From the NCBI RefSeq assembly GCF_009674665.1, contig NZ_WKJD01000010.1:1-64000 (forward strand): a stretch of 64,000 nucleotides of DNA. Reading direction: 5' to 3'. A program made the translations under genes and the position numbers. Every line of letters starts with the position of its first letter. Within the stretch, counting starts at the first letter, position 1. This document shows, piece after piece, positions 1-64,000 of the stretch. The notes under the pieces are model-generated. The model did no database searches, had not been told where the DNA came from, and was given only the letters and a program-made list of their open reading frames with translations. Origin of the DNA: Agromyces kandeliae (GTDB lineage: Bacteria > Actinomycetota > Actinomycetes > Actinomycetales > Microbacteriaceae).

Positions 1-162
1 CGACGGCTTGATCACGAACAGGTCCGCACCCGGCACCCGGCCCGACACGTTCCCACCGGTCCAGACGACGAGCCCGTACCGGGTCAGCTCGCCGTGCAGC
101 CGGGCGACGTCCGCACGCGTGCGGGCGATGGCGACCTCGATCTGCGGTCCGAACGTCGTCAT
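1..162 (-). CDS. araD: L-ribulose-5-phosphate 4-epimerase, N-terminal fragment
   Basis: The first 54 residues of a class II aldolase-family protein run off the left edge of the window, so the C-terminal part with most zinc ligands is missing. The visible start (MTTFGPQIEVAIARTRADV) is followed by a WTGGNVSGRVPG block and LFVIKPS, which is the typical N-terminal pattern of AraD-type epimerases. AraD interconverts L-ribulose 5-phosphate and D-xylulose 5-phosphate in cytosolic L-arabinose catabolism. No in-frame ATG or GTG lies within 45 bases upstream, which fixes the start at 162. A LacI-type operator at 392-407 and the LacI gene upstream fit repression of arabinose use. Other class II aldolases such as fuculose-phosphate aldolase remain possible. 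Confidence 0.75.
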   Translation of the reverse strand, partial: MTTFGPQIEVAIARTRADVARLHGELTRYGLVVWTGGNVSGRVPGADLFVIKPS

Positions 163-508
163 GCGGCGACCGCCGATGCGGCCGGGGCGATGACGGATGC
201 CGCGTGGCGCGCGGCGCGCGTTCCGGTGGCGTCGATCCCCGCCCGGGTCCCGGTCGATCCTGCGCCGCGCCGGGGGCTGGCCGGGCTGGTGGGCCGGCCG
301 GGGGCGGTCGTGTCGATCACGCGGGACTCCTTCGTCGTGTGCTGCGCCGCCCCGAGGGGCGAGGGTGGAACGTCCTGCGATGTGACGCTCCATGTGACCG
401 TTCACATCGCGAGACTCATGTTAGCCATACGTTTCGCGGATCTGTCAACTGCGGAACATCACGGAACGGTAACGCCGGTCGCGGACGCCGGCGCGCTCCG
501 CGACGGAC
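163..508. other. Intergenic region between lacI-type gene and araD
   Basis: This 346-base stretch lies between the stop of the LacI-type gene and the araD start, both on the minus strand. It holds the 16-base operator at 392-407 and a second half-site (ATGTGACGC) starting at 380. Around 415-445 it is clearly less GC-rich than its surroundings, as expected for a promoter. I see no credible small gene in it; the open frames here lack a ribosome binding site and homology I recognise. Confidence 0.5.
392..407. promoter_or_regulatory. LacI-family operator upstream of araD
   Basis: ATGTGACCGTTCACAT has perfect 6-base inverted arms (ATGTGA/TCACAT) around a CCGT centre. Near-identical elements lie in front of the LacI-type gene at 1612-1640. 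The shared sequence implies one repressor acting on both promoters. A preceding half-site ATGTGACGC begins at 380. Confidence 0.65.
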
Positions 509-1591
509 TCAGAATGCGGGCGCGCCCACCGAGTCCCGCACGATGAGCTCGGGCACGATCGTGCCGCGGTACTCGGGCGCGGCGTCGTCGAGGTCGCCGA
601 GCAGCAGCGCGACGCAGCGCCTGCCGAGCTCGGCGAAGTCCTGCCGCACGGTCGTGAGCGGCGGCCAGAAGTGCGCGGCCTCCGGGATGTCGTCGAACCC
701 GACGATCGACACGTCGCGCGGGACCTCGAGCCCCGCATCGCGCACGGCGTGCATGACCCCGAGCGCCATCTGGTCGTTCGAGGCGAAGATCGCCGTGAAG
801 TCCCGCACCGTGAGCAGCTCCCGCCCGGCGTAGAAGCCGAAGTCGGCCGTCCAGTCGCCGAGGATCGGCGCCGTCGTCGGCACGTCCTGCGAGCCCATCT
901 CGTCGAGGAACCCGCGCATGCGCGCCTCGGCCTCGATCCAGTCCTGCGGACCCGCGAGGTGGTAGATCGACCGGTGCCCGCGCTCGATCAGGTGCCGCGT
1001 GGCGAGGCGCGCGCCCGCGATCTGGTCGACCGAGAGCGTGTGCTCCGGGTCGCGCCCCGTCGACTGGAGCGTCACGTACGGCACGTCGATCGACAGCTGC
1101 GCGAGGGTGTCGAAGACGCGCATCTGCGGGGCGATCACGACGAGCCCCTCGATGCCCTGGGCGCGCAGGTGGGCCAGCCCGTCGGCGATCGACACCGCGT
1201 CGGAGGACTCGATGTTCGCGGTGCTCACCCAGTAGCCGGCGGCGCGGGCCGCGGACTCGATCGCGGCGATGCTGGAGGCCGGACCGTAGTGCGTGCTCGA
1301 CGCCGAGAGGATGCCGAGGGTCCGGGACCGACTCGTGACGAGGGCCCGCGCGGCGCGGTTCGGCGTGTACTGCAGCTCGGCCATGACGTCGAGCACCCGC
1401 TGCTTGGTCTCCGGACGGATGCTCGGGTGGTGGTTGAGCACGCGCGACACCGTCTGGTGCGAGACGCCGGCGACGCGCGCGACATCCCGGATGCTCGGGG
1501 CGCGCCCCTTCGGCGGCTCCTGCGACGGCTCTGGCACGGTGACCTCGATCGATCTCGGCATGTTCACGGTCACACATGCCGGCGTGACCAT
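509..1591 (-). CDS. LacI-family transcriptional repressor (probable arabinose/sugar regulator)
   Basis: LacI/GalR repressor with an N-terminal helix-turn-helix (SIRDVARVAGVSHQTVSRVL) and hinge helix (NRAARAL), followed by a periplasmic-binding-protein-like effector domain ending near ELIVRDSVG. The protein is cytosolic and should bind a sugar or sugar phosphate. ATG at 1591 is chosen because GGGGA lies 8 bases upstream; an ATG at 1561 (MPRSIEV) has no visible Shine-Dalgarno sequence but would leave a more usual N-terminus. Operator-like repeats at 1561-1640 overlap or precede the start, suggesting autoregulation, and a matching operator precedes araD. The arabinose assignment rests only on that neighbour. 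Confidence 0.85.
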   Translation of the reverse strand: MVTPACVTVNMPRSIEVTVPEPSQEPPKGRAPSIRDVARVAGVSHQTVSRVLNHHPSIRPETKQRVLDVMAELQYTPNRAARALVTSRSRTLGILSASSTHYGPASSIAAIESAARAAGYWVSTANIESSDAVSIADGLAHLRAQGIEGLVVIAPQMRVFDTLAQLSIDVPYVTLQSTGRDPEHTLSVDQIAGARLATRHLIERGHRSIYHLAGPQDWIEAEARMRGFLDEMGSQDVPTTAPILGDWTADFGFYAGRELLTVRDFTAIFASNDQMALGVMHAVRDAGLEVPRDVSIVGFDDIPEAAHFWPPLTTVRQDFAELGRRCVALLLGDLDDAAPEYRGTIVPELIVRDSVGAPAF

Positions 1592-1640
1592 TATGCACAT
1601 CCCCGCGGGGAATGTGACCGTCACAATGTGACCGTCACAT
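1561..1640. promoter_or_regulatory. Tandem LacI-type operators (autoregulatory)
   Basis: Two directly repeated 15-base elements share one base: ATGTGACCGTCACAA at 1612-1626 and ATGTGACCGTCACAT at 1626-1640. A third, TGTTCACGGTCACA, lies at 1561-1574. All share the TGTGACCG/CGGTCACA core of the site at 392-407. Clustering around the regulator's own start indicates autorepression. Confidence 0.6.
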
Positions 1641-1693
1641 GAACTCTGCTCCCGCGTCGGCGCTCGCCACGAGGCGTATGCCGTTCGGCGCCC

Positions 1694-3142
1694 CTACTCC
1701 CCCGGCGCAGGCGCCGACGCCGACTCGCCGGCCGGCGACTCGGCTCCCGCGCCGCCCCGTCGCCACCCCTCGGGCGGGCGAACGCGCGTCGCGAGCAGCA
1801 CGCCGACCACGGCGATCGCGGCCGTCACGGCGAACTCGGGGGCGAACGCACCGGCGGATGCCACGCTCGCCACGAGCGCGGTGACCGCGAGCGCCGCAGC
1901 GCCGCCGAGCGACTCGCCGATGGTCAGCGCCGCACTGTTGAAGCCCTGCACGGGCTGCGGCGACTGCTCGAGCACGGCCACGGAGAAGCGCGGGTACATG
2001 AAGCCCATCGCCGCGCCCGCGATCGTCCACGCGACGAACACCGCCACCGGCGGCCATGCGAAGAGCGCGATCGCGAGCACGCCGGCGAGGGCGATCGCGA
2101 GCGTCACCGCACCGATGCGCACGACCTCGGTGTTGGACAGCCGTGGATCCAGCCGCCCCTGCAGCCATGACGCCGCCGCCCACGACAGGCCGGCGCCCGT
2201 GAGCACGGCGCCGGCGAGGCCGGCGGGCAGGTCGTAGCGCTCGATGAGCATCTTCGGCAGGTAGATCTCCGCGCCGAAGAACGCGCCCGCGACGATCGCC
2301 CGCATGAGCACGGTCGCGGGGATCCCACGCACCGCGCGGAGCGTGCCGGCGGGGAGGAGCGGGCGCACGGCGACCACGGCGCCCGCGATCGACAGGACCG
2401 CGACCATCCACCGCCAGGGCTCGTCGAACTCGGCCGCGAGGCTGATCCCCAGCGCGGCGGCCGCGGCGAGCACCGACCAGCCGACCCGGCGGCCGCTCCA
2501 CGGCACGTTCGGGTCGCCCTGCACGCGGTCGAGCACCCGCAGCAGGGGCGCGAGCATCATGAGCGCGGCGGGCAGCACGAGCGCGATCACGCCCAGGAAC
2601 ACCCAGCGCCAGTCGAGGTGCTCGGCGACGTACCCGGCGACGGTCGGCCCCACGATCGAGGGGATGACCCACGCCGCAGCGAAGCCCGCGAAGACGCGCG
2701 CCCGCACCGATTCGGGGTAGACGCGCGCCACGATCACGTAGAGCGGGACGATCACCGCCGCGCCCCCGATGCCGTGGACGAGCCGCCCGAGCACGAGCAC
2801 CGGCATGGTGGGCGCGAGCCCCGCGATGACGAGGCCCACGACGAACAACCCTCCGGCCGCGAGGAGCGGCGGCAGCGGACCCGAACGGTCGCTCCAGTTG
2901 CCCGCCACGACCATGCCGACGACCCCGGCCGCGAGCGGCACCGAGAAGGCCAGCGCGTACAGGCCCTCGCCGTCGAGGTCGGCCGCGATGATCGGCATCG
3001 CCGTGGTCACCGCGAGCACCTCGAACGCGGCCAGGAAGATGAGCGCGAACATGCCGAGCGAGAGCCACCGCCACGACTTCGCGAACACGCCCCCGGCGGG
3101 GACGGCGTCGTCGGATGGAACGGGGGTGGAGCGGTCGGTCAC
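1694..3142 (-). CDS. MFS transporter
   Basis: Integral membrane permease of the major facilitator superfamily, 482 residues, with an early membrane segment (LGMFALIFLAAFEVLAVTTA) and about 12-14 hydrophobic helices in all. The motif after the second helix is weakly conserved (NWSDRSGPLP). The GTG at 3142 (VTDRSTPVP) is taken as start because it removes an arginine-rich, non-homologous-looking extension; an AGG lies about 9 bases upstream. Substrate cannot be read from sequence; drug-efflux families such as DHA2 are the nearest in appearance. It lies downstream of the aldo/keto reductase gene on the same strand but a possible terminator separates them, so it may be transcribed alone. Confidence 0.8.
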   Translation of the reverse strand: MTDRSTPVPSDDAVPAGGVFAKSWRWLSLGMFALIFLAAFEVLAVTTAMPIIAADLDGEGLYALAFSVPLAAGVVGMVVAGNWSDRSGPLPPLLAAGGLFVVGLVIAGLAPTMPVLVLGRLVHGIGGAAVIVPLYVIVARVYPESVRARVFAGFAAAWVIPSIVGPTVAGYVAEHLDWRWVFLGVIALVLPAALMMLAPLLRVLDRVQGDPNVPWSGRRVGWSVLAAAAALGISLAAEFDEPWRWMVAVLSIAGAVVAVRPLLPAGTLRAVRGIPATVLMRAIVAGAFFGAEIYLPKMLIERYDLPAGLAGAVLTGAGLSWAAASWLQGRLDPRLSNTEVVRIGAVTLAIALAGVLAIALFAWPPVAVFVAWTIAGAAMGFMYPRFSVAVLEQSPQPVQGFNSAALTIGESLGGAAALAVTALVASVASAGAFAPEFAVTAAIAVVGVLLATRVRPPEGWRRGGAGAESPAGESASAPAPGE

Positions 3143-3194
3143 CTGATCGAGCCTACGTCCGCCCACCGGCATCCGCTGCGCTCGAACCGGTCGT

Positions 3195-3235
3195 CGATCG
3201 GCGCGAAGCCGCCAGCGTGCGGGCAGGGCCGATCG
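3195..3235 (-). terminator. Inverted repeat after aldo/keto reductase gene
   Basis: CGATCGGC (3195-3202) and GCCGATCG (3228-3235) can pair in the transcript just past the stop of the minus-strand aldo/keto reductase gene. The loop is long (25 bases) and there is no U-tract, so termination is only suggested. Confidence 0.35.
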
Positions 3236-3239
3236 CGGC

Positions 3240-4070
3240 CTACATCTCCTCGTGCGTGTCGGGGTCGGCGCCCCAGATGCGCCCGCGTTCGAGCCCGGAG
3301 ATCGCCTCGACCTCGCCGGCCTCGAGCTCCAGGTCGAACACGTCGAGGTTCTCGCGCCGCCGCTCGGCATCCGCGGACTTCGGGATCGGCACGGCGCCGA
3401 GTGCGAGGTGCCAGGCGAGGACGACCTGGGCGGGCGTCGACCCGTGCCGCTCGGCGATCTCGACGATGACGGGCTCGGCGAGCAGCTCGGTGCGCTTCGC
3501 GAGCGGGCTCCAGCTCTCGGTGCGGATGGCGTGCTCGGCGTGGTAGGCGCGAAGTTCGGCCTGCGGGAAGTAGGGGTGCAGCTCGACCTGGTTCACGACG
3601 GGCATCAGCCCGGTCTCGGCGGAGAGGCGGTCGAGCATCGCCGGCGTGAAGTTCGAGACGCCGATCGAGCGGACGACGCCGCGCTCCTTGAGCTTGATCA
3701 TCGAGCGCCAACTGTCGACGTACCGGTCGCGCTTCGGGTTCGGCCAGTGGATCAGGTAGAGGTCGACCCAGTCGAGGTCGAGGCGCTTGCGCGACTGCTC
3801 GAAGCTCGCGAGGGTCTCGTCGACGCCGTGATGGCGTCCGGGCAGCTTGGTCGTCACGAACAGGTCGCTGCGATCGACGTCCGCGCGGCGGATCGCCTCG
3901 GCGACGACCTCCTCGTTGCCGTAGTTGTACGCCGTGTCGATGAGCCGGTAGCCGTCGTGGATCGCCGAGGCGATCGCGTCGACGCCCGACTGGTCGTTCA
4001 ACCCGTACGTTCCGAGCCCGATCGCGGGGATCGTGTTGCCGTCGGCGAGCGCGTACGCGTGGGCAGTCAT
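3240..4070 (-). CDS. Aldo/keto reductase
   Basis: Cytosolic NADPH-dependent carbonyl reductase of the AKR superfamily, 276 residues, close to the usual 275-280. The catalytic tetrad is visible: D45 and Y50 in DTAYNYG, K75 in TTKLPG and H108 in LIHWPNP. The SIGVSNF and PIPKS blocks of the TIM barrel/cofactor site are also present. The second ATG (4070) is chosen since GGAGG lies 9 bases upstream, whereas an ATG at 4076 would abut it. It resembles bacterial 2,5-diketo-D-gluconate reductase-type enzymes, but the natural substrate is unknown and the neighbouring permeases do not define it. Confidence 0.9.
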   Translation of the reverse strand: MTAHAYALADGNTIPAIGLGTYGLNDQSGVDAIASAIHDGYRLIDTAYNYGNEEVVAEAIRRADVDRSDLFVTTKLPGRHHGVDETLASFEQSRKRLDLDWVDLYLIHWPNPKRDRYVDSWRSMIKLKERGVVRSIGVSNFTPAMLDRLSAETGLMPVVNQVELHPYFPQAELRAYHAEHAIRTESWSPLAKRTELLAEPVIVEIAERHGSTPAQVVLAWHLALGAVPIPKSADAERRRENLDVFDLELEAGEVEAISGLERGRIWGADPDTHEEM

Positions 4071-4185
4071 GCGGACCATCCTCCCCCGGGACGGGCCGCA
4101 CATGCCAGCCGAACTGCGGCATCCGCTCCGATTCGCAGGCGAACCGGAGCCGCCGGTCAGCCGGCGACCGCCTCGAGGCGCCGGC

Positions 4186-5547
4186 TCACGGCACGAGGTC
4201 GGCCTCGGCCGTGACGACGGGTGCTGCGGCATCCACCTCGACGCGGGGCGCGCGCCGCGCCCGCACCCGGCGCACGATCGTGACGACGACGGATGCCGCG
4301 GCCAGCACGATCGGCATGACCAGGTTCTGCCACGCGAGCAGGAGCAGGCCCGCCGTGAGCACCGTCGCGACGATCGCGAGCCACCAGCCGAGCGAGAACC
4401 GTCGGAGGATGAGCGTCGCGGCGAGCATGCCTGCGGCGTAGATCGCGACCATGTTGCTCGTGTGGATGAGGATGAAGCCCGTCAGGTCGAGTTCGTTCCA
4501 GAGCATCAGGACGAAGTAGACGACGATGAGCGCCCCGGTCAGGGCGAGCGCCCTGCGTGGCACGGCGCCGTCCTCGGCGCCCTTCGCGAAGTAGCGGGGC
4601 AGGTCGCCGTCGCGGCCGAGCGCCGCGCCGAGCTTGCCGAACGCGGGGAGGTAGGCGTTCAGGACGCCGACGGTGACGATCGCGGCGACGATCGCGACGA
4701 GGACCGACCCGATGCCCGGCGCCGTCGTCTCGACGAGGTCGAGGAGCGGGACCTGGCTCGCTCCCGCCCGGTCGCCGAGTACGGCGACGGTCGCGAACTG
4801 CAGCGCGAGGTAGCCGACGCCGACCACGGCGATGGCGATGCCGGTCGCGATGGGGATGATGCGGCGCGGGTCGCGGAACTCGCCGGCGATGTGCGTGCCG
4901 ACCTCCCATCCGGCGAACGCCCAGACGAAGAGGCTGATGGCGACGCCGACCCCGCCCCATCCGTTCGGGAGGAACGGGGTGAAGTTCGCGGCGTCCGCCG
5001 CCGGGAAGGTGACGGCGACGACGCCCACGACGACCGCGAGCAGCAGGCCCGTGAGCACGAACTGCACCCAGCCGGCGACGCGCACCCCGAACCAGTTCGC
5101 GATGAGCGGCGGCAGGAAGACCGCGAATCCGATGATCGGCACGGCGGAGCGGTCGACGCCGAGCACGGCGACGACGTACTCGCCGCCGAGGATCGCGACG
5201 ACGGGTGCGCCGACGCAGACCCCGAAGAAGAACCAGTACCCGGTCATGCGCGCCGCGGTGGGGCCGAGCACGCGCCGGACGTAGCTGGCGACCCCGCCCG
5301 GGTCGGGGAATCGCGAGGCCAGCGCGGCGAAGGTGCCGGCGAGCGGGATCGACAGCACGAGCACGGCCGCGACGGCGAGGATCGACGCGGGGCCGGCGAC
5401 CTGCGCGGCGAGCCCCGGGAGGACGAGGATGCCGGTGCCGAGCACGCTCGCGACGTAGAGGGCCGTGCCCTGGACGAGGCCCAGCCGGCCGCGATGCGCT
5501 GCTGCGACGCCGACCGGGGGCGCGACATCCAGGGTTCTCGTGCTCAC
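4186..5547 (-). CDS. APC-family amino acid permease
   Basis: Twelve-helix membrane transporter of the amino acid-polyamine-organocation superfamily, 453 residues. The N-terminus reads LGLVQGTALYVASVLGTGIL, matching the helix I 'GxGI(L/F)' substrate-site motif, and FPDPGGVASYVRRVLG follows in helix II/III. The SLFVWAFAGWEVGTHIAGE stretch corresponds to helix VI. GTG at 5547 (VSTRTLDVA) is the best start since it lies shortly before the first helix, although no strong Shine-Dalgarno sequence is visible. It probably imports or exchanges an amino acid; specificity cannot be set. A hairpin at 5581-5621 separates it from the upstream slipin gene. Confidence 0.88.
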   Translation of the reverse strand: MSTRTLDVAPPVGVAAAHRGRLGLVQGTALYVASVLGTGILVLPGLAAQVAGPASILAVAAVLVLSIPLAGTFAALASRFPDPGGVASYVRRVLGPTAARMTGYWFFFGVCVGAPVVAILGGEYVVAVLGVDRSAVPIIGFAVFLPPLIANWFGVRVAGWVQFVLTGLLLAVVVGVVAVTFPAADAANFTPFLPNGWGGVGVAISLFVWAFAGWEVGTHIAGEFRDPRRIIPIATGIAIAVVGVGYLALQFATVAVLGDRAGASQVPLLDLVETTAPGIGSVLVAIVAAIVTVGVLNAYLPAFGKLGAALGRDGDLPRYFAKGAEDGAVPRRALALTGALIVVYFVLMLWNELDLTGFILIHTSNMVAIYAAGMLAATLILRRFSLGWWLAIVATVLTAGLLLLAWQNLVMPIVLAAASVVVTIVRRVRARRAPRVEVDAAAPVVTAEADLVP

Positions 5548-5580
5548 CAGATCATCGTGCCGGATGCCGCCGGCGCTCCG

Positions 5581-5621
5581 CGCTGGCAGGCATGACATCG
5601 TTCGATGAAATCCTGCCAGCG
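5581..5621 (-). terminator. Hairpin terminator after slipin gene
   Basis: Perfect 10-base arms CGCTGGCAGG (5581-5590) and CCTGCCAGCG (5612-5621) enclose a loop that itself contains CATCG-TT-CGATG. The structure begins 10 bases past the slipin stop. No U-run follows on the minus strand. Confidence 0.55.
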
Positions 5622-5630
5622 TCTCGGATG

Positions 5631-6431
5631 TCAGCGCACCACGCCGCGCTCGCGCGCCGCCGCCGCCGACTCCCGATCGATGAAGTCCGTGAGCTCGCCG
5701 ATCGAGTTCATCAACGGCGCGGGCACGACCACGAGCGTGTTCTTGTCCACGCCGATGTCGACGAGCGTCTGCAGCGTGCGCAGCTGCACGGCGAGCGGAT
5801 GCCGCATCATCGTGTCCGAGGCCTCGCCGAGCTTCGTCGCCGCGAGCGCCTCGCCCTCGGCGGCGATGATCTTCGCGCGCTTCACGCGCTCGGCCTCCGC
5901 CTGCTTCGCCATCGCGCGCTTCATGGAGTCGGGCAGCAGGATGTCCTTGAGCTCGACGAGCGTGACCTCCGCGCCCCACTCGGCCGTGAGCTCCTCGAGG
6001 ATCTCGCGGATGTCGGCGTTGAGCTTCGCCGTCTCGGCGAGCGTCTCGTCGAGGTGGTGCTGGCCGACGACCTTCCGCAGCGTCGTCTGCGCGATCTGGT
6101 CGATCGCGGCATGCACGTTCTCGATCGCGATCACCGACTTCACGGGGTCGACGATCCGGAAGTACGCCACCGCCGAGACGCCGACGCTGACGTTGTCCCG
6201 CGTGATGATGCCCTGCGACTGGATGGGCAGCGTCACGATGCGGAGCGACACCTTGATCATCACGTCGACGATCGGGATGATGAACCGCAGGCCCGGATCG
6301 CGGACGCTGTGCAGGCGGCCGAAGCGGAGCACCACGCCGCGCTCGTACTGCTTCACGATGCGGATCGCCATGAAGAGCAGCACGAGGGCGACCACGCCGA
6401 CGATCACCAAGGTGATGATGAGGCCCGTCAT
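5631..6431 (-). CDS. Slipin (stomatin/SPFH-domain membrane protein)
   Basis: Bacterial stomatin homologue of 266 residues. A single N-terminal membrane segment (MTGLIITLVIVGVVALVLLF) is followed by the SPFH domain beginning at IVKQYERGVVLRFGR and containing VDVMIKVSLRIVTLPIQSQ. A C-terminal coiled-coil rich in Ala/Glu follows (AMAKQAEAERVKRAKIIAAE). Such proteins oligomerise at the inner membrane and organise microdomains or regulate membrane proteases. ATG at 6431 has GGGAGG 8 bases upstream. The usual partner NfeD is not adjacent, so this is a stand-alone slipin. The gene stands alone between the metB and APC permease genes. Confidence 0.92.
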   Translation of the reverse strand: MTGLIITLVIVGVVALVLLFMAIRIVKQYERGVVLRFGRLHSVRDPGLRFIIPIVDVMIKVSLRIVTLPIQSQGIITRDNVSVGVSAVAYFRIVDPVKSVIAIENVHAAIDQIAQTTLRKVVGQHHLDETLAETAKLNADIREILEELTAEWGAEVTLVELKDILLPDSMKRAMAKQAEAERVKRAKIIAAEGEALAATKLGEASDTMMRHPLAVQLRTLQTLVDIGVDKNTLVVVPAPLMNSIGELTDFIDRESAAAARERGVVR

Positions 6432-6543
6432 CGGGACCACCTCCCGGGGCGCCGACCGGACGCCGGGCGCCCACGGTTCCATTGTCCCACCGCTGCCGAC
6501 CGTCGCGGCGGGATCACGGGCAGGCGCCCGGTCCGTCGGGGCG

Positions 6544-7704
6544 CTACACGCGCCCGAGCGCCCCGTCGATGTCGGCCAGCAGGTCGTCGACGTCCTCGAT
6601 GCCGACCGAGAGGCGCACGATCGACTCCGGCACCTCGGCCTCGGTGCCCTTGACCGACGCGTGCGTCATCTCCGACGGGTAGTTCACGAGCGACTCGACG
6701 CCGCCGAGCGACTCGGCCAGCGTGAAGAGCTCGGTCGACTCCGCGAACCGGCGCGCGGCCGCGGCGCCGCCCGCGAGGTCGATCGACACCATGCCGCCGA
6801 AGCCCGACATCTGGCGGGCGGCGAGCGCGTGGCCGGGGTGCGACTCGAGGCCCGGGTAGAGCACGCGGTCGACGGCCGGATGCTCGTCGAGCCGGCGGGC
6901 GATCGCGAGCGCGTTCTGGCTGTGCCGCTGCATCCGCACGCCCAGGGTCTTGATGCCGCGCGTCGTCAGGAACGCGTCGAACGGACCCGAGACCGCGCCC
7001 GCGGCGAACTGCGTGAAGCCGACCCGCTCGGCGAGCTCCTCCTGGCCGGGCGCGAACACGAGCGCGCCGCCGACCACGTCGGAGTGGCCGCCCAGGTACT
7101 TCGTGGTCGAGTGGATGATCACGTGCGCGCCGAGCGACACCGGCTGCTGGAGCGCGGGGCTCGCGAACGTGTTGTCGACGACGACCGTCAGGCCCGCCTC
7201 GTCGCCGAGCTCGGCGAGCGCTGCGATGTCGGAGATCTTCATGAGCGGGTTCGACGGCGTCTCGACCCAGAGCACCTTCGTGGTGCCGAGCTCGATCGCG
7301 GCGCGCACGGCGTCGAGGTCGCTGGTGTCGACCGTCGAGTGGCGCACGCCCCAGTCGCCGAAGATGCGCCGGACGAGCCGGTGCGTGCCGCCGTACACGT
7401 CGTTGCCGATGACGACGTGGTCGCCGGGCTGCAGCACGGTGCGGAGCAGCGCGTCCTCCGCCGCGAGGCCCGACGCGAACGACAGGCCGCGGATGCCGCC
7501 CTCGATCGCCGCGAGCTGGGTCTCGAGCGCGGTGCGGGTCGGGTTGCCGCCGCGCGAGTACTCGTACCCGCCCCGGAGGCCCCCGATGCCGTCCTGCGCG
7601 TACGTCGAGGTCACGTGGACCGGCGGGATCACGGCCCCGGTCGTGGGATCGAACTCCTGGCCCGCGTGGATCGCCCGCGTGTCGAAGCCTGCGTCGTGGT
7701 GCAT
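6544..7704 (-). CDS. metB: Cystathionine gamma-synthase
   Basis: PLP-dependent Cys/Met-metabolism enzyme of 386 residues, the normal family length. It carries the PLP-binding lysine K202 in STTKYLGGHSD, the VDNTFASP block and the YSRGGNPTR N-terminal motif. CGS condenses O-succinyl- or O-acetyl-homoserine with cysteine to cystathionine in methionine synthesis; cystathionine gamma-lyases are very similar, and in an operon with cystathionine beta-synthase a reverse-transsulfuration lyase role is equally plausible. It begins 12 bases after the beta-synthase stop, so the two genes form one operon that interconverts homocysteine and cysteine. The CGS/CGL distinction cannot be made from sequence alone. 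Confidence 0.9.
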   Translation of the reverse strand: MHHDAGFDTRAIHAGQEFDPTTGAVIPPVHVTSTYAQDGIGGLRGGYEYSRGGNPTRTALETQLAAIEGGIRGLSFASGLAAEDALLRTVLQPGDHVVIGNDVYGGTHRLVRRIFGDWGVRHSTVDTSDLDAVRAAIELGTTKVLWVETPSNPLMKISDIAALAELGDEAGLTVVVDNTFASPALQQPVSLGAHVIIHSTTKYLGGHSDVVGGALVFAPGQEELAERVGFTQFAAGAVSGPFDAFLTTRGIKTLGVRMQRHSQNALAIARRLDEHPAVDRVLYPGLESHPGHALAARQMSGFGGMVSIDLAGGAAAARRFAESTELFTLAESLGGVESLVNYPSEMTHASVKGTEAEVPESIVRLSVGIEDVDDLLADIDGALGRV

Positions 7705-7716
7705 CGTTCCGGCCTT

Positions 7717-9084
7717 TCAGGAGGAGAGGTAGGTCAGCAGGTCGGTGCGCGTGATCACGCCGAGCGCCTTGCCGCCGTCGGTCACGAGCATCGCCGGCGC
7801 CTCGCCGAACGCCTGGCGCGCGGTCGCGACGGGCTCGTTGACGCCGATGAGCGGCAGCGGATCGCCCACCACCGCCGACACCTCGTCGGTGAGCTTCGCG
7901 CGGCCCGAGAACACCTGGTCCAGCAGCTCGTCCTCGTGCAGCGCGCCGACGACCTCGCCGAGCACGACGGGCGGCTCGGCCGAGAGCACGACCAGCTGCG
8001 AGACGCCGGCCTCGGTCATGCGGTCGATCGCCTCGCGCACGGTGTCGTTCGGGTGCACGTAGACGAACGGCGCGGTGCGGTCGGCCTTCGCCGCGAGGAT
8101 GTCGCGGATCGTGTGGCCCGCCGGCGCGTTGCCGAAGCCGTAGGCGCGCAGCCACTTGTCGTTGAAGATCTTGCCGAGGTAGCCGCGCCCGGAATCGGGC
8201 AGCAGCACCACGAAGACGTCGTCGGGACCGGCGGATGCCGCGGCCTTCAGCGCCGCGACGACGGCCATGCCGCTCGACCCGCCTACGAGGATCCCCTCCT
8301 CGCGCGCGAGGCGCCGCGTCATCTCGATCGACTCGGCGTCGGTCACGGCGATGATCTCGTGCGGCACGCTCGGGTCGTACGCTGCCGGCCAAAAGTCCTC
8401 GCCGACGCCCTCGACGAAGTAGGGCCGCCCCGTCCCGCCCGAGTACACCGAGCCCTCGGGGTCGGCGCCGATGATCCGGACCGTGTCATCGGACACCTCC
8501 CGGAGGTAGCGGCCGGTCCCGGTGATCGTGCCGCCCGTGCCGACGCCCGCCACGAAGTGCGTGACCTTCCCGTCGGTGTCGCGCCAGATCTCGGGGCCGG
8601 TCGTCTCGTAGTGCGAGAGCGGCCCGTTCGGGTTGGAGTACTGGTCGGGCTTGAACGCACCCGGGATCTCGCGCGCGAGCCGGTCGGAGACGCCGTAGTA
8701 CGACTCCGGGCTGTCGGGCGCGACCGCGGTCGGCGTCACGACGACCTCGGCGCCGTACGCCTTCAGCACGTTCCGCTTGTCCTCGGAGACCTTGTCGGGG
8801 CACACGAACACGCACCGGTAGCCGCGCTCCTGGGCGACGAGCGCGAGGCCGACGCCCGTGTTGCCCGACGTGGGCTCCACGATCGTGCCGCCGGGCTTCA
8901 GCCTGCCCTCGCGCTCGGCCGCATCGATGATGTTGCGCGCGATGCGGTCCTTGGAGGAGCCGCCCGGGTTCAGGTACTCGAGCTTGACCAGCACCGTGGC
9001 ATCCGTCACGCCCTCGGTGACGTGGTTGAGCTTGACGAGCGGCGTGTTGCCGACGAGGTCGGTGATGTGGGCTGCGTACTTCAT
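7717..9084 (-). CDS. Cystathionine beta-synthase
   Basis: Fold-type II PLP enzyme of 455 residues that joins serine (or O-acetylserine) and homocysteine into cystathionine in the cytosol. The N-terminal catalytic domain contains the Schiff-base lysine K45 in NPGGSSKDRIA, the PTSGNTG phosphate/substrate loop and GTGGTITGTGRY. From about residue 330 a pair of CBS motifs follows (VREAIDRMTEAGVSQLVVL; ALGVITRTDLLTYL), which distinguishes it from cysteine synthase. It is the first gene of the operon with the gamma-synthase. AAGGA sits 13 bases before the ATG, a rather long spacing. A 7-bp GC hairpin lies in its upstream leader. Confidence 0.93.
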   Translation of the reverse strand: MKYAAHITDLVGNTPLVKLNHVTEGVTDATVLVKLEYLNPGGSSKDRIARNIIDAAEREGRLKPGGTIVEPTSGNTGVGLALVAQERGYRCVFVCPDKVSEDKRNVLKAYGAEVVVTPTAVAPDSPESYYGVSDRLAREIPGAFKPDQYSNPNGPLSHYETTGPEIWRDTDGKVTHFVAGVGTGGTITGTGRYLREVSDDTVRIIGADPEGSVYSGGTGRPYFVEGVGEDFWPAAYDPSVPHEIIAVTDAESIEMTRRLAREEGILVGGSSGMAVVAALKAAASAGPDDVFVVLLPDSGRGYLGKIFNDKWLRAYGFGNAPAGHTIRDILAAKADRTAPFVYVHPNDTVREAIDRMTEAGVSQLVVLSAEPPVVLGEVVGALHEDELLDQVFSGRAKLTDEVSAVVGDPLPLIGVNEPVATARQAFGEAPAMLVTDGGKALGVITRTDLLTYLSS

Positions 9085-9120
9085 TCCGCTGATTCGTTCC
9101 TTGGTGTCGTGTGCGTCGAG

Positions 9121-9139
9121 GGGCGCCCGTTCGGCGCCC
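9121..9139 (-). other. Small hairpin in the leader of cystathionine beta-synthase
   Basis: GGGCGCC (9121-9127) and GGCGCCC (9133-9139) form a 7-bp stem with loop CGTTC, 37 bases upstream of the start codon. No riboswitch class is recognisable in the 179-base region to 9263, which must hold the operon promoter. Confidence 0.3.
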
Positions 9140-9263
9140 GACGCGAGGGAAGGGGTCGCGCGTTCAGCGACGACAACACCGGCACGAGAGGCTCACGCGG
9201 CCAGCCTAGCGAATGACGGATGCCTCGTGGCAGCCCCTCGGCGCCCACCCCGCTCGCACCGGC

Positions 9264-10784
9264 TCAACCGCCCGTCGTGTCCGCGCCCGTCCCCGCGCGC
9301 CGCCGCGCGGAGCCCCTCGGCGGCAGCAGCGTGTCCGACTCCTCGAGCGACATCCCGTTCGTCTCGGGGATCTTCACGAGCACGAAGAAGAAGGAGAGCG
9401 CGGCGAAGCTCGCGTACATGCCGTAGGTCAGCAGCAGCGACACGTTGGCGAGCAGCGGGAACGTGACCGTCACGACGAAGTTCGCGATCCACTGGGCCGC
9501 CGCGGCGAGGCCGAGCGCCCGGGCGCGGATGCGGTTCGGGAAGATCTCCCCGAGCAGCACCCACACGAGCGGGCCCCACGAGAAGCCGAAGAACACGACG
9601 AAGAGGTTCGCCGCCACGAGCGCGATCGGACCCCAGGCGCCCGGGAGGCTGATGTCCTCACCCGAGCCGATGGCGTTGCCGAACGCCAGCGCCATGGTGG
9701 CGAGCGAGATCGCCATGCCGGCCGACCCGACGAGCATCAGCGGACGACGGCCGACCCGGTCGACGAGCGCGATCGCGACGAAGGTCACCAGGATGTTCGT
9801 GATCGACGTGAACACGCTGATCGCGAAGGCGTTCGACTCGTCGAAGCCGACCGCGCTCCAGAGCGTCGTCGAGTAGTAGAAGATCACGTTGATGCCGACG
9901 AACTGCTGGAACACCGACAGCAGGATGCCGATCCAGACGATGCCTCGGAGGCCGAACACCGGCCCGCGCAACGCGCCCTTCGCCTGCTTGGCCTCGTCGT
10001 CCGCCTTCATGGTGTTCCGGATGTCGCGGACCGCGCGTTCCACCTCGCCGGGCTGGATGCGCTGGAGCACGACCCGCGCCTCGTCCTCCTTCCCGACGCG
10101 CATCAGGAAGCGCGGCGATTCGGGAAGGGAGAACGCGATGAGGCCGTACGCGACGCTCGGTACGATGCCCGCGAGGAACATCCAGCGCCAGGCGTCGAGG
10201 CCAAGCCAGAAGGGCTCGGCGGCGCCGCCGGCCGCCCACGCGAAGATCGCGTCGGAGAGCAGGGCGGTGAAGATGCCGAACACGATCGCGAGCTGCTGCA
10301 GCGACGCCAGCCGCCCGCGCGCGCGTCGCGGGGAGATCTCGGCGATGTAGGCCGGCGAGACGACCGACGCGATGCCGATGCCGACGCCGCCGATGACGCG
10401 CCAGACGATGAGGTCCCAGACGCCGAGCGCGAGGCCGGAGCCGATCGCCGAGATGAGGAACAGGCTCGCTCCGAGGATCATCACCGGGATGCGGCCGAAC
10501 CGGTCCGCGAGCCGGCCGGCGAGCTCTGCGCCGAGCGCGCAGCCGAGCAGCGCGCTCGCGATCGCGAGGCCCGTGAGTCCTGCCGAGAGGTCGAACTCCT
10601 GCTCGATCGCATCGACCGCGCCGTTCACGACCGACGAGTCGAAGCCGAACAGGAAGCCGCCCACTGCGCCCGCGACGGCGAGCGCGACGACCCGCCGGTT
10701 CAGGCCGCTCCCGCGACCCGCGTCGGCCTCGTCGGGCGGCCCGTCGGCGGCATCGACCGCCGGACCCTCGATGTCCTCGCTCAC
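9264..10784 (-). CDS. Sugar porter family MFS transporter (sugar:H+ symporter)
   Basis: Twelve-helix sugar porter of 506 residues, related to XylE/GalP/GLUT. Family signatures are clear: GFLFGFDSSVVNGA in helix 1, LADRFGRIPVM, ISPRRARGRLASLQQL, PESPRFLM after helix 6, QQFVGINVIFYY in helix 7, VDRVGRRPLM and PETNGMSLEE at the C-terminal end. It should import a hexose or pentose with protons across the cytoplasmic membrane. GTG at 10784 is supported by GGGGGAGG 7 bases upstream. The hydrophilic N-terminal ~28 residues are unusually acidic. The gene stands alone, with a divergent gene at 10992, and the sugar cannot be assigned. Confidence 0.92.
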   Translation of the reverse strand: MSEDIEGPAVDAADGPPDEADAGRGSGLNRRVVALAVAGAVGGFLFGFDSSVVNGAVDAIEQEFDLSAGLTGLAIASALLGCALGAELAGRLADRFGRIPVMILGASLFLISAIGSGLALGVWDLIVWRVIGGVGIGIASVVSPAYIAEISPRRARGRLASLQQLAIVFGIFTALLSDAIFAWAAGGAAEPFWLGLDAWRWMFLAGIVPSVAYGLIAFSLPESPRFLMRVGKEDEARVVLQRIQPGEVERAVRDIRNTMKADDEAKQAKGALRGPVFGLRGIVWIGILLSVFQQFVGINVIFYYSTTLWSAVGFDESNAFAISVFTSITNILVTFVAIALVDRVGRRPLMLVGSAGMAISLATMALAFGNAIGSGEDISLPGAWGPIALVAANLFVVFFGFSWGPLVWVLLGEIFPNRIRARALGLAAAAQWIANFVVTVTFPLLANVSLLLTYGMYASFAALSFFFVLVKIPETNGMSLEESDTLLPPRGSARRRAGTGADTTGG

Positions 10785-10991
10785 GGGCCGACCTCCCCCG
10801 CCGACCTCCGACCCGGACCGGTCGATCGGTCCGCACGCAGTCGCCCCGCGCCGGCTCGTTCGCATGCTAGTCCCGTGGCCGTTCGCGTCGGCGACGACGC
10901 ACAGGTGACGGCATTCTCCCAGCCCGATACGTTCGTATGGAGGTCCACGGATCCCCGCCGTTCCAACCCCCCGCACGAGGAAGGCCCCCGC

Positions 10992-11663
10992 GTGAGCGCG
11001 ACCCAGCCCGGAAAGAAGCCCACCGTCAAGCAGCAGCGCGCCGCCGAACGCGAGCGCAAGCTCGAGGCGTACCGCAAGCGCGAAGCGAAGATGAAGCGGA
11101 ACCGCCTCATCGCGATCTGGAGCTCGGTCGGCGTCGGCGTCGCGATCATCGCGCTCATCGTCACGTCGGTGGTGCTCACCCCGCGTGCGGCGAACTACAC
11201 GGCGGGCGGCGACGGCACCGAGATCGAGGGCGTCCAGACGTTCGAGAACGCCTCCGAGCACGTGCAGGGCGTCGTCGACTACGCGCAGACGCCGCCGGCG
11301 GGCGGCCAGCACAACCCGGCGTGGCTGAACTGCGGTGTCTACGAGGAGCCCGTGCCCAGCGAGAACGCCGTGCACTCGCTCGAGCACGGCGCGATCTGGG
11401 TCACCTACGACGCCGAGGCCCTCTCCGACGACGACGTCTCGACGCTGCGGTCGAAGCTCCCGAGCACCTACGTCATCCTCTCCCCGTTCGAGGGCCTGCC
11501 GTCGCCGGTCGTGCTGAGCGGCTGGAACTCCCAGCTCCAGGTCGACGGCGTCGACGACCCGCGCATCGAGCAGTACCTCGAGGAGTACTGGCAGAGCCAG
11601 AACGTCCCGGAGCCCGGCGCGGCCTGCACCGGCGCCATCGACGGCCCGGGCAAGGTCGCGTGA
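10992..11663 (+). CDS. DUF3105 membrane-anchored protein
   Basis: Protein of 223 residues with a highly basic, coiled-coil-like N-terminus (QQRAAERERKLEAYRKREAK), one membrane segment at about residues 40-60 and an extracytoplasmic DUF3105 domain. The domain shows GGQHNPAWLNCGVYEEPVPS and AVHSLEHGAIWVTY, whose conserved His and Cys could bind metal. The function of DUF3105 is not known. GTG at 10992 has GAGGAAGG 7 bases upstream. Its stop overlaps the start of the DUF305 gene by 4 bases (GTGA), so the two are translationally coupled, a pairing common in actinobacteria. Confidence 0.85.
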   Translation: MSATQPGKKPTVKQQRAAERERKLEAYRKREAKMKRNRLIAIWSSVGVGVAIIALIVTSVVLTPRAANYTAGGDGTEIEGVQTFENASEHVQGVVDYAQTPPAGGQHNPAWLNCGVYEEPVPSENAVHSLEHGAIWVTYDAEALSDDDVSTLRSKLPSTYVILSPFEGLPSPVVLSGWNSQLQVDGVDDPRIEQYLEEYWQSQNVPEPGAACTGAIDGPGKVA

Positions 11664-12349
11664 GCGCGGAGCCCGACGAGCGGCCGCGCTCCGGCGTCGG
11701 CCGCTGGGCGGTCGTGCTCGCGGCATCCGTGGCCCTCATCGCCGTCGCCGGCGCGGCCTTCGCGATCGGGCGGCTCTCGACGCTCGGCGAGGAGACCCCG
11801 ACGACCACGAGCGCCGAGGCGGGCTTCGCCCGCGACATGCAGGTGCACCACCAGCAGGGCGTCGAGCTCGCGATGATCGTGCGCGACGCCACCGACGACC
11901 CCGACGTGCGGCTGCTCGGCTACGACATCGCGACCGCGCAGGCGCAGCAGTCCGGGCAGATGTACGGCTGGCTCGCCGAGTGGGGCCTGCCGCAGGCGGG
12001 CTCCGAGCCGTCGATGACGTGGATGACCCGGCCCGCCGCCGACGGGAGCGCGCACGATGGGCACGACGCCGCCGACGGGTCGGGCGAGGCCGCGCACGTG
12101 CCGGGCGAGCCCATGCCCGGGCTGGCGACGCCGGAGCAGGTCGCCGAGCTCCGCGAGCTCGACGGCGTCGGGGCCGAGCGGAGGTTCCTCGAGCTCATGA
12201 TCGCCCACCACGAGGGCGCGGTCGTGATGGCCGAGGCCGTCCTGGAGCGTTCGACCTACCCCGTCGTCGTCTCGCTGGCCGAGTCGATCATCCTGAGCCA
12301 GCAGGCCGAGATCGCGCTCATGGAGGACATGCTCGCCGAGCGCTCCTGA
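11660..12349 (+). CDS. DUF305 (CopM-like, four-helix) secreted/membrane protein
   Basis: 229-residue protein with an N-terminal membrane anchor (WAVVLAASVALIAVAGAAFAIG) and a DUF305 ferritin-like four-helix domain outside the cytoplasm. The two metal-type His motifs are MQVHHQQGVELA and MIAHHEGAVVMA, separated by a His/Asp-rich linker (SAHDGHDAADG). DUF305 members such as cyanobacterial CopM bind copper in the periplasm; a metal-binding role here is inference. The GTG start overlaps the DUF3105 stop codon, so this is the second gene of a two-gene operon. A Met-rich, His-rich insertion between the motifs is consistent with metal sequestration. Confidence 0.85.
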   Translation: MSAEPDERPRSGVGRWAVVLAASVALIAVAGAAFAIGRLSTLGEETPTTTSAEAGFARDMQVHHQQGVELAMIVRDATDDPDVRLLGYDIATAQAQQSGQMYGWLAEWGLPQAGSEPSMTWMTRPAADGSAHDGHDAADGSGEAAHVPGEPMPGLATPEQVAELRELDGVGAERRFLELMIAHHEGAVVMAEAVLERSTYPVVVSLAESIILSQQAEIALMEDMLAERS

Positions 12350-12376
12350 CGCGGGTCAGCACGGCTCCGGAGCCGG

Positions 12377-14311
12377 TCAGGCGGTGGGCACCTCGGGCTG
12401 CTCGGCCTGCTGTCGGTAGAGCGAGGCGTACACGCCGCCCTGCGCGATCAGCTCGGCGTGCGTCCCGCGCTCGGCGATGCGGCCGGCGACGACCACGAAG
12501 ATCACGTCGGCCGACACGACCGTCGAGAGCCGGTGCGCGATCGCGATCGTGGTGCGCCCTCGCGAGGCGTCGTCGAGCGCGGCCTGCACCACGCGCTCGC
12601 TGATCGTGTCGAGCGCGCTCGTCGCCTCGTCGAGCACGAGCACCGCCGGGTCCTTCAGCAGCACGCGCGCGATCGCGATGCGCTGCTTCTCGCCGCCGGA
12701 GAGGCGGTAGCCGCGCTCGCCCACGACCGTGTCGTAGCCGTCGGGGAACGACGCGATGGTCTCGTGGATGTTCGCGGCGCGCGCCGCGGCCTCGAGCTCC
12801 TCGTCGGTCGCGTCGGGCCTGGCGTACCGCAGGTTCTCGGCGATCGAGGCGTGGAAGAGGTAGGTCTCCTGGCTCACGATGCCGATGTTCGACACGAGCG
12901 ACTCGTGCTCGAGGTCGCGCACGTCGACGCCCGCGAAGCGCACGGCACCGCCGGTCGCCTCGTAGAGCCGCGGCACGAGGTACGACACCGTGGTCTTGCC
13001 CGCACCGCTCGGCCCGACGAACGCCGCGTACTGCCCGGGCTCGATGGCGAACGACACGTCGTCGAGCGTCGGGCGGCCATCGTGGTCGGCGTCGGGGTAC
13101 CGGAACGACACGTGGTCGAACTCGACGCGGCCGAGGAGCGAGCGTCCCGCGGCATCCGCCCCCGCCGGCACCGGGTGCGCGTCGGGCGAGTCGATGATCG
13201 CGGGTCGCAGGTCGAGGTACTCGAAGATGCGCGCGAACAGGGCGCCCGAGGTCTGCAGGTCGAGCGCGACGCGCATGAGCGCCATCAGGGGGAACAGCAG
13301 TCGCGCCTGCACCGTGGTGAACGCGACGATCGTGCCGGCCGAGATGTCGGTCGTGCCGCCCGTGATGAGCCAGCCGGAGGCGAGGTACACGATCGCCGGG
13401 ATCGCCGACATGAAGATGCCGACCATGGCGAAGAACCACTGGCCGGTCATCTGCTGGCGGACCTGGAGGGCGATCTGGTTGTCGTTCTCGTCGCTGTAGC
13501 GGGCGATCTCGCTGCGCTGCCGCGTGAAGCTCTTCGAGAGGAGGATGCCGGACACCGACAGGGTCTCCTGCGTGATCGCCGTCATCTCCGAGAGGGACTC
13601 CTGCGTCTTCGCCGCGATGCGCGCGCGCACCTGGCCGACGCGGCGCTGCGCGATCACCATGACCGGCAGCAGCACGAGCGCGATCAGCGTCAGCTGCCAG
13701 TTGAGCAGCAGCATGGCCACGAACGCGGCGAGCACGGTGACGGTGTTGCCGAGGACGCTCGAGACCGTGTTCGTGAGCACGGATGCGACCCCGCCGACGT
13801 CGTTCTGCAGCCGCGACTGGATGACGCCCGTCTTGGTGCGCGTGAAGAAGCTCAGCTCCATGCGCTGCAGGTGCGTGAACATCCGCACCCGGAGCGCACC
13901 CATCACCCGGTTGCCGACGGTCGCCGTGAGCCAGGTCTGCCACACGCCGAGCAGCGACGACACGATGAACACGGCGAGCATCGCCACGACGATCGTGGTG
14001 AGGACCGGCAGGTTCGGCCCCATCACCTGCCCGTCGGCGCCGACCGGGAACAGCCCCTCGTCGAAGGCCCGCTCGGTGAGCAGCGGCGGGATGACGCTCA
14101 GCGCGGCGCTGACGAGCACCAGCACGATCGTGGCCGTGAGCGCCCCCTTGTGCGGGGCGAACAGCTCGGCGATGCGCCGCATGAGGTGCGGGATCTTCGG
14201 CGCCTCCGCGTTCTCGGCGCGCTGCGCGGACTCGTCGGCCGCGCTGATGCGGGTGCGGGGCTTGCCCATCCGCCCCGGCTGGCCGCCCGGGGAGCTCGCG
14301 TGCATGCTCAT
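12377..14311 (-). CDS. ABC exporter (half-transporter, multidrug/lipid type)
   Basis: A 644-residue MsbA/LmrA-type half-transporter that should function as a dimer in the cytoplasmic membrane. Residues from about 45 to 350 form a six-helix type-1 exporter domain; the C-terminal nucleotide-binding domain has Walker A GPSGAGKTT, signature LSGGEKQ and Walker B VLVLDEATSALD, plus the H-loop AHRLSTV. All catalytic elements are intact, so it is likely active on its own. Substrate is unknown. Two ATG codons at 14311 and 14305 are alternative starts. It stands alone, converging with the DUF3105/DUF305 operon. Confidence 0.92.
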   Translation of the reverse strand: MSMHASSPGGQPGRMGKPRTRISAADESAQRAENAEAPKIPHLMRRIAELFAPHKGALTATIVLVLVSAALSVIPPLLTERAFDEGLFPVGADGQVMGPNLPVLTTIVVAMLAVFIVSSLLGVWQTWLTATVGNRVMGALRVRMFTHLQRMELSFFTRTKTGVIQSRLQNDVGGVASVLTNTVSSVLGNTVTVLAAFVAMLLLNWQLTLIALVLLPVMVIAQRRVGQVRARIAAKTQESLSEMTAITQETLSVSGILLSKSFTRQRSEIARYSDENDNQIALQVRQQMTGQWFFAMVGIFMSAIPAIVYLASGWLITGGTTDISAGTIVAFTTVQARLLFPLMALMRVALDLQTSGALFARIFEYLDLRPAIIDSPDAHPVPAGADAAGRSLLGRVEFDHVSFRYPDADHDGRPTLDDVSFAIEPGQYAAFVGPSGAGKTTVSYLVPRLYEATGGAVRFAGVDVRDLEHESLVSNIGIVSQETYLFHASIAENLRYARPDATDEELEAAARAANIHETIASFPDGYDTVVGERGYRLSGGEKQRIAIARVLLKDPAVLVLDEATSALDTISERVVQAALDDASRGRTTIAIAHRLSTVVSADVIFVVVAGRIAERGTHAELIAQGGVYASLYRQQAEQPEVPTA

Positions 14312-14412
14312 GCATCGAGCCTAGGCTGGCCCGCCGCCGGGTCGGCCGCCTGCCGCGGCGAGCAGGGCGCGCGTTCGCCGACGGCGTGACGACGGGGACG
14401 ACGGGGATGACG

Positions 14413-14452
14413 GAACGATGCGGCGGGAGCCGGAGCCCCCACCGCATCGTTC
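14413..14452 (-). terminator. Hairpin terminator after small secreted protein gene
   Basis: Arms GAACGATGCGG (14413-14423) and CCGCATCGTTC (14442-14452) form an 11-bp stem just beyond the stop of the minus-strand gene at 14463. The stem core GATGCGG is a variant of the GGATGCC motif seen in other terminators of the window. Confidence 0.6.
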
Positions 14453-14462
14453 GCGCCGCCGG

Positions 14463-14735
14463 CTATCCGCCGGTGACGATCAGGCAGGTCGCGACGAGCT
14501 TGCCCTGGCCCTCGGCCGACGGGTCGAGGTTCGGCAGGCCGACCCTCGACTCGGGACCGCGGCCGTCGCCGCTCGGGTCGGCGGCGTGGGCGCCCTGCGC
14601 CTGCCCGCCCTCGGCGGCGACGAAGTCGCTCGTCGCCTCGCCCCAGTTGCACTCCGGCGGTGCGGCCGCAGCCGGTGAGGCCATTCCGATCGCGAGTGCC
14701 ACGGCGGCAGCTCCTGCGAGCATGATCCTCTTCAT
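14463..14735 (-). CDS. Small secreted hypothetical protein
   Basis: A 90-residue protein not recognised as any family. It has a clear signal peptide (MKRIMLAGAAAVALAIGMAS followed by PAAAAP) with probable cleavage after the alanine run. The mature part is about 65 residues, rich in Gly, Pro and Asp, with two cysteines (in PECNWGEA and near the end in VATCLIV) that could form a disulfide. ATG at 14735 is supported by AAGGGG 9 bases upstream. It is likely exported and stands alone between two hairpins. It resembles small actinobacterial secreted proteins of unknown role. Confidence 0.7.
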   Translation of the reverse strand: MKRIMLAGAAAVALAIGMASPAAAAPPECNWGEATSDFVAAEGGQAQGAHAADPSGDGRGPESRVGLPNLDPSAEGQGKLVATCLIVTGG

Positions 14736-14823
14736 CGTCCGGTTCCCCTTCCCCCTTGACGGATACCGTACGTGCGCACGATATGAGGCCTGCTCACCTG
14801 CGTCAAGGTGCCCGCGTCCGCGC

Positions 14824-14855
14824 GACGGGGCGGATGCCGCAACATCCGCCCCGTC
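14824..14855 (-). terminator. Terminator of the alpha-glucoside transport operon
   Basis: GACGGGGCGGATG (14824-14836) and CATCCGCCCCGTC (14843-14855) form a perfect 13-bp stem with loop CCGCAA, 38 bases past the stop of the last permease gene. No U-tract is present, as is usual in this genome. Confidence 0.75.
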
Positions 14856-14864
14856 GTCGTGCGA

Positions 14865-14882
14865 CGGATGCCTCGGCATCCG
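14865..14882. repeat. GGATGCC inverted pair
   Basis: CGGATGCC-TC-GGCATCCG is an 18-base palindrome immediately upstream of the terminator on the transcript side. It is a head-to-head pair of the heptamer that recurs through this window. Confidence 0.6.
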
Positions 14883-14892
14883 CGCCGTTCGA

Positions 14893-15888
14893 TCAGCCCT
14901 TCGTGGCGCCCGCCAGGAGGCCCCGGACGAAGTACCTCTGGAGACTGAAGAACACGATGAGCGGAATCACGATCGAGATGAAGGCACCTGCCGTGAGGAG
15001 CTCCCACGCCTGGCCTCTCGTACCGGTCAACTCCGCCAATCGCTGGGTGAGTGGCGCCACGTCCTGTGTGCCGCCGGAGAAGATCAACGCGACGAGCAGG
15101 TCGTTCCACACCCAGATGAACTGGAAGATCGCGAACGACGCGATGGCCGGGGTGGCCAGCGGCAGCACGATCCGGAAGAAGATCTGCCCGTGCGTCGCGC
15201 CGTCGACGCGTGCCGCCTCGATGACGTCGCCCGGGATCTCCGCGATGAAGTTGTGCAGCAGGAAGATCGCCAACGGCATCGCGAACATCGCGTGCGCGAG
15301 CCACACCGGCGCGTAGTTCTGCTCCGGGATGATCGGGATGACGTCGTGGAGCCACGCCTGCATCGGCCGCAGCCAGGTCGAGAAGATCTGGAGCAGCGGC
15401 ACGAGCGCCATCTGCAGCGGCACGATCTGGAGGGCGAACACGAAGATGAACAGCGCGTTCGCGCCCCGGAACTTGATCCAGGCGAACGCGTACGCGGCCA
15501 TGGTCGCGAGCACGAGCGGGATCAGCGTGCCGAGCAGCGTGATCGCGATCGAGTTCACGATGTAGGCCCCGAGCTGGGGCGACGACGACGACGGCGAGAG
15601 CAGCACCTCGGCGTAGTTGTCGAACGTGAAGCCCGGGTTCTGGAAGATGGTCCACCACCCGGTCGTGCGGATCAGCTCCGCCGGCCGGAACGACGAGATG
15701 AACAGGCCGAACGTGGGGATCGTCCAGAGGATGGCGATGATCAGCGAGACGATCGTCGCCGTGCGCGAGGTCAGGCGCTGCTTCACGCGCGCCGTCTTCG
15801 GCTTCTGGCCGTACTCGGCCTCCTCGGCGGCTTCTATCGAGCCCTTGTCCTTGCTGACCGGGAGGTCGGCGGGTGCGACGCTGCTCAT
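14893..15888 (-). CDS. Sugar ABC transporter permease (AglG/MalG type)
   Basis: Inner-membrane permease of 331 residues with six predicted helices. The EAA loop that contacts the ATPase is seen as EAARVDGATHGQIFFRIVLPLA, and the C-terminus (LLAGATKG) is typical of MalG-type subunits. A hydrophilic 45-residue N-terminus precedes helix 1. Its start codon overlaps the stop of the upstream permease gene by 4 bases (ATGA), with AGGGAG ahead of the ATG. With its partner and the binding protein it should import an alpha-glucoside or similar oligosaccharide. No ATPase gene is in the operon, so a shared MsiK-type ATPase elsewhere must energise it. Confidence 0.9.
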   Translation of the reverse strand: MSSVAPADLPVSKDKGSIEAAEEAEYGQKPKTARVKQRLTSRTATIVSLIIAILWTIPTFGLFISSFRPAELIRTTGWWTIFQNPGFTFDNYAEVLLSPSSSSPQLGAYIVNSIAITLLGTLIPLVLATMAAYAFAWIKFRGANALFIFVFALQIVPLQMALVPLLQIFSTWLRPMQAWLHDVIPIIPEQNYAPVWLAHAMFAMPLAIFLLHNFIAEIPGDVIEAARVDGATHGQIFFRIVLPLATPAIASFAIFQFIWVWNDLLVALIFSGGTQDVAPLTQRLAELTGTRGQAWELLTAGAFISIVIPLIVFFSLQRYFVRGLLAGATKG

Positions 15889-16856
15889 CGGATCTCCCTC
15901 TGCTTCCGGAGGATGTTGACGTTGTAGACGACGATCGGCAACACGAGGAGGAACAGGATCAGCGCCAGTGCCGAGCCTCGTCCGATCTCGCTCGCACGGA
16001 ACGCCTGGGTGTACATCTCGTTCGCGATGACGCTGGTGTTGAAGTTTCCGGCGGTCATGGTGCGGACGATGTCGAAGACCTTCAGCGTGGCGATGGAGAT
16101 CGTGGTGATCACGACGACCAGCGCGCCTCGGATGCCCGGCACCGTCACGTTGATGAAGCGCTGCCACGCGTTCGTGCCGTCGAGCTGCGCCGCCTCGATC
16201 TGCTCGGTCGGCACGCCCTTGATCGCCGCGCTCAGGAGGACCATCGCGAAGCCCGTCTGGATCCAGATCATGACGACGATCAGCAGGAACGTGTTGATCG
16301 GGTCGGTCTGCAGCCATTGCACGGGTTCGCCGCCGAACGCCACCACCATCGCGTTCAGCAGGCCGATCTGGTCGCGCTCGCCGGAGCGGTACTCGTACAC
16401 GAAGCGCCAGATGATGCCGGCGCCGACGAACGAGATGGCGATCGGCATGAACAGGATCACCTTGTAGTACTTCTCGCCGCGCGACTTGTCGATGAAGATC
16501 GCGTAGGCGAGCCCGATCGCGGTCGAGATCGTCGGCACGAGCAGCACCCAGATGATCGTGTTGATCAGGGTGCGGATCGCCGCAGGCTGCGTGAAGGTCC
16601 AGATGAAGTTGTCGAAGGTCCAGGCGCCGCCGGAGTCCTGGAACGCGAGGATGGAGGTGCGGATCGCCGGGTACACGAGGCCCACGGCGAGGAAGAGCAG
16701 CGCCGGGGTGAGGAATCCCGCGAGCTGCCAGTAGTCACGGCCCCGTTTCGGTGCCTTGTCGATGAAGAAGATCAGGAGGCCGATGATCGCCGCGAAGATC
16801 GCGAGCCCCATCACCACCTGGAGGATCTTGCCGAGCAGGTCGCCCGTGGTCATCAT
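15885..16856 (-). CDS. Sugar ABC transporter permease (AglF/MalF type)
   Basis: Permease of 323 residues. An extra N-terminal helix (ILQVVMGLAIFAAIIGLLIFF) precedes the six-helix core that starts at LAGFLTPALLFLAVGLVYP; this layout is characteristic of the alpha-glucoside (Agl) branch. The EAA loop reads EAAQLDGTNAWQRFINVTVP. The protein pairs with the downstream permease in the cytoplasmic membrane. It is separated from the binding-protein gene by a 108-base gap containing a strong hairpin (16888-16920), probably lowering its expression relative to the binding protein. Two ATG codons in tandem (MM) begin it. Confidence 0.9.
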   Translation of the reverse strand: MMTTGDLLGKILQVVMGLAIFAAIIGLLIFFIDKAPKRGRDYWQLAGFLTPALLFLAVGLVYPAIRTSILAFQDSGGAWTFDNFIWTFTQPAAIRTLINTIIWVLLVPTISTAIGLAYAIFIDKSRGEKYYKVILFMPIAISFVGAGIIWRFVYEYRSGERDQIGLLNAMVVAFGGEPVQWLQTDPINTFLLIVVMIWIQTGFAMVLLSAAIKGVPTEQIEAAQLDGTNAWQRFINVTVPGIRGALVVVITTISIATLKVFDIVRTMTAGNFNTSVIANEMYTQAFRASEIGRGSALALILFLLVLPIVVYNVNILRKQREIR

Positions 16857-16887
16857 GCCTCCCGGTTCGTCGTTGAATCTGGGGGTC

Positions 16888-16920
16888 CCGAGGGGCGGGG
16901 TGCCTCACCCCGCCCCTCGG
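16888..16920 (-). terminator. Intercistronic hairpin between binding-protein and permease genes
   Basis: CCGAGGGGCGGGGTG (16888-16902) pairs perfectly with CACCCCGCCCCTCGG (16906-16920) around a 3-base loop. It sits 44 bases after the binding-protein stop within an evident operon. As in malE-malF type operons it could stop part of the transcripts or protect the 3' end of the upstream message. Confidence 0.75.
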
Positions 16921-16964
16921 TCATACCGCGTGCGACCCGAAGGACGCGCGCGGCGCGCTGGCGA

Positions 16965-18323
16965 TCAGCTGCTGGGCCAGCTCGCCTCGATGGTGTCGAG
17001 CACCTGCTCGGTGCTGTCTCCGCTCACCCACGCCACGATGCCCTTCCAGAAGGAGTCGGCGCCGACGGCACCGGGCATCAGGTCGGAACCGTCGAACCGG
17101 AACGTGGTCTCGGGGTCCTGCAGGATCTCGATGGACTGCACGAGCAGCTCGCTCGACGCGTTCTCGGGGTCGACGCCCTGGTTGGCGCTGATGACGCCGC
17201 CCAGGCTGACGCGGTTGTTCGCCCACGTGTCGCTCGACAGGAAGGTGCGCACCGCCTCGACCTCGTCGGCCTCGGTGAACGCGACGACGATCTCACCGCC
17301 ACCGGTCACCGACAGCGGGTCGTCGGCGTCGGCGGGCGGGAGCAGGAAGCCGAACACGGTGCCGTCGGACGCCACGGTGTTCTCGTCGCCGCCCTCGGGG
17401 TTCCAGAACGTCTCATAGAAGGACGCCTGGTGGTGCAGCGAGCAGGAGCCGTCGAGGATCGGCAGGCCGGCGGTCTGGAACGCCTCGGTGATCTGCGTCG
17501 ACACGTCGCCGATGCCGCCGTTGACCATGTCCTCGTTCTTCAGGTACTCGCCGACCGCGTCGAAGGCCTCGGCCACGCGCGGGTCGTTGAACGGGATCTC
17601 GTGCGTCACCCACTGGTCGTAGACGTCGGCGCCGTGCAGGCGCAGCATGTAGTCCTCGACCCAGTCGGTGCCGGGCCAGCCGGTGGCCTCACCGGACTCG
17701 AGACCCACGCACCAGGGCTTGTGGTCGCCCTCGTCCGCGATGGTCTGCGACAGTTCGCTGAGCTCGTCCAGGGTCTGCGGGATCTCGTAGCCCTTCTCCT
17801 CGAACTCCGCCGGCGAGTACCAGACGTAGCCCTTGATGCTCGCCATCAGCGGCGCGCCGTAGAAGGTGTCGTTGTACGTGCCGTAGCCCTTCCAGTCCTC
17901 CGACCACCATTCGTCGACGTTCGCCTCGACGCCCTCCGACGCCGGGATGAGCCATCCGCCGTCCGAGAGTCGCTGGACGAGGCCCGGCTGCGGGACGAAG
18001 CCGATGTCGGGCGCGTTGCCGCCCTCGGCGAGGACCGCGATCTGGGCCTCGAACTCGCTCGAGCCCTGGTAGTCGATCGAAATGCCGGTGCAGGTCGCGA
18101 AGTCGGACCAGGATTCGACGAGTCGGTCGGCCTCGAGGTCGAGGATCGTGCCCCCGATGGTGACCTCCGCGCCGTCGAACGTGCCGTACTCCTCGTAGTC
18201 CGAGCAGTCGACGTCTGCCGCGTCCTCGCTGGCGATGTCGCCGGTACAGGCGGTGAGCGCCAAGCCGGCCGCCGCGGCCACCGCGACGGGGGCCGCCCAA
18301 CGGCGATGCCGTGTGAGTCTCAT
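16965..18323 (-). CDS. Sugar ABC transporter substrate-binding lipoprotein (AglE type)
   Basis: Extracellular solute-binding protein of 452 residues anchored as a lipoprotein. The signal sequence ends in the lipobox LTAC before TGDIAS. The mature protein has the family-1 solute-binding fold: WSDFATCTGISIDYQGSSEFEAQ near the N-terminus, NAPDIGFVPQPGLVQ, and a C-terminal FWKGIVAWVSGDSTEQVLD. Length and sequence match alpha-glucoside-binding AglE proteins, so maltose, trehalose, sucrose or similar glucosides are likely ligands. ATG at 18323 has GAGGAG upstream. It is the first gene of the operon and is preceded by a GGAACCGGTTCC operator. Confidence 0.9.
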   Translation of the reverse strand: MRLTRHRRWAAPVAVAAAAGLALTACTGDIASEDAADVDCSDYEEYGTFDGAEVTIGGTILDLEADRLVESWSDFATCTGISIDYQGSSEFEAQIAVLAEGGNAPDIGFVPQPGLVQRLSDGGWLIPASEGVEANVDEWWSEDWKGYGTYNDTFYGAPLMASIKGYVWYSPAEFEEKGYEIPQTLDELSELSQTIADEGDHKPWCVGLESGEATGWPGTDWVEDYMLRLHGADVYDQWVTHEIPFNDPRVAEAFDAVGEYLKNEDMVNGGIGDVSTQITEAFQTAGLPILDGSCSLHHQASFYETFWNPEGGDENTVASDGTVFGFLLPPADADDPLSVTGGGEIVVAFTEADEVEAVRTFLSSDTWANNRVSLGGVISANQGVDPENASSELLVQSIEILQDPETTFRFDGSDLMPGAVGADSFWKGIVAWVSGDSTEQVLDTIEASWPSS

Positions 18324-18360
18324 GTCATCTCCTCGTTGAGTGTGGTGCAGGGCGGAACCG

Positions 18361-18372
18361 GGAACCGGTTCC
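18361..18372. promoter_or_regulatory. LacI-type operator upstream of aglE-like gene
   Basis: GGAACCGGTTCC is a perfect 12-base palindrome 38 bases upstream of the binding-protein start, with the central CG typical of LacI/GalR sites. A related palindrome precedes the divergent regulator gene. Confidence 0.7.
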
Positions 18373-18449
18373 AGACCCCACGCTAGGCGACCGCGGCGGC
18401 GCTGGGCAAGGGTGGGCCGGGTCACGATCGCGTGACGGATGCCGCGGCT

Positions 18450-18465
18450 GTGGCACCGGTTCCAC
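18450..18465. promoter_or_regulatory. LacI-type operator upstream of the regulator gene
   Basis: GTGGCACCGGTTCCAC is a 16-base near-perfect palindrome (one mismatched pair) sharing the ACCGGT core with the site at 18361-18372. It lies 53 bases before the LacI start, so the repressor likely controls itself as well as the transporter. Confidence 0.65.
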
Positions 18466-18517
18466 ACCTCCGGCGATTCGCGTACACTCCGATCACGAGC
18501 CCGACGGAGGGAGCGTG

Positions 18518-19582
18518 ATGACCGCGATCTCGGATGTCGCGCGCCTGGCCGGCGTCTCGAAGTCGACGGCCTCACGTGCGCTGTCGGGGCGCGGCTACGT
18601 CTCCGAGGCGACGCGGCGCCGCGTCGTCGAGGCCGCGGCCGACATCGGCTACATCGCCTCGCCGAACGCCGCGAGCCTCGTCACGGGCCGGACCAAGAAC
18701 GTCGGCGTCGTCATCCCGTTCGTGAACCGCTGGTTCTTCGGCGAGGTCCTCGAGGGCATGGAGCGGACGCTCCTCGCCGCCGGGTACGACCTCACGCTGT
18801 ACAACCTCGCGCTCGCCGGTCCCGAGCGCGACCGCGTCTTCGACTTCTTCCTGGCGCGCAAGCGGGTCGACGCGGTCATCGCGGTGGGCGTCGACCTCAC
18901 CGAGCGCGAGGTCGAGGTCATCGAGGGTCGCGGCAAGCCCATCATCGCGCTCGGCGGCACCGGCCCGGGCGCACCCAGGCTCGCCATCGACGACCGCGGC
19001 GCCGCTCGACTCGCCACGGAGCACCTCCTCGACCTCGGACACGAGCGCATCGCGCACCTCGCCGGCGCCGGAGCCGGATCCGCGGCGCGCAGCGTGCAGG
19101 CGCTGCGCAGGGCCGGGTTCGCCGATGCCATGCGCGAGGCGGACCTGCGGCCCGTCGGCGAGTCGGACGGGATCGTCGAGGCGGAGATGACGGTCCCCGG
19201 CGGATACGATGCCGCGCTCCAGCTCCTCGGACACCCGGCGACCCGGCCGACCGCGATCTTCGCGGCGTCCGACGAGATCGCGTTCGGCGCGATGCGCGCG
19301 GCCGAGCGTCTGGGGATGGCGCTGCCCGGCGCCCTCTCGATCATCGGCTTCGACGGCCACGAGCATGCCGAGCTGTTCGGCCTGACCACGATCGAGCAGC
19401 TCCCACGCGTGCAGGGCCGCTACGCGGTCGACGCCGTCATGCGGCTCCTCGGCGAACCGACCGGCGACGCCGATCCGGTCACACCCGACGGGCTCCCCGA
19501 CTTCGACCGGCCGCTCGAGACGCGGCTCGTCATCCGCAGCAGCACCACCGCGCCCTCGGCGCGGCCCCTCGTCGCGCGCTGA
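18518..19582 (+). CDS. LacI-family repressor of the alpha-glucoside transporter
   Basis: LacI/GalR regulator of 354 residues. The N-terminal helix-turn-helix is ISDVARLAGVSKSTASRALS with hinge SPNAASLVTGR, followed by the sugar-binding core (VGVVIPFVNRWFFGEVLEGM) and a C-terminal TTIEQLPRVQGRYAVDAVM dimer region. The protein probably releases its operators when a glucoside or its product is bound. ATG at 18518 has GGAGG 7 bases upstream; an in-frame GTG three bases earlier is too close to it. It is divergent from the transport operon and both promoters carry ACCGGT palindromes, which ties regulator and transporter together. Confidence 0.9.
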   Translation: MTAISDVARLAGVSKSTASRALSGRGYVSEATRRRVVEAAADIGYIASPNAASLVTGRTKNVGVVIPFVNRWFFGEVLEGMERTLLAAGYDLTLYNLALAGPERDRVFDFFLARKRVDAVIAVGVDLTEREVEVIEGRGKPIIALGGTGPGAPRLAIDDRGAARLATEHLLDLGHERIAHLAGAGAGSAARSVQALRRAGFADAMREADLRPVGESDGIVEAEMTVPGGYDAALQLLGHPATRPTAIFAASDEIAFGAMRAAERLGMALPGALSIIGFDGHEHAELFGLTTIEQLPRVQGRYAVDAVMRLLGEPTGDADPVTPDGLPDFDRPLETRLVIRSSTTAPSARPLVAR

Positions 19583-19717
19583 GCCGTCGCCGAGGGGTCG
19601 ATCTCAGGGTCAGCCCGGTGACGACCCGAACCGGTCGTCCGTAGCGTCCGCAGGGTGGGCCGTCATCCGGCACCGAACGGATGGCGACGAGGCCCGGCTC
19701 GGATGAAGGAGGGCATG

Positions 19718-20299
19718 ATGAGCACGGAAGGACTCATACTGCAGCGGCTGTCCCGCGGAGGCGGGTACGACGGCCCGAACGACGGAAGCCCCGGACCCAG
19801 TACGTGGCGGGCGCTCCAGCGACTCGCCGCGGGGTACGGGTACACCGGCCCGATCGACGGCGCACCCGGCGCGAACACGTGGCGGGCGCTCCAGCGCTTC
19901 GCGGCGCTCGGCGGCTACGCCGGGCCGATCGACGGCGTGATGGGCGTGCAGTCCTGGATGGGCGTGCAGCGGCTGCTCTCGCCGTTCAGCTACGTGACAC
20001 CGGTCGACGGAGTCCCGGACGCGGACACCTACCGCGCGCTCCAGACCATGGGTCGGATCGGCGGGTACTTCGGGCCCTACGACGGCGTCATGGGGCCGAA
20101 CTCCTGGCGAGGCATCCAGACGATCCTCGCCGGCGCCGGCTACACGGGACCCGTCGACGGCGTCCCGGGGCCGAACACCTGGCGCGGACTCCAGCGCATC
20201 GCCCAGCGAGGCGGGTACTCGGGACCCATCGACGGCGTCCCCGGCCCGAACACGTACGCCGGGCTCGAGGCGCTCCTCGTGCGGAGCGAGCACGACTGA
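19718..20299 (+). CDS. Repeat protein with seven 25-residue peptidoglycan-binding-like units
   Basis: A 193-residue protein made almost wholly of seven gap-free 25-residue repeats (residues 8-182) with approximate consensus LQRxxxxGGYxGPIDGVPGxNTWRG, plus a 7-residue start and an 11-residue acidic/basic tail. The IDG...T/S-W/Y...LQ pattern recalls half of a PG_binding_1 (peptidoglycan-binding) domain, whose canonical unit is longer. There is no signal peptide, membrane helix or cysteine, so it looks cytosolic unless exported by a non-classical route. AAGGAGG precedes the chosen ATG; ATG at 19715 is an alternative. It is monocistronic, ended by a strong terminator. Function is unknown. Confidence 0.8.
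   Translation: MSTEGLILQRLSRGGGYDGPNDGSPGPSTWRALQRLAAGYGYTGPIDGAPGANTWRALQRFAALGGYAGPIDGVMGVQSWMGVQRLLSPFSYVTPVDGVPDADTYRALQTMGRIGGYFGPYDGVMGPNSWRGIQTILAGAGYTGPVDGVPGPNTWRGLQRIAQRGGYSGPIDGVPGPNTYAGLEALLVRSEHD
19739..20263 (+). repeat. Seven in-frame 75-bp coding repeats
   Basis: Seven consecutive 75-base units encode the 25-residue repeats without a single insertion or deletion. The most similar units (2, 6 and 7) share runs such as GGACCCATCGACGGCGTCCC-like blocks with silent differences; units 3-5 are more divergent, with VMG or VPD replacing VPG. Confidence 0.85.
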
Positions 20300-20312
20300 C
20301 TGCGGCGAGACG

Positions 20313-20353
20313 ACGGATGCCCCGCGCCGAACGAATCGGCACGGGGCATCCGT
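20313..20353. terminator. Bidirectional terminator between repeat protein and rplL
   Basis: ACGGATGCCCCG (20313-20324) pairs with CGGGGCATCCGT (20342-20353), and the interior GCCGA/TCGGC extends the stem after one mismatch. It lies between two convergent genes and can serve both. The stem contains the GGATGCC motif. Confidence 0.85.
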
Positions 20354-20408
20354 GTGTTCAGGTGACGCAGGTCACCTCAAGGTCCGGCGCTCGAGCGAGC
20401 GCGCAGGA

Positions 20409-20798
20409 TTACTTGAGGGTGACGGTCGCGCCGGCCTCCTCGAGCGAGGCCTTCGCCTTGTCGGCGGTCTCCTTGTTCGCGCCCTCGAGCACGGCCTTCG
20501 GAGCACCGTCGACGACGGCCTTCGCCTCGCCGAGGCCGAGCGAGGTGAGCTCGCGGACGACCTTGATGACCTGGATCTTCTTGTCGCCGGCAGCCTCGAG
20601 GATGACGTCGAACGAGTCCTTCTCCTCGACCTCCTCGGCAGCGGCGCCACCGCCGGCGGCGGCCGGGCCGGCAACGGCGACCGGGGCGGCCGCGGTGACC
20701 TCGAAGGTCTCCTCGAACGCCTTGACGAACTCCGAGAGCTCGATGAGGGTCAGGCCCTTGAACTGCTCGAGCAGCTCCTCAGTGGACAGCTTCGCCAT
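20409..20798 (-). CDS. rplL: 50S ribosomal protein L7/L12
   Basis: 129-residue stalk protein of the large ribosomal subunit. The N-terminal dimerisation helices ([21 protein letters not shown]) are joined by an Ala/Gly hinge to the C-terminal domain with [20 protein letters not shown] and [15 protein letters not shown], which recruits translation factors. L7/L12 dimers bind the C-terminal helix of L10 and stimulate EF-Tu and EF-G GTPase. It follows rplJ by 50 bases in the conserved rplJL operon. The next genes in many actinobacteria (rpoB/rpoC) are not here; the operon ends at a strong terminator. Confidence 0.98.
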
Positions 20799-20848
20799 GA
20801 TTCTTCTCCTTAGATTTCCTGGTAACTCACCGCTTGAGAGGCTCGCGC

Positions 20849-21364
20849 CTACGCAGCGGACTCCTGCTTCTCACGCAGCGCGTCGACCGTGCGAACGGCC
20901 TTCGACAGCGGTGCGTTGAACAGATATGCGGCTCCGAACAGCGAGGCCTTGAAGGCGCCGGCGAGCTTCGCCAGGAGCACTTCGCGGGACTCGAGGTCGG
21001 CGAGCTTGCCTACCTCTTCGGCGGTCAGGGGCTTGCCATCGAAGTAGCCGCCCTTGACCACGAGGAGGGGGTTCGCCTTGGCGAAGTCGCGCAGAGCCTT
21101 CGCGACGGCGACCGGGTCACCGTGCACGAATGCGATCGCCGACGGACCGGCGAGCTCGTCGTCGAACGACGAGATGCCGGCGTTGTTCGCCGCGATCTTG
21201 GTCAGCGTGTTCTTCACCACGGCGTAGCTCGCGTCCTCACGGATGGACGTGCGCAGCTGCTTGAGCTGGGCAACCGTGAGGCCGCGGTATTCAGTCAGCA
21301 GAACGGCGGTCGAGCTCTCGAAGAGGTTCGTGAGTTCGGCAACCGAGGCTTCCTTGTTCGCCAT
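20849..21364 (-). CDS. rplJ: 50S ribosomal protein L10
   Basis: 171-residue L10, base of the ribosomal stalk, binding 23S rRNA through its N-terminal domain and L7/L12 dimers through its C-terminal helix. Conserved features are [37 protein letters not shown] and the C-terminal [15 protein letters not shown]. The start [11 protein letters not shown] at 21364 is standard for actinobacteria, with AAGGAG a few bases upstream. It is cotranscribed with rplL and preceded by an RNA leader with the L10-binding hairpin and an attenuator (21439-21545), which points to autogenous control by L10-L12. Confidence 0.98.
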
Positions 21365-21438
21365 GGCCACTCCTTGTGTCTCCAACGTGCACCGCGGTGG
21401 CGATGCACGGCCTCGGAGCGCTGGTGCAAACTCATGGG

Positions 21439-21474
21439 AAAGAAAAAGAGCTCCGGCGCAGACGCGCGGAGCTC
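21439..21474 (-). terminator. Attenuator hairpin in the rplJ leader
   Basis: On the minus strand GAGCTCCG (21474-21467) pairs with CGGAGCTC (21455-21448), the interior adding GCG/CGC pairs, and is followed by the run TTTTTCTTT. This is the only textbook U-tract terminator I see in the window. It lies 75 bases before the rplJ start, so it must be read through or prevented when L10 is needed. Confidence 0.75.
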
Positions 21475-21531
21475 GAACCATTCGGGAAGAGTGGAAAGTC
21501 TTCGTCACACCTGCGCGGGCACCTGTTCTCA

Positions 21532-21545
21532 CAGGACTTCGGTCG
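21532..21545 (-). promoter_or_regulatory. L10 leader hairpin (ribosomal protein autoregulation)
   Basis: CCTGT-GAGA-ACAGG forms a 5-bp stem closed by a GNRA-type tetraloop in the transcript upstream of rplJ. This is the hallmark of the L10 leader that the L10(L12)4 complex binds to shut off rplJL. Its position about 60 bases before the attenuator suggests binding is coupled to termination. Confidence 0.6.
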
Positions 21546-21661
21546 AATTCGCACGCGAACACGACAACCAGCGGTCTTCGGCTCAGACCACCATAACGGA
21601 TGCCTCGACCGCGGCCAAATCGCCGGCACGGCGGCGGGGAATAGTTGACCGAGATCCAAAG

Positions 21662-21690
21662 TTGACATTCTGCAACTATCTTTCTATGGT
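21662..21690 (+). promoter_or_regulatory. Sigma-70 type promoter of the MFS exporter gene
   Basis: TTGACA (21662-21667) is spaced by 17 bases from TATGGT (21685-21690). The segment is markedly AT-richer than its surroundings. The transcript would start at about 21697, inside the palindrome that follows. Confidence 0.6.
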
Positions 21691-21704
21691 TGATCCCGAT
21701 CAAC
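21689..21704. promoter_or_regulatory. Probable MarR operator overlapping the promoter
   Basis: GTTGATCCCGATCAAC has perfect 7-base arms around CC and overlaps the -10 box and the start point. GTTGACCGAGATC 30-40 bases upstream may be a degenerate second site. The MarR-type gene at the end of the same transcript is the likely binder. Confidence 0.6.
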
Positions 21705-21726
21705 TTTCTCGGAGGACGACACGCTC

Positions 21727-23454
21727 TTGTCAGCAGCAGCCATCACCGCCTCGGCCGAGGCACCCTCGCGCACGCCGCGCGAGGTCTTCATCGCCCTCTC
21801 GGGCCTCATCGTGACGATGTTCGTCGCGGTGCTCTCGGGCACGGTCGTCTCGACCTCGATGCCCCGCATCATCGCCGACCTCGGCGGCGACCAGGCCGCC
21901 TACACCTGGGTCATCACCGCGAGCCTCCTCGCGACGGCCGTCTCCACCCCCATCTGGGGCAAGCTCGCCGACCTCGTGGACCGCAAGGTGCTGCTCCAGC
22001 TCGCGATCGGCCTGTTCGTCGTCGGCACGGCGATCGCCGGGTTCGCACAGGACACGACCACGCTCATCGCCGTCCGCGTCATCCAGGGCCTCGGCGCCGG
22101 GGGCCTCATGTCCCTCGTCATGATCATCGTCGCGCTCATCATCTCCCCGCGCGAACGCGGCAAGTACATGGGCGTCGTCGGCGGCATCATGGCCGTCGCC
22201 ACGATCGGCGGCCCGCTCCTCGGCGGCGTCGTCACCGACGCGTGGGGATGGCGCGCCAACTTCTTCCTGCCGCTGCCCCTCGCGATCATCGCGCTCGTGC
22301 TCATCCAGCTCACGCTGCACCTGCCGCAGCTGCCGAAGCGCGCCGTGAAGATCGACTACGCCGGCGCGATCCTGATGGCCGTCGGGGTCTCGCTGCTGCT
22401 CGTCTGGGTCACGCTCGGCGGCAACCAGTTCGAGTGGGACTCGGTGGCGAGCCTCGTCATGATCGGCATCGCCGCGGCATTCCTCATCGCCTTCGTCATC
22501 GTCGAGTTCTTCGTGGCCGAGCCGATCGTGCCCATGGCCCTGTTCAGGAACCGCACGTTCACGCTCGCGGTCGTCGCGTCGATCGCCATCGGCGTCGCGA
22601 TGTTCGCGACGAGCGTCTTCCTCGCCCAGTACTTCCAGCTCGCACGCGGCGCGACCCCGACGGAGTCCGGGTTCATGACCATCCCGCTGATCGTGGGCCA
22701 GATGGGCGCCTCGATCCTCATCGGTGCCCTCATCAGCCGGTTCGGCAAGTGGAAGGGATTCATGGTCGTCGGCGCCGCGCTCATCGTCGCCGGCTCCTCG
22801 CTGATGACGACGCTCCGCTACGACACCGACTACGCGTGGGTGAGCGTCGCGATGGTCGTGCTCGGCGCCGGACTCGGCATGGTGATGCAGAACCTCACGC
22901 TCGTCGTGCAGAACGACACCCCGGTCTCGCAGCTCGGCGCGGCGTCGTCGAACGTCAACTTCTTCCGGTCCATCGCGGGCACCATCGGCGTGACCATCAT
23001 GGGCTCGCTCCTCGCGACGCAGGTGCGGGAGCACGTCTCGACCGGCTTCGCGGACTTCGTGCCCTCGACGCCGGAGGAGGCGGAAGCGCTGCAGGGGCTC
23101 GCGGGCGGCGCCGTGCCCAACGTGCACGAGCTCCCGGACTCGATCCGCGTCGTCATCGAGTCGGCCTACGGCCACGGCATCGCCGACGTGTTCTGGATCG
23201 CCGTGCCGCTCGCGGTGCTCTCGCTCCTGGCGATCGCGTTCCTGCCGAACCGGTCGCTCTCGACGAAGACCGCGGCGGAGTCGCTCGCGGACGAGGCCGA
23301 GGACGCGGTCATCGACCTCGCTGAGGCCGAGATCGGCGCTGCGGTCCCGTCGGCCGAGTCCTTCGAGGCGGGCGCGCGCCGCGAGCTCGTCTCGACAGCG
23401 ACCGGCTCGGTCGCCGCGGCGGATGGCACGGATGCCTCTGGGTCGCGTCGCTAA
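21727..23454 (+). CDS. MFS multidrug exporter, EmrB/QacA (DHA2) type
   Basis: 575-residue, 14-helix drug:H+ antiporter. Motifs are characteristic: [19 protein letters not shown] in helix 1 (motif D1-like), [18 protein letters not shown] (motif A), and [26 protein letters not shown] (motif C). A long acidic C-terminal tail of about 60 residues follows the last helix. TTG at 21727 is the only start compatible with the GGAGG at 21711-21715. It probably expels hydrophobic toxic compounds. The MarR regulator gene starts one base past the stop, and a palindrome covers the promoter, so derepression by substrate is likely. Confidence 0.92.
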
Positions 23455-23455
23455 C

Positions 23456-23905
23456 ATGGCCGTCATGACCGCCGACCCCGAGCTCGACGCCGCGATCGCG
23501 GCCGTCGAGGACCAGTTCGGCATCGTCTTCAACCGCGCCCGGATCGTGTGGGCGGAGTCGGCGAAGCTCGTGCACCCGGAGCTCCAGCCCGCGGGCTACA
23601 AGCTGCTCAGCAGCATCGTGCGCGCCGGTTCGACGAACGCCCACGCGCTCGCCGAGCTCTACGACATGGACAAGAGCGCCATCAGCCGCCAGATCCGGCA
23701 GCTCGAGGAGCTCGGTCTCGTCGAGAGCCGTGCCGACGAGCGGGACGGACGTGCCAGGGTGCTCGTGCCGACGTCGACCGCCCGGGACCGGATCGCGCGC
23801 GTGCGCGCCGCGAACCAGGCGCGACTCCGCAACGCGCTGGCGGGACGCTCGGTCGAGGAGCTGCGCTCGCTGGCCGACGTGCTGCGCATCGTCGCGGCCG
23901 GCTGA
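23456..23905 (+). CDS. MarR-family transcriptional regulator
   Basis: Winged-helix regulator of about 149 residues. The DNA-binding region is STNAHALAELYDMDKSAISRQIRQLEELGLVESRADERDGRARVL with the wing at DERDGR. A MarR dimer would bind a palindrome such as GTTGATCCCGATCAAC in front of the exporter gene. ATG at 23456 (MAVMTADPEL) or 23465 may start it; neither has a clear Shine-Dalgarno sequence, so translation is likely coupled to the exporter, whose stop ends at 23454. It closes the two-gene operon, followed by a terminator at 23929-23984. Confidence 0.9.
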   Translation: MAVMTADPELDAAIAAVEDQFGIVFNRARIVWAESAKLVHPELQPAGYKLLSSIVRAGSTNAHALAELYDMDKSAISRQIRQLEELGLVESRADERDGRARVLVPTSTARDRIARVRAANQARLRNALAGRSVEELRSLADVLRIVAAG

Positions 23906-23928
23906 CGCCCCTCCCCTCCGCCCGCCGG

Positions 23929-23984
23929 CGAGGTGACGCGAAGCGTCGGCCGGAAGCCGGGATCCGACCGTTCGCGTCATCTCG
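23929..23984. terminator. Bidirectional terminator between marR and sensor kinase genes
   Basis: CGAGGTGACGCGAA (23929-23942) pairs with TTCGCGTCATCTCG (23971-23984) with one G-T wobble; GTCGG/CCGAC inside extends the structure. It lies between two convergent transcription units. Confidence 0.75.
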
Positions 23985-24017
23985 CTGCCGCGCGGGAAGG
24001 GCGGCAGGGGCCGTCCG

Positions 24018-25643
24018 TCAGGCGGGGAGCTCGACGGCGAACTCCGTGCGGCCGGGCTCGCTCGCGACCTCGACGGTTCCGCGATGCGCGGTGACGACGG
24101 CCTTCACGATGGCCAGGCCGAGGCCGGTGCTCCCGGCCCGGCGCGAACGCGAGGCGTCACCGCGCGCGAACCGCTCGAACAGGCTCGCCCGCACCGCGGG
24201 GTCGATGCCGGGTCCGTCGTCGGTGACCGTCACCCGCACGCGGGCCGGTGCGGGCGACCCGGATGCCACGGGCACGCGGGCCACGCGGACGACGACCTCG
24301 GTGCCGTCGGGCGTGTGCACGCGCGCGTTCGCGAGGAGGTTCGCCACGACCTGGTGCAGGCGGCTGGCGTCGCCGGTCACGGTCACCTCGTCGTCGGGCA
24401 CCTCGACGCGCCACTCGTGGTCGGGCGCCGCCACCTGGGCGTCGCCGACCGCGTCGATCACGAGCCGGGTGAGGTCGACCGGCTCCCGCCTGAGCTCGCG
24501 CCCCTCGTCGAGCCGCGCGAGCAGGAGCAGGTCCTCGACGAGCTCCGTCATCCGCAGCGATTCGGACTCGATGCGGCCAAGCGCGTGCACCACGTCGGGT
24601 GGCAACTCGCCGCCGTGCATGCGCGTGAGCTCGGAGTAGCCGCGGATCGAGGCCAGCGGCGTGCGGAGTTCGTGGCTGGCGTCCGCGACGAACCGGCGCA
24701 CCTTGCGCTCGGACTGCTCGCGAGCCGACAACGATGCGGCGACGTGCCCGAGCATGCGGTTGAAGGATGTCGCGAGCCGCCCGACCTCGGTCCGCTCGTC
24801 GTCGACGGGGACCTCCTCGGGCAGTTCCACGTCGCCGCGCGCGAGCGGCAACTCGGAGACGAGCGTCGCGGTCTCGGTGACGCGGTCGAGCGGCACGAGC
24901 GCGCGCCGGACGATCACCGCGCCGAGCACGAGGGCGGCGGCGAGGCCGGCGATCGCGACCACGCCCACGGTGACCGCGAGCTGGGCCGTCGTCGCGTTCA
25001 CCTCGGTGAGCGGGAAGGCGACGACGAACGAGAACCCGCCGTCGGTCGGCGCGGCGATCGCGCGGTACTCCCCGAGCTCGTCGAGCTCGACCGTGACGGG
25101 TGTCCGGTCGGCGGGCACCGAGGCGAGCACCGGTGCGATCGTCTCGGGCGGATCGACGAACTCGCCCTCCTCGTCGATCGCGCCGAACGTCACGACCGCA
25201 CGATCGGTGACGAGCGCCGCGATCGCGCCGACGGGCTGGCCCGGGATGCGGAGCAGCGCCTCTGCGCCCTCGGGCGGGAGCGGCACGCGATCCTCGTGGT
25301 CCTCGCCCTCCTCGCGTTCCTCGCCCAGCGTCCGCGCCGCGCGGTCGGTCGCCTGGACGAGCTGCGCGTCCATGCGCGCCATGAGCTGGTTGTGCAGCGA
25401 CGCGACACTGACGAGGCCGACGATCGCGCTGACGAGCACGACGAGCGCGGCGATGACGAAGAGCAGTCGGCGCCGGAGCGTCTGCGGCGCGCGTCGACGG
25501 CGCACGACGGCTCCGTCGCCGGCGCCGGCCGCCGACGAGTCGCCCCCGGCGACGGCGTCGCCCGCGGCATCCGTCGGCCGCGCCCGCTCGGACGCGGCAC
25601 GCCGTGCGGCGGACGCGTACCCCGGAGCGCCCGGGTGCGTCAT
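24018..25643 (-). CDS. Two-component sensor histidine kinase
   Basis: 541-residue membrane sensor kinase. Two membrane segments (LLFVIAALVVLVSAIVGLVS and LAVTVGVVAIAGLAAALVLG) flank an extracytoplasmic sensor of about 150 residues rich in acidic residues. HAMP, then the phosphoacceptor box FVADASHELRTPLASIRGYS, N-box NLLANARVHTP, and G-boxes DDGPGIDP and GSTGLGLAIVK follow. All catalytic motifs are intact. The start codon overlaps the response-regulator stop by 4 bases (ATGA). It resembles actinobacterial TcrY/TrcS-type kinases. The divergent permease/ATPase genes at 26588-28813 are its most likely target. The signal is unknown. Confidence 0.93.
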   Translation of the reverse strand: MTHPGAPGYASAARRAASERARPTDAAGDAVAGGDSSAAGAGDGAVVRRRRAPQTLRRRLLFVIAALVVLVSAIVGLVSVASLHNQLMARMDAQLVQATDRAARTLGEEREEGEDHEDRVPLPPEGAEALLRIPGQPVGAIAALVTDRAVVTFGAIDEEGEFVDPPETIAPVLASVPADRTPVTVELDELGEYRAIAAPTDGGFSFVVAFPLTEVNATTAQLAVTVGVVAIAGLAAALVLGAVIVRRALVPLDRVTETATLVSELPLARGDVELPEEVPVDDERTEVGRLATSFNRMLGHVAASLSAREQSERKVRRFVADASHELRTPLASIRGYSELTRMHGGELPPDVVHALGRIESESLRMTELVEDLLLLARLDEGRELRREPVDLTRLVIDAVGDAQVAAPDHEWRVEVPDDEVTVTGDASRLHQVVANLLANARVHTPDGTEVVVRVARVPVASGSPAPARVRVTVTDDGPGIDPAVRASLFERFARGDASRSRRAGSTGLGLAIVKAVVTAHRGTVEVASEPGRTEFAVELPA

Positions 25644-26383
25644 CCCGCGGCCTTCAGCATGTAGCCCGCACCGCGGACCGTGTGGATCATGGGGTCGCGG
25701 CCCGCGTCGATCTTCTTCCGCAGGTAGGAGATGTACAGCTCGACGACGGACTCCTTGCCGCCGAAGTCGTAGTTCCAGACGCGGTCGAGGATCTGCGCCT
25801 TCGAGAGCACGCGCCGGGGGTTCCGCATGAGGAATCGGAGCAGTTCGAACTCGGTCGCCGTGAGCTCGACCGGCGTGCCGTCGCGCTCGACCTCGTACGA
25901 GTCCTCGTCGAGCGAGAGGTCGCCGACGCGGAGCACCGGGTCCTTGGCCTGCGCGAGCGTCAGCGTCGATCGCCGGATCAGGCCGCGCAGCCGCGCCACG
26001 ACCTCCTCGAGGCTGAACGGCTTGGTGACGTAGTCGTCGCCGCCGGCGGTGAGCCCCGCGATGCGGTCGTCGAGCGAGTCCTTCGCGGTGAGGAAGAGCA
26101 CCGGCGTCTCGGTGCCGTCCGCGCGCACGCGTTGCAGCACCTCGAGCCCGTCGATGTCCGGGAGCATGATGTCGAGCACGATCGCGTCGGGGCGGAACTC
26201 CCGCGCAGCCCGGACGGCGCCGAGGCCGTCGGACGCGGTGCGCACCTCCCACCCCTCGTAGCGGAGCGCCATCTTCAGGAGGTCGGTGAGGGAGTTCTCG
26301 TCGTCGACGACGAGGACGCGCACGGCGCTGCCGTCCGCCTTCGCGATCTGCGGACGGTGCGCGGTTCCGGTGCCGGTCTCCAT
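25640..26383 (-). CDS. OmpR/PhoB-family response regulator
   Basis: 247-residue response regulator. The receiver domain has acidic residues D27-D28, phosphoacceptor D71 in VLDIMLPDIDG and the lysine in DDYVTKPFS. The C-terminal winged-helix domain contains VELTATEFELLRFLMRNP and ESVVELYISYLRKKID. ATG at 26383 is taken since GGAAGG lies 7 bases ahead; ATG at 26389 is in frame but too close to it. It is the first gene of a two-gene operon with the sensor kinase and is divergent from a MacB-like transporter at 26588, which it may control. Confidence 0.94.
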   Translation of the reverse strand: METGTGTAHRPQIAKADGSAVRVLVVDDENSLTDLLKMALRYEGWEVRTASDGLGAVRAAREFRPDAIVLDIMLPDIDGLEVLQRVRADGTETPVLFLTAKDSLDDRIAGLTAGGDDYVTKPFSLEEVVARLRGLIRRSTLTLAQAKDPVLRVGDLSLDEDSYEVERDGTPVELTATEFELLRFLMRNPRRVLSKAQILDRVWNYDFGGKESVVELYISYLRKKIDAGRDPMIHTVRGAGYMLKAAG

Positions 26384-26587
26384 GCTCATGCCTTCCGAGT
26401 ATGCGGGAAATCCTGTGCGCTTCCTATGACCCCAGCGGACGCGGCCTGTGACCTCGCAATGAACCATGGCCTCCGCCGGTTCATACGCGATCCATAGGGG
26501 CGGCAACGGTACGGCACAGCCCACGTTCGTAGCGTCCGAGTCGGGCCCGCGATCGCCGCGGGCCGAACGACCAGATGAGGACCCCGA

Positions 26588-28066
26588 ATGTTCTTCACCT
26601 ACCTCCGGCGCGAGCTCGCCGGGCGCCGCCGGCAGACCGCGATCATCGCGGTGGGGATGGCGCTCGCCATCGCGCTGGTCATGATCGTCGACGCCGTCTC
26701 GACCGGCGTGCGCGACGCGCAGGCCGCCGTGCTCGAGTCCGTCTACGGCGTCGGCACCGACCTCACGATCTCGCAGGCGGCCGGCCCGCCCGAGGAGGGC
26801 GAGGGCGGCGGACCCGGCGTGCGGTTCGAGTTCGGCACCGACGACGGCGAGACCACCGACGACGGCACCACGCTCAGCAACTCGCGCCTGACGGTCGATC
26901 GCGGCACCTCGACGTTCGACGCGTCCGTGCTCGACACGGTTCAGGGCGTGGACGGCGTGGCCGCGGCATCCGCCACCCTGAGCCTCACGAACGTCACCTT
27001 CGACGGCGACCTGCCCGAGCCGCCCACCGACCAGGCGGCGGGCGACCAGGCCGCAGCAGGCGATGGGACCATGCCCGCGCCCGGCGAGGGCGGAGGAGGG
27101 GGCTTCGGCGGCGGCGCGTTCGACGTGACGAGCGTGACCGTGACCGGCGTCGATCCCGCCGCCGACGCGATCGGGCCGCTCAGTGCCGTCGAGCTCGCCG
27201 ACGGGCGCGGCCTCGACTCCGGCCACACGGGCGAGTACGTCGCCGTGCTGGACGCCGAGTACGCCACGACCGAGGGCGTCGCCGTCGGCGACACCATCGA
27301 CCTCGGCGGCACCGGGTTCGAGGTCGTCGGCACCGTGGCTTCGACGTCGGCGGATGCCGCGACCGCGTCGAACGCCTACATCCCGCTCGACGTGGCCCAG
27401 TCGCTGTCCGGCATGGACGGCCTGGTCTCGGACATCTCGGTGCAGGCCGCGTCGGCGTCCGACATCCCGGCCGTGAAGGCCGACCTCGAGGAGGCCCTGC
27501 CCGACCAGACCGTGAGCACGCAGGAGGACCTCGCGGCCAGCGTCTCCGGGTCGCTCGGCAGTGCGTCGTCGCTCATCTCGAGCCTCGGCCTCTGGCTCTC
27601 GATCGCCGTGCTCGCGGCCGCGTTCCTCATCGCGATCCTGTTCACCATCCAGGGCGTCACGCGTCGTACCCGCGAGTTCGGCACCCTCAAGGCGATCGGC
27701 TGGTCGAACCGACGCATCGTCGGGCAGGTGGCCGGCGAGTCGCTGGTGCAGGGACTCATCGGCGGCGCGGCGGGCCTCGCGCTCGGCTTCATCGGCATCG
27801 CCGTGATCAACGCGATCTCGCCGAGCCTCGCGACCACGTCCGCACCGATGGCCGCCGGCCCCGGCGGCGAGGGCGGGTTCGGCGGGGGCGGACCGTTCGC
27901 CGCGACCCAGCAGTCGACCGAGGTCGTGCTGAGCGCCCCCGTGACGCTCTCCGTGGTCGCGATGGCGGTCGGCCTCGCCGTGCTCGGCGGCCTCCTCGCC
28001 GGCGCGATCGGCGGATGGCGCGCGAGCAGGCTCCGCCCCGCCGAGGCGCTGCGCAGCGTGGCCTGA
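26588..28066 (+). CDS. ABC transporter permease with FtsX domain and MacB-like periplasmic core
   Basis: 492-residue permease. Helix 1 (TAIIAVGMALAIALVMIVDA) is followed by a large extracytoplasmic region and three C-terminal helices of the FtsX domain, including TRRTREFGTLKAIGWSNRRI, the coupling region to the ATPase. The extracytoplasmic part has two glycine-rich stretches (GEGGGGGFGGGAF near residue 170 and GGEGGFGGGGPF near 425), unusual for the family. Such MacB-type systems use mechanotransmission rather than translocation to act on envelope substrates or drugs. It is paired with the ATPase gene at 28142 and faces a two-component system. Confidence 0.88.
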   Translation: MFFTYLRRELAGRRRQTAIIAVGMALAIALVMIVDAVSTGVRDAQAAVLESVYGVGTDLTISQAAGPPEEGEGGGPGVRFEFGTDDGETTDDGTTLSNSRLTVDRGTSTFDASVLDTVQGVDGVAAASATLSLTNVTFDGDLPEPPTDQAAGDQAAAGDGTMPAPGEGGGGGFGGGAFDVTSVTVTGVDPAADAIGPLSAVELADGRGLDSGHTGEYVAVLDAEYATTEGVAVGDTIDLGGTGFEVVGTVASTSADAATASNAYIPLDVAQSLSGMDGLVSDISVQAASASDIPAVKADLEEALPDQTVSTQEDLAASVSGSLGSASSLISSLGLWLSIAVLAAAFLIAILFTIQGVTRRTREFGTLKAIGWSNRRIVGQVAGESLVQGLIGGAAGLALGFIGIAVINAISPSLATTSAPMAAGPGGEGGFGGGGPFAATQQSTEVVLSAPVTLSVVAMAVGLAVLGGLLAGAIGGWRASRLRPAEALRSVA

Positions 28067-28141
28067 CGCGGCCGACGGGACCCACCGACCCCCGCGGCAT
28101 CCGTCGCCGCACCACCGGACACCGGAGAGAAGGACCACCTC

Positions 28142-28813
28142 ATGTACACGCTCGAGAACGTCTCGAAGACCTACCGCCAGAAGGAGCGCACGATCCACGC
28201 GCTGAAGGACGTGAGCCTGTCGATCCCGACCGGCCAGCTCGTCGCGATCCAGGGCCCGACGGGCGGCGGCAAGTCCACGCTGCTGCAGATGCTCGGCGCG
28301 CTCGACCGCCCGACGACGGGCCGGATCTCGCTCGGCGAGGCCGACCTGTCGGGCATGCCCGACGCGAAGCTCGGCCGCATGCGGGCGACCGAGATCGGCT
28401 TCGTCTTCCAGGGCTTCAACCTCATCCCCACCCTCACCGCCCAGGAGAACGTCGAGACGGCGCTCGAGCCACTCGGCGTCCCGGCCGAGGAGCGCCGTCG
28501 CCGGGCGACCGCGGCCCTCGAGTCGGTCGGGCTCGCCGACCGCGCGCACCATGTCCCGAGCGAGCTGTCGGGCGGCCAGCAGCAGCGCGTCGCGATCGCC
28601 CGCGCGCTCGTGAAGGAGCCCGACGTGCTCCTGGCAGACGAGCCCACCGGCAACCTCGACGAGCAGACGCGCGACGAGATCATGGACCTCCTCGAGGGCC
28701 TCCACCGCGACCGCGGGCTCACGCTCGTGATCGTGACCCACGACTCGGCCGTCGCGAGGCGCGCCGAACGTCGGCTGCACCTCGCGCACGGAACGGTGAC
28801 CGAGCGGGCGTAG
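28142..28813 (+). CDS. ABC transporter ATP-binding protein (MacB/LolD type)
   Basis: 223-residue ATPase of the LolD/MacB group. Walker A GPTGGGKST (with Gly-Gly-Gly in place of the more common SGSGKS), Q-loop VFQGFNLIPTLT, signature LSGGQQQR, Walker B VLLADEPTGNLD and the switch HDS (THDSAVARR) are all intact. It should energise the FtsX-type permease encoded 75 bases upstream. The N-terminal MYTLENVSKTYRQKER is standard. A GGAGAAGGA precedes the ATG. The operon ends at the strong hairpin 28821-28861. Confidence 0.94.
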   Translation: MYTLENVSKTYRQKERTIHALKDVSLSIPTGQLVAIQGPTGGGKSTLLQMLGALDRPTTGRISLGEADLSGMPDAKLGRMRATEIGFVFQGFNLIPTLTAQENVETALEPLGVPAEERRRRATAALESVGLADRAHHVPSELSGGQQQRVAIARALVKEPDVLLADEPTGNLDEQTRDEIMDLLEGLHRDRGLTLVIVTHDSAVARRAERRLHLAHGTVTERA

Positions 28814-28820
28814 CCGACCG

Positions 28821-28861
28821 GGCGGATGCCGCGGCCCCGCCCTCCGGCCGCGGCATCCGCC
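28821..28861. terminator. Bidirectional terminator built from paired GGATGCC motifs
   Basis: GGCGGATGCCGCGGCC (28821-28836) pairs perfectly with GGCCGCGGCATCCGCC (28846-28861), a 16-bp stem with a 9-base loop. It lies between convergent genes, 8 bases past the ATPase stop. Confidence 0.88.
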
Positions 28862-28884
28862 CATTCCCGCGCGATGCGGCGAAC

Positions 28885-29958
28885 TCAGATGAGCCCGGCG
28901 CGCATGGCCCAGGCCGCCGCGGCGGCTCGCGAGGGCACCCCGAGGCGGGAGCGGATGTTGGCGACGTGCCGGTGGACCGTGTGGACCGACAGCACGAGGT
29001 GCGCGGCGATCTCGGCATCGGTCTCGCCGCGGGCGACGAGCCGCAGCACCTCGCGCTCGCGGTCGGTGAGGTGGGGCGCTCCGCTCGCCGGCGCACCCGA
29101 GTCGCCGGGGGCGGACGCCTCGGCATCCCCGGCCGGCTCGACCCGGTCGCCGAGGAACCGACGCGTCTCGCGCACGATCGCGTCGGTGTCGCCCCGCCAC
29201 GGGAAGTGGTCCTCGCCCTGGAGCGGCACGAACGCGGCGTGGGCGATCCGGTCCGCGACGTCCCGCCCGAGCGCGAACGCGATCGCGCGGTCGTCGCGTC
29301 GGTGCAGCACGAGCGTCGGCGCCCGGACCTCGCCGAGGTGCGCCGTCGAGTCCATCGCGTAGACCTCCGCGAGCGAGGCGAGGGCGGCCTCCGGCGTCGC
29401 GGCCCGACGCTGGAACTCGACGAACTCGTCGCGCTCCGCGGCCGTCGCGTCGGGTTCGAACAGGTCGGAGAGCACCCGCGAGCCGATCCCCCAGTGCTGC
29501 CGCACGACGGCGAGCAGGGCGTCGCGTGCGGCAGGAGGGGCGAGGTCGGCACCCCTGGCGTAGGTGCCGTAGAGCACGAGGCGGTCGACGGCGTCGGGAT
29601 GCCGCGCCGCGAAGCGCGAGGCGACGCCGCCGCCCGACGAGGCGCCGAAGAGCGACACCCGCGCGACCCCGGCGGCGGCCAGCACCGACTCGAGCACGGC
29701 GAGCTCCTCGTCGAGGGTGCCCGGCGGCAACCGGCCCCGATCCGAGGCACCGGTTCCGGGCCGGTCGTACCTGATGATCGTGCGACCGCGAGCGAGACCG
29801 GACGCGAAGCGCCGGAACCGGGGCTGGCGCCAGTCGAGGTCGAGGTGGCTGCACCACCATCCCCCGAGCACCAGCGGAGGACCGTCGCCGATCGCGGACC
29901 ACGCGATGGACGCGCCGTCGTGCTCGGCGTACCGGATGACCTGGTCTTCGGCCTCCAC
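28885..29958 (-). CDS. Alpha/beta hydrolase fused to a LuxR-type DNA-binding domain
   Basis: 357-residue two-domain protein. Residues about 1-275 form an alpha/beta hydrolase with oxyanion region LVLGGWWCSHLDLDW, nucleophile elbow LFGASSGGGVASR (Ser in GASSG), an acid in HRRDDRAI and a His in GEDHFPW. Residues about 292-357 form a LuxR/GerE helix-turn-helix (LTDREREVLRLVARGETDAE, LVLSVHTVHRHVANIRSRLG). The hydrolase part may sense or process a small molecule and control DNA binding. The catalytic residues look intact. It stands alone, so targets are unknown. Confidence 0.88.
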   Translation of the reverse strand: MEAEDQVIRYAEHDGASIAWSAIGDGPPLVLGGWWCSHLDLDWRQPRFRRFASGLARGRTIIRYDRPGTGASDRGRLPPGTLDEELAVLESVLAAAGVARVSLFGASSGGGVASRFAARHPDAVDRLVLYGTYARGADLAPPAARDALLAVVRQHWGIGSRVLSDLFEPDATAAERDEFVEFQRRAATPEAALASLAEVYAMDSTAHLGEVRAPTLVLHRRDDRAIAFALGRDVADRIAHAAFVPLQGEDHFPWRGDTDAIVRETRRFLGDRVEPAGDAEASAPGDSGAPASGAPHLTDREREVLRLVARGETDAEIAAHLVLSVHTVHRHVANIRSRLGVPSRAAAAAWAMRAGLI

Positions 29959-30019
29959 GGCCCCAGTCTAGGAAGACGAGGGATGCTCGGGCCAGTGCGC
30001 GGGGACTCGGGCCGGCCGG

Positions 30020-30520
30020 TCAGCGGCCGACGGCGAACATCCGCGCCCACAGGCGGTCGATGCCGCGGGACACGTGGTCCGCGGGATCCTCCGTCGCCGT
30101 CCAGAGCGTTCGGAGCACCTCGGGCAGCTCGTCGGCGTGCTCCGCGAACAGGCGTCGCGGCGCAGCGAGCGCGGCCGGGCCGTGCCCGTCGAGCAGCACC
30201 GGCACGAACTCGCCGGGCAGGTACACCTCGGCGGTCGCGGCGACGGGGCGCAGGAGGCCGAGTTCGAGCTGCTCGGCCAGCCAGCGGCGCGATTCCCCGA
30301 GGGAGACGCCCGCGAGCGCCGCGAACGCGGGCGCATCGACGGGGCCCGCCTCGAACAGCACGCGGTAGTGGCCCCGCGCGGTGCCGTGCGCGATCGAGGC
30401 GTACGCGAGCGCGGTCGTCGCGTCCGCCGCGGGCGTGGGCGGAGCCACCGTGTCGGCCGCGACGAGCGGAGGTGCCGCGACGGCGGAGGCGACGGGTGCA
30501 GGTGCGAAGGCGGTGGACAT
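30020..30520 (-). CDS. Hypothetical winged-helix-like protein
   Basis: 166-residue protein of no family I can name firmly. After an Ala/Pro-rich N-terminus of about 45 residues, the sequence HGTARGHYRVLFEAGPVDAP and FAALAGVSLGESRRWLAEQLELGLLRP resembles the winged-helix dimerisation domain at the N-terminus of many methyltransferases and MarR-like regulators. The SAM-binding catalytic half is absent; the C-terminal part (LPEVLRTLWTATEDPADHV) may be helical. ATG at 30520 has AGGAG five bases upstream. It could be a regulator or a truncated methyltransferase. The preceding DUF1254 gene is separated by a strong terminator, so it has its own promoter. Confidence 0.6.
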   Translation of the reverse strand: MSTAFAPAPVASAVAAPPLVAADTVAPPTPAADATTALAYASIAHGTARGHYRVLFEAGPVDAPAFAALAGVSLGESRRWLAEQLELGLLRPVAATAEVYLPGEFVPVLLDGHGPAALAAPRRLFAEHADELPEVLRTLWTATEDPADHVSRGIDRLWARMFAVGR

Positions 30521-30668
30521 GATGACTCCTGGTTCTCCGGCCCCGAGCGGGGCCGATCGACGCTTCGAGTCCACTCCGTTCCGGCCCCGGGCGCATCGCG
30601 AGTCCGGGCCATCCGCACCTGGCCCTTCCGGGCCATCCGCACGGCGGCGGTCGCACTTCGCCCGCATA

Positions 30669-30705
30669 GCGGCGCCCGCCCACCGATGCAGTGGGCGGGC
30701 GCCGC
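30669..30705 (-). terminator. Terminator after DUF1254 gene
   Basis: GCGGCGCCCGCCCAC (30669-30683) pairs perfectly with GTGGGCGGGCGCCGC (30691-30705) around CGATGCA. It starts 12 bases past the stop of the minus-strand DUF1254 gene. Confidence 0.82.
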
Positions 30706-30716
30706 GGGCCGTCGCC

Positions 30717-32120
30717 TCAGCGCAGCTGGATCGCCGGCGGGAGGTACTTGTCCTTCGCGATGTCGCTCTTCGGCACGACGCCGTAGACGCGCAGCATCAC
30801 GTTGAACGCGCCGTCGCGCACCGGGAGCCAGTTCGCCTGGGGCACGCCGTCGGGCTGCGTCACCGCCAGGTAGATCGAGATCGAGCCGTCGGGGTTCGTC
30901 TCCAGGCCCTCCGTGTAGCTCGCCACGAGGTACTTGTCGATGTCGTTCGGGATCGGCTGGATCGCGTTCGGCGTGTACGCGGTGACCGACCAGAAGCGCT
31001 CCGCGTCCGGGATCGCATCGGCCGGGAAGGTCAGCACGTAGCCGGCCGGGTTCGACCCGTCGAGCGGCGCGCCGTTGCCGTCGTAGAACGCGTGGTAGTA
31101 CGCGGCCGTCTCGATGGTGTTGCAGTACTGGCAGAACTCGGTGATCGACGCCCGGTCGAGGACGTTCTTCTTCCACGCGCCGATGTTGGTGAAGTGGGTC
31201 CAGTTCGTCGCACCCCGATGGTCGAGGTAATTGGCGATGAGGGCGTCGTGCGCCGCGCGGGCGCCCTCCGCGAACTGCGCGCGTTCGGCATCCGTGAGGC
31301 TCGACCCGTCGCCGAAGAGCGCGTCGAAGTCGTCGGAGAGCTTCTGCTCCTGCCGGTTCAGCGGCGGGGTCCAGCCGTCGTCGGCCACCGCGACCTGCGT
31401 CTGGCGCAGGAACTCGATCGGGGCGAGGCGGACGAGGTCGTCGGCGATCGTCTTCACCGGGACCCCGAACTCCTCGACGGGCTTGACGGCCGTCGGGACG
31501 CCGTTCGCGAGGATGCCCTTCCGGAACTCCTCCGCCTCGGTGGTCACGTCCTCCGTGCCGATGTGCTTGTCCACGCGGAAGATCATGATCATGTGGTCCA
31601 GCGGCAGCCGGACGACCTCGGCGCCCAGCAGGTCGTCCGAGGCGTCCGGTCCGATGAGGGCGTACTCGATGGTCTGGGTGCCCTCGCCCGCCTTCCGCGA
31701 CGGGATGCCCGACGGGTAGACGTTGCCGTACGGGTCGACGAGCAGGACCGAGTAGGCGACCGGCGTGGCCGGCACGACGACGCCGACGGGGGCCCCGCTG
31801 ACGTCGAGCGGCGTGCTCGCGTAGAGGGTGTCGTCGTTGATGGCGACGACCGCCTGGTACACCGGCGAGATCTTGGTCGGCCCGATGAAGTGGTTGACCG
31901 GCACCGGGAGCGCGGTGGTCTGGAAGTGCGTGAACCAGATCGGATAGAAGGTGGTGACGTAGTTCTCCGTCGTCGAGGCGATGTCCTTGCCCCCGTTGTT
32001 GCCCGAGGGCGGGGCGGCTGCGGCGGGCGCGACCGAGGTCAGGGCCACCGCGACGGCGGCGGAGGCGGCGAGTGCGGCGAGTCGGGTCAGCCTGGTGCGT
32101 ACCCGGGCATGACGATGCAT
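30717..32120 (-). CDS. Secreted DUF1254/DUF1214 domain protein
   Basis: 467-residue exported protein. A basic N-terminus and hydrophobic stretch ending in VAPAAAAPP form a Sec signal peptide. The DUF1254 domain covers roughly residues 60-180 (NDDTLYASTPLDVSGAPVG, AYSVLLVDPYGNVY) and DUF1214 the C-terminal third (RFWSVTAYTPNAIQPIPND, GAFNVMLRVYGVVP). The biochemical role of these domains is unknown; they occur in many secreted bacterial and viral proteins. GGGGGAA lies ahead of the ATG. The gene is transcribed alone between a terminator and a 113-base upstream gap. Confidence 0.85.
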   Translation of the reverse strand: MHRHARVRTRLTRLAALAASAAVAVALTSVAPAAAAPPSGNNGGKDIASTTENYVTTFYPIWFTHFQTTALPVPVNHFIGPTKISPVYQAVVAINDDTLYASTPLDVSGAPVGVVVPATPVAYSVLLVDPYGNVYPSGIPSRKAGEGTQTIEYALIGPDASDDLLGAEVVRLPLDHMIMIFRVDKHIGTEDVTTEAEEFRKGILANGVPTAVKPVEEFGVPVKTIADDLVRLAPIEFLRQTQVAVADDGWTPPLNRQEQKLSDDFDALFGDGSSLTDAERAQFAEGARAAHDALIANYLDHRGATNWTHFTNIGAWKKNVLDRASITEFCQYCNTIETAAYYHAFYDGNGAPLDGSNPAGYVLTFPADAIPDAERFWSVTAYTPNAIQPIPNDIDKYLVASYTEGLETNPDGSISIYLAVTQPDGVPQANWLPVRDGAFNVMLRVYGVVPKSDIAKDKYLPPAIQLR

Positions 32121-32233
32121 GGTGTTCCCCCTTGCCGGCGCCGGTTCGCCCGACCACGTGCCGAGCGGATCCGACGGCCGATTCCGCGCGGACGCTACCA
32201 CGGGGCGAACGAGTGCCGTTGGGACCTGAGACC

Positions 32234-32722
32234 CTAGCCGCCGAGTCGGTCCGTGATGCCGCCGGAGACGAGGGCGGGCGAGCCGAGCAGCGCGACCACG
32301 CCGACGCCGAGCAGCACGTTGACGACGACGGTGGCCCAGAACGCCCGACGGAAGCTGCGCTTGCGCGTCTTGTGCCGGAAGAGCTGCTGGGCGACGAGCG
32401 CACCGGGCCATCCGCCCGCCGCATCGACGAGGTGCAGGGTCTGCTCGGCGACCCGCGGCGCCGCGCGCCGCGCCGCTGCCTTGTCGGCGCCGTACGCCGC
32501 GACGGCGACGAGGCTCGCCGCGCCGTACCAGGCGGCGAGCCACCACGGGACGACGTCGAGGATCAGGCCGAGGGCGAGCGCGGCCGCGAACGCCGAGAGC
32601 ACGCCCCAGCTGAGCGCGGCGGGAAGCGGTCGCGAGAGATCGCGTCCCGGCTTCGCTCCTCGGCTCGATGGTCGGGTCGCGCCGCGCGGTGCGCGCCGCG
32701 AGGTCGTCGGTCCGGGTCGCAT
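32234..32722 (-). CDS. DUF1294 membrane protein
   Basis: 162-residue inner-membrane protein. A basic, disordered N-terminus of about 35 residues precedes two helices (LSWGVLSAFAAALALGLIL and AAWYGAASLVAVAAYG), the conserved DUF1294 block YGADKAAARR...RVAEQTLHLVDAAGGWPGAL, then AQQLFRHKTRKRSFRRAFW and a last helix. Some DUF1294 proteins carry an N-terminal cold-shock domain; this one does not. Function is unknown. The start ATG at 32722 lacks a strong Shine-Dalgarno sequence. It is divergent from the secreted deacetylase gene at 32945. Confidence 0.8.
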   Translation of the reverse strand: MRPGPTTSRRAPRGATRPSSRGAKPGRDLSRPLPAALSWGVLSAFAAALALGLILDVVPWWLAAWYGAASLVAVAAYGADKAAARRAAPRVAEQTLHLVDAAGGWPGALVAQQLFRHKTRKRSFRRAFWATVVVNVLLGVGVVALLGSPALVSGGITDRLGG

Positions 32723-32944
32723 GAGCTCGATCGTACGTGCGCCCCGCGTGCCGGCGGACGCCCGCGACGTCCGGTGTGGCCCGTCTTGGGGGCATCGCGA
32801 CACCCCGTGCCGGCGTAGTTTCGACCCGAGGATCCAAACCGGCATCGGCGACCCGAGCCCGCCGATCGCGGCGGTGACCTGCACGGCGAGTGCGCTCGAA
32901 CGCATCGACGCCGTGGCTCCGCCCGGGCGTGATCGGAGGCGGAC

Positions 32945-35020
32945 ATGCGAGGAGGGCTGATCGCCGCCGGCGGGGCGATCGCAGTGGCGCTCGCCATCGC
33001 CACCGTGGTGCCCGCGCCGCTCACCTCGGCCCACGTCGCCGAAGCCGCCCCGACGGATCCGCCGGTTCCACCGCATGCGGCCGCACGGGAACCGCCCCCG
33101 AGGCCGGACGATCCCCCGTCGCACCCGGGCCCCCCGGACCTGCCCAGCACCGTGCTCGAGCAGATGGTCGCGACGACCTCGACCGACCGGTCCCTGGCAG
33201 CCGGAAGCCAGCAGGCACCGGCCGGCAATCGCGTCGTCGGCTCGGTCGTCGCCGCAGGCGGGGCGGACGTCCTCCCGGAACTCGCACTCTCGACGATCGC
33301 ATCGGTGGCCGATCGCTCACCCGAACGATCCGCGGGACCGGACCGCTACCTCACGTCGGTCGCGCTCGCGCAGGACGTCCGACCGGGCGTGGGCGACGTC
33401 TGGGTCGCGACGGGCGAGGACTTCCCGGACGGCCTGGCGGCATCCGGCGTGGCCGGGGCCCGCGGCGGGCCCGTCCTGCTGACGCGGTCGACGAGACTGC
33501 CCGCGCCCGTCGCGGCGGAGTTGTCGCGCCTCGCTCCGGAGCGGGTGTGGGTCGTGGGCGGAACCCATGCCGTGTCGGAGGGCGTGCTCGACTCGATTCG
33601 CGGGGTCCTGCCGGATGCCGAGATCGCGCGTATCGCCGGTGCCGATCGCTTCGGCACGGCGGCGGCGCTGGTCCGGCAGTTCTTCGGCGGCGCCCGCGCG
33701 GTGTTCGCCGCGACCGGGGCGAACTTCCCCGACGCCCTCGCCGCCGGACCCGCCGCCGCGGTGGAGGACGCTCCGACGTTGCTCGTGACGCGGACCACCG
33801 TGCCGTCCGCGAGCGAAGACCAGTTGCGTCGGCTCCACCCGGACGTGGTCCACATCGTCGGCGGGCCGGACGTGGTGGGCGACGAGGTCGCACTGCGCAT
33901 CGCCGAGATCACCGGCGGACGTGTCGAGCGCGTTGCGGGAGACGATCGGTACGCCACCGCGGCCGCGGTCGCCGAACGGTTCTTCACGGCGACCACGTCC
34001 AGCCTGCTGCTCGCGACGGGCGCGACCTTCCCGGACAGCATCGCCGCCGGCGCGCTGGCGGGCAGTCGGCGCAGCCCGCTGCTCCTGGTCACCCCGGGCG
34101 CCGCGCCGCGAGCGACCGTCGATGCGGCCCGACGCGTGTCGTGGTGGTTGCCCGACTCGGGACGGGTGCTCCGCTATACGCTGATCGCGCACCCGGACGA
34201 CGAGTTCGCGGCGTGGTCGATCTCGGGCGTACGCGACCCCCGCAGGTACGACGTGCTGGTCGTGCTCACGACCGGCGAATCCACGCGGTTCTGCGACGGT
34301 GAGCCGGTCGACAATCCCTGGATGTCACTCCAGTACCTCCCGCAGCCGCAGCCGACCGGCGTGCCGTACTCGGACCGCTGCAAGCAGCACCGGATGGACA
34401 GTTGGCGCGAGTTCGTGCACGCCGCCGGGCTCGGACAGGTCGGCGAGGCGGAACGGCTCACGGCCGGCCCGATCACGTTCGACGGCCGCGAGGTGCCCGT
34501 CCCGCTCAGCCGCGACGAGGCCGGAACCGTGGTCGTGGCCGACGGGTTCGAGGTCGCCGTCGGATCGGACGCTGCCGTCGTGGCATTCGACATGGGCGCC
34601 CTCACGGTCGATGAGGTCCTGTGGGCCATGCAGGTCGCGCGGGGCCTCGCCGACCGGTTCCCCACCCGAGTGGAGGGCGACGTGATCGGTGCCGGCTTCT
34701 TCAACGACGGAGCGACCGGCTACGAGAACCTGCATGCGGACCATCGCGCAGTGCACGAACTGCTCGGCGGCACCGACCTCGGCATGCCCGGGAGCCAGTA
34801 CGCCACGGTCGGGCATGCCCAGTCGGCCCGGACCTTCGGTTCGTCCGTCGCCGACTACTGCGGGCACATGTGCCATCCGGCCGCCGAGCCTGCGTTCTCA
34901 ACGGGAATGGGCGGGTTCCAGTTCGCCTACGGTTGGCTCGCCGACGGCTTCTGGCCGCCGGGTGACGTCGACTCCCCGTCCGGCTTCTCGCGCTACCAGT
35001 CGTTCGCGAAGTGGTACTGA
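32945..35020 (+). CDS. Secreted cell-wall-binding (CWB2) protein with LmbE/PIG-L deacetylase domain
   Basis: 691-residue exported protein. A signal peptide (about residues 1-30) and a proline-rich linker lead to three CWB2 cell-wall-binding repeats at about 129-225, 231-322 and 330-405, each opening with AG(P/A/D)DR(Y/F)xTxxAL. The remaining 280 residues are an LmbE/PIG-L deacetylase with the zinc motif AHPDDE (H416, D418, D419) and a second motif LHADHRAV (H597, D599, H600). It could remove N-acetyl groups from cell-surface glycans while bound to the wall. GGAGG precedes the ATG. It stands alone; the substrate is unknown. Confidence 0.88.
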   Translation: MRGGLIAAGGAIAVALAIATVVPAPLTSAHVAEAAPTDPPVPPHAAAREPPPRPDDPPSHPGPPDLPSTVLEQMVATTSTDRSLAAGSQQAPAGNRVVGSVVAAGGADVLPELALSTIASVADRSPERSAGPDRYLTSVALAQDVRPGVGDVWVATGEDFPDGLAASGVAGARGGPVLLTRSTRLPAPVAAELSRLAPERVWVVGGTHAVSEGVLDSIRGVLPDAEIARIAGADRFGTAAALVRQFFGGARAVFAATGANFPDALAAGPAAAVEDAPTLLVTRTTVPSASEDQLRRLHPDVVHIVGGPDVVGDEVALRIAEITGGRVERVAGDDRYATAAAVAERFFTATTSSLLLATGATFPDSIAAGALAGSRRSPLLLVTPGAAPRATVDAARRVSWWLPDSGRVLRYTLIAHPDDEFAAWSISGVRDPRRYDVLVVLTTGESTRFCDGEPVDNPWMSLQYLPQPQPTGVPYSDRCKQHRMDSWREFVHAAGLGQVGEAERLTAGPITFDGREVPVPLSRDEAGTVVVADGFEVAVGSDAAVVAFDMGALTVDEVLWAMQVARGLADRFPTRVEGDVIGAGFFNDGATGYENLHADHRAVHELLGGTDLGMPGSQYATVGHAQSARTFGSSVADYCGHMCHPAAEPAFSTGMGGFQFAYGWLADGFWPPGDVDSPSGFSRYQSFAKWY

Positions 35021-35083
35021 CCGCTCGAGACGGTCGGACGGTCAGGACGAGCGGCGGTCCGCGCCGACGCGCGCCTCCGCCCG

Positions 35084-36103
35084 CTACTGGTTCGAGAAGG
35101 CGGCGTCGAACGACGCGGTCGGGCGCGGCCAGATGAGCGAGCGCACGTACTCGAGCGCCTGCGGGCCGCCGTGCAGGCGGTCCATGCCGGCGTCCTCCCA
35201 CTCGACCGAGATCGGGCCCGTGTAGCCGATCGCGTCGAGCGCGCGGAACGCGTCCTCCCACGGCACGTCGCCATGCCCGGTCGAGACGAAGTCCCAGCCG
35301 CGCCGCGGGTCGCCCCAGGGCAGGTGCGAGCCGAGGATGCCGGAGCGGCTGTTCGCCGTCCGGATCCGGGTGTCCTTGCAGTCGACGTGGTAGATCCGGT
35401 CCTGGAAGTCCCAGATGAAGCCGACCGGGTCGACGCCCTGCCACATCATGTGGCTCGGGTCCCAGTTGAAGCCGAACGCCGGGCGGCGGTCGATCGCCTC
35501 GAGCGTGCGCACGCTCGTCCAGTGGTCGTACGCGATCTCGGAGGGGTGCACCTCGTGCGCGAAGCGCACGCCCTCGTCGTCGAACACGTCGAGGATCGGG
35601 TTCCACCGGTTCGCGAAGTCCTCGTAGCCCGCGTCGATCACGTCGGCGGGCACGGGCGGGAACATCGCCACGTACTGCCAGATCTTCGAGCCCGTGAAGC
35701 CGACGACCGTGTCGACGCCGAGCTTGCGCGCGACCCGCGCGGTGCGCTTGAGGTCCTCCGCGGCCCGCTGCCGCACCCCCTCGGGGTCGCCGTCGCCCCA
35801 CGTGTAGGGGCGCACGATCGCCTGGTGGCGGAAGTCGATCGGGTCGTCGCACACCGCCTGGCCGGTCAGGTGGTTCGAGATCGCGTAGACCTCGAGGCCG
35901 TAGCGCTTGAGGAGCTCCTGCTTCTCCTTCAGGTAGCCGGGCTCCTCGTCGGCGAGCTTCGTGTCGAGGTGGTCGCCGCCGATGCCGATCTCGAGGCCGT
36001 CGTAGCCCCACTCGGAGGCCAGGCGAGCGACCTCCTCGAACGGCAGGTCGGCCCACTGCCCGGTGAACAGGGTGACGGGGTGGGTGGCGGGAGTGTCGGT
36101 CAT
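35084..36103 (-). CDS. Sugar phosphate isomerase/epimerase (xylose isomerase-like TIM barrel)
   Basis: 339-residue TIM-barrel protein of AP endonuclease family 2. It begins VTLFTGQWADLPFEEVARLA and contains GYDGLEIGIGGDHLD, likely metal ligands in the HEVHPSEI, NWDPSHMMW and YHVDCKDT blocks, and SVEWEDAGMDR near the end. These Glu/His/Asp ligands are typical of divalent-metal sugar isomerases. It starts 28 bases after eboF and is the last gene of the minus-strand ebo operon, though family members also accompany Gfo/Idh oxidoreductases such as the one at 44373. The substrate is unknown. An AGAGGA lies upstream of the ATG. Confidence 0.88.
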   Translation of the reverse strand: MTDTPATHPVTLFTGQWADLPFEEVARLASEWGYDGLEIGIGGDHLDTKLADEEPGYLKEKQELLKRYGLEVYAISNHLTGQAVCDDPIDFRHQAIVRPYTWGDGDPEGVRQRAAEDLKRTARVARKLGVDTVVGFTGSKIWQYVAMFPPVPADVIDAGYEDFANRWNPILDVFDDEGVRFAHEVHPSEIAYDHWTSVRTLEAIDRRPAFGFNWDPSHMMWQGVDPVGFIWDFQDRIYHVDCKDTRIRTANSRSGILGSHLPWGDPRRGWDFVSTGHGDVPWEDAFRALDAIGYTGPISVEWEDAGMDRLHGGPQALEYVRSLIWPRPTASFDAAFSNQ

Positions 36104-36131
36104 GCTCGGATCCTCTCTCGGGGTTCGGTGG

Positions 36132-37568
36132 TCATCTGGGCGCGACACGGTCGTGCCCGGCGGGCTGCGGCATCCGCTCGCCCAGTAGTCCCTGGTGGCG
36201 GAGCACGAGGTCGCGGACCGCGGTCGCGTGGACGCGGTCGCCGGCGCCGTCGAGGAAGGCCGGGTCGGAGCTCAGCAGCAGGGGGGTGTCGGCCGCCGAG
36301 TCGGGCAGCCGGCCGTGCGTGCCGAGCACGCACGACGGGTCGAGCGGCACCGTGCTCATCGCGTAGCGCAGCCCGAGCGCCTTCCGCGCGAGGTTGCCCG
36401 CCGCCTTGGCCTTCGCGAGGCGGTCGGCGGGGTCGAAGAACAGCTCGGCCGGGTCGTAGCCGGGCTTGCGGTGGATGTCGACGCCGCGCGCGTACTCGGG
36501 CGCGGCGGCGTCGTCGAGCCAGAAGTAGTAGGTGAACCATGCGCCCGGCGCGGCGACCGCGACGAGCTCGCCCGACCGGGCGTGGTCGAGTCCGTACCGG
36601 GCCTGCGCTGCGCGGTCGAGGACCTCGTCGACGCCGTCGAGGCCCTCGAGGATCGCGGCCACGCGCGGCACGTCGGCGGGGTCGGAGACGTAGACGTGCG
36701 CGACCTGGTGGTCGGCGACGGCGAACGCGCGGGAGGTCCACGGATCGAGCTGCTCGCGGCCGTCCTGTACGTACACCTCGAGCAGTCCCTCGCGGCGGAG
36801 TGCGCGGTTGACGTCGACCGGGCGATCGGCGGCGGCGATGCCGTACTCGGCGAGCGCGACGACGGTGACGCCCTGCGCGTCGGCCTGGTCGAGCAGCGGG
36901 GCCATCGCCCGGTCGAGGTCGGCGGCGGCTCGGGTCGCCTCGGGGGCGTGGGGGCCGTGTCGTTGCAGGTCGTAGTCGAGGTGCGGCAGGTACGCCATGG
37001 TCAGCTCGGGCGCATCGGGCCGATCGAGGACCCGTCGGGTGGCGTCCACGATCCACCGCGTCGAGCGGATGCTCGCGGTCGGTCCCCAGTACTGGAAGAG
37101 GGGGAACTCGCCGAGCGCGTCGCGCAGCTCGTCGTGCAGGGCGGGCGGGCGGGCGTAGAAGTCGGGCGACTTGCGGCCGTCGGCGTGGTAGATCGGGCGG
37201 GGCGTGACGGTGAGGTCGGTGCTCGCGCCCATGGCGTACCACCAGCCCAGGTTCGCGCTGGTGTACGCGCCCCCGGTCCGATGCCGGGCGGTCTCCCAGA
37301 GCTTCTCGCCGGCGACGAGACGGTTGTGCTGCCGCCACAGCAGCACGTCGCCGAGCTCGCGGAAGTACCATCCGTTGCCGACGACGCCGTGCCCGGACGG
37401 CATCCGCCCGGTCAGCACGGACGACTGCACCGAGCAGGTCACGGCGGGCAGCACCGTGCCGAGCTCGGCACGCGAACCGGCGGACGCCATCCGCGACAGG
37501 CGCGGCATGGACCGCAACGCGTCGGCGGTCAGCCCGACCACGTCGAGCAGCAGCACCTTCGCGGTCAT
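36132..37568 (-). CDS. eboF: Nucleotide pyrophosphatase/phosphodiesterase-family protein (EboF-like)
   Basis: 478-residue member of the alkaline phosphatase superfamily (type I phosphodiesterase/nucleotide pyrophosphatase). The N-terminus LLLDVVGLTADALRSMPRLS supplies the first metal Asp, LPAVTCSVQSSVLTG the Thr/Ser nucleophile, AYLPHLDYDLQRHG and the VADHQVAHVYV region further metal ligands. In the ebo clusters described in cyanobacteria and other bacteria a protein of this family is EboF. It overlaps eboE by 4 bases (ATGA), so it is translationally coupled. No signal peptide is visible, so it looks cytosolic. Its substrate may be a nucleotide-linked or phosphate-ester intermediate. Confidence 0.8.
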   Translation of the reverse strand: MTAKVLLLDVVGLTADALRSMPRLSRMASAGSRAELGTVLPAVTCSVQSSVLTGRMPSGHGVVGNGWYFRELGDVLLWRQHNRLVAGEKLWETARHRTGGAYTSANLGWWYAMGASTDLTVTPRPIYHADGRKSPDFYARPPALHDELRDALGEFPLFQYWGPTASIRSTRWIVDATRRVLDRPDAPELTMAYLPHLDYDLQRHGPHAPEATRAAADLDRAMAPLLDQADAQGVTVVALAEYGIAAADRPVDVNRALRREGLLEVYVQDGREQLDPWTSRAFAVADHQVAHVYVSDPADVPRVAAILEGLDGVDEVLDRAAQARYGLDHARSGELVAVAAPGAWFTYYFWLDDAAAPEYARGVDIHRKPGYDPAELFFDPADRLAKAKAAGNLARKALGLRYAMSTVPLDPSCVLGTHGRLPDSAADTPLLLSSDPAFLDGAGDRVHATAVRDLVLRHQGLLGERMPQPAGHDRVAPR

Positions 37569-38701
37569 GCCGGCTGCCCCTGCCGCTCGGCCAGGCGGGC
37601 CGACGCCCACCGCAGCTCGCCGGCGATGCCGTCCACCAGGTCGAGCGGATGCTCGGCATCGACGCCCGGGAGCACCGACCACGTGTACGTCTCGACGTCG
37701 ACGTGGAGCTGGTCCACCGGCTGCACTGCGACGACCGCGTCGAGAGCGGCCTCGAGCACCTCGGTGGTCGCCCGCAGCGGCGGCTCCGGCTCGACGTGCA
37801 GCGGCACGTGGAAGTGCACCCGCCACGGCGCCGACGCGGGCAGCACCTCCAGCGCCTCGGGGAGGTCGTCGACGCGGATCGGACCGTTCGCCGCCCGCTC
37901 GCGCACCTGGTGAAGGTAGCGGTCCTCGGCGTACCCGGCGACCGCGGCGCGTGCGGCCGGGGCGCCCGGCCGATCCACGTGCAGCGCCGCGGACGCCTGC
38001 ACCTTCACGACCCGGATGCCCGCCGACGCGATCCGCTCCACCTCGGTGCGCGGGTCGGCGAACGAGACCGCGAGGTGGCACGTGTCCAGGCAGATCCCGA
38101 CGTGCTCGAGGTCGATCCGCTGGCGGTGCGCGTCCAGCCACGCGACCGTGTCGGCCACGTCGTCGAGCACGCAGCCCGGCTCCGGCTCGATGGCGAGGCG
38201 GATGACGCGTCCGGTCTCCGCACGGATGGCGCGGAGCTCGGCGCCGAGCGACACCAGGGCGGCCGTGGCTGCGCGGTCGGCCGCGGCATCCCACCCCTCG
38301 CGCCACCCCAGCGGCAGCGTGGAGATGCTGCCCTCGCCGCCCGGGGGCAGCAGTTCGGCGAGCACTCGCGCCGCGTCGATCGTGTAGTCCAGGCGGGCCG
38401 GATCCGTCCAGTCGGGTGAGTAGACCCCGAGCTTCACGACGTCGGCGTGGAACGCCTCGTACGGGAAGGCGTTCAGGGTGCGCACCTCCAGCCCCTCCTC
38501 CTCGAGCGCGGCGCGCAGGCGGGCCAGCGCGGCGGTCTCGTTCGCGAGCCGCGCCGCGAGCGGGGCGGGCAGCCACAGGCCGACCCCGAGGAGGTCGAGG
38601 CCGGCGGCGCGGCGGATCGGACCCGCCGCGGCGTGCAGCTGCGCGATCACCCCGTCGAGGTCCTCGGCCGGGTGCACGTTGGTGCAGTAGGAGAGGTGCA
38701 T
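37565..38701 (-). CDS. eboE: Metabolite traffic protein EboE (TIM barrel)
   Basis: 378-residue xylose-isomerase-like TIM barrel beginning MHLSYCTNVHPAEDLDGVIA, the characteristic start of EboE proteins. Likely metal ligands are in LAIEPEPGCVLD, HVGICLDTCHLAV and HFHVPLHVEPEPPL. The SPDWTDPARLDYT block is also typical. In Nostoc the ebo cluster is needed to move a scytonemin precursor to the periplasm; the enzymatic role of EboE is unknown. It starts 2 bases after the TatD-like gene (TGAGGATG) and overlaps eboF, within a run of eight same-strand genes. Confidence 0.85.
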   Translation of the reverse strand: MHLSYCTNVHPAEDLDGVIAQLHAAAGPIRRAAGLDLLGVGLWLPAPLAARLANETAALARLRAALEEEGLEVRTLNAFPYEAFHADVVKLGVYSPDWTDPARLDYTIDAARVLAELLPPGGEGSISTLPLGWREGWDAAADRAATAALVSLGAELRAIRAETGRVIRLAIEPEPGCVLDDVADTVAWLDAHRQRIDLEHVGICLDTCHLAVSFADPRTEVERIASAGIRVVKVQASAALHVDRPGAPAARAAVAGYAEDRYLHQVRERAANGPIRVDDLPEALEVLPASAPWRVHFHVPLHVEPEPPLRATTEVLEAALDAVVAVQPVDQLHVDVETYTWSVLPGVDAEHPLDLVDGIAGELRWASARLAERQGQPA

Positions 38702-38703
38702 CC

Positions 38704-39597
38704 TCAGTCCGCCCCCGCCCCGGCGGGCACCGCGGCGGCACCGCGCAGGATCGAGTTGCCCTCGAAGAGCTCGGCCTCCCCGCCGAGCTCGAATCCGGGC
38801 AGGGGGGTCACGTCGAGCCGGCCGCTCTGCCCGTAGAACGCGACCGGATTGCCCCAGAGCACGGTGTCGACCTCGGCGTCGGTGAACCCCGCGTCGAGCA
38901 TGGCCCGACCCGTCTTCGCCGTGAGCAACGGGTCGGAGCGACCCCAGTCCGCGGCGGAGTTCACGAGCATCCGCTCGGTTCCGAGCCGCTGGAGGATCGC
39001 GACCATGCGACCCGGGTCCATCTTGGTGTCGGGGTAGATCGAGAAGCCCATCCAGCAGCCGCGCTCGGCGACCAGGTCGACCGTGACCTCGTTCAGGTGG
39101 TCGAGCACGACGAGCTCGGGGGCGATGCCCGAGTTCGCGACCACGTCGAGGGTGCGCTGCGTGCCGTGCTTCTTGTCGCGGTGCGGCGTGTGCACGACGA
39201 CGGGCAGGGCGTGGCGTATCGCGAGGTCGAGGTGCGCCTCGAGGACCTCGTCCTCCTCGGGCGTCATCGAGTCGTAGCCGGTCTCGCCGACCGCCACGAC
39301 CGACTCGCGCCGGAGGTACCGGTCGAGTTCCGGCATGACCTCGCGGCAGCGCGGGTCGTTCGCCTCCTTCGGGTTCAGTGCGATGGCCGCGTGGTGGCGG
39401 ATGCCGAACTGCGACGCGCGGAACCGCTCCCACCCCGTGATCGCATCGAAGTAGTCGAGGTAGCTCGAGACGCCCGTGCGCGGCTGGCCGAGCCAGAACG
39501 CCGGTTCGACGACCGCGCGCACGCCCGCGGCGTACATCGCCTCGTAGTCGTCGGTCGTCCTGGAGGTCATGTGGATGTGCGGGTCGAAGATGCGCAT
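38704..39597 (-). CDS. eboB: TatD-family metal-dependent hydrolase (EboB-like)
   Basis: 297-residue amidohydrolase-fold protein. Metal-ligand motifs are visible in order: DPHIHM at the N-terminus, GETGYD, VVHTPHRDKK, VVLDHLNE and NSAADWGRSDP. TatD members are metal-dependent nucleases or hydrolases, but the ebo-linked branch (EboB) is thought to act on a small metabolite. It lies between eboA and eboE with gaps of 1-2 bases, so it is certainly cotranscribed. The extended Ala/Gly-rich C-terminus (RGAAAVPAGAGAD) is probably disordered. Cytosolic; no signal peptide. Confidence 0.82.
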   Translation of the reverse strand: MRIFDPHIHMTSRTTDDYEAMYAAGVRAVVEPAFWLGQPRTGVSSYLDYFDAITGWERFRASQFGIRHHAAIALNPKEANDPRCREVMPELDRYLRRESVVAVGETGYDSMTPEEDEVLEAHLDLAIRHALPVVVHTPHRDKKHGTQRTLDVVANSGIAPELVVLDHLNEVTVDLVAERGCWMGFSIYPDTKMDPGRMVAILQRLGTERMLVNSAADWGRSDPLLTAKTGRAMLDAGFTDAEVDTVLWGNPVAFYGQSGRLDVTPLPGFELGGEAELFEGNSILRGAAAVPAGAGAD

Positions 39598-39598
39598 G

Positions 39599-40123
39599 TC
39601 AGCGTCCTGTCTCGAGGGATGCGTCGGCGGCCGCAGGGAGCAGCGCGCGGAGGTCGTCGGGGATGGCGCGACCGGCGGCCCCGCGTTCCTCCGCGAGGTC
39701 CGCGGCCATGCGGGCCAGCTCGTCGTCGGCCCGCTCGTCGAGCCGGGCGACGCCGGCGAGCGGCACCCCCATGAACACGAGCTTCACGACCCCGTGCCGC
39801 CAGTCGTGGTCGCCGAGGTGCCGACCGGCGAACGGGCCCATCGCGGCCGCGACGAGTCGCGGGTCGTTCGATCGGAGCGCGTCGCGCACCAGTTCGACGC
39901 CGACCGCGCGCACGAGGTCGGGTGCGGGCTGCTCCGCCACGATCCGGTCGAGCACGCCGAGCACGAGGATCCGCTCGTCGGTGTCGCCGCTCCGGTAGCG
40001 CGTCTCGAGCTCGTCGGCGACGACGATCGCCGGGGCGCCGGCCCGCGACAGCGTCGCCCCCGCACCCCCGCGCATCCCGGGCGCTCCGGCGCGGGGTCCC
40101 ATCGATTCGTCCATGCGGTTCAC
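39599..40123 (-). CDS. eboA: EboA domain-containing protein
   Basis: 174-residue protein, recognised as the actinobacterial EboA type by DERILVLGVLDRIVA, LVRDALRSNDPRLVAAAMGPFA and WRHGVVKLVFMGVPLAGVARLDERAD. EboA is a small all-helical protein of unknown activity that defines the cluster. The GTG at 40123 is chosen because GGAGG lies 7 bases upstream and GTGA overlaps the stop of the TIM-barrel gene before it; ATG at 40114 is an alternative. It sits in the middle of the operon, immediately before eboB. The N-terminal 20 residues are Gly/Ala-rich and poorly conserved-looking. Confidence 0.78.
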   Translation of the reverse strand: MNRMDESMGPRAGAPGMRGGAGATLSRAGAPAIVVADELETRYRSGDTDERILVLGVLDRIVAEQPAPDLVRAVGVELVRDALRSNDPRLVAAAMGPFAGRHLGDHDWRHGVVKLVFMGVPLAGVARLDERADDELARMAADLAEERGAAGRAIPDDLRALLPAAADASLETGR

Positions 40124-40986
40124 CCGATCCCCTCCATGACCTCGATCAGCCGTGCCATGCTCTCGCGCGCCAGGCGCGGCGCCGCGTGCGAGTGGCGCGG
40201 CAGCTCGACGGCGGCGACCCCGCCGTACCCGAGCTCGGCGAGCGTGCGGAACGCGAGCTCGAGGTCGAGCGCTCCCGTTCCGAGTTCGAGGTGCTCGTGC
40301 GCGTGCGGCAGCATGTCGTCGACCTGCACGTTCACGAGCAGGTCGCCCGCGGCGCGGAGCGCGGCTTCGACCCCGCCGGGCTCGACCACCACGCAGTGGC
40401 CGAGGTCGACCGTGATGCCGAACTCCGGCGGATCGCCGAGCTCGGCCCGCAGCCGCAGCGCGTCGGCGACGGTCTCGACGAGCATGCCCGGCTCGGGCTC
40501 GAAGCCGAGCCGCACGCCGTGGTCCCGGGCTGCGACGACGAGCCGGGACATCCGCTCGACGAGCCGACGCCAGGCGCCCGCCGGGCCGACGCCGTCGGGC
40601 AGCACGCCCGACCAGAGCGAGACGCAGTCGGCGCCGAGGACCTCGGCGATCTCGATCGCGCGCACGAGGAAGGCCACGCGCTGCTCGGCCTCGACGTCGT
40701 CGTCGAGCAGGTTCGGGCGGTGCTTGCGGAAGGGGTCGAGCACGTAGCGCCCGCCGGTCTCGACGACCACCCGGAGGCCGCGCTCCCGGAGGTCGTCGCG
40801 GAGGAGCCGCGCGTCGTCGCGCCATCCGGCCGCGAACGGGTCGAGATGCGGATGCCCCAGGGTCAGCGCGACCGCGCCGTACCCGGTGCGCTGCACCACG
40901 TCGAGCGCCGCGCCGAGCGGGTGGTCGGCGAGCCCGTTCGTTCCGTAGCCCAGCACGGGCCGGACGAGCGTCGTGGACCCGGTCAC
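40120..40986 (-). CDS. Sugar phosphate isomerase/epimerase-like TIM barrel in the ebo operon
   Basis: 288-residue xylose-isomerase-like TIM barrel, distinct from EboE and from the gene at 35084. Likely metal ligands are in LGFEPEPGMLVETV, GITVDLGHCVVVEP, NVQVDDMLPHAHEH and AVELPRHSH. It begins with GTG overlapping the eboC stop (GTGA) and its own stop overlaps the eboA start. This double coupling marks it as a core member of the local operon even though it is not among the classical eboA-F set. Activity and substrate are unknown; isomerisation or epimerisation of a cyclitol or sugar is the natural guess. Confidence 0.85.
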   Translation of the reverse strand: MTGSTTLVRPVLGYGTNGLADHPLGAALDVVQRTGYGAVALTLGHPHLDPFAAGWRDDARLLRDDLRERGLRVVVETGGRYVLDPFRKHRPNLLDDDVEAEQRVAFLVRAIEIAEVLGADCVSLWSGVLPDGVGPAGAWRRLVERMSRLVVAARDHGVRLGFEPEPGMLVETVADALRLRAELGDPPEFGITVDLGHCVVVEPGGVEAALRAAGDLLVNVQVDDMLPHAHEHLELGTGALDLELAFRTLAELGYGGVAAVELPRHSHAAPRLARESMARLIEVMEGIG

Positions 40987-41849
40987 GTGATCTCACGCCC
41001 CTTCGCGCCGCGCCGCGCGAGCAGGATGCCGAGCGCGTCGACCGCCAGGAGCACGACCGCGTCGATCGGGCGACCGGCGCGGGCCGTGAGCGCCGCCTGC
41101 AGCGGCACCATCGCGAGGATCCCCCGGCGCGTGGCGTCGCGGACGACGGGACCGGTCGGCGTGCCCACGGCGCCGGCCTGTACACGGAGGGTCGGGAGCG
41201 CGAACCGGGCGGCCGCGACCCACGACACGACGCCCGCGGCATCCGCCCTCGGCCGGACGGCGGCGGCGGCGGACCCGGCGGTGACGACCGCGGCGGCCGC
41301 CGCCACCGCGGCACTCGTGCCGTGCACCTCGCCGCGCGCGAGCGCCGTGACGCTCGCGGTGTGCCCGGCCATCACGAGCGCGGGGCGCGCGGCGACGCGA
41401 GCGCCGTCGGAGCCCGCGCCGAGCAGCACGTCGAGCCCGCGGCAGGCGCCCATGACGAACGGGCCGAGCACGTTCCGCTTGGCCGAGACATCGTACGCCC
41501 AGATGGAGCCGGCGAGCGGGAGGGCGACGGCGAGCGAGGACCGGCCGCCGGTGAGACCGGCGACGGCGATCCCCGCCGCGGTCAGCGCGCCGGCCGTGGC
41601 GAGGGCCGCGCGCCGCGTCACCCGGCCGGAGGGGATGGGCCGCTCGGGGCGCTCGACGCGGTCGAGTTCCGCGTCGGCCGCGTCGTTCAGCGCCATCCCG
41701 CCCCAGTAGAGCAGCACCGAGGCGACGGGCAGTCCGAGACGGGGAAGGATGCCGCGACGCCCGGTCGCGGCCATGCCCGCGGTCGCGTCGCCGAGCACCG
41801 TCAGGCCGGCGGGCGCGCGGACCAGCTGCAGGAACGCGGGTGCGTCCAC
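40983..41849 (-). CDS. eboC: UbiA-family prenyltransferase (EboC-like)
   Basis: 288-residue integral membrane protein with about eight helices. The first Asp-rich prenyl-diphosphate motif is complete: NDAADAELD (N55, D56, D59, D63) followed by RVERPERPIPSG. The second motif is reduced to YDVSAKRN, lacking the usual DxxD spacing, as is common in the EboC branch. It should transfer a prenyl group to a cytosolic acceptor at the membrane. GTG at 41849 begins one base after the cyclase stop codon. A prenyl donor could come from the diphosphate synthase encoded at 43165. Confidence 0.85.
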   Translation of the reverse strand: MDAPAFLQLVRAPAGLTVLGDATAGMAATGRRGILPRLGLPVASVLLYWGGMALNDAADAELDRVERPERPIPSGRVTRRAALATAGALTAAGIAVAGLTGGRSSLAVALPLAGSIWAYDVSAKRNVLGPFVMGACRGLDVLLGAGSDGARVAARPALVMAGHTASVTALARGEVHGTSAAVAAAAAVVTAGSAAAAVRPRADAAGVVSWVAAARFALPTLRVQAGAVGTPTGPVVRDATRRGILAMVPLQAALTARAGRPIDAVVLLAVDALGILLARRGAKGREIT

Positions 41850-41850
41850 G

Positions 41851-43032
41851 TCACGCCACCTGCGCCGCGGACCTCCGGACCGCCGTCCGGAGCGCCCACG
41901 AGACCAGCTCGTCGGCCTGACGGGCGAACGCGTGCTCGTCGCTCCCCCACGGGTCCTTGAAGAAGTAGCCGAGCTCGGCGACCGGGCCGGTGACGCCGGC
42001 GCCGTCGGCGAGCGAGAGCAGTCGCGCGAGGTCGATCACGAGCGGCGCGGCGAGCGTCGAGTCGTAGGCGCTCCAGGTGGTCTGCAGCGTGATCCGGGTG
42101 TCGAGGAAGCCCTCGGCGTGCACGTGGTCCCACGCCGTCTTCAGGTCGCCGAGGTCGGGGACGTTGTCGATGTGCAGCGGGGTCACGACGTCGTCGCCGA
42201 GCAGGTCGTTCAGTCCGCGGTTCTTCGAGACGAGCTTCGACTGCACCGCGGCGGGGTCGGCGAGCGTCGCGCCGTCGCCGCCGCCGAGGAGGTTGGCACC
42301 GGCCCAGGAGAGCACGCGCATGCCGCGCGACGCGAACATGGGCGCGAGCACCGTGCGGAGCAGCGTCTCACCGGTCTTGCCGTCCTGGCCGGCGATCGGC
42401 ACGCCGGAGTCCGCCGCGAGGTCGCGGAGCGCCGGGATGCCGAGCGAGAGGGACGGCGTGAAGCACGCGTAGGGCGCGCCGGCGCCGGCGACGGCGGCGA
42501 TCGCCGAGAGCGTGCTCGAGGGTAGCGACTCGGAGGCAGGGTCGTCGAGCGCCGCGTCGAGCGCGGCGCGGTCGTGGAACTCGGGTCGGTCGGCGGGGAG
42601 CGGTTCGGTCGAGGCGACGTCGATGACCACGACCCGGGCGAGGCCGTGGCGTTCCCGGAAGTCGCGGATGTCGGCGGCGCGGAGCTCGATCTCCTCGCGC
42701 TGGGTGCCGCGCGGGGTGCGGGCGAGCAGGCGGATGTCGGCATCGATGGCGTCGAGCCGGGCGCCGACGGCGTCGACGATCCGCGCGGGCAGCATTCCGC
42801 CCGCGGCGAGCGAGCGTGCGCGCTCGACGAGCGGGGTGTCGTCGACGTCGTGGCCTCCGACCACCAGGTCGCCGAACGCCGTGAGCGCGACGCCGTCGAA
42901 CTCGGGCCCCGCGGTCGTCAGCCCCACCGGTGCCACGATCCCGTCTGCGAGGGCGGCGAGGCCCACGGTCGCGGTGGTCGCCACGCTCCCTCGAGCGCCC
43001 ACGAACCAGATCCCGGTCCGTCCTTCGTTCAT
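41851..43032 (-). CDS. Inositol-3-phosphate synthase-family sugar-phosphate cyclase
   Basis: 393-residue member of the myo-inositol-1-phosphate synthase family. NAD-binding GARGSVATT (residues 12-20) follows the first beta strand; the catalytic block GQDGKTGETLLRTVLAPMF is intact, as are SWAGANLLGGGDG, SKNRGLNDLLGDD and HVHAEGFLDTRITLQTTWSAYDS. MIPS converts glucose 6-phosphate to inositol 3-phosphate. The gene heads the ebo operon and probably makes or modifies a cyclitol for it; in the classical cluster this position is filled by EboD, a dehydroquinate-synthase-like cyclase. GGAG precedes the ATG. Housekeeping inositol synthesis is less likely given the context. Confidence 0.87.
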   Translation of the reverse strand: MNEGRTGIWFVGARGSVATTATVGLAALADGIVAPVGLTTAGPEFDGVALTAFGDLVVGGHDVDDTPLVERARSLAAGGMLPARIVDAVGARLDAIDADIRLLARTPRGTQREEIELRAADIRDFRERHGLARVVVIDVASTEPLPADRPEFHDRAALDAALDDPASESLPSSTLSAIAAVAGAGAPYACFTPSLSLGIPALRDLAADSGVPIAGQDGKTGETLLRTVLAPMFASRGMRVLSWAGANLLGGGDGATLADPAAVQSKLVSKNRGLNDLLGDDVVTPLHIDNVPDLGDLKTAWDHVHAEGFLDTRITLQTTWSAYDSTLAAPLVIDLARLLSLADGAGVTGPVAELGYFFKDPWGSDEHAFARQADELVSWALRTAVRRSAAQVA

Positions 43033-43086
43033 CGTCGAACTCCATTCCTGTGCACCGTTGCGCGTGGGCGCCGTGGCCCGATCTCG

Positions 43087-43115
43087 AAGCTAGCCGAGCT
43101 TGAATCCTCGGTCAA
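43087..43115 (-). promoter_or_regulatory. Promoter of the ebo operon
   Basis: On the minus strand TTGACC (43115-43110) is spaced 17 bases from TAGCTT (43092-43087), about 50 bases ahead of the cyclase start. The surrounding 43085-43160 is one of the most AT-rich stretches of the region, consistent with a promoter serving the eight-gene operon. Confidence 0.5.
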
Positions 43116-43164
43116 TCAGAAGTTGCATTGCTTTGGCGATAACTCGCTCGTGTTCAGTTGAAAG

Positions 43165-44325
43165 TCAGGCCGAGCGGCCGGGCACGCTCCGGGCGAGCAC
43201 CCCGAGGTACGCCTCGAGCTCCCCGGGAAGCCCGGCGCCGTCGAGCGCCGCCACCGCATCGGCCGCCCGACGGACGATGCAGGCGCGATGCCGTTCGAGC
43301 GCGCCGCTGTCGCGCATGACGGTGCGGACCCGCTCGACGCCCGCGTCGGACAGGTCCGCCCGACCGACGTCGCGGTCGAGGCTCGCCCGCTGCTGCTCCG
43401 ACGAGCCGGCGTACGCGAGCTGGAGCAGGAACGTGCGCTTGCCCGACCGGATGTCGGAACTCGTCGACTTGCCGGTCCGCTCCGGGTCGCCGAACACCGC
43501 GAGCTCGTCGTCCATGAACTGGTACGCGACCCCGAGGTGCCGACCGAACTCCTCGAGCGCGGCGAGCGCCGAGGCATCCGCTCGCCCGGACGCCAGGGCG
43601 CCGAGACGGAGCGGCAGGGCGACGCTGTAGCCGGAGGTCTTGAGCTCCGCCGTGCGGGCGGGACGAGCCGCTTCGGGCGAGAGCCCCTCCCCGCGGACGT
43701 CCATGAGCTCGCCCGAGACCGCCCGCCCGAGGGCGGTCACGACCTCGAGCACGAGCGAGACCCGGATCCCGTCCTGCACCGGAACGCGGGCGAGGACTCC
43801 GATGCACTCCCCGATCGCGAGGTCGCCGGCGAGGACGGCGGCCGACGCCGCCCGGTGCTCGGCCGTCGATGCCGCGCCGATCGATCGCAGCGTCTCGCGC
43901 GTGACGCCGAACAGGTTCGGGCGACCGTGACGGCGGTCGTCGCCATCGATCAGGTCGTCGTGGACGCAGAGCCCGAGGTGCAGCAGCTGGACTGCCGCGG
44001 ACAGCCCGTCGCAGGCCTTCGCGTCCGCGCCGCCCATGCCGAGGTAGGCCGCAGCGGCCAGCCTCGAACGGACGTACTTCCCCCCGCGCTGCGCGGCGAG
44101 CCCGTCGATGAGTTCCAGCAGCTCCGGCTGGTCGTCGGCGGATGCGGCGAGGGCGGCCCAGACGGTCGCCGTCGCGGCCGGCGCACGCGCGACGGCCGTC
44201 TCGACGCGACCGGCGAGCCCGGCCGCACCGTGCTCGGCCTCGTGCGCTCCACCGATCGCCCCATCGACCCCCTCGGCTCGCCGACCGGCCCGTTCGCCGA
44301 GCCGCACGGATCCGGTGGACGACAT
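43165..44325 (-). CDS. Trans-isoprenyl diphosphate synthase (polyprenyl synthetase)
   Basis: 386-residue all-helical enzyme of the farnesyl/geranylgeranyl diphosphate synthase family. GGKYVRSRL (K83) binds isopentenyl diphosphate, the first Asp-rich motif is DDLID (D123, D124, D127) followed by RRHGRP, and the second is DDELAVFGD (D272, D273). The N-terminal ~40 residues are extra. It elongates allylic diphosphates in the cytosol; product length cannot be read safely. GAAGG precedes ATG at 44325. It is on the same strand and 132 bases upstream of the ebo operon, so it may supply the prenyl donor for the UbiA-type enzyme. Confidence 0.9.
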   Translation of the reverse strand: MSSTGSVRLGERAGRRAEGVDGAIGGAHEAEHGAAGLAGRVETAVARAPAATATVWAALAASADDQPELLELIDGLAAQRGGKYVRSRLAAAAYLGMGGADAKACDGLSAAVQLLHLGLCVHDDLIDGDDRRHGRPNLFGVTRETLRSIGAASTAEHRAASAAVLAGDLAIGECIGVLARVPVQDGIRVSLVLEVVTALGRAVSGELMDVRGEGLSPEAARPARTAELKTSGYSVALPLRLGALASGRADASALAALEEFGRHLGVAYQFMDDELAVFGDPERTGKSTSSDIRSGKRTFLLQLAYAGSSEQQRASLDRDVGRADLSDAGVERVRTVMRDSGALERHRACIVRRAADAVAALDGAGLPGELEAYLGVLARSVPGRSA

Positions 44326-44372
44326 CCCGCACCTTCCCCTCGTTCGCGGACCCGGAGCCGATCGTGCCCGCG

Positions 44373-45572
44373 TCAGCCGGCCACCGGGGCCGGCTCGGCG
44401 ACCCCCACCCACGCGCCCGTGGATGCGGCGCTCTCCTCGACCGCGTCGAGCACCCGCTGCACGTGGAGGCCGTCCGCGAAGGACGGACTCGGGTCGGCGC
44501 CCGTGGCGATCGCCTCGACGAAGTCCCTCGCCTGGTTCGCGAAGCCGTGCTCGTAGCCGAGGAGGTGGCCTGCCGGCCACCATGCCGAGACCCACGGGTG
44601 CTCGGGCTCGGTGACGATGATCGACGTGAATCCCTGCTCGCTCGCAGGCGACGTCGCGTCGTAGTACTCGATGCGGTTGAGGTGCTCGAGGTCGAATGCG
44701 ATCGCGCCACGCGATCCCGACACCTCCACGCGCAGGGCGTTCTTGCGGCCGGTCGCCATGCGCGATGCCTCGAACGAACCCAGCGCGCCCGACGCGAAGC
44801 GCCCGTGGAAGAACGCGACGTCGTCGACGGTGACCTCCCCGACGCCGGTGGCGGAGGCGGTCGAGCCGCCCGAGATGCCTCCGGACGAGGAGCCGGCGAT
44901 CGGCCGCTGTCGGACGAAGGTCTCGAGCAGCCCCGACACCTCGGCGACCCGGACCCCGGTGAGGTACTCGGCCATGTCGACCGCGTGCGCACCGATGTCA
45001 CCGAGCGCACCCGATCCGGCCCGGTCCTTCTGCAACCGCCAGGTCATGGGCGACGCAGGATCGACGAGCCAGTCCTGCAGGTACGAGGCGCGCACGTGAC
45101 GGATCTCGCCGATGCGCCCCTCGGCGATGAGGTGCCGCGCGAAGGCGGTCGCCGGGAGGCGCCGGTAGGTGAACCCCACCATCGAACGGATGCCGCGCGC
45201 CGCAGCGGCCTCGGCCGCCCGGGTCATCGCCTCGGCCTCGGCCGACGAATTCGCGAGCGGCTTCTCGCAGAGCACGTGCTTGCCCGCCTCGAGGGCGGCG
45301 ATGGCGATCTCCGCGTGGCTGTCTCCCGGGGTGACGATGTCGACGACGTCGACGTCATCCCGCGTGACGACGTCGCGCCAGTCCGATGCGGACTCGCGCC
45401 AGCCCCACTTCTCGGCGGAGGCGGCGGCCCGATCCGGATCTCGGCCGACGAGGACGTCCATCGTCGGCTCGACCGTGAGGTCGAAGAACCTCGGGGCGAC
45501 GCGCCATCCCTGCGAGTGGGCGGCCCCCATGAAACCGTTGCCCACCATCGCGACGCGGAGTCGTTCACGCAT
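44373..45572 (-). CDS. Gfo/Idh/MocA-family oxidoreductase
   Basis: 399-residue NAD(P)-dependent dehydrogenase. The Rossmann motif VAMVGNGFMGAAHSQGW opens the protein, EKPLANSSAEAE carries the conserved EKP lysine, and GALGDIGAHAVDMAEY contains the Asp/His catalytic pair. The C-terminal domain forms the substrate site. Inositol and sugar dehydrogenases of the IolG type are the nearest relatives. It lies 72 bases downstream of the sugar-binding lipoprotein gene on the same strand, after a hairpin, and is likely cotranscribed, so it should oxidise the imported sugar or cyclitol. A Gly/Ser-rich loop (AGSSSGGISGGSTASATG) is an unusual insertion. Confidence 0.9.
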   Translation of the reverse strand: MRERLRVAMVGNGFMGAAHSQGWRVAPRFFDLTVEPTMDVLVGRDPDRAAASAEKWGWRESASDWRDVVTRDDVDVVDIVTPGDSHAEIAIAALEAGKHVLCEKPLANSSAEAEAMTRAAEAAAARGIRSMVGFTYRRLPATAFARHLIAEGRIGEIRHVRASYLQDWLVDPASPMTWRLQKDRAGSGALGDIGAHAVDMAEYLTGVRVAEVSGLLETFVRQRPIAGSSSGGISGGSTASATGVGEVTVDDVAFFHGRFASGALGSFEASRMATGRKNALRVEVSGSRGAIAFDLEHLNRIEYYDATSPASEQGFTSIIVTEPEHPWVSAWWPAGHLLGYEHGFANQARDFVEAIATGADPSPSFADGLHVQRVLDAVEESAASTGAWVGVAEPAPVAG

Positions 45573-45600
45573 GCAGATCGAGCTGCCTTTCTGGGTAGGG

Positions 45601-45632
45601 GAGGCTGGGCGCCCCGAGGGGCGCCCAGCCTC
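45601..45632 (-). terminator. Intercistronic hairpin after sugar-binding lipoprotein gene
   Basis: GAGGCTGGGCGCCCC (45601-45615) pairs perfectly with GGGGCGCCCAGCCTC (45618-45632) with almost no loop, 12 bases past the binding-protein stop. It mirrors the hairpin at 16888-16920 behind the other binding-protein gene. Confidence 0.75.
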
Positions 45633-45644
45633 GTGGTGTTCGGA

Positions 45645-46691
45645 TCAGGACTCGAACGCGAACTGGATGTAGTCGTCCACGTTGTCCGAGGTCACGACCG
45701 GTGCGTCGAGCACGATCCGGTTGGCGACGCTCGGCGTGTACAGGTCGCTCATCGTCTTGCCCTGCGCGATCAGGCGGGCCAGCGCGATGCCGTCGGCCGC
45801 CTGCGTCGACGGGTAGATGACCGTCGCCTCGAGCACCGAGTCGCCCGACTGGATGGCGCGCATCGCGTTCGCGCTGCCCGCACCGCCGACCATGAAGAAC
45901 TCGTCGCGCCCGGCGGCGTCGATGGCCGCGAGGACGCCGACGCCCTGGTCGTCGTCGTGGTTCCAGATCGCGTCGATCTCCGGCGCGGCCGAGAGCAGCT
46001 GCGAGGTCACGGCCTCGCCGCCCTGGATGGTGAAGTCCGCGGCGACGCGGTTGGTCACCTCGAGACCGCAGTCGGACAGGGCGTCGGCGAAGCCCGCCGA
46101 GCGGTCCTGGGTCAGCGGCAGCGAGTCGATGCCGGCGATCTCGGCGATGACCGCGTCGTCCTGCCCTTCGAGCCGTTCGCAGATGTACGTGCCGGCGCTG
46201 ACGCCCATGCCGTAGTTGTCGCCCAGGATCGTCGCACGTGCGGCGAAGGGGCTCGAGAACTCGCGGTCGACGTTGATGACCGGGATGCCGGCCTCCATCG
46301 CCGCGGTCGCCGCCTCGGTGAGCGCGGCGCCGTCGGTGGGCAGCAGCACGATCGCGTCGACGCCGTCGTTGACGAACGTCTCGACCTGGCTGATCTGGAG
46401 GTTGGCGTCGTTCGTCCCCTCCGCGACGCGGAGCTCGACGTCGGGGTAGCTGTCGGCGGCGGCGATGGCCGCCGAGTTGATCGCTCCGAGCCAGCCGTGG
46501 TCGGCCGCGGGGCCCGAGAAGCCGATGACGACCGTGTCGCCGGCCTCGGCGTTCTCCTCGGCGGAGTTCTGGTTCTCCGTGATGTTCGACTCGGATCCGC
46601 CCGCCGTGCAGCCGGCCAGCAGGCCGGCGACCGCGAGGGATGCGCCCGCCATGACCAGCATGCGGGCTCGTGAAGTGCGGGTGACACTCAT
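45645..46691 (-). CDS. Ribose/inositol-type ABC transporter substrate-binding lipoprotein
   Basis: 348-residue periplasmic-binding protein of the RbsB/IbpA class anchored as a lipoprotein (lipobox LLAGC before TAGGSES). The mature part starts with DTVVIGFSGPAADHGWLGAI and has VETFVNDGVDAIVLLPTDG and IPVINVDREFSSP, the usual ribose-type layout; the C-terminal lobe ends in DDYIQFAFES. The ligand is probably a sugar or cyclitol. GGAGAGG is upstream of the ATG. The matching ATPase and permease genes are divergent at 46952 and 48469, an atypical split arrangement. The downstream oxidoreductase suggests catabolism of the imported compound. Confidence 0.92.
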   Translation of the reverse strand: MSVTRTSRARMLVMAGASLAVAGLLAGCTAGGSESNITENQNSAEENAEAGDTVVIGFSGPAADHGWLGAINSAAIAAADSYPDVELRVAEGTNDANLQISQVETFVNDGVDAIVLLPTDGAALTEAATAAMEAGIPVINVDREFSSPFAARATILGDNYGMGVSAGTYICERLEGQDDAVIAEIAGIDSLPLTQDRSAGFADALSDCGLEVTNRVAADFTIQGGEAVTSQLLSAAPEIDAIWNHDDDQGVGVLAAIDAAGRDEFFMVGGAGSANAMRAIQSGDSVLEATVIYPSTQAADGIALARLIAQGKTMSDLYTPSVANRIVLDAPVVTSDNVDDYIQFAFES

Positions 46692-46822
46692 TCGTGTAGT
46701 CCTCTCCTTGGATGTGACGCAGCACCGCCAGATGGACCTCGTATCCATCCGGGTGCCACCACACCCAACGGAGTCCACGCTGACGTTTCGTGAGCGTAGC
46801 AGAAGGTAGCCGTATCTGCGCA

Positions 46823-46848
46823 ACTTATGTTTGTGTCGCGTTATAAGT
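46823..46848. promoter_or_regulatory. Inverted repeat in the divergent promoter region
   Basis: ACTTAT (46823-46828) and ATAAGT (46843-46848) are inverted around 14 bases in an AT-rich patch between the binding-protein and ATPase genes. It is a candidate site for the ROK regulator encoded at 49603. The rest of the 260-base gap shows no gene. Confidence 0.4.
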
Positions 46849-46917
46849 GGCCAGCCACTCATCCCGACGCCCGGCCGCGCGCGTCGGAGGATTCTCGACC
46901 GGATTCGGCGAAACCAC

Positions 46918-46945
46918 TTGCGACATCGCGAGTTCCGGTTATGAT
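46918..46945 (+). promoter_or_regulatory. Promoter giving a leaderless ATPase transcript
   Basis: TTGCGA (46918-46923) is followed after 16 bases by TATGAT (46940-46945). The expected start point, 7 bases beyond the -10 box, falls exactly on the G of the GTG start codon at 46952, and there is no Shine-Dalgarno sequence in front of it. Confidence 0.6.
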
Positions 46946-46951
46946 TTTCGA

Positions 46952-48472
46952 GTGATCAAAGACGACCATCTTCCGGCATTACTCCGCATGAGCGGCATCT
47001 CGAAGAACTTCTCCGGCGTGCAGGCGCTGAAGAACGTCGACCTCGAGATCGTCGCGGGCGAGGTCCACTGCATCCTCGGGCAGAACGGCGCAGGCAAGTC
47101 GACGCTGATCAAGACGCTCGCCGGGGCGCACGTCCCCGACTCGGGGACGATCGAGTGGAACGGCGAGCAGGTCTCGCTGCACTCCCCCCAGGACGCGATC
47201 GAGCTCGGCATCGCCACGATGTACCAGGAGCTCGACGTCGTCGACGGGCTGACCATCTCCGAGAACATCTTCCTCGGGCACGAACTCTCCATGGGCGGCT
47301 TCCTCCGCGCGGGCGAGGCGAACGAGCGCACGAGGCGGCTGCTCGAACGACTGGGACACGGCGACCTTCCGCCGTCGCGCGAGGTCGGGACGCTGAGCGC
47401 GGCGAACAAGCAGATCGTCAGCATGGCCCGGGCGCTCTCGCACGACACGCGGCTCATCATCATGGACGAGCCGTCCGCCGTGCTCGACGGCGAGGAGGTG
47501 AAGAACCTCTTCCGGGTCGTCCGCGAGCTCACGAACGCGGGCATCGCGGTCGTGTACATCACGCATCGACTGGAGGAGATCCGGGAGATCGGAGACCGCA
47601 TCACGGTCCTGAAGGACGGTCGCAGCACCGCGAACGGCCTGGACGTCTCCGAGACGCCGACCTCCGAGCTCATCCGGCGCATGACGGGCCGCGAGGTCGA
47701 GAACGTCTTCCCGCCGGCCACGCCGATCCCCGACGACGCGCCGCAGGCGCTCGAGGTCGATGGCCTCTCGCTCGAGGGCGTCTTCCATGACGTGGGCTTC
47801 ACGGTCCGGGCCGGCGAGATCGTCGGACTCGCGGGCCTCGTCGGCTCCGGCCGATCGGAGATCCTCGAGACGATCTACGGCGCGCGGCGCGCGACCTCCG
47901 GCACCGTCCGGGCCAACGGCCGCGAGCTGCGCCGCGGCTCGGTCCGCGACGCGGTGCGAGCGGGGATCGGGCTCTCGCCGGAGGAGCGCAAGAGCCAGGG
48001 CCTCCTCCTCGACGAGCCCATCTTCCGGAACGTCACGCTGTCCTCGTTCGCGAGGTTCGCCCGCGGCGGGTTCGTCGACGAACGCCGCGAGCGCCGCATC
48101 GCCGCCGAGCAGATCGACGCGCTGGAGCTCCGCCCGGCCGATCCCGACCGTCCGGCTCGCACGCTCTCGGGCGGCAACCAGCAGAAGATCCTGCTGGCGC
48201 GCTGGCTCGTGAACCGCACGTCCGTGCTCCTCCTGGACGAGCCGACGCGCGGCGTGGACGTCGGCGCCCGCGCCGAGATCTACGCCCTCATCCGCGAGCT
48301 CGCGGCGAACGGCGACGCCGTCGTCGTCGTGTCGAGCGAGATCGAGGAAGTGCTCGGACTCGCCGACACCGTCCTCGTCGTCGGGGACGGCCGCATCCTG
48401 ACGACAGTGAAGTCAGACCAGATCGACGAGCACCAGGTGCTCGACCTCGTCATGAAAGGAACCTCCGCGTGA
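46952..48472 (+). CDS. Sugar ABC transporter ATP-binding protein (RbsA/XylG type, double ATPase)
   Basis: 506-residue protein with two ABC domains in tandem. The first has Walker A GQNGAGKST and Walker B LIIMDEPSAVLD with a degenerate signature (LSAANKQ); the second has a degenerate Walker A (GLVGSGRSE), signature LSGGNQQK and Walker B VLLLDEPTRGVD. This asymmetry is normal for ribose-type importers. It energises the RbsC-type permease. GTG at 46952 fits a leaderless transcript; ATG at 46988 (MSGISKNFSG) is an alternative start closer to the usual family N-terminus. The next gene overlaps its stop codon. Confidence 0.93.
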   Translation: MIKDDHLPALLRMSGISKNFSGVQALKNVDLEIVAGEVHCILGQNGAGKSTLIKTLAGAHVPDSGTIEWNGEQVSLHSPQDAIELGIATMYQELDVVDGLTISENIFLGHELSMGGFLRAGEANERTRRLLERLGHGDLPPSREVGTLSAANKQIVSMARALSHDTRLIIMDEPSAVLDGEEVKNLFRVVRELTNAGIAVVYITHRLEEIREIGDRITVLKDGRSTANGLDVSETPTSELIRRMTGREVENVFPPATPIPDDAPQALEVDGLSLEGVFHDVGFTVRAGEIVGLAGLVGSGRSEILETIYGARRATSGTVRANGRELRRGSVRDAVRAGIGLSPEERKSQGLLLDEPIFRNVTLSSFARFARGGFVDERRERRIAAEQIDALELRPADPDRPARTLSGGNQQKILLARWLVNRTSVLLLDEPTRGVDVGARAEIYALIRELAANGDAVVVVSSEIEEVLGLADTVLVVGDGRILTTVKSDQIDEHQVLDLVMKGTSA

Positions 48473-49521
48473 GCGAGTCCCAGTCCCCGACCATCGCCCG
48501 GGCCGAATCCGGCCCCGTATCGCCGGAGCCGCAGCAGCGGCGCCGGTTCACCGCGCGGAGCCTGCTGAGCGGCTCCGTCGGCCGCAACCTCGGCCTGATC
48601 CTCGCCCTCGCCGCGCTCTTCGTCGTCGGCGCGATCACCGCGGGCGACCGCTTCACGAACATCGACAACATCCTCGTGATCGTCCGCCTCGCCTCGATCA
48701 TCGGCGTCATCTCGGTCGGCATGACGTTCGTCATCATCGGCGGCGGCATCGACCTGTCGGTGGGCTCGGTGATGGGCCTCGCGTCGGTCGTCGCGACGCT
48801 GTCCGCGGTCCAGGCGCTCGCCGACAACTCGACCTGGCTCGTGATGGTCTTCACCGCCCTCGCGGTCGGCCTCGCAGCCGGCTTCCTCAACGGCTTCGTC
48901 ATCGCCTACGGCAAGGTCGTCGCCTTCATGGCGACGCTGGCGATGCTCGTGGCCGCGCGCGGCCTCGCCGAGATCCTGGCGAACCGGACGACCCAGGTCG
49001 TGCGGATCCCCGAGTTCATCGAGTTCATGAACATGGACCTGCTCGGCATCGACATGCTGATCTGGATCTTCGTGCTCGTCGCGGTCGCCGGCTGGATCCT
49101 CCTCAACCGCACGACGTTCGGCCGCCGGACGGTCGCGATCGGAGGCAACCGCGAGGCGGCTCGCCTCGCGGGCCTCGCGGTCCGCCGCCACACGATGTAC
49201 CTGTACGCGCTGGCCGGACTGACGGCGGGCATCGCCGCGGTCATGATCCTCGGCCGCACGACGGCGGGGACCTCGACGCACGGTCAGCTCTACGAGCTCG
49301 ACGCGATCGCCGCGGTCGTGGTCGGCGGCACCCTCCTCGTCGGCGGACGCGGCACGATCACGGGCACGGTGTTCGGCGTGCTGATCTTCGCGACGCTGAC
49401 GAACGTGTTCACGCAGAACAACCTCTCGACCTCCGTGCAGGCGGTCGCGAAGGGCGTGATCATCGTGGTGGCGGTGCTCCTGCAGCAGCGGTTCGCGGGG
49501 CAGGGCTCGAAGTCCCATTAG
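48469..49521 (+). CDS. Sugar ABC transporter permease (RbsC type)
   Basis: 350-residue permease with 8-10 helices. The hydrophilic N-terminus (about 38 residues) precedes LGLILALAALFVVGAITAG; the RbsC signature GGGIDLSVGSVMGL and the coupling segment AIGGNREAARLAGL are present, and the protein ends after VQAVAKGVIIVVAVLLQQR. It forms the membrane channel for the sugar delivered by the binding lipoprotein at 45645. GTG at 48469 overlaps the ATPase stop (GTGA), so synthesis is coupled. The ROK regulator gene follows 81 bases downstream. Confidence 0.93.
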   Translation: MSESQSPTIARAESGPVSPEPQQRRRFTARSLLSGSVGRNLGLILALAALFVVGAITAGDRFTNIDNILVIVRLASIIGVISVGMTFVIIGGGIDLSVGSVMGLASVVATLSAVQALADNSTWLVMVFTALAVGLAAGFLNGFVIAYGKVVAFMATLAMLVAARGLAEILANRTTQVVRIPEFIEFMNMDLLGIDMLIWIFVLVAVAGWILLNRTTFGRRTVAIGGNREAARLAGLAVRRHTMYLYALAGLTAGIAAVMILGRTTAGTSTHGQLYELDAIAAVVVGGTLLVGGRGTITGTVFGVLIFATLTNVFTQNNLSTSVQAVAKGVIIVVAVLLQQRFAGQGSKSH

Positions 49522-49602
49522 CCGCGCCCACGCGGCGCCGGGCGTATTCCGGTGGATGCATGTGCATGCGAGTTATGTCGAAGAGTATGGGAGAATCGAC
49601 GG

Positions 49603-50841
49603 ATGGTTGACGTAAGTGCGAACGCCGACGCGCGACCCCACGTGAACGCGCTGGGCTCGACCGCGATGAGCGATCTCTTCCAGATCCTGCGCGACGGTCA
49701 ACCGCGCACTCGGAGCGAACTCGCCTCGATCACGGGCCTCGCCCGCACCACCGTGGCGATGCGCATCGACGCCCTCACCGACCTGGGCCTCGTGGGCCCC
49801 GTCGGCGAGGCCGCCTCGACCGGCGGGCGGCCGTCCTCGCTCTTCGCGATCACGGCGAGCGAGCGGTTCGTCGTCGGCGTCGACATCGGCGCCTCGCACA
49901 TCCGGGTCGCACTGGCCGACATCACCGGCCGCATCATCGAGGAGGCCAACTCGGTCATCGCCGTGTCGGAGGGCCCGCGCGTCGTGCTCGACGCCGTCAT
50001 CGCGGTCACGCGCGAGCTCATCGAGCACTCGGGCCGGCGCACGGGCGACCTCCTCGCGATCGGCGTCGGCGTCCCCGGGCCGGTCGAGTTCAGCACCGGT
50101 CGCCCGATCAACCCGCCGATCATGCCCGGGTGGGACCGCTTCGACATCGCCGGGTGGATCCGCCAGGAGATCGACGTTCCCGTGCTCGTCGACAACGACG
50201 TGAACATCATGGCGCTCGGCGAGCGCGAGAAGGCGTGGCCCGACACCGACCACCTGCTCTTCGTGAAGATCGCGACCGGCATCGGCGCGGGCGTCATCTC
50301 GGGCGGGTTCCTCCAGCGCGGCGCCCAGGGCACCGCGGGCGACATCGGCCACGTCTACGTCTCGCGCGGCGCCGAGATCGCCTGCAACTGCGGCAACTTC
50401 GGATGCCTCGAGGCGCTCGCCTCGGGAAGCGCGATCGCGAGGGCGCTCACGGCTGCCGGGATCCCCGCGACGAACTCGCGCGACGTCGTCGACCTGGTGA
50501 AGAACGGCAACGTGAACGCCATCCAGGCCGTCCGGCAGGCCGGCCGCGACATCGGCGAGGTGCTCACCACCTGCCTCAGCCTGATGAACCCGTCCGTCAT
50601 CGTCCTCGGCGGGTCGATGGCAGAGGCGGGCGAGCACCTCATCGCCGGCGTGCGCGAGGTCGTCTACCGTCGCTCGATGCCGCTCGCGACCGAGTCGCTG
50701 CACATCACGCTGTCGCAGACGGGCGCGGATGCCGCGGTCCTGGGCGCGAGCATGCTCGCCATCCACCACTCGCTGTCCCCCGCGAACATCGAGGCGATGA
50801 TCGCCCAGTCCGCGGGCGGTGCGCTCCGCGCGGTGAAGTAG
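49603..50841 (+). CDS. ROK-family transcriptional regulator
   Basis: 412-residue repressor/kinase-fold protein. An N-terminal winged helix (FQILRDGQPRTRSELASITG, LARTTVAMRIDALTDLGLV) precedes the ROK domain with VGVDIGASHIRVALAD (ATP/sugar motif), LIGVGVPGPVE-type glycine loop, DNDVNIMALGE and the ROK zinc signature GDIGHVYVSRGAEIACNCGNFGCLE (CxCGxxGCxE). The DNA-binding region shows it is a regulator rather than a sugar kinase. It lies directly behind the ribose-type transporter genes and probably controls them, perhaps through ACTTAT-N14-ATAAGT at 46823. GGGAGA lies before the ATG. Confidence 0.92.
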   Translation: MVDVSANADARPHVNALGSTAMSDLFQILRDGQPRTRSELASITGLARTTVAMRIDALTDLGLVGPVGEAASTGGRPSSLFAITASERFVVGVDIGASHIRVALADITGRIIEEANSVIAVSEGPRVVLDAVIAVTRELIEHSGRRTGDLLAIGVGVPGPVEFSTGRPINPPIMPGWDRFDIAGWIRQEIDVPVLVDNDVNIMALGEREKAWPDTDHLLFVKIATGIGAGVISGGFLQRGAQGTAGDIGHVYVSRGAEIACNCGNFGCLEALASGSAIARALTAAGIPATNSRDVVDLVKNGNVNAIQAVRQAGRDIGEVLTTCLSLMNPSVIVLGGSMAEAGEHLIAGVREVVYRRSMPLATESLHITLSQTGADAAVLGASMLAIHHSLSPANIEAMIAQSAGGALRAVK

Positions 50842-50896
50842 CGCCGCGCGTCCGCCGCGCGCGTCGCCAGGGGGCGGCCGGGGGTACCGTGGTCGG

Positions 50897-51622
50897 GTGA
50901 CCGACACCCCCTTCGCGCTGTTCGACCTCGAGTCGGTCGCACCCCGCGTCGCGTCGGCGCTGCGCCAGCCGCCGCTGCCGCACGAGACCCGCGTCGTCGC
51001 CGATTCGGGCGACCGGGTGGCGTGGCTCCGAGCGCGCGCACAGGGCGTGACGGCGACGGATGCCGCGAAGCTCGCGTCCGAGTCGTCCGTCCGCGCGGCG
51101 GCGAACGAGAAGCTCTACGACGGGCGCAGTCGCGGATTCGGCGGCAGTCGGTACACCGACCACGGCAGGGAACGCGAGCCGGTCATCGCCCGATGGGCCC
51201 GCGCCGAGCACGGCATCGCCCCGTCGAGCCTGCTCTTCCACGCCGAGTCCGACCGTCGGCACCTCGCCACGCCCGACGGGCTCAAGGTGCTCGGCGACGG
51301 CACGCTCGAGCTCTGCGAGATCAAGACCACGTCGAAGCCGTGGCGCGGCATCCCCCGCGGCTACCTCAGGCAGGTGTGGTGGCAGCAGTACGTGCTCGGC
51401 GCCGAGCGCACCCTCGTCGTGTGGGAGCAGCACGACGGCTTCGTGCCGGTCGGCGATCCGCAGTGCCGATGGGTCGACCGCGACGAGGACCAGATCGCGC
51501 AGCTCGTGCGCCTCGCGGGCATGCTGCTCGACGCGATGCGGCCGCAGGCCGGGCGCGCCGCGGCGGCCGGCGTCGGCACGGCGCCCGACCGCTCCTTCTA
51601 CCGGCCGGGTCCGCTCGCCTGA
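50897..51622 (+). CDS. YqaJ-type recombinase/exonuclease (PD-(D/E)XK)
   Basis: 241-residue nuclease of the YqaJ/lambda-exonuclease family. The catalytic elements are visible in order: WLRARAQGVTATDAAKLAS, DHGREREPVIARWA (Glu), ATPDGLKVLGDG (the D of PD) and LCEIKTT (ExK), then VWWQQYVLGAERTLVVWEQ. Phage members degrade 5' strands for single-strand annealing recombination. GTG at 50897 has GGGGG nearby. It is outside any visible prophage: no RecT/Beta annealase, integrase or phage gene is near. It may be a domesticated nuclease; function here is unknown. Confidence 0.85.
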   Translation: MTDTPFALFDLESVAPRVASALRQPPLPHETRVVADSGDRVAWLRARAQGVTATDAAKLASESSVRAAANEKLYDGRSRGFGGSRYTDHGREREPVIARWARAEHGIAPSSLLFHAESDRRHLATPDGLKVLGDGTLELCEIKTTSKPWRGIPRGYLRQVWWQQYVLGAERTLVVWEQHDGFVPVGDPQCRWVDRDEDQIAQLVRLAGMLLDAMRPQAGRAAAAGVGTAPDRSFYRPGPLA

Positions 51623-51771
51623 ACCGCAACCCGGGCCGCCGCCGCGGTCGCATCCTCGGCAGTGGCGGGCACCCCGACGGTGGGCGCATCCGTTCCGCTC
51701 GAGTCCGCGGTCCCAGGCTGCCCGTTGTGCCGCAGAATGGTCGGACGGGAGGCGAGCGGACGGGGGAATCG

Positions 51772-52734
51772 ATGCGGGCTCTGGTGGTCGACGAGACGGG
51801 CGAGGGCGCGGTGTTCCGCATGGCGGACGTCCCGCAGCCGCTCCGCGTGCAGGACGAGGTGCTCGTGCGGGTGGTCGCCGCAGGCGTGAACCCCATCGAT
51901 CGCAAGACCAAGCTCGGCCGCGGCGTCTCCGCCGCGATCCCGTCGTACCCGGCGATCCTCGGCCTCGACTTCGCGGGCGTCGTCGAGGAGGTCCCCTACG
52001 CCGCGCATCCCCTGAAGGTCGGCGATCGCGTCTACGGCATGGGCCGCGTCCCGCGGATGACGGGCACCTACGCCGAGGTCGTGAGCATCCCGTCGATGTC
52101 GGTCGCGCCGATGCCGATCGGGACGGGCTTCGTCGAGGCGGCCGGGATCCCCTGCGCCGCGCTGACGGCGTGGGGTGCGGTCGTCGACGTCGCGCGCGCC
52201 CACGACGGACAGCGCATGCTGATCCACGCGGGCGCCGGCGGGGTCGGCCACTTCGCGGTCCAGCTCGCGTCGTACTTCGGTGCGCAGGTGACGGCGACGG
52301 GGTCGCCGCGCAACGCCGACTTCCTCCGCTCGCTCGGCGCGCACCGGGTCATCGACCACACCTCGGAGCGCTTCGAGGAGGTCGCCGGCGAACAGGACGT
52401 CGTGATCGACCTCATCGGCAACGTCATCGACGACACCGGGACGCGCTCGCTCGACGTGGTCCGCCGCGGCGGACTCATCGTCAACGTGCCCACCAAGTCG
52501 TGGCCGACCATGGCAGAGGAGGCGGCTGCGCGCGGCGTCCGCGCGACCGGCTTCGTCGTCTCGCCCGACGCGCGCACGCTGTCGGTGATCTCGCGTCTGG
52601 TCGACGACGGCGCGATCCGCGTGCACGTCGACGAGGTCTTCCGGCTCGAGCAGGGCGAGACCGCCCACGCGCGCCTCGGCGGGGGCCACGTGCGCGGCAA
52701 GCTCGTGCTGCGCGTGGCCGACGATCCGACGTGA
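51772..52734 (+). CDS. Zinc-free medium-chain alcohol dehydrogenase (quinone oxidoreductase-like)
   Basis: 320-residue NADP(H)-dependent oxidoreductase of the MDR superfamily. The N-terminal GroES-like part has VRVVAAGVNPIDRKTKLG and LGLDFAGVVEEV; the Rossmann domain carries IHAGAGGVGHFAVQLASYFGAQ. No catalytic zinc Cys/His cluster is present, which fits the quinone oxidoreductase branch. The ATG at 51772 follows CGGGGGAATCG, a good Shine-Dalgarno sequence. It acts in the cytosol on a small carbonyl or quinone substrate, unknown. It is probably a single-gene unit, converging with the ArsR-like gene 31 bases away. Confidence 0.88.
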   Translation: MRALVVDETGEGAVFRMADVPQPLRVQDEVLVRVVAAGVNPIDRKTKLGRGVSAAIPSYPAILGLDFAGVVEEVPYAAHPLKVGDRVYGMGRVPRMTGTYAEVVSIPSMSVAPMPIGTGFVEAAGIPCAALTAWGAVVDVARAHDGQRMLIHAGAGGVGHFAVQLASYFGAQVTATGSPRNADFLRSLGAHRVIDHTSERFEEVAGEQDVVIDLIGNVIDDTGTRSLDVVRRGGLIVNVPTKSWPTMAEEAAARGVRATGFVVSPDARTLSVISRLVDDGAIRVHVDEVFRLEQGETAHARLGGGHVRGKLVLRVADDPT

Positions 52735-52765
52735 CCGGCCCCGGACGATCGGTCCACGTGCCCGG

Positions 52766-53731
52766 TCACGACGCGGGCACCGCACCCTCGAGCAGCGCCG
52801 AGCCCAGTGCGCTGCGCAGGTAGAGGACGCTCCGGCCGTGACGCGTGCTCACGAGCAGGCCTGCGTCCCGGAGCGCGCGCAGGTGCTGGTTCACGGCACT
52901 CGGCGTGACGCCGAAGCGGACGCCGAGTTCGGTCGACGACGCCGGGTCGCCGAGCGCCGCGAGGAGCGAGGCCCTGGTGTCGCCGAGGATGCCGGCCAGC
53001 GCAGCCGGATTCGCGACGCGCTCCGCCTCCCACAGGGCCCCCTGCCCGCGTGCCGGGTACATGAGCATGGGCGGCCCGTCGCCGACGGGCGCCGAGGCCC
53101 GTCGGGTGAACATGGTCGGCACGAGCGTGAGGCCGGTGCCCACGATCGCCTGGGTGCGGTCGCGCGGGTCGCGAAGCCGCACCCGGAGCACGTCGCCGTC
53201 GAAGTCGACCGTCGCGGTGAGCCCGTTCAGCATCGCGCCGAGCCCCTGCTGCGCGATCTGCCGCCCGCGGTGCACGACGTCGGCCTCGAGCACCGCGCGC
53301 ATGCGCGACCAGTACGGCGCGAAGCTCGCCGCCCAGAGTTCCTCGAGCGCCGCGACCATGCGGCCGATCGCCGCCCCCGGCGGACCCGCGAGCGCGTCGG
53401 GCACGCGGCCGTGCACCGCCACGAGGTCGGCGTGGAACCGCTCGGACGGCAGGTCGCGCAGTGCGGCGAACTCGTCGTCGAGCCGGGTGAGCGGGGACGA
53501 CGGTCGTGGGTTGAGGAAGTCGGGTGTCCACATGCGGTCGTCGATGAGCGCGTCGAGCGCTTCGTGGTCGAGGTCGGCGCGCGCGGCCTCGGTGCGCCGG
53601 ACCCACGGCAACTGCAACGGGAACCACTCGGGCGCGTGCACGGCGCGGAGCGACAGGCCGAGCTCGCACAGCGGGGAGATGCCGAAGCGGACGGCGGCGA
53701 CGTCCTGCTCGTCGAGCACGTAGCGCAACAT
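52766..53731 (-). CDS. ArsR-family-like regulator with C-terminal winged helix
   Basis: 321-residue regulator. Unlike short ArsR repressors, its helix-turn-helix is at the C-terminus (SSTELGVRFGVTPSAVNQHLRALRDAGLLVSTRHGRSV), preceded by about 230 residues of unknown sensing function beginning RFGISPLCELGLSLRAVH. This arrangement (DUF5937 plus HTH) is common in actinobacteria. ATG at 53731 overlaps the first base of the palindrome TGTAGCACAACGCTACA, a probable operator. The MFS gene is divergent and 52 bases away, so it is the likely target, along with the regulator's own gene. Confidence 0.85.
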   Translation of the reverse strand: MLRYVLDEQDVAAVRFGISPLCELGLSLRAVHAPEWFPLQLPWVRRTEAARADLDHEALDALIDDRMWTPDFLNPRPSSPLTRLDDEFAALRDLPSERFHADLVAVHGRVPDALAGPPGAAIGRMVAALEELWAASFAPYWSRMRAVLEADVVHRGRQIAQQGLGAMLNGLTATVDFDGDVLRVRLRDPRDRTQAIVGTGLTLVPTMFTRRASAPVGDGPPMLMYPARGQGALWEAERVANPAALAGILGDTRASLLAALGDPASSTELGVRFGVTPSAVNQHLRALRDAGLLVSTRHGRSVLYLRSALGSALLEGAVPAS

Positions 53732-53747
53732 GTAGCACAACGCTACA
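53731..53747. promoter_or_regulatory. Operator in the arsR-like/MFS divergent region
   Basis: TGTAGC-ACAAC-GCTACA is a 17-base inverted repeat at the start codon of the regulator and 37 bases before the MFS gene. TAGCGCAACATGTAGC just upstream may be a half-overlapping second copy. Confidence 0.6.
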
Positions 53748-53783
53748 TCGATTCCTCGGCCGCGGCCCGCCTGCGACAACTGA

Positions 53784-55145
53784 GTGGTGACCACCGCTCC
53801 CGCACGACCGTCATCCGCCACCCGCCTGATGTCCTCGCTCACCGACCCGGTGCTGCGCGCTCTCGTCGTCGCGACCATGATCGGCCGCGTCGGACGCGGG
53901 ATCTTCCTCACCGTCACCGTCCTGTACTTCACGTTCGTCGTCGGGCTTCCCGCGCACGAGGTCGCGCTGGTGCTGACGCTCGCCAGCGCGGCCGGGGTGC
54001 TCTCGTCGTTCGCCGGCGGATGGCTCGCCGACCGCGTGCGGGCCCGACGACTGCTCATCGGGCTCTCGATCGCCGACGGCGTCGGGCTCATCGCCTACGT
54101 CTTCGCCGGCGACGTCGCGACCGCCCTCGTCATCGCGGTGAGCGTCGGAGCGGTCGAGCAGGCCGCGAACTCGACACGCAGCGCCATCATCGCCCGGGCG
54201 TTCACCGGGGAGGCGCGCGTCGGCGCCCGCGCGGTGCTGCGCGCCGTCACCAACGTCTCGATCGCCGTGGGATCCGGCATCGGCGCCCTCGCCCTCGCGC
54301 TCGGCACCCCGGAGGCCTACCGCGCCACGATCGTGCTCGCCGGCGCCGCATCGCTCCTCGGCGTGACGCGACTCGTCAGGCTGCCACGCTCGGTCGACGC
54401 GCCGGCGCCGCGTGCGGCCGAGCCCGTGACCACGGCGACCGGGTCGACGGACGCCACGGCCTCCGTCCGCGCGGAGCGCATCGCGCTGCGCGCCCACTCC
54501 CCATGGCGCGACCCCCGCTACCTGCTGCTGACGCTGCTCAGCGCGGTGTTCGGCATGCAGTTCGCCGTCACGAACGTCGGAGTGCCGCTCTGGGTGGCGC
54601 ATTCCACCGAGGCGCCCACGGTCGTCGTGTCCGCCGTGCTGATCCTCAACACCACGATCGTCGTGCTGTTCCAGGTGCCGCTCTCGCGGGGCACCCACGA
54701 CCTGCGCGTCGCGGGTCGCGTCTCGGCGATCGCCGCCTGGCTGATGGCCGGCGCCTGCGTCGTCTACGCGCTCTCGGCGGGGCTGCCCGCCTGGGGCGCC
54801 GTGGCGGTCGTGCTCCTCGCGGCGCTCACCCACGCGTTCGCCGAGGTGCTCTCGCAGGCCGGCGGCTGGGGGCTCGGCTTCGAGCTCGCCGACCCCGTCC
54901 GCGCGGGCACCTACCAGGGCGTGTTCGGCATGGGCTACTCGATCGGCGCGATGTGCGCCCCGCTCGTCGTCACCGCGACCGCGCTCGAGCACGGGCTCGC
55001 CGGCTGGGCGGTGTTGGGCGCGATCTTCCTCGCCTCGGGTCTCGGCACCTGGGCCATCGCCCGGTCCGCGGCGCGTGGCGTGGACCGGATGCCCAGTCAA
55101 CCCCCAGCGACGTCGAGGGAGGCCTCGGCTAGCGTCGGACCATGA
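53784..55145 (+). CDS. MFS transporter (probable drug efflux)
   Basis: 453-residue, 12-helix permease. The motif FAGGWLADRVRARRLLIGLS after helix 2 is motif A of the MFS; VTNVSIAVGSGIGALALALG resembles motif C of exporters. A hydrophilic loop (about residues 205-235) separates the halves and the C-terminal 25 residues are cytosolic. GTG at 53784 is immediately followed by a second GTG. Its stop overlaps the photolyase start by 4 bases, so both are cotranscribed. The divergent ArsR-like regulator probably controls it. Substrate unknown. Confidence 0.88.
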   Translation: MVTTAPARPSSATRLMSSLTDPVLRALVVATMIGRVGRGIFLTVTVLYFTFVVGLPAHEVALVLTLASAAGVLSSFAGGWLADRVRARRLLIGLSIADGVGLIAYVFAGDVATALVIAVSVGAVEQAANSTRSAIIARAFTGEARVGARAVLRAVTNVSIAVGSGIGALALALGTPEAYRATIVLAGAASLLGVTRLVRLPRSVDAPAPRAAEPVTTATGSTDATASVRAERIALRAHSPWRDPRYLLLTLLSAVFGMQFAVTNVGVPLWVAHSTEAPTVVVSAVLILNTTIVVLFQVPLSRGTHDLRVAGRVSAIAAWLMAGACVVYALSAGLPAWGAVAVVLLAALTHAFAEVLSQAGGWGLGFELADPVRAGTYQGVFGMGYSIGAMCAPLVVTATALEHGLAGWAVLGAIFLASGLGTWAIARSAARGVDRMPSQPPATSREASASVGP

Positions 55146-56521
55146 CCGCCGCGCCGTCGATCGTCTGGTTCCGCGACGACCTCCGCGTGGGCGACCATCC
55201 CGCGTTGCACGCGGCGGTCGAACGCGGTGAGCCGATCGTCGCGGTCTACGTGCTCGACGAGGAGTCGCGCGGCATCCGCCCCCTCGGCGGCGCCGCCAGA
55301 TGGTGGCTGCACCACTCGCTCGCCTCGCTCGCGGACGATCTGCACGAGCGGGGCGTGCGGCTCGTGCTCCGACGCGGGGCGGCGGCGGCCGCCATCCGCA
55401 CGCTCGTCGACGAGGTCGGCGCCGGCGCCGTCTTCTGGAACCGCCGCTACGGGGGCGCGGAGCGCGAGATCGACGCCCACCTGAAGTCCGGCCTCTCCGA
55501 CGCCGGGCTCGAGGTGCGGAGCTTCGGCGCGTCGCTGCTGTTCGAGCCGTGGACGATCCGAACCGGATCGGGCACGCCGTTCTCGGTCTTCACCCCGTTC
55601 TGGAAGGCGTGCCTCGCGGCCGAGGAGCCGCGGCATCCGCTGCCCGCCCCGAGCGAGCTCGACGGCTACGGCGGACCGGACGGACGGGGCGGCCCGGCCG
55701 GCGACGACCTCGACGACTGGGACCTCCTGCCCACCCGCCCCGACTGGGCGGGCGGACTCCGCGAGACGTGGGAGCCCGGCGAACGTGCCGCGCACCGGCG
55801 CCTGCGCGCCTTCCTCGCCGACGACCTGGGCGACTACGCCACGGCGCGCGACCGACTCGACCGGGAGGCGACGAGCCGGCTCTCACCGCGCCTTCGCTGG
55901 GGCGAGCTCAGCCCGCACCAGGTCTGGCACGCGACCCGCGATCGCGCCGCGGGCACCGAGGGCGCGCGCAAGTTCCTCGCCGAGGTCGGCTGGCGCGAGT
56001 TCGCGTGGCACGTGCTCTTCCACTTCCCCGACCTCGCGACACGCAACTGGCGCGAGGAGTTCGACGCGTTCCCGTGGCCGCGACTGCACCCGACAGCGCT
56101 CACGGCGTGGGAACGCGGCCGGACGGGCGTGCCCGTCGTCGACGCCGCGATGCGCGAGCTCTGGCACACCGGGAGCATGCACAACCGCGCGCGCATGATC
56201 AGCGCGTCCTTCCTCACGAAGAACCTGCTCATCGACTGGCGGCGCGGCGAGCAGTGGTTCTGGGACACGCTGGTCGACGCCGACCACGCCTCGAACCCGT
56301 TCGGCTGGCAGTGGGTCGCGGGCTCGGGGGCGGATGCCGCGCCGTACTTCCGCGTGTTCAACCCCGAGCTGCAGCGCGCGAAGTTCGACCCCGACGACCG
56401 GTACGTCGGGCGCTGGCTGCCCGAGCTCGACTCCGACGGGTATCCCGAGCCGATCGTCGACCTGAAGGAGACGCGGGCGGCCGCACTCGCGGCGTACGAG
56501 CAAGTGAAGGCCGCGAAGTAG
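55142..56521 (+). CDS. phrB: Deoxyribodipyrimidine photolyase
   Basis: 459-residue class I CPD photolyase-type flavoprotein. The N-terminal photolyase domain starts SIVWFRDDLRVGDHPAL, and the FAD/DNA-binding domain has SRLSPRLRWGELSP, VGWREFAWHVLFHFPD, TGVPVVDAAMRELWHTGSMHNRARMI and NPFGWQWVAGSGADAAPYFRVFNP, with Trp residues of the electron-transfer chain in the expected places. It repairs cyclobutane pyrimidine dimers with blue light. The ATGA overlap with the MFS gene makes it the second cistron of that operon. Cryptochrome-like roles are less likely because the DNA-binding residues are conserved. Confidence 0.93.
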   Translation: MTAAPSIVWFRDDLRVGDHPALHAAVERGEPIVAVYVLDEESRGIRPLGGAARWWLHHSLASLADDLHERGVRLVLRRGAAAAAIRTLVDEVGAGAVFWNRRYGGAEREIDAHLKSGLSDAGLEVRSFGASLLFEPWTIRTGSGTPFSVFTPFWKACLAAEEPRHPLPAPSELDGYGGPDGRGGPAGDDLDDWDLLPTRPDWAGGLRETWEPGERAAHRRLRAFLADDLGDYATARDRLDREATSRLSPRLRWGELSPHQVWHATRDRAAGTEGARKFLAEVGWREFAWHVLFHFPDLATRNWREEFDAFPWPRLHPTALTAWERGRTGVPVVDAAMRELWHTGSMHNRARMISASFLTKNLLIDWRRGEQWFWDTLVDADHASNPFGWQWVAGSGADAAPYFRVFNPELQRAKFDPDDRYVGRWLPELDSDGYPEPIVDLKETRAAALAAYEQVKAAK

Positions 56522-56524
56522 CGG

Positions 56525-57121
56525 CTACCGCAGGGCGCGTTCGAGCACGTGGTCGTGCTCGATCCGGCCACCGAGGCGGAACCCCTTCGTCCCCACCACC
56601 TCGAAGCCCTGCTTCTCGTAGAAGCGGATGGCGCGGCCGTTCTCCTGGTTCACTCCGAGCCACACGACGGCGGCACCCGTCGCCGCAGCGACCGCGAGGG
56701 TCTCTGCCATGAGCGAGCCGGCGATGCCGGCCCCGTGGGCGACCGGGTGCACGTACATCTTGCTGAGCTCGATCGCCGGACGCGTCGTGACGCTGGCCGC
56801 GGCATCCTCATCGCCCGGCACGCCGTCCTCGGCGGATACCAGCATCGACCAGCCGACCAGTCCGCCCGTGGCGGCGACCTCCTCGGCCTCGGCGAGCGCG
56901 ATGCCCGCCCCGCTCGCGCGATCGGGTTCGGCGACGAGGATCGTCCGCTCGGGGTCGGCGAGGTATTCGGCGAAGCGCACCTCGCTGAGCTCCTCGGCGA
57001 TGAACCAGGCGATCGAGTCGGCCGTCGTCGACGGCGGGCACGCGAGCGGGAAGGTGACGGCGGCCAGGCGCGCGAGGGCCTCGGCATCGCCCGCCGTCGC
57101 GGGCCGGATCGTGACGGTCAC
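56525..57121 (-). CDS. GNAT-family N-acetyltransferase
   Basis: 198-residue acetyltransferase. Beta1-alpha1 is TVTIRPATAGDAEALARLAA; motif A for acetyl-CoA is SKMYVHPVAHGAGIAGSLM (a variant of Q/RxxGxG/A) and motif B is VWLGVNQENGRAIRFYEKQGFEVVG. It should acetylate a small molecule or protein amine in the cytosol; the acceptor is unknown. GTG at 57121 fits the usual N-terminus. Its end lies 3 bases from the photolyase stop, with which it converges, and it is divergent from the HerA-like gene. Confidence 0.88.
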   Translation of the reverse strand: MTVTIRPATAGDAEALARLAAVTFPLACPPSTTADSIAWFIAEELSEVRFAEYLADPERTILVAEPDRASGAGIALAEAEEVAATGGLVGWSMLVSAEDGVPGDEDAAASVTTRPAIELSKMYVHPVAHGAGIAGSLMAETLAVAAATGAAVVWLGVNQENGRAIRFYEKQGFEVVGTKGFRLGGRIEHDHVLERALR

Positions 57122-57223
57122 AGGCCTGACGCTACCCGGGCGCTCGCGATCCGGCCATCGATTCCGGGAGCGTCGCGTGTCGCGCCCCTGCCCGACGCGC
57201 CGACGGGGTGGCAGGATCGGCCC

Positions 57224-58597
57224 ATGGACGTTCCCCTCGACCGCGTGACCGCCCGCTCCGACGACGGCCGTTCGTTCCACATCCCGGGCCCGGTCGACGG
57301 CTTCGTCGTCGGCGCGCTCGTCGTGTTCGACGACGGGGATCGCCGCCAGCTCGGGCTCGTCGAGCAGCGCGACGACGAGCACGGCCATCTGCGCGGTCGG
57401 CTGCTGGGCCTCATCGACGACGGCCTCCTCGAGACCCGCGCCACGCTGCCGTTCGTCGCGGCGAGCGTGGCCGCGGTCGACCCCGGGGCCGTCGACCTGC
57501 TGCATGCGGCGACCGGTGCGGCGCTCGAGGTCGGCACCGACCTGACGCCGCCGGGCGGTCCGGCGAAGCTGCTGCCGCACCGGTTCAACCGGCACACGTT
57601 CTGGTGCGGCCAGAGCGGCTCCGGCAAGACCTACGCGCTCGGCGTCGTGATCGAGCAGGTCATCGCGCACACCGCGCTGCCGATCGTCGTCTTCGACCCG
57701 AACTCCGACTTCGTGCGGCTCGGCGAGCTGAACCCGGGTGCGACCGGGCCGACCGCCGACGCGCTGCGCGAGCGCGACATCCGGGTGCTGCGGCCGAACG
57801 TGCCCGGGTCCGAGCCGCTGCGCGCCCGGTTCGTGGGGATGCCGATGGCCTCGAAGGCTGCGGTGCTGCAGCTGGATCCGGTCGTCGACCGGCAGGAGTA
57901 CAACGCGCTCGTGCACCTGCGCGAGACGCTCGACACGACGGACCTGGGCGCGATCCTCCCGACGCTCGGTTCCTCCGACGACCCGGTCAAGCGCGAGCTG
58001 GCGCTGCGCATCGAGAACCTCGGGCTCATGGGGTGGGAGGTGTGGGCCGGCACCGGTCGCGCGGCGACCGACGTCATCGACGAGCGACCGGACGCGACGG
58101 TGCTCGACCTCGGCGGCTTCTCGACGCCCGAGCAGCAGCTCGTGGTCGCGCTCGCGGTGCTCGACGAGCTGTGGGCGCGGCGCGAGGAGCGCCGCCCGGT
58201 CCTGCTCGTGATCGACGAGGCCCACAACCTCTGCTCGCCGCAGCTCGACTCCCCCGTCGCGATCGCCGTGCGCGAGCGCCTCGTGCAGATCGCCGCCGAG
58301 GGCCGGAAGTTCGGCCTGTGGCTGCTGCTGTCGACGCAGCGGCCCTCGAAGGTGCATCCGGGGATCATCTCGCAGTGCGACAACCTCGCCCTCATGAAGA
58401 TGAGCTCCCCGATCGACCTCGAGGGGCTCGCGACCTACTTCGGCTACGCCCCGACGGGCCTCATCGCCCGGTCGCCGTGGTTCCGGCAGGGCGAGGCGCT
58501 CTTCGCCGGCGGCTTCGTGCCCGCGCCCACGCTGCTGAAGATGAACTCGCGCGTCACGCCCGAGGGCGGCGTCGACGTTCCGGTCCCCCTCCGCTGA
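57224..58597 (+). CDS. HerA-like ATPase (DUF87 domain)
   Basis: 457-residue P-loop ATPase of the FtsK/HerA group. A beta-barrel-like N-terminal part (to about residue 120) precedes Walker A GQSGSGKT, IVVFDPNSDFVRL, Walker B VLLVIDEAHNLC and the sensor/arginine-type LLLSTQRPSKVHPGI. These features fit a hexameric DNA translocase. In archaea HerA pairs with the nuclease NurA, but none is encoded here, and some bacterial members act in antiphage systems. No such neighbours are present. It ends before a strong terminator at 58606-58643. Role unknown; DNA transaction is inferred. Confidence 0.85.
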   Translation: MDVPLDRVTARSDDGRSFHIPGPVDGFVVGALVVFDDGDRRQLGLVEQRDDEHGHLRGRLLGLIDDGLLETRATLPFVAASVAAVDPGAVDLLHAATGAALEVGTDLTPPGGPAKLLPHRFNRHTFWCGQSGSGKTYALGVVIEQVIAHTALPIVVFDPNSDFVRLGELNPGATGPTADALRERDIRVLRPNVPGSEPLRARFVGMPMASKAAVLQLDPVVDRQEYNALVHLRETLDTTDLGAILPTLGSSDDPVKRELALRIENLGLMGWEVWAGTGRAATDVIDERPDATVLDLGGFSTPEQQLVVALAVLDELWARREERRPVLLVIDEAHNLCSPQLDSPVAIAVRERLVQIAAEGRKFGLWLLLSTQRPSKVHPGIISQCDNLALMKMSSPIDLEGLATYFGYAPTGLIARSPWFRQGEALFAGGFVPAPTLLKMNSRVTPEGGVDVPVPLR

Positions 58598-58605
58598 CAT
58601 GGCGA

Positions 58606-58643
58606 AGCGGATGCCGCGGGCTTCCCATCCCGCGGCATCCGCT
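58606..58643. terminator. Bidirectional terminator with paired GGATGCC motifs
   Basis: AGCGGATGCCGCGGG (58606-58620) pairs perfectly with CCCGCGGCATCCGCT (58629-58643), loop CTTCCCAT. It separates the convergent HerA-like and malate synthase genes. Confidence 0.88.
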
Positions 58644-58669
58644 CGTCGTGCGCTGACGCGCGACCCGGC

Positions 58670-60361
58670 CTAGAGGAACCGGGCGTACGCCCCGACGGTG
58701 AGGAACGTCGGGAACTCGGGCTCGAGCGCGACCGACCGGAACACCGAGATGGCGTCGTCGAAGCGGTCGCCCTCGAAGCGGGGCAGGTCGGCCACTGCGG
58801 CCGCCATGATCCGCACGATCGACGTCTGGTCGATGCGCGTGCCCTCGGCGGTGACCGTGTTGTCGTGCAGCCACTGCCACACCTGCGAGCGCGAGATCTC
58901 CGCGGTCGCGGCGTCCTCCATCAGGTTGTCGATCGCCGCGGCGCCGGTCCCTCGGAGCCACGACTCGATGTACCGGATGCAGATCGAGATGTTGTCGTAC
59001 ACGCCGGCCTCGGTGACCTCGCCGCCGATCGACGGGATGTCGAGCAGCTCCGCCGCCGTGACCTGCACGTCCTCGCGGAGGCGGTCGACCTGGTTGGGCC
59101 GGTCGCCCAGCACCGCGTCGAACTCGGCGCGGGCGGTCGGGATGAGGTCGGGGTGCGCGACCCACGTGCCGTCGAAGCCGTCGCCCGCCTCGCGCCGCTT
59201 GTCGGCCGTGACCGCGGCGAGCGCGCGCTCGGTCACCTCGGGGTCGCGACGGTTCGGGATGAACGCGCTCATGCCGCCGATGGCGTGGGCGCCGCGCTGG
59301 TGGCAGGTCGACACGAGCAGCTCGGTGTAGGCCCGCATGAACGGCACGGTCATGGTGATCGACTTGCGGTCGGGCATGACCCAGCGGCGTCCGCGCGAGC
59401 GGAACGTCTTCACGATCGAGAAGATGTAGTCCCAGCGGCCGGCGTTGAGGCCGGCGCAGTGGACGCGGAGCTCGTAGAGGATCTCGTCCATCTGGAACGC
59501 GGCCTGGATCGTCTCGATCAGCACGGTCGCCCGGATCGTGCCGTGCGGGATGCCGACCTCCTCCTCGGCGAAGGTGAAGATGTCGTTCCAGAGCTTGGCC
59601 TCGCGGTGCGACTCGAGCTTCGGCAGGTAGAAGTACGGGCCGCGGCCGCCCTCGATGAGGGCCTTGGCGTTGTGGAAGAAGTAGAGCCCGAAGTCGACCA
59701 GGGAGCCGGAGGCGTGCATCGCGCGCCCCGAGCGGTCGTGGAACTTCAGGTGCTTCTCGACCAGGTGCCAGCCGCGCGGCCGGAACACGATGGTCGGCGT
59801 CTCGGTGGCCGTGACGCGGTACTCCTTGCCCTCGGGGCTCGTGTACTCCAGTTCGCCGCGCAGGAAGTCGAACAGCGAGAGCTGTCCTTCGACGACGTTC
59901 GCCCACGTGGGGCTCGTCGCGTCCTCGTGGTCGGCGAGCCACACCTTCGCACCGGAGTTCAGCGCGTTGATCGCCATCTTCCGGTCGGTCGGACCGGTGA
60001 TCTCGACGCGGCGGTCCTCGAGGCCGGGACCGGCGCCCGCGACGCGCCAGGTGCGGTCGTTCCGGATCCACTCGGTCTCGGGGAGGAACTTCGGGTCGCG
60101 GCCGTTCGCGGCGTCGACCCGAGTCTGCAGGCGGACGGCGAGCAGCTCGTGCCGAGTGTGCGCGAAGCGGTCGTGCAGCTTCGCGAGGAACGCGAGCGCG
60201 TCGGGCGTGAGGATCTCGTCGTAGCGCTCGCCGAGCGGTGCGGTGACCTCGAGGTGCGGCTGCACGGTCTGGAAGCTCCCCGTCGCCGGCTTCGGCTCGG
60301 GCGTGGACGTCTGCGTGCGCGCGGACGCCATGGCGTCCGGTCGCTCGATGGTGATGGTCAT
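58670..60361 (-). CDS. aceB: Malate synthase A
   Basis: 563-residue cytosolic enzyme that joins glyoxylate and acetyl-CoA to malate in the glyoxylate shunt. It has the malate synthase A signature around VLIETIQAAFQMDEILYELR and AGLNAGRWDYIFSIVKTF, the LNSGAKVWLADHEDATSP acetyl-CoA/substrate region and the conserved C-terminal region ISICIRYIESWLRGTGA. Length matches the A form (about 530-560) rather than the 720-residue G form. GGAGACG precedes the ATG. It starts 34 bases after aceA in the same operon, unlike the divergent aceA/aceB of Corynebacterium. Confidence 0.96.
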   Translation of the reverse strand: MTITIERPDAMASARTQTSTPEPKPATGSFQTVQPHLEVTAPLGERYDEILTPDALAFLAKLHDRFAHTRHELLAVRLQTRVDAANGRDPKFLPETEWIRNDRTWRVAGAGPGLEDRRVEITGPTDRKMAINALNSGAKVWLADHEDATSPTWANVVEGQLSLFDFLRGELEYTSPEGKEYRVTATETPTIVFRPRGWHLVEKHLKFHDRSGRAMHASGSLVDFGLYFFHNAKALIEGGRGPYFYLPKLESHREAKLWNDIFTFAEEEVGIPHGTIRATVLIETIQAAFQMDEILYELRVHCAGLNAGRWDYIFSIVKTFRSRGRRWVMPDRKSITMTVPFMRAYTELLVSTCHQRGAHAIGGMSAFIPNRRDPEVTERALAAVTADKRREAGDGFDGTWVAHPDLIPTARAEFDAVLGDRPNQVDRLREDVQVTAAELLDIPSIGGEVTEAGVYDNISICIRYIESWLRGTGAAAIDNLMEDAATAEISRSQVWQWLHDNTVTAEGTRIDQTSIVRIMAAAVADLPRFEGDRFDDAISVFRSVALEPEFPTFLTVGAYARFL

Positions 60362-60395
60362 GATCTCGTCTCCTTCGCGGGCGTGCGCCCGTCGA

Positions 60396-61721
60396 TCAGT
60401 GCTGGAACTGCTCTTCCTCGGTCGATCCGACGAGGGCGAGGGTCGCGCTGTTCGGGTTCAGCGCCGTGGCGATCTGGTCGAAGTAGCCGGTGCCGACCTC
60501 GCGCTGGTGGCGCGTGGCGGTGTAGCCGTCGGCCTCGGAGGCGAACTCGGCCTCCTGCAGCTCGACGTACGCGGACATGTGGCGCTCGTTGTAGTCCTTG
60601 GCGAGCGTGAACATGCCGTGGTTCAGGGAGTGGAAGCCCGCCAGGGTGATGAACTGGAACGCGTAGCCCATCGACGCGAGCTCACGCTGGAACTTCGCGA
60701 TCTGGTCGTCGTCGAGGTGGCGCTTCCAGTTGAAGCTCGGCGAGCAGTTGTACGAGAGGCGCTTGCCCGGGAACTTCGCGTGCACGGCCTCGGCGAAGCG
60801 TCGGGCGAGCTCCAGGTCGGGCTCGGCCGACTCGACCCACAGCAGGTCGGCGTACTCGGCGTAGGCGAGGCCGCGGGCGATGACGGGCTCGATGCCGTTC
60901 TGCACGTTGTAGAAGCCCTCGGCGGTGCGCTCGCCCGTGACGAACGGCTGGTCGCGCTCGTCGTGATCGCTCGTGAGCAGGGTCGCGGCGAGTGCATCGG
61001 TGCGGGCGATGATGATGGACGGCACGCCGGCGACGTCCGCCGCCATGCGCGCCGCGTTGATGGTGCGGATGTGCTGGCCGGTGGGGACCAGCACCTTGCC
61101 GCCCATGTGGCCGCACTTCTTCTCGCTGGCGAGCTGGTCCTCCCAGTGCACGCCGGCCGCGCCGGCCTCGATCATCTGGTGCATGAGCTCGTAGGCGTTG
61201 AGGGGCCCGCCGAAGCCGGCCTCGGCGTCGGCGACGATCGGCGCCATCCAGTCGCGGTCGTCCGTTCCCTGCTCGACCTGGCCCGCGCGCAGCAGCGCGT
61301 TGTTGATGCGGCGGACGACGGCCGGGACCGAGTTGGCCGGGTAGAGCGACTGGTCGGGGTAGGTCTGGCCGGAGAGGTTGGCGTCGGCCGCGACCTGCCA
61401 GCCGGAGAGGTAGATGGCCTTGAGCCCGGCGCGCACCTGCTGCACGGCCTGGTTGCCGGTGAGGGCGCCGAGCGCGGCCGACCACTCCGGGTCCTCCATC
61501 GGCTCGAAGGCGGTGCCGGTGTTCTTCCGGATGTTCTCCCACAGCTTCTCGGCGCCGCGGCGGGCGAGCGTGCGCTCCTCGCGGACCGGGCCGCGGAGGG
61601 CGATGACGTCCTCGGCGGTGTAGTCGCGCTTGACGCCCTCCCAGCGGGGGTCGGCGTCCCACTCGAGCTGGAGCTCGGCGGCGGTCTGCGTCTGGTCGCC
61701 GGGGCGGTTCTGGGTGCTCAT
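60396..61721 (-). CDS. aceA: Isocitrate lyase
   Basis: 441-residue glyoxylate-shunt enzyme that splits isocitrate into succinate and glyoxylate. The catalytic signature KKCGH is present (K201-H205, nucleophile C203), along with [15 protein letters not shown] and the [17 protein letters not shown] region. The C-terminal part matches ICL1-type enzymes. AAGGAG precedes the ATG. With aceB it lets the cell grow on acetate or fatty acids. The 210-base upstream region contains an inverted repeat TTCCGC-GTC-GCGGAA (61866-61880) that may be a regulator site. Confidence 0.97.
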
Positions 61722-61865
61722 CGTGGTGCTCCTTCGGTGCAGCGGTGCGGATGTCTCGTGGTCCGTCCGGCTCCTCCTGCGGTGCCGTCCGGGGGTCTGT
61801 GGAACCATGCTGCGCGCCGCGCAACGGGGTCGGACGACGAATCGGGGGGTGAACTTTCCCGGTTC

Positions 61866-61880
61866 TTCCGCGTCGCGGAA
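61866..61880. promoter_or_regulatory. Palindrome upstream of aceA
   Basis: TTCCGCGTCGCGGAA has perfect 6-base arms and lies 145 bases before aceA and 52 bases before the plus-strand membrane protein gene. The binding protein is unknown; glyoxylate genes in actinobacteria are controlled by RamB/GlxR-type regulators, but the site does not clearly match them. Confidence 0.45.
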
Positions 61881-61931
61881 CAACCGCGGGGCGGGCGGAT
61901 GCCTCGGCGCCGCCGGGGGCAGAATGAGGGC

Positions 61932-62327
61932 GTGACGCACGACGGCGGCACCACCGACGACGAGCGGCGCCTCGAGCGGCGACGGTCGCGGCTGGGCGTG
62001 CTCGGCATCGCGCTCTTCGTCGGCGGACCGGTGCTCGGCGCGGGGCTCGCGGTCGTCGGCGTGGTCGTCGGGCTCCGCGAGGATCCGCGCTGGGCGCTGC
62101 TGGCCGTCCTGGGCCTGGGCGTCGGCTTCGCGTCCACGTTCGCCGGCCTGCGCATGCTGACGCGCCTCGAACAGGCCCGGTCGGTCGGCACGTCGCCGAC
62201 CGGCGACGCACCGTTCGGCGAGCCGTCGGAGCCGACTGATCCGATGGCCGGCGACGTCCCGCGGCCGGGCGCCGGCCCCGACCAGCCCGACTCGGCCTCG
62301 CCCGGCCGGACGGGTCCCGAGCCGTAG
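61932..62327 (+). CDS. Small two-helix membrane protein
   Basis: 131-residue protein not recognised. A basic, acidic-tagged N-terminus ([20 protein letters not shown]) precedes two hydrophobic segments ([20 protein letters not shown] and [20 protein letters not shown]) and a disordered Pro/Gly/Asp-rich tail of about 45 residues. Both termini are probably cytosolic. GTG at 61932 has GAGGG only a few bases before it, so the start is uncertain. It is divergent from aceA. Its role is unknown. Confidence 0.6.
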
Positions 62328-62400
62328 GCCGCGACGAGCGCCCGGACGGGCGGTCGCGGTCCCCCTCCCTCGGTGTCCGACGACACGTGACCCGCGCCGC

Positions 62401-62505
62401 GTTTCGCCCGCATGACGGTTCAGCTCGCCCTGTTTCGCCCGCGTGACGATCACCCGGACGATCTGTCTGGTGCCGGCGTCCCGGGCGGAGTTTCGTCCGG
62501 TTATC
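62401..62505. promoter_or_regulatory. Three GlnR-box-like elements upstream of the polyamine-type ABC operon
   Basis: GTTTC-N6-ATGAC (62401-62416), GTTTC-N6-GTGAC (62432-62447) and the weaker GTTTC-N6-TTATC (62490-62505) read on the opposite strand as GTNAC-N6-GAAAC, the published half-box of the actinobacterial nitrogen regulator GlnR. The first two are 31 bases apart. This region (62328-62587) holds no gene. Confidence 0.55.
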
Positions 62506-62515
62506 CACGTGTCCA

Positions 62516-62544
62516 TTGCACACGCGTGCAACAGGGGTTTGAAT
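62516..62544 (+). promoter_or_regulatory. Promoter of the polyamine-type ABC operon
   Basis: TTGCAC (62516-62521) is spaced 17 bases from TTGAAT (62539-62544). TTGCAC-ACGC-GTGCAA at 62516-62531 is also an inverted repeat and could be an operator. GGAGG follows at 62573, about 10 bases before the GTG. Confidence 0.5.
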
Positions 62545-62587
62545 GGCCGGACGCGACGCGGCGTCAGTGAACCGGAGGTGCCAACAG

Positions 62588-63772
62588 GTGACGACAGCGA
62601 CCGAGGCGAGGACCGTCTCAGACCCTGACCAGCGCGATGCCGCAGCGGGCTCCGTCGAACTCCAGCAGGTCACCAAGCGCTACGGCGACGCGGTCGCCGT
62701 CGACGGCCTGTCGCTGTCGATCCAGCCGGGCGAGTTCATCTCGCTGCTCGGTCCGTCCGGCTGCGGCAAGACCACGACGCTGCGGATGATCGCCGGCTTC
62801 GAGCAGCCCGACGAGGGTGACATCCTCATATCCGGACGATCCGTCCTGGGTGCGCCGCCCTACCGCCGCGACGTGAACACCGTCTTCCAGGCGTACGCGC
62901 TCTTCCCGCACATGACGGTCGCCGAGAACGTCGCATACGGCCTCCAGCAGCGCCGCACGCCCAAGGCCGAGGTGCGCGAGCGGGTCGCCGAGGCCCTCGA
63001 CCTCGTGCAGATGCGCCGCTTCGCCGACCGCAAGCCGACCCAGCTCTCCGGCGGGCAGCAGCAGCGCGTGGCGCTCGCCCGCGCACTCGTCAACCGCCCG
63101 TCGGTGCTCCTCCTCGACGAGCCGCTCGGCGCACTCGACCGCCAGCTCCGCGAGGAGATGCAGCTCGAGCTCAAGCTGCTGCAGTCCCGACTCGGCATCA
63201 CGTTCGTGTTCGTCACGCACGACCAGGGCGAGGCGCTCTCGATGAGCGACCGCATCGCGATCATGCGCGACGGCCGCATCGAGCAGCTCGCCGACGCCGA
63301 CACGATCTACGCCCGGCCGACGTCGGCATACGTCGCCGCGTTCGTCGGCCAGCAGAACTTCTTCCGCGGGACCGCGGCCGAGGGCGGCTCGGCGGTCGAG
63401 TCCGAGCACGGCCTCGTGCGCGGCATCCGCTCGGCCCGCCTCGCCCCGCTCGCCGACGGCACGCCGGTGCAGGCGGCGGTGCGCCCCGAGTTCGTTCGCA
63501 TCGAGGCGGATGCCGCGGGCGGCGCCCCCACGACCGGGGCGAACCGCGTGCAGGGCACCCTGCTCGGCGTCTCCCACCTCGGCGAGACGATGCAGTACCT
63601 CGTCCGGCTCGGCGACGACCAGAGCCTCATCGCGCGTCGCCCCACGCCGGAGGCCCCCGACCTCGCGGTCGGGGCGGCGGTCTCGTGCACGTGGAGCGAC
63701 ACGAGCGTGCAGGTCTTCCCGTCCGACGACGCGGCCGCGGCCGGCGGCTACGTCGCTCCGCCCACGCACTGA
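62588..63772 (+). CDS. ABC transporter ATP-binding protein (PotA type)
   Basis: 394-residue ATPase of the spermidine/putrescine (PotA/CUT1) group. Walker [11 protein letters not shown]-loop [20 protein letters not shown], signature LSGGQQQR, Walker [13 protein letters not shown] and the H-loop VTHDQGEA are intact. The C-terminal TOBE-type domain ([27 protein letters not shown]) is the regulatory region. GTG at 62588 is preceded by GGAGG 10 bases upstream. It powers uptake of a polyamine, GABA or related compound with the binding protein that follows. The GlnR-like boxes upstream fit a nitrogen-source transporter. Confidence 0.92.
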
Positions 63773-63840
63773 CACCGCGCCGACCGAACCGCACCACGCA
63801 CCACCGAACCCAGCAATCCGCCCGACCCCCAAGGAGCGAC

Positions 63841-64000
63841 ATGGCCGAGAAGTCCACCCCGATCCGGATCCTCGCGAGCACCGAGCAGGTGCCGATCCTC
63901 CAGCGCGCGATCGACCGCCGCCGGTTCCTGAGCTTCGCCGCCGCCATGGGCGGCACGGCATTCCTCGCGGCCTGCTCGTCGCCCGGCGGCGGCACCTCGT
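63841..64000 (+). CDS. ABC transporter substrate-binding lipoprotein, N-terminal fragment
   Basis: Only the first 53 residues are in the window; the gene runs off the right edge. It has a long pre-signal region, then a twin-arginine-like motif DRRRFLSF followed by AAAMGGTAFLAAC, a lipobox with C45. This indicates a folded protein exported by Tat and anchored as a lipoprotein. Its place 68 bases after a PotA-type ATPase suggests a PotD/F-like polyamine-binding protein. AAGGAG precedes the ATG. Identity beyond the signal region cannot be judged. Confidence 0.7.
   Translation, partial: MAEKSTPIRILASTEQVPILQRAIDRRRFLSFAAAMGGTAFLAACSSPGGGTS

Follow-up and report, generated by a model that had tools for sequence, protein, structure and literature searches.

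Introduction

The ebo operon comprises six genes, eboA to eboF, and was named in 2016 (Open Biol 2016, PMC5133447; mBio 2018, PMC6282210). Genetic work in Nostoc showed that delivery of a metabolite to the periplasm depends on these genes, and in cyanobacteria the small molecule concerned is the scytonemin monomer (PMC6282210). We found no product of the pathway named in the literature since 2016. The gene set is known from algae and cyanobacteria, in which it would make a membrane-linked molecule.

Here we describe an ebo cluster from a stretch of 64,000 nucleotides of Agromyces kandeliae, referred to as the window. A sequence-only reading of this DNA had proposed an eight-gene ebo operon with a cyclase of an unrelated family, that of myo-inositol phosphate synthase (MIPS), in the place of EboD. 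The window carries a second, MIPS-based form of the cluster (the MIPS form), which occurs in actinobacteria.

Gene content of the cluster

The operon consists of seven genes on the minus strand (36132-43032). The cyclase slot (41851..43032) holds a MIPS-family protein of archaeal type (NAD_binding_5 / Inos-1-P_synth; PF07994, 151.1 bits, and PF01658, 103.9 bits, both above cut-off). It is followed by an EboC-type UbiA prenyltransferase of the SCO3242 family (40983..41849; NF045897, 300.5 bits, cut-off 260) and, between EboC and EboA, by iso1, a xylose-isomerase-like TIM barrel (40120..40986; PF01261, 139.8 bits). EboA (39599..40123; NF035938, 131.6 bits, cut-off 50), the TatD-like metallo-hydrolase EboB (38704..39597; PF01026, 52.5 bits, above cut-off) and the TIM barrel EboE (37565..38701; NF035939, 426.4 bits, cut-off 250) come next. 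The last gene encodes EboF, with an NPP-like fold of the alkaline-phosphatase superfamily and altered metal-site residues (36132..37568; PF01663, 202.9 bits, above cut-off). These matches bear out the ebo identity given to the genes by the sequence-only reading, which had named the EboA and EboE profiles beforehand as its refutation tests. The profile scan found no EboD in the cluster.

All eight open reading frames of that reading were confirmed on the minus strand with their coordinates, the eighth being iso2, another xylose-isomerase-like TIM barrel (35084..36148; PF01261, 145 bits). From MIPS through iso2 the intergenic gaps are +1, -4, -4, +1, +2, -4 and -17 bases; the last overlap is larger than the claimed 1-4 bases. 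An eight-gene operon was rejected, since iso2 has a match at E <= 1e-20 in 33 of the 37 genomes of the window's genus, and 22 of the 26 cluster-free genomes are among these. We assign iso2 to the neighbouring sugar-oxidation set and not to the ebo core.

Directly upstream lies a gene that the earlier reading missed, a GGPP-synthase-like polyprenyl synthetase (43165..44325, minus strand, start codon provisional; PF00348, 121.8 bits). In each of the 11 clusters of this genus, the window's own and the 10 fetched, it lies next to MIPS. Beyond it the cluster adjoins a Gfo/Idh/MocA oxidoreductase of the sugar-oxidation set (44373..45572, minus strand; PF22725, 112.3 bits) and a sugar importer, comprising a substrate-binding protein (45645..46862, minus strand; PF13407, 133.9 bits) and, on the plus strand, an ATPase (46847-48472; PF00005) and a permease (48469-49521; PF02653), with a ROK regulator (49552-50841, plus strand; PF00480).

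Cyclase choice across loci

Cyclases were compared in 120 typed loci, a non-random set made up of 25 found through EboE or EboC hits, 15 read of 51 plasmid records that matched EboB, and the best 80 of at least 586 confirmed EboB stretches. No locus among these 120, the best 80 of at least 586 included, held both cyclases. Within the best 80, nine of the 11 actinobacterial loci carry MIPS and none EboD, while 52 of the 69 non-actinobacterial loci carry EboD and none MIPS. An EboD elsewhere in the genome was not seen at the NF004852 cut-off, over which none of the 23 ebo-positive genomes searched had an EboD-like protein; this cut-off was checked on one EboD, that of Azospirillum (571 bits). 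The window genome has a single PF01761 match, which reaches 174.6 of 333 bits with NF004852.

Random placement of these families in relatives, which the earlier reading had named as refuting it, was not seen: the ebo families keep one order in relatives. Among the matches listed, 34 of 37 actinobacterial MIPS loci have the order MIPS-C-iso1-A-B-E-F (two with an extra iso1-like hit), so that iso1 between EboC and EboA is typical of the MIPS form (34/37). The EboD loci, among the matches listed, are ordered D-C-A-B-E-F in seven of 59 cases and A-B-C-D-E-F in 31 of 59, and MIPS stands where EboD stands in the former. By position, mutual exclusion and the absence of any EboD-like protein over cut-off in the 23 genomes, MIPS replaces EboD as the cyclase, as had been claimed from the window.

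The MIPS form is the usual one in the Actinomycetota sampled and not an oddity of the window genome. In a Streptomyces-like genus (g25), 28 of 30 loci have it, and both misses fall at contig ends. Among the matches listed, MIPS was not found within the stretch of four actinobacterial ebo loci (L038, L050, L102 and L152); the EboE of L050 is broken into two pieces. The gene directly preceding EboC in Lentzea encodes a sugar-binding protein, with no MIPS within the stretch. The MIPS version also occurs on three haloarchaeal plasmids, without a detected EboA.

The MIPS-family cyclase

The window MIPS scores about 40 of 638 bits with the housekeeping INO1 model TIGR03450, below cut-off. Its nearest solved protein is 1u1i (E 1.2e-62), the myo-inositol-1-phosphate synthase of Archaeoglobus fulgidus. 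The known active-site residues K270, K359 and N247 are kept; they align with the positions changed in the A. fulgidus entries 3qvw, 3qvx and 3qw2, and are at least 97% conserved across 41 rows (rows with stops or short matches were excluded from the conservation alignments).

Searches with PF07994 and TIGR03450 found one MIPS-family gene in the window genome, that of the cluster. None of the 37 genomes of the genus has INO1 over the TIGR03450 cut-off, and 26 have no match at E <= 0.001; the remaining 11 match weakly, and it is these that carry the cluster. Outside the genus, six ebo-positive genomes hold INO1 (660-738 bits) together with the ebo MIPS. In a tree with nine INO1 rows (16 loci, 10 offered, L219 dropped) and 10 other PF07994 rows (13 loci offered, L167-L169 dropped), a 100/100 branch, longer than 5, separates INO1 from the ebo MIPS. 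By these sequence comparisons the ebo MIPS is distinct from housekeeping INO1, and a housekeeping INO1 displaced into the cluster was rejected on the counts per genome and the tree split. Two label changes are needed for the actinobacterial ebo rows on the best tree, and these proteins may have a single origin. A. fulgidus sits on a long branch, and transfer between archaea and actinobacteria may have run either way.

EboC, EboA, EboB and EboF

The window EboC scores 157.4 bits with the EboC equivalog NF035940, below its cut-off of 250, as does the Azospirillum EboC (89.1 bits). After the SCO3242 and EboC models its next matches are PRK12884 and PRK12882, and the next named families include archaeal geranylgeranylglycerol-phosphate geranylgeranyltransferase. 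Residues N55, D56, D59 and D63 are at least 90% conserved across 91 EboC rows. Ubi-297, the only tested EboC relative in the available part of the source, prefers to farnesylate quinoline derivatives and not a cyclitol (PMC9235831).

With the narrower EboA family NF035937 the window EboA reaches 46 of 320 bits. Its structure model, built on 46 rows (the window, 44 of 77 listed and L144), is all-helical (pLDDT 89.1) and matches no solved structure at E <= 0.001. The window EboB belongs to the ebo-type group of TatD-like proteins, being 58% identical to the Azospirillum EboB, which adjoins an annotated eboE; across the 17 rows compared, a set without L038 (there is a stop codon in that stretch), identity to the Azospirillum EboB ranges from 41 to 68%. 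EboF is 55% identical to its Azospirillum counterpart. Its model, from 48 rows (the window and 47 of 57 listed; pLDDT 90.8), best matches the solved structure 7n1s (E 1.9e-20), and Q202, E241 and Y242 align with His, Asp and His of phosphonoacetate hydrolase.

Genomic neighbours

A Gfo/Idh/MocA oxidoreductase gene recurs near MIPS-type clusters; that of the window scores 373.4 bits with the levoglucosan dehydrogenase model NF052479, below its cut-off of 650. Sugar-oxidation neighbours were found at 12 of 12 chosen g25 loci (hand-picked on long contigs from 30 listed, and all of one genus) versus none of 12 control regions. Shared ancestry alone can preserve order in such a one-genus sample. 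A further 37 actinobacterial MIPS loci, five of them also of g25 (L039-L043), were compared; within the stretch and among the matches listed, 14 of these lack such neighbours, and the 14 include all three annotated Streptomyces plasmid loci (L069-L071). Two of these three adjoin type II PKS or NRPS genes, and the third a multicopper oxidase and an aromatic prenyltransferase. Secondary-metabolite clusters as general neighbours were rejected: they fit the plasmid loci, but not the 12 chromosomal g25 loci.

GSDH-type neighbours occur at the 12 chosen g25 loci and, among the matches listed, at 16 of the 37 other actinobacterial MIPS loci, six of 59 EboD loci and one of 21 loci without a cyclase, as against none of the 12 controls. 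The window has neither a GSDH nor a ThuA gene. Long GSDH proteins, a class of mixed lengths drawn by hand after seeing the hits, are present in 11 of 11 cluster-bearing and seven of 26 cluster-free genomes of the window's genus, counts which ignore kinship.

Proposed pathway and its alternatives

Our reading, which we hold to be about evenly poised between right and wrong, is that the ebo route yields a prenylated inositol (or inositol phosphate) lipid in the membrane, serving extracytoplasmic processing. From its family and active-site residues, we infer that the ebo MIPS cyclises glucose 6-phosphate to inositol phosphate. Judging by fold, iso1, EboE and the hydrolase EboB might modify or epimerise the cyclitol. 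EboC, which retains the motif, would join a prenyl chain to a hydroxyl of the cyclitol phosphate, and in the window's genus the neighbouring polyprenyl synthetase may supply that chain. That a cyclitol is built and prenylated had been proposed from the window alone; it is carried forward here as a conjecture which the residues fit. EboA is possibly a small helical scaffold, and EboF, of phosphodiesterase-type fold, may not be an ordinary two-metal hydrolase because its metal-site residues are altered. Beyond the cytoplasm, the lipid would help to move or oxidise a small molecule, in actinobacteria perhaps a sugar or glycoside, to go by the neighbours. EboD and MIPS would then be two routes to the ring of one kind of lipid. 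In favour of this reading are the shared gene order, the mutual exclusion of the cyclases, the retained MIPS residues, the genomes holding both INO1 and the ebo MIPS, the further matches of EboC, the polyprenyl synthetase beside MIPS, the sugar-oxidation neighbours in g25 and the Lentzea locus. Against it are the substrate preference of Ubi-297, the four actinobacterial loci with no MIPS in their stretch, the lack of GSDH and ThuA genes in the window, and the MIPS loci without sugar-oxidation neighbours.

The cluster might instead only export a secondary metabolite from an adjacent biosynthetic cluster, as proposed for Nostoc. SCO3242 and SCO3243 are counted in the CDA antibiotic cluster of S. 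coelicolor in the available part of PMC3610822, and the neighbours of the three plasmid loci (PKS or NRPS genes at two, the oxidase and aromatic prenyltransferase at the third) agree with this. We consider such a role rather unlikely, in that the recurring neighbours at the chosen g25 loci are sugar-oxidation genes and the window cluster adjoins an importer and an oxidoreductase, with no NRPS or PKS among the 20 window proteins scanned. The product might also be a lipid with a cyclitol head that acts as cofactor or electron carrier for secreted beta-propeller oxidases outside the cytoplasm, and not a matter of metabolite export; the ring would be made via EboD or, in actinobacteria and haloarchaea, via MIPS. 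Cyanobacteria would use it for ScyE, actinobacteria and some Bacteroidota for GSDH-type proteins. Deletion of ScyE accumulates the same monomer as ebo deletions (PMC6282210), and the GSDH counts point the same way. We nevertheless think this decidedly unlikely, as imaging in Nostoc showed extracytoplasmic monomer only where the ebo genes were intact (PMC6282210), and neither the window nor the three plasmid loci have a GSDH neighbour.

Were the whole locus catabolic, MIPS and iso1 would break down an inositol- or glucose-containing glycoside, with EboC and EboA as accessories. Characterised MIPS enzymes are known as anabolic, and the cluster occurs without the sugar-oxidation neighbours at the 14 actinobacterial loci noted above, while iso2 is common in cluster-free genomes; we judge this explanation highly improbable. 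It would nonetheless account for the Gfo/Idh protein, iso2, 3-keto-disaccharide hydrolase and sugar importer genes, a set similar to that of the oxidation-elimination-hydration pathways by which levoglucosan and O-glycosides are broken down in the available parts of PMC7676230 and PMC10628242. Least credible of all, and in our view scarcely to be entertained, is that the cluster MIPS simply provides the cell with inositol for phosphatidylinositol or mycothiol and stands in the cluster by chance. Its being the sole MIPS-family gene found in the window genome would suit this, but six genomes outside the genus have INO1 as well, most genomes of the genus lack even a weak TIGR03450 match, a long branch separates the two groups, and throughout the phylum MIPS stays the first gene of the order.

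The first enzyme of the MIPS form comes from a well-understood family, which lets inositol phosphate be proposed as the ring. The split by lineage between EboD and MIPS suggests that a cyclitol head on a prenyl chain is conserved, and not one exact ring. The sugar-oxidation neighbours are a new clue to ebo function, and laboratory Streptomyces offers a tractable host for the MIPS form (in g25, 78 of 121 genomes have the prenyltransferase over cut-off). Should the haloarchaeal clusters belong to the same pathway, the ebo system would span two domains; were the product a cofactor for secreted oxidases, a single lipid function, present in two domains of life, would draw on two unrelated cyclases.

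Comparison with known systems

With the published ebo operon the window cluster shares EboA, EboB, EboE, EboF and a prenyltransferase resembling EboC, grouped together and read in one direction. It differs in having MIPS and no EboD, in the extra TIM barrel between EboC and EboA, and in an EboC which passes the SCO3242 model but fails the EboC model. The NCBIfam model passed carries the name of SCO3242, a putative transferase beside a myo-inositol phosphate synthase (SCO3243) in the CDA region of S. coelicolor, according to the available part of PMC3610822. The levoglucosan and O-glycoside pathways, as far as the available parts of PMC7676230 and PMC10628242 go, employ a dehydrogenase, annotated sugar phosphate isomerases acting as beta-eliminase or hydratase, and a Gfo/Idh/MocA reductase; comparable genes are neighbours of the ebo cluster and not members of it, and the window Gfo/Idh protein falls below the levoglucosan dehydrogenase cut-off. 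Among MIPS-family relatives, the five-membered-cyclitol-phosphate synthase (6k96) is matched by the window MIPS at E 3.5e-07, far more weakly than 1u1i. The A. fulgidus enzyme, although on a long branch in the tree, belongs to the same family, and the residues changed in its three variant entries are kept in the window MIPS.

Exchange of the cyclase

The cluster is genuine: a conserved variant in which the ebo pathway has had its cyclase exchanged, and which is widespread in the actinobacteria sampled. We typed 120 loci by tblastn with the inositol-phosphate-synthase-type cyclase (MIPS), the usual cyclase EboD and the other Ebo proteins. Forty carried MIPS (37 actinobacterial, three haloarchaeal), 59 carried EboD and 21 neither; none carried both. 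Among the best 80 of at least 586 confirmed EboB stretches, MIPS was found in nine of the 11 actinobacterial loci and EboD in none, while EboD was found in 52 and MIPS in none of the other 69, a set that includes one locus of unstated phylum (L148).

The order MIPS-C-iso1-A-B-E-F, in which iso1 is a xylose-isomerase-like TIM barrel, was seen in 32 of the 37 actinobacterial MIPS loci, and in two more with one extra iso1-like match. The three exceptions were L061, where MIPS and EboC lie at a contig end, L091, with no iso1 match, and L137, with no EboC or EboF match. Seven EboD loci showed the order D-C-A-B-E-F, and MIPS therefore occupies the EboD position in that order. The sequence-only reading had proposed that EboD is missing here and that MIPS stands in its place; the locus order and the lack of any typed locus bearing both cyclases support this. 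No EboD-like protein exceeded the cut-off of the EboD-type profile NF004852, checked on one EboD (571 bits), in the 23 ebo-positive actinobacterial genomes.

Clusters with neither cyclase type in the stretch examined were observed in two gammaproteobacterial metagenome-assembled genomes, with iso1 preceding EboC-A-B-E-F (L093, 7297-13464; L094, 270-7174). A second ebo cluster of one genome, G184, is likewise without any cyclase (L038, 7661-13708) and lies near genes which, named by eye, are FAD-dependent-oxidoreductase-like and inositol-monophosphatase-like; a Streptomyces caeruleatus locus (L152) resembles it.

Layout of the operon

Ten minus-strand genes were read in the window, from a Gfo/Idh oxidoreductase (44373-45572), the most upstream, through a polyprenyl synthetase (43165-44325, start codon putative), MIPS (41851-43032), an EboC-type UbiA prenyltransferase (40983-41849), iso1 (40120-40986), EboA (39599-40123), EboB (38704-39597), EboE (37565-38701) and EboF (36132-37568) to a second isomerase-like barrel, iso2 (35084-36148), the most downstream. 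The intergenic distances from MIPS to iso2 are +1, -4, -4, +1, +2, -4 and -17 bases, and 132 bases separate the end of the polyprenyl synthetase from MIPS. The earlier assignment of EboA and EboE held, as both window proteins exceed the curated cut-offs of the EboA-domain and EboE models. The prenyltransferase exceeds the cut-off of the model named for Streptomyces SCO3242 and does not reach that of the EboC model.

Next to the operon, 32945-35020 encodes a long protein in which three stretches are of the cell-wall-binding type CWB2. Elsewhere in the window lie a DUF1254/DUF1214 protein (30717-32837) and an open reading frame matching a YqaJ-like viral recombinase domain (50897-51622).

The ebo MIPS as a separate enzyme

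The closest solved relative of the window MIPS is 1u1i (E 1.2e-62), the A. fulgidus MIPS, while 1gr0, INO1 (the housekeeping actinobacterial MIPS) of M. tuberculosis, matches at only E 5.1e-12. Residues K270, K359 and N247, read off alignments as those differing in 3qvw, 3qvx and 3qw2, are at least 97% conserved across 41 rows. In a tree of 61 rows INO1 was split from all others with support of 100/100, and six genomes outside the window's genus hold both INO1 and an ebo MIPS.

Among the 37 genomes of the window's genus, none had INO1 over the TIGR03450 cut-off. Weak TIGR03450 matches occurred in 11, at the position of the ebo MIPS, and these are the same 11 whose prenyltransferase exceeds its cut-off. 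The other 26 gave no TIGR03450 match whatever; the ebo MIPS is therefore not generally needed in the genus.

Distribution

Of 60 genomes examined as relatives, 12, with the window genome among them, carry a protein above the SCO3242 cut-off, and 11 of these 12 belong to the 37 genomes of the window's genus. A sample of 296 genomes from the phylum yielded EboE matches in 14, again with the window genome counted, and in 13 of them over the cut-off. A Streptomyces-like genus with genomes of 5.5-12 Mb (g25) was equated with Streptomyces, since the same cluster is carried by plasmids named as belonging to that genus. Here the SCO3242 cut-off was exceeded in 78 of 121 genomes, and MIPS adjoins the SCO3242-type gene at 28 of 30 loci; the two exceptions, L183 and L207, lie at contig ends.

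Three of four listed haloarchaeal records were compared, from Halobaculum, Halocatena and Natronococcus (L072, L073 and L079), the fourth being Haladaptatus. MIPS is present on all three plasmids, together with two isomerases and with proteins resembling EboB (TatD), EboC (UbiA) and EboF; tblastn detected no EboA at these loci. Identities between the Halobaculum and window proteins are 44% for EboB, 44% for MIPS and 39% for EboF, and the Halobaculum UbiA stays below both cut-offs, at 177.7 bits for the EboC model and 169.9 bits for the SCO3242 model.

Sugar-oxidation surroundings

A sugar importer and a ROK regulator adjoin the window cluster. In g25, matches to five families (Gfo/Idh, iso2, GSDH, ThuA and 3-keto-disaccharide hydrolase) flank all 12 chosen loci (L229-L240), which places these clusters in a conserved sugar-oxidation locus. 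As controls, 12 regions were taken from the same chromosomes, near the mirror positions; none of the five was found in them. The g25 GSDH protein that we read has PKD and CBM6 domains and, judged by eye, a leader peptide. With a threshold of 100 bits for a match to any of the five, and in stretches of unequal length, such neighbours occurred at 23 of the 37 other MIPS loci of actinobacteria (five of the 37 also g25), nine of 59 EboD loci, two of 21 cyclase-less loci, none of three haloarchaeal loci and none of the 12 controls. None of the five was present at three Streptomyces plasmid loci (L069-L071) or a Nonomuraea locus (L078), and among ten fetched clusters of the window's genus Gfo and iso2 lay within the stretch in six and were absent from four. 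Some EboD-bearing Bacteroidota (L111, L122, L125, L147) also have a ThuA or GSDH neighbour, and the link is therefore not specific to MIPS.

In the window's genus, long GSDH proteins were present in 11 of 11 genomes with the cluster vs seven of 26 without (Fisher p 3.7e-5, ignoring kinship), the long and short classes having been sorted by hand, on open frame and profile range, after the hits were known. The long class is heterogeneous, its frames spanning roughly 880 to 2058 aa. In three of the 11 genomes the long copy lies no more than 16-18 kb from the cluster; in the other eight it is elsewhere, and these include the window genome, whose copy shares 45% identity with the g25 protein.

At the Lentzea flava locus (L102, 816-10001) the binding-protein gene of a sugar importer ends six bases before EboC, a polyprenyl synthetase lies upstream and no MIPS was found within the stretch examined, as if an imported compound might replace a made one.

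On a S. camelliae plasmid (L069) a ScyD/ScyE family gene (7096-8298) directly precedes MIPS, and a multicopper oxidase and an aromatic prenyltransferase lie downstream of the cluster.

EboC, EboF and EboA

EboC residues N55, D56, D59 and D63 are conserved in 90% or more of the 91 rows. Behind the SCO3242 and EboC models rank PRK12884 and PRK12882 as the next families, the latter a geranylgeranylglycerol-phosphate geranylgeranyltransferase, and because of this ranking we infer from sequence that the best precedent for the EboC reaction would be a bond to a polyol phosphate.

The predicted EboF fold resembles nucleotide pyrophosphatases. In an alignment with phosphonoacetate hydrolase, T44 aligns with the residue altered in 3t02, and Q202, E241 and Y242 stand opposite His, Asp and His, at superfamily positions that presumably bind metal. 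T44 and Y242 are identical in all 91 other EboF rows, and E241 and Q202 in 89 each, so that the Gln/Glu/Tyr substitution is near-invariant in both cyclase forms; this suggests that in either form EboF may differ from normal two-metal hydrolases.

EboA is predicted to be all-helical, and its model matched no solved structure at E <= 0.001. In Lentzea, iso1 and EboA share one reading frame. A 2016 paper (PMC5133447) mentions hybrid proteins of this kind in Actinobacteria in passing.

Relation to published ebo operons

A literature search covering few subscription papers returned none pairing 'inositol-3-phosphate synthase' with an ebo term or SCO3242, and no word beginning 'inositol' occurs in the main text of PMC5133447, PMC6282210 or PMC9235831, though a figure of the last displays Saccharomonospora clusters. 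In the literature so searched, the MIPS form appears to be undescribed so far. NCBI annotation of Streptomyces records already names individual genes, so the novelty lies in the pattern and not in its parts. Judged against the six genes by which ebo has been defined, the window cluster is no full member, because it lacks EboD and its prenyltransferase does not reach the EboC model, but it very likely works like the published ebo operon.
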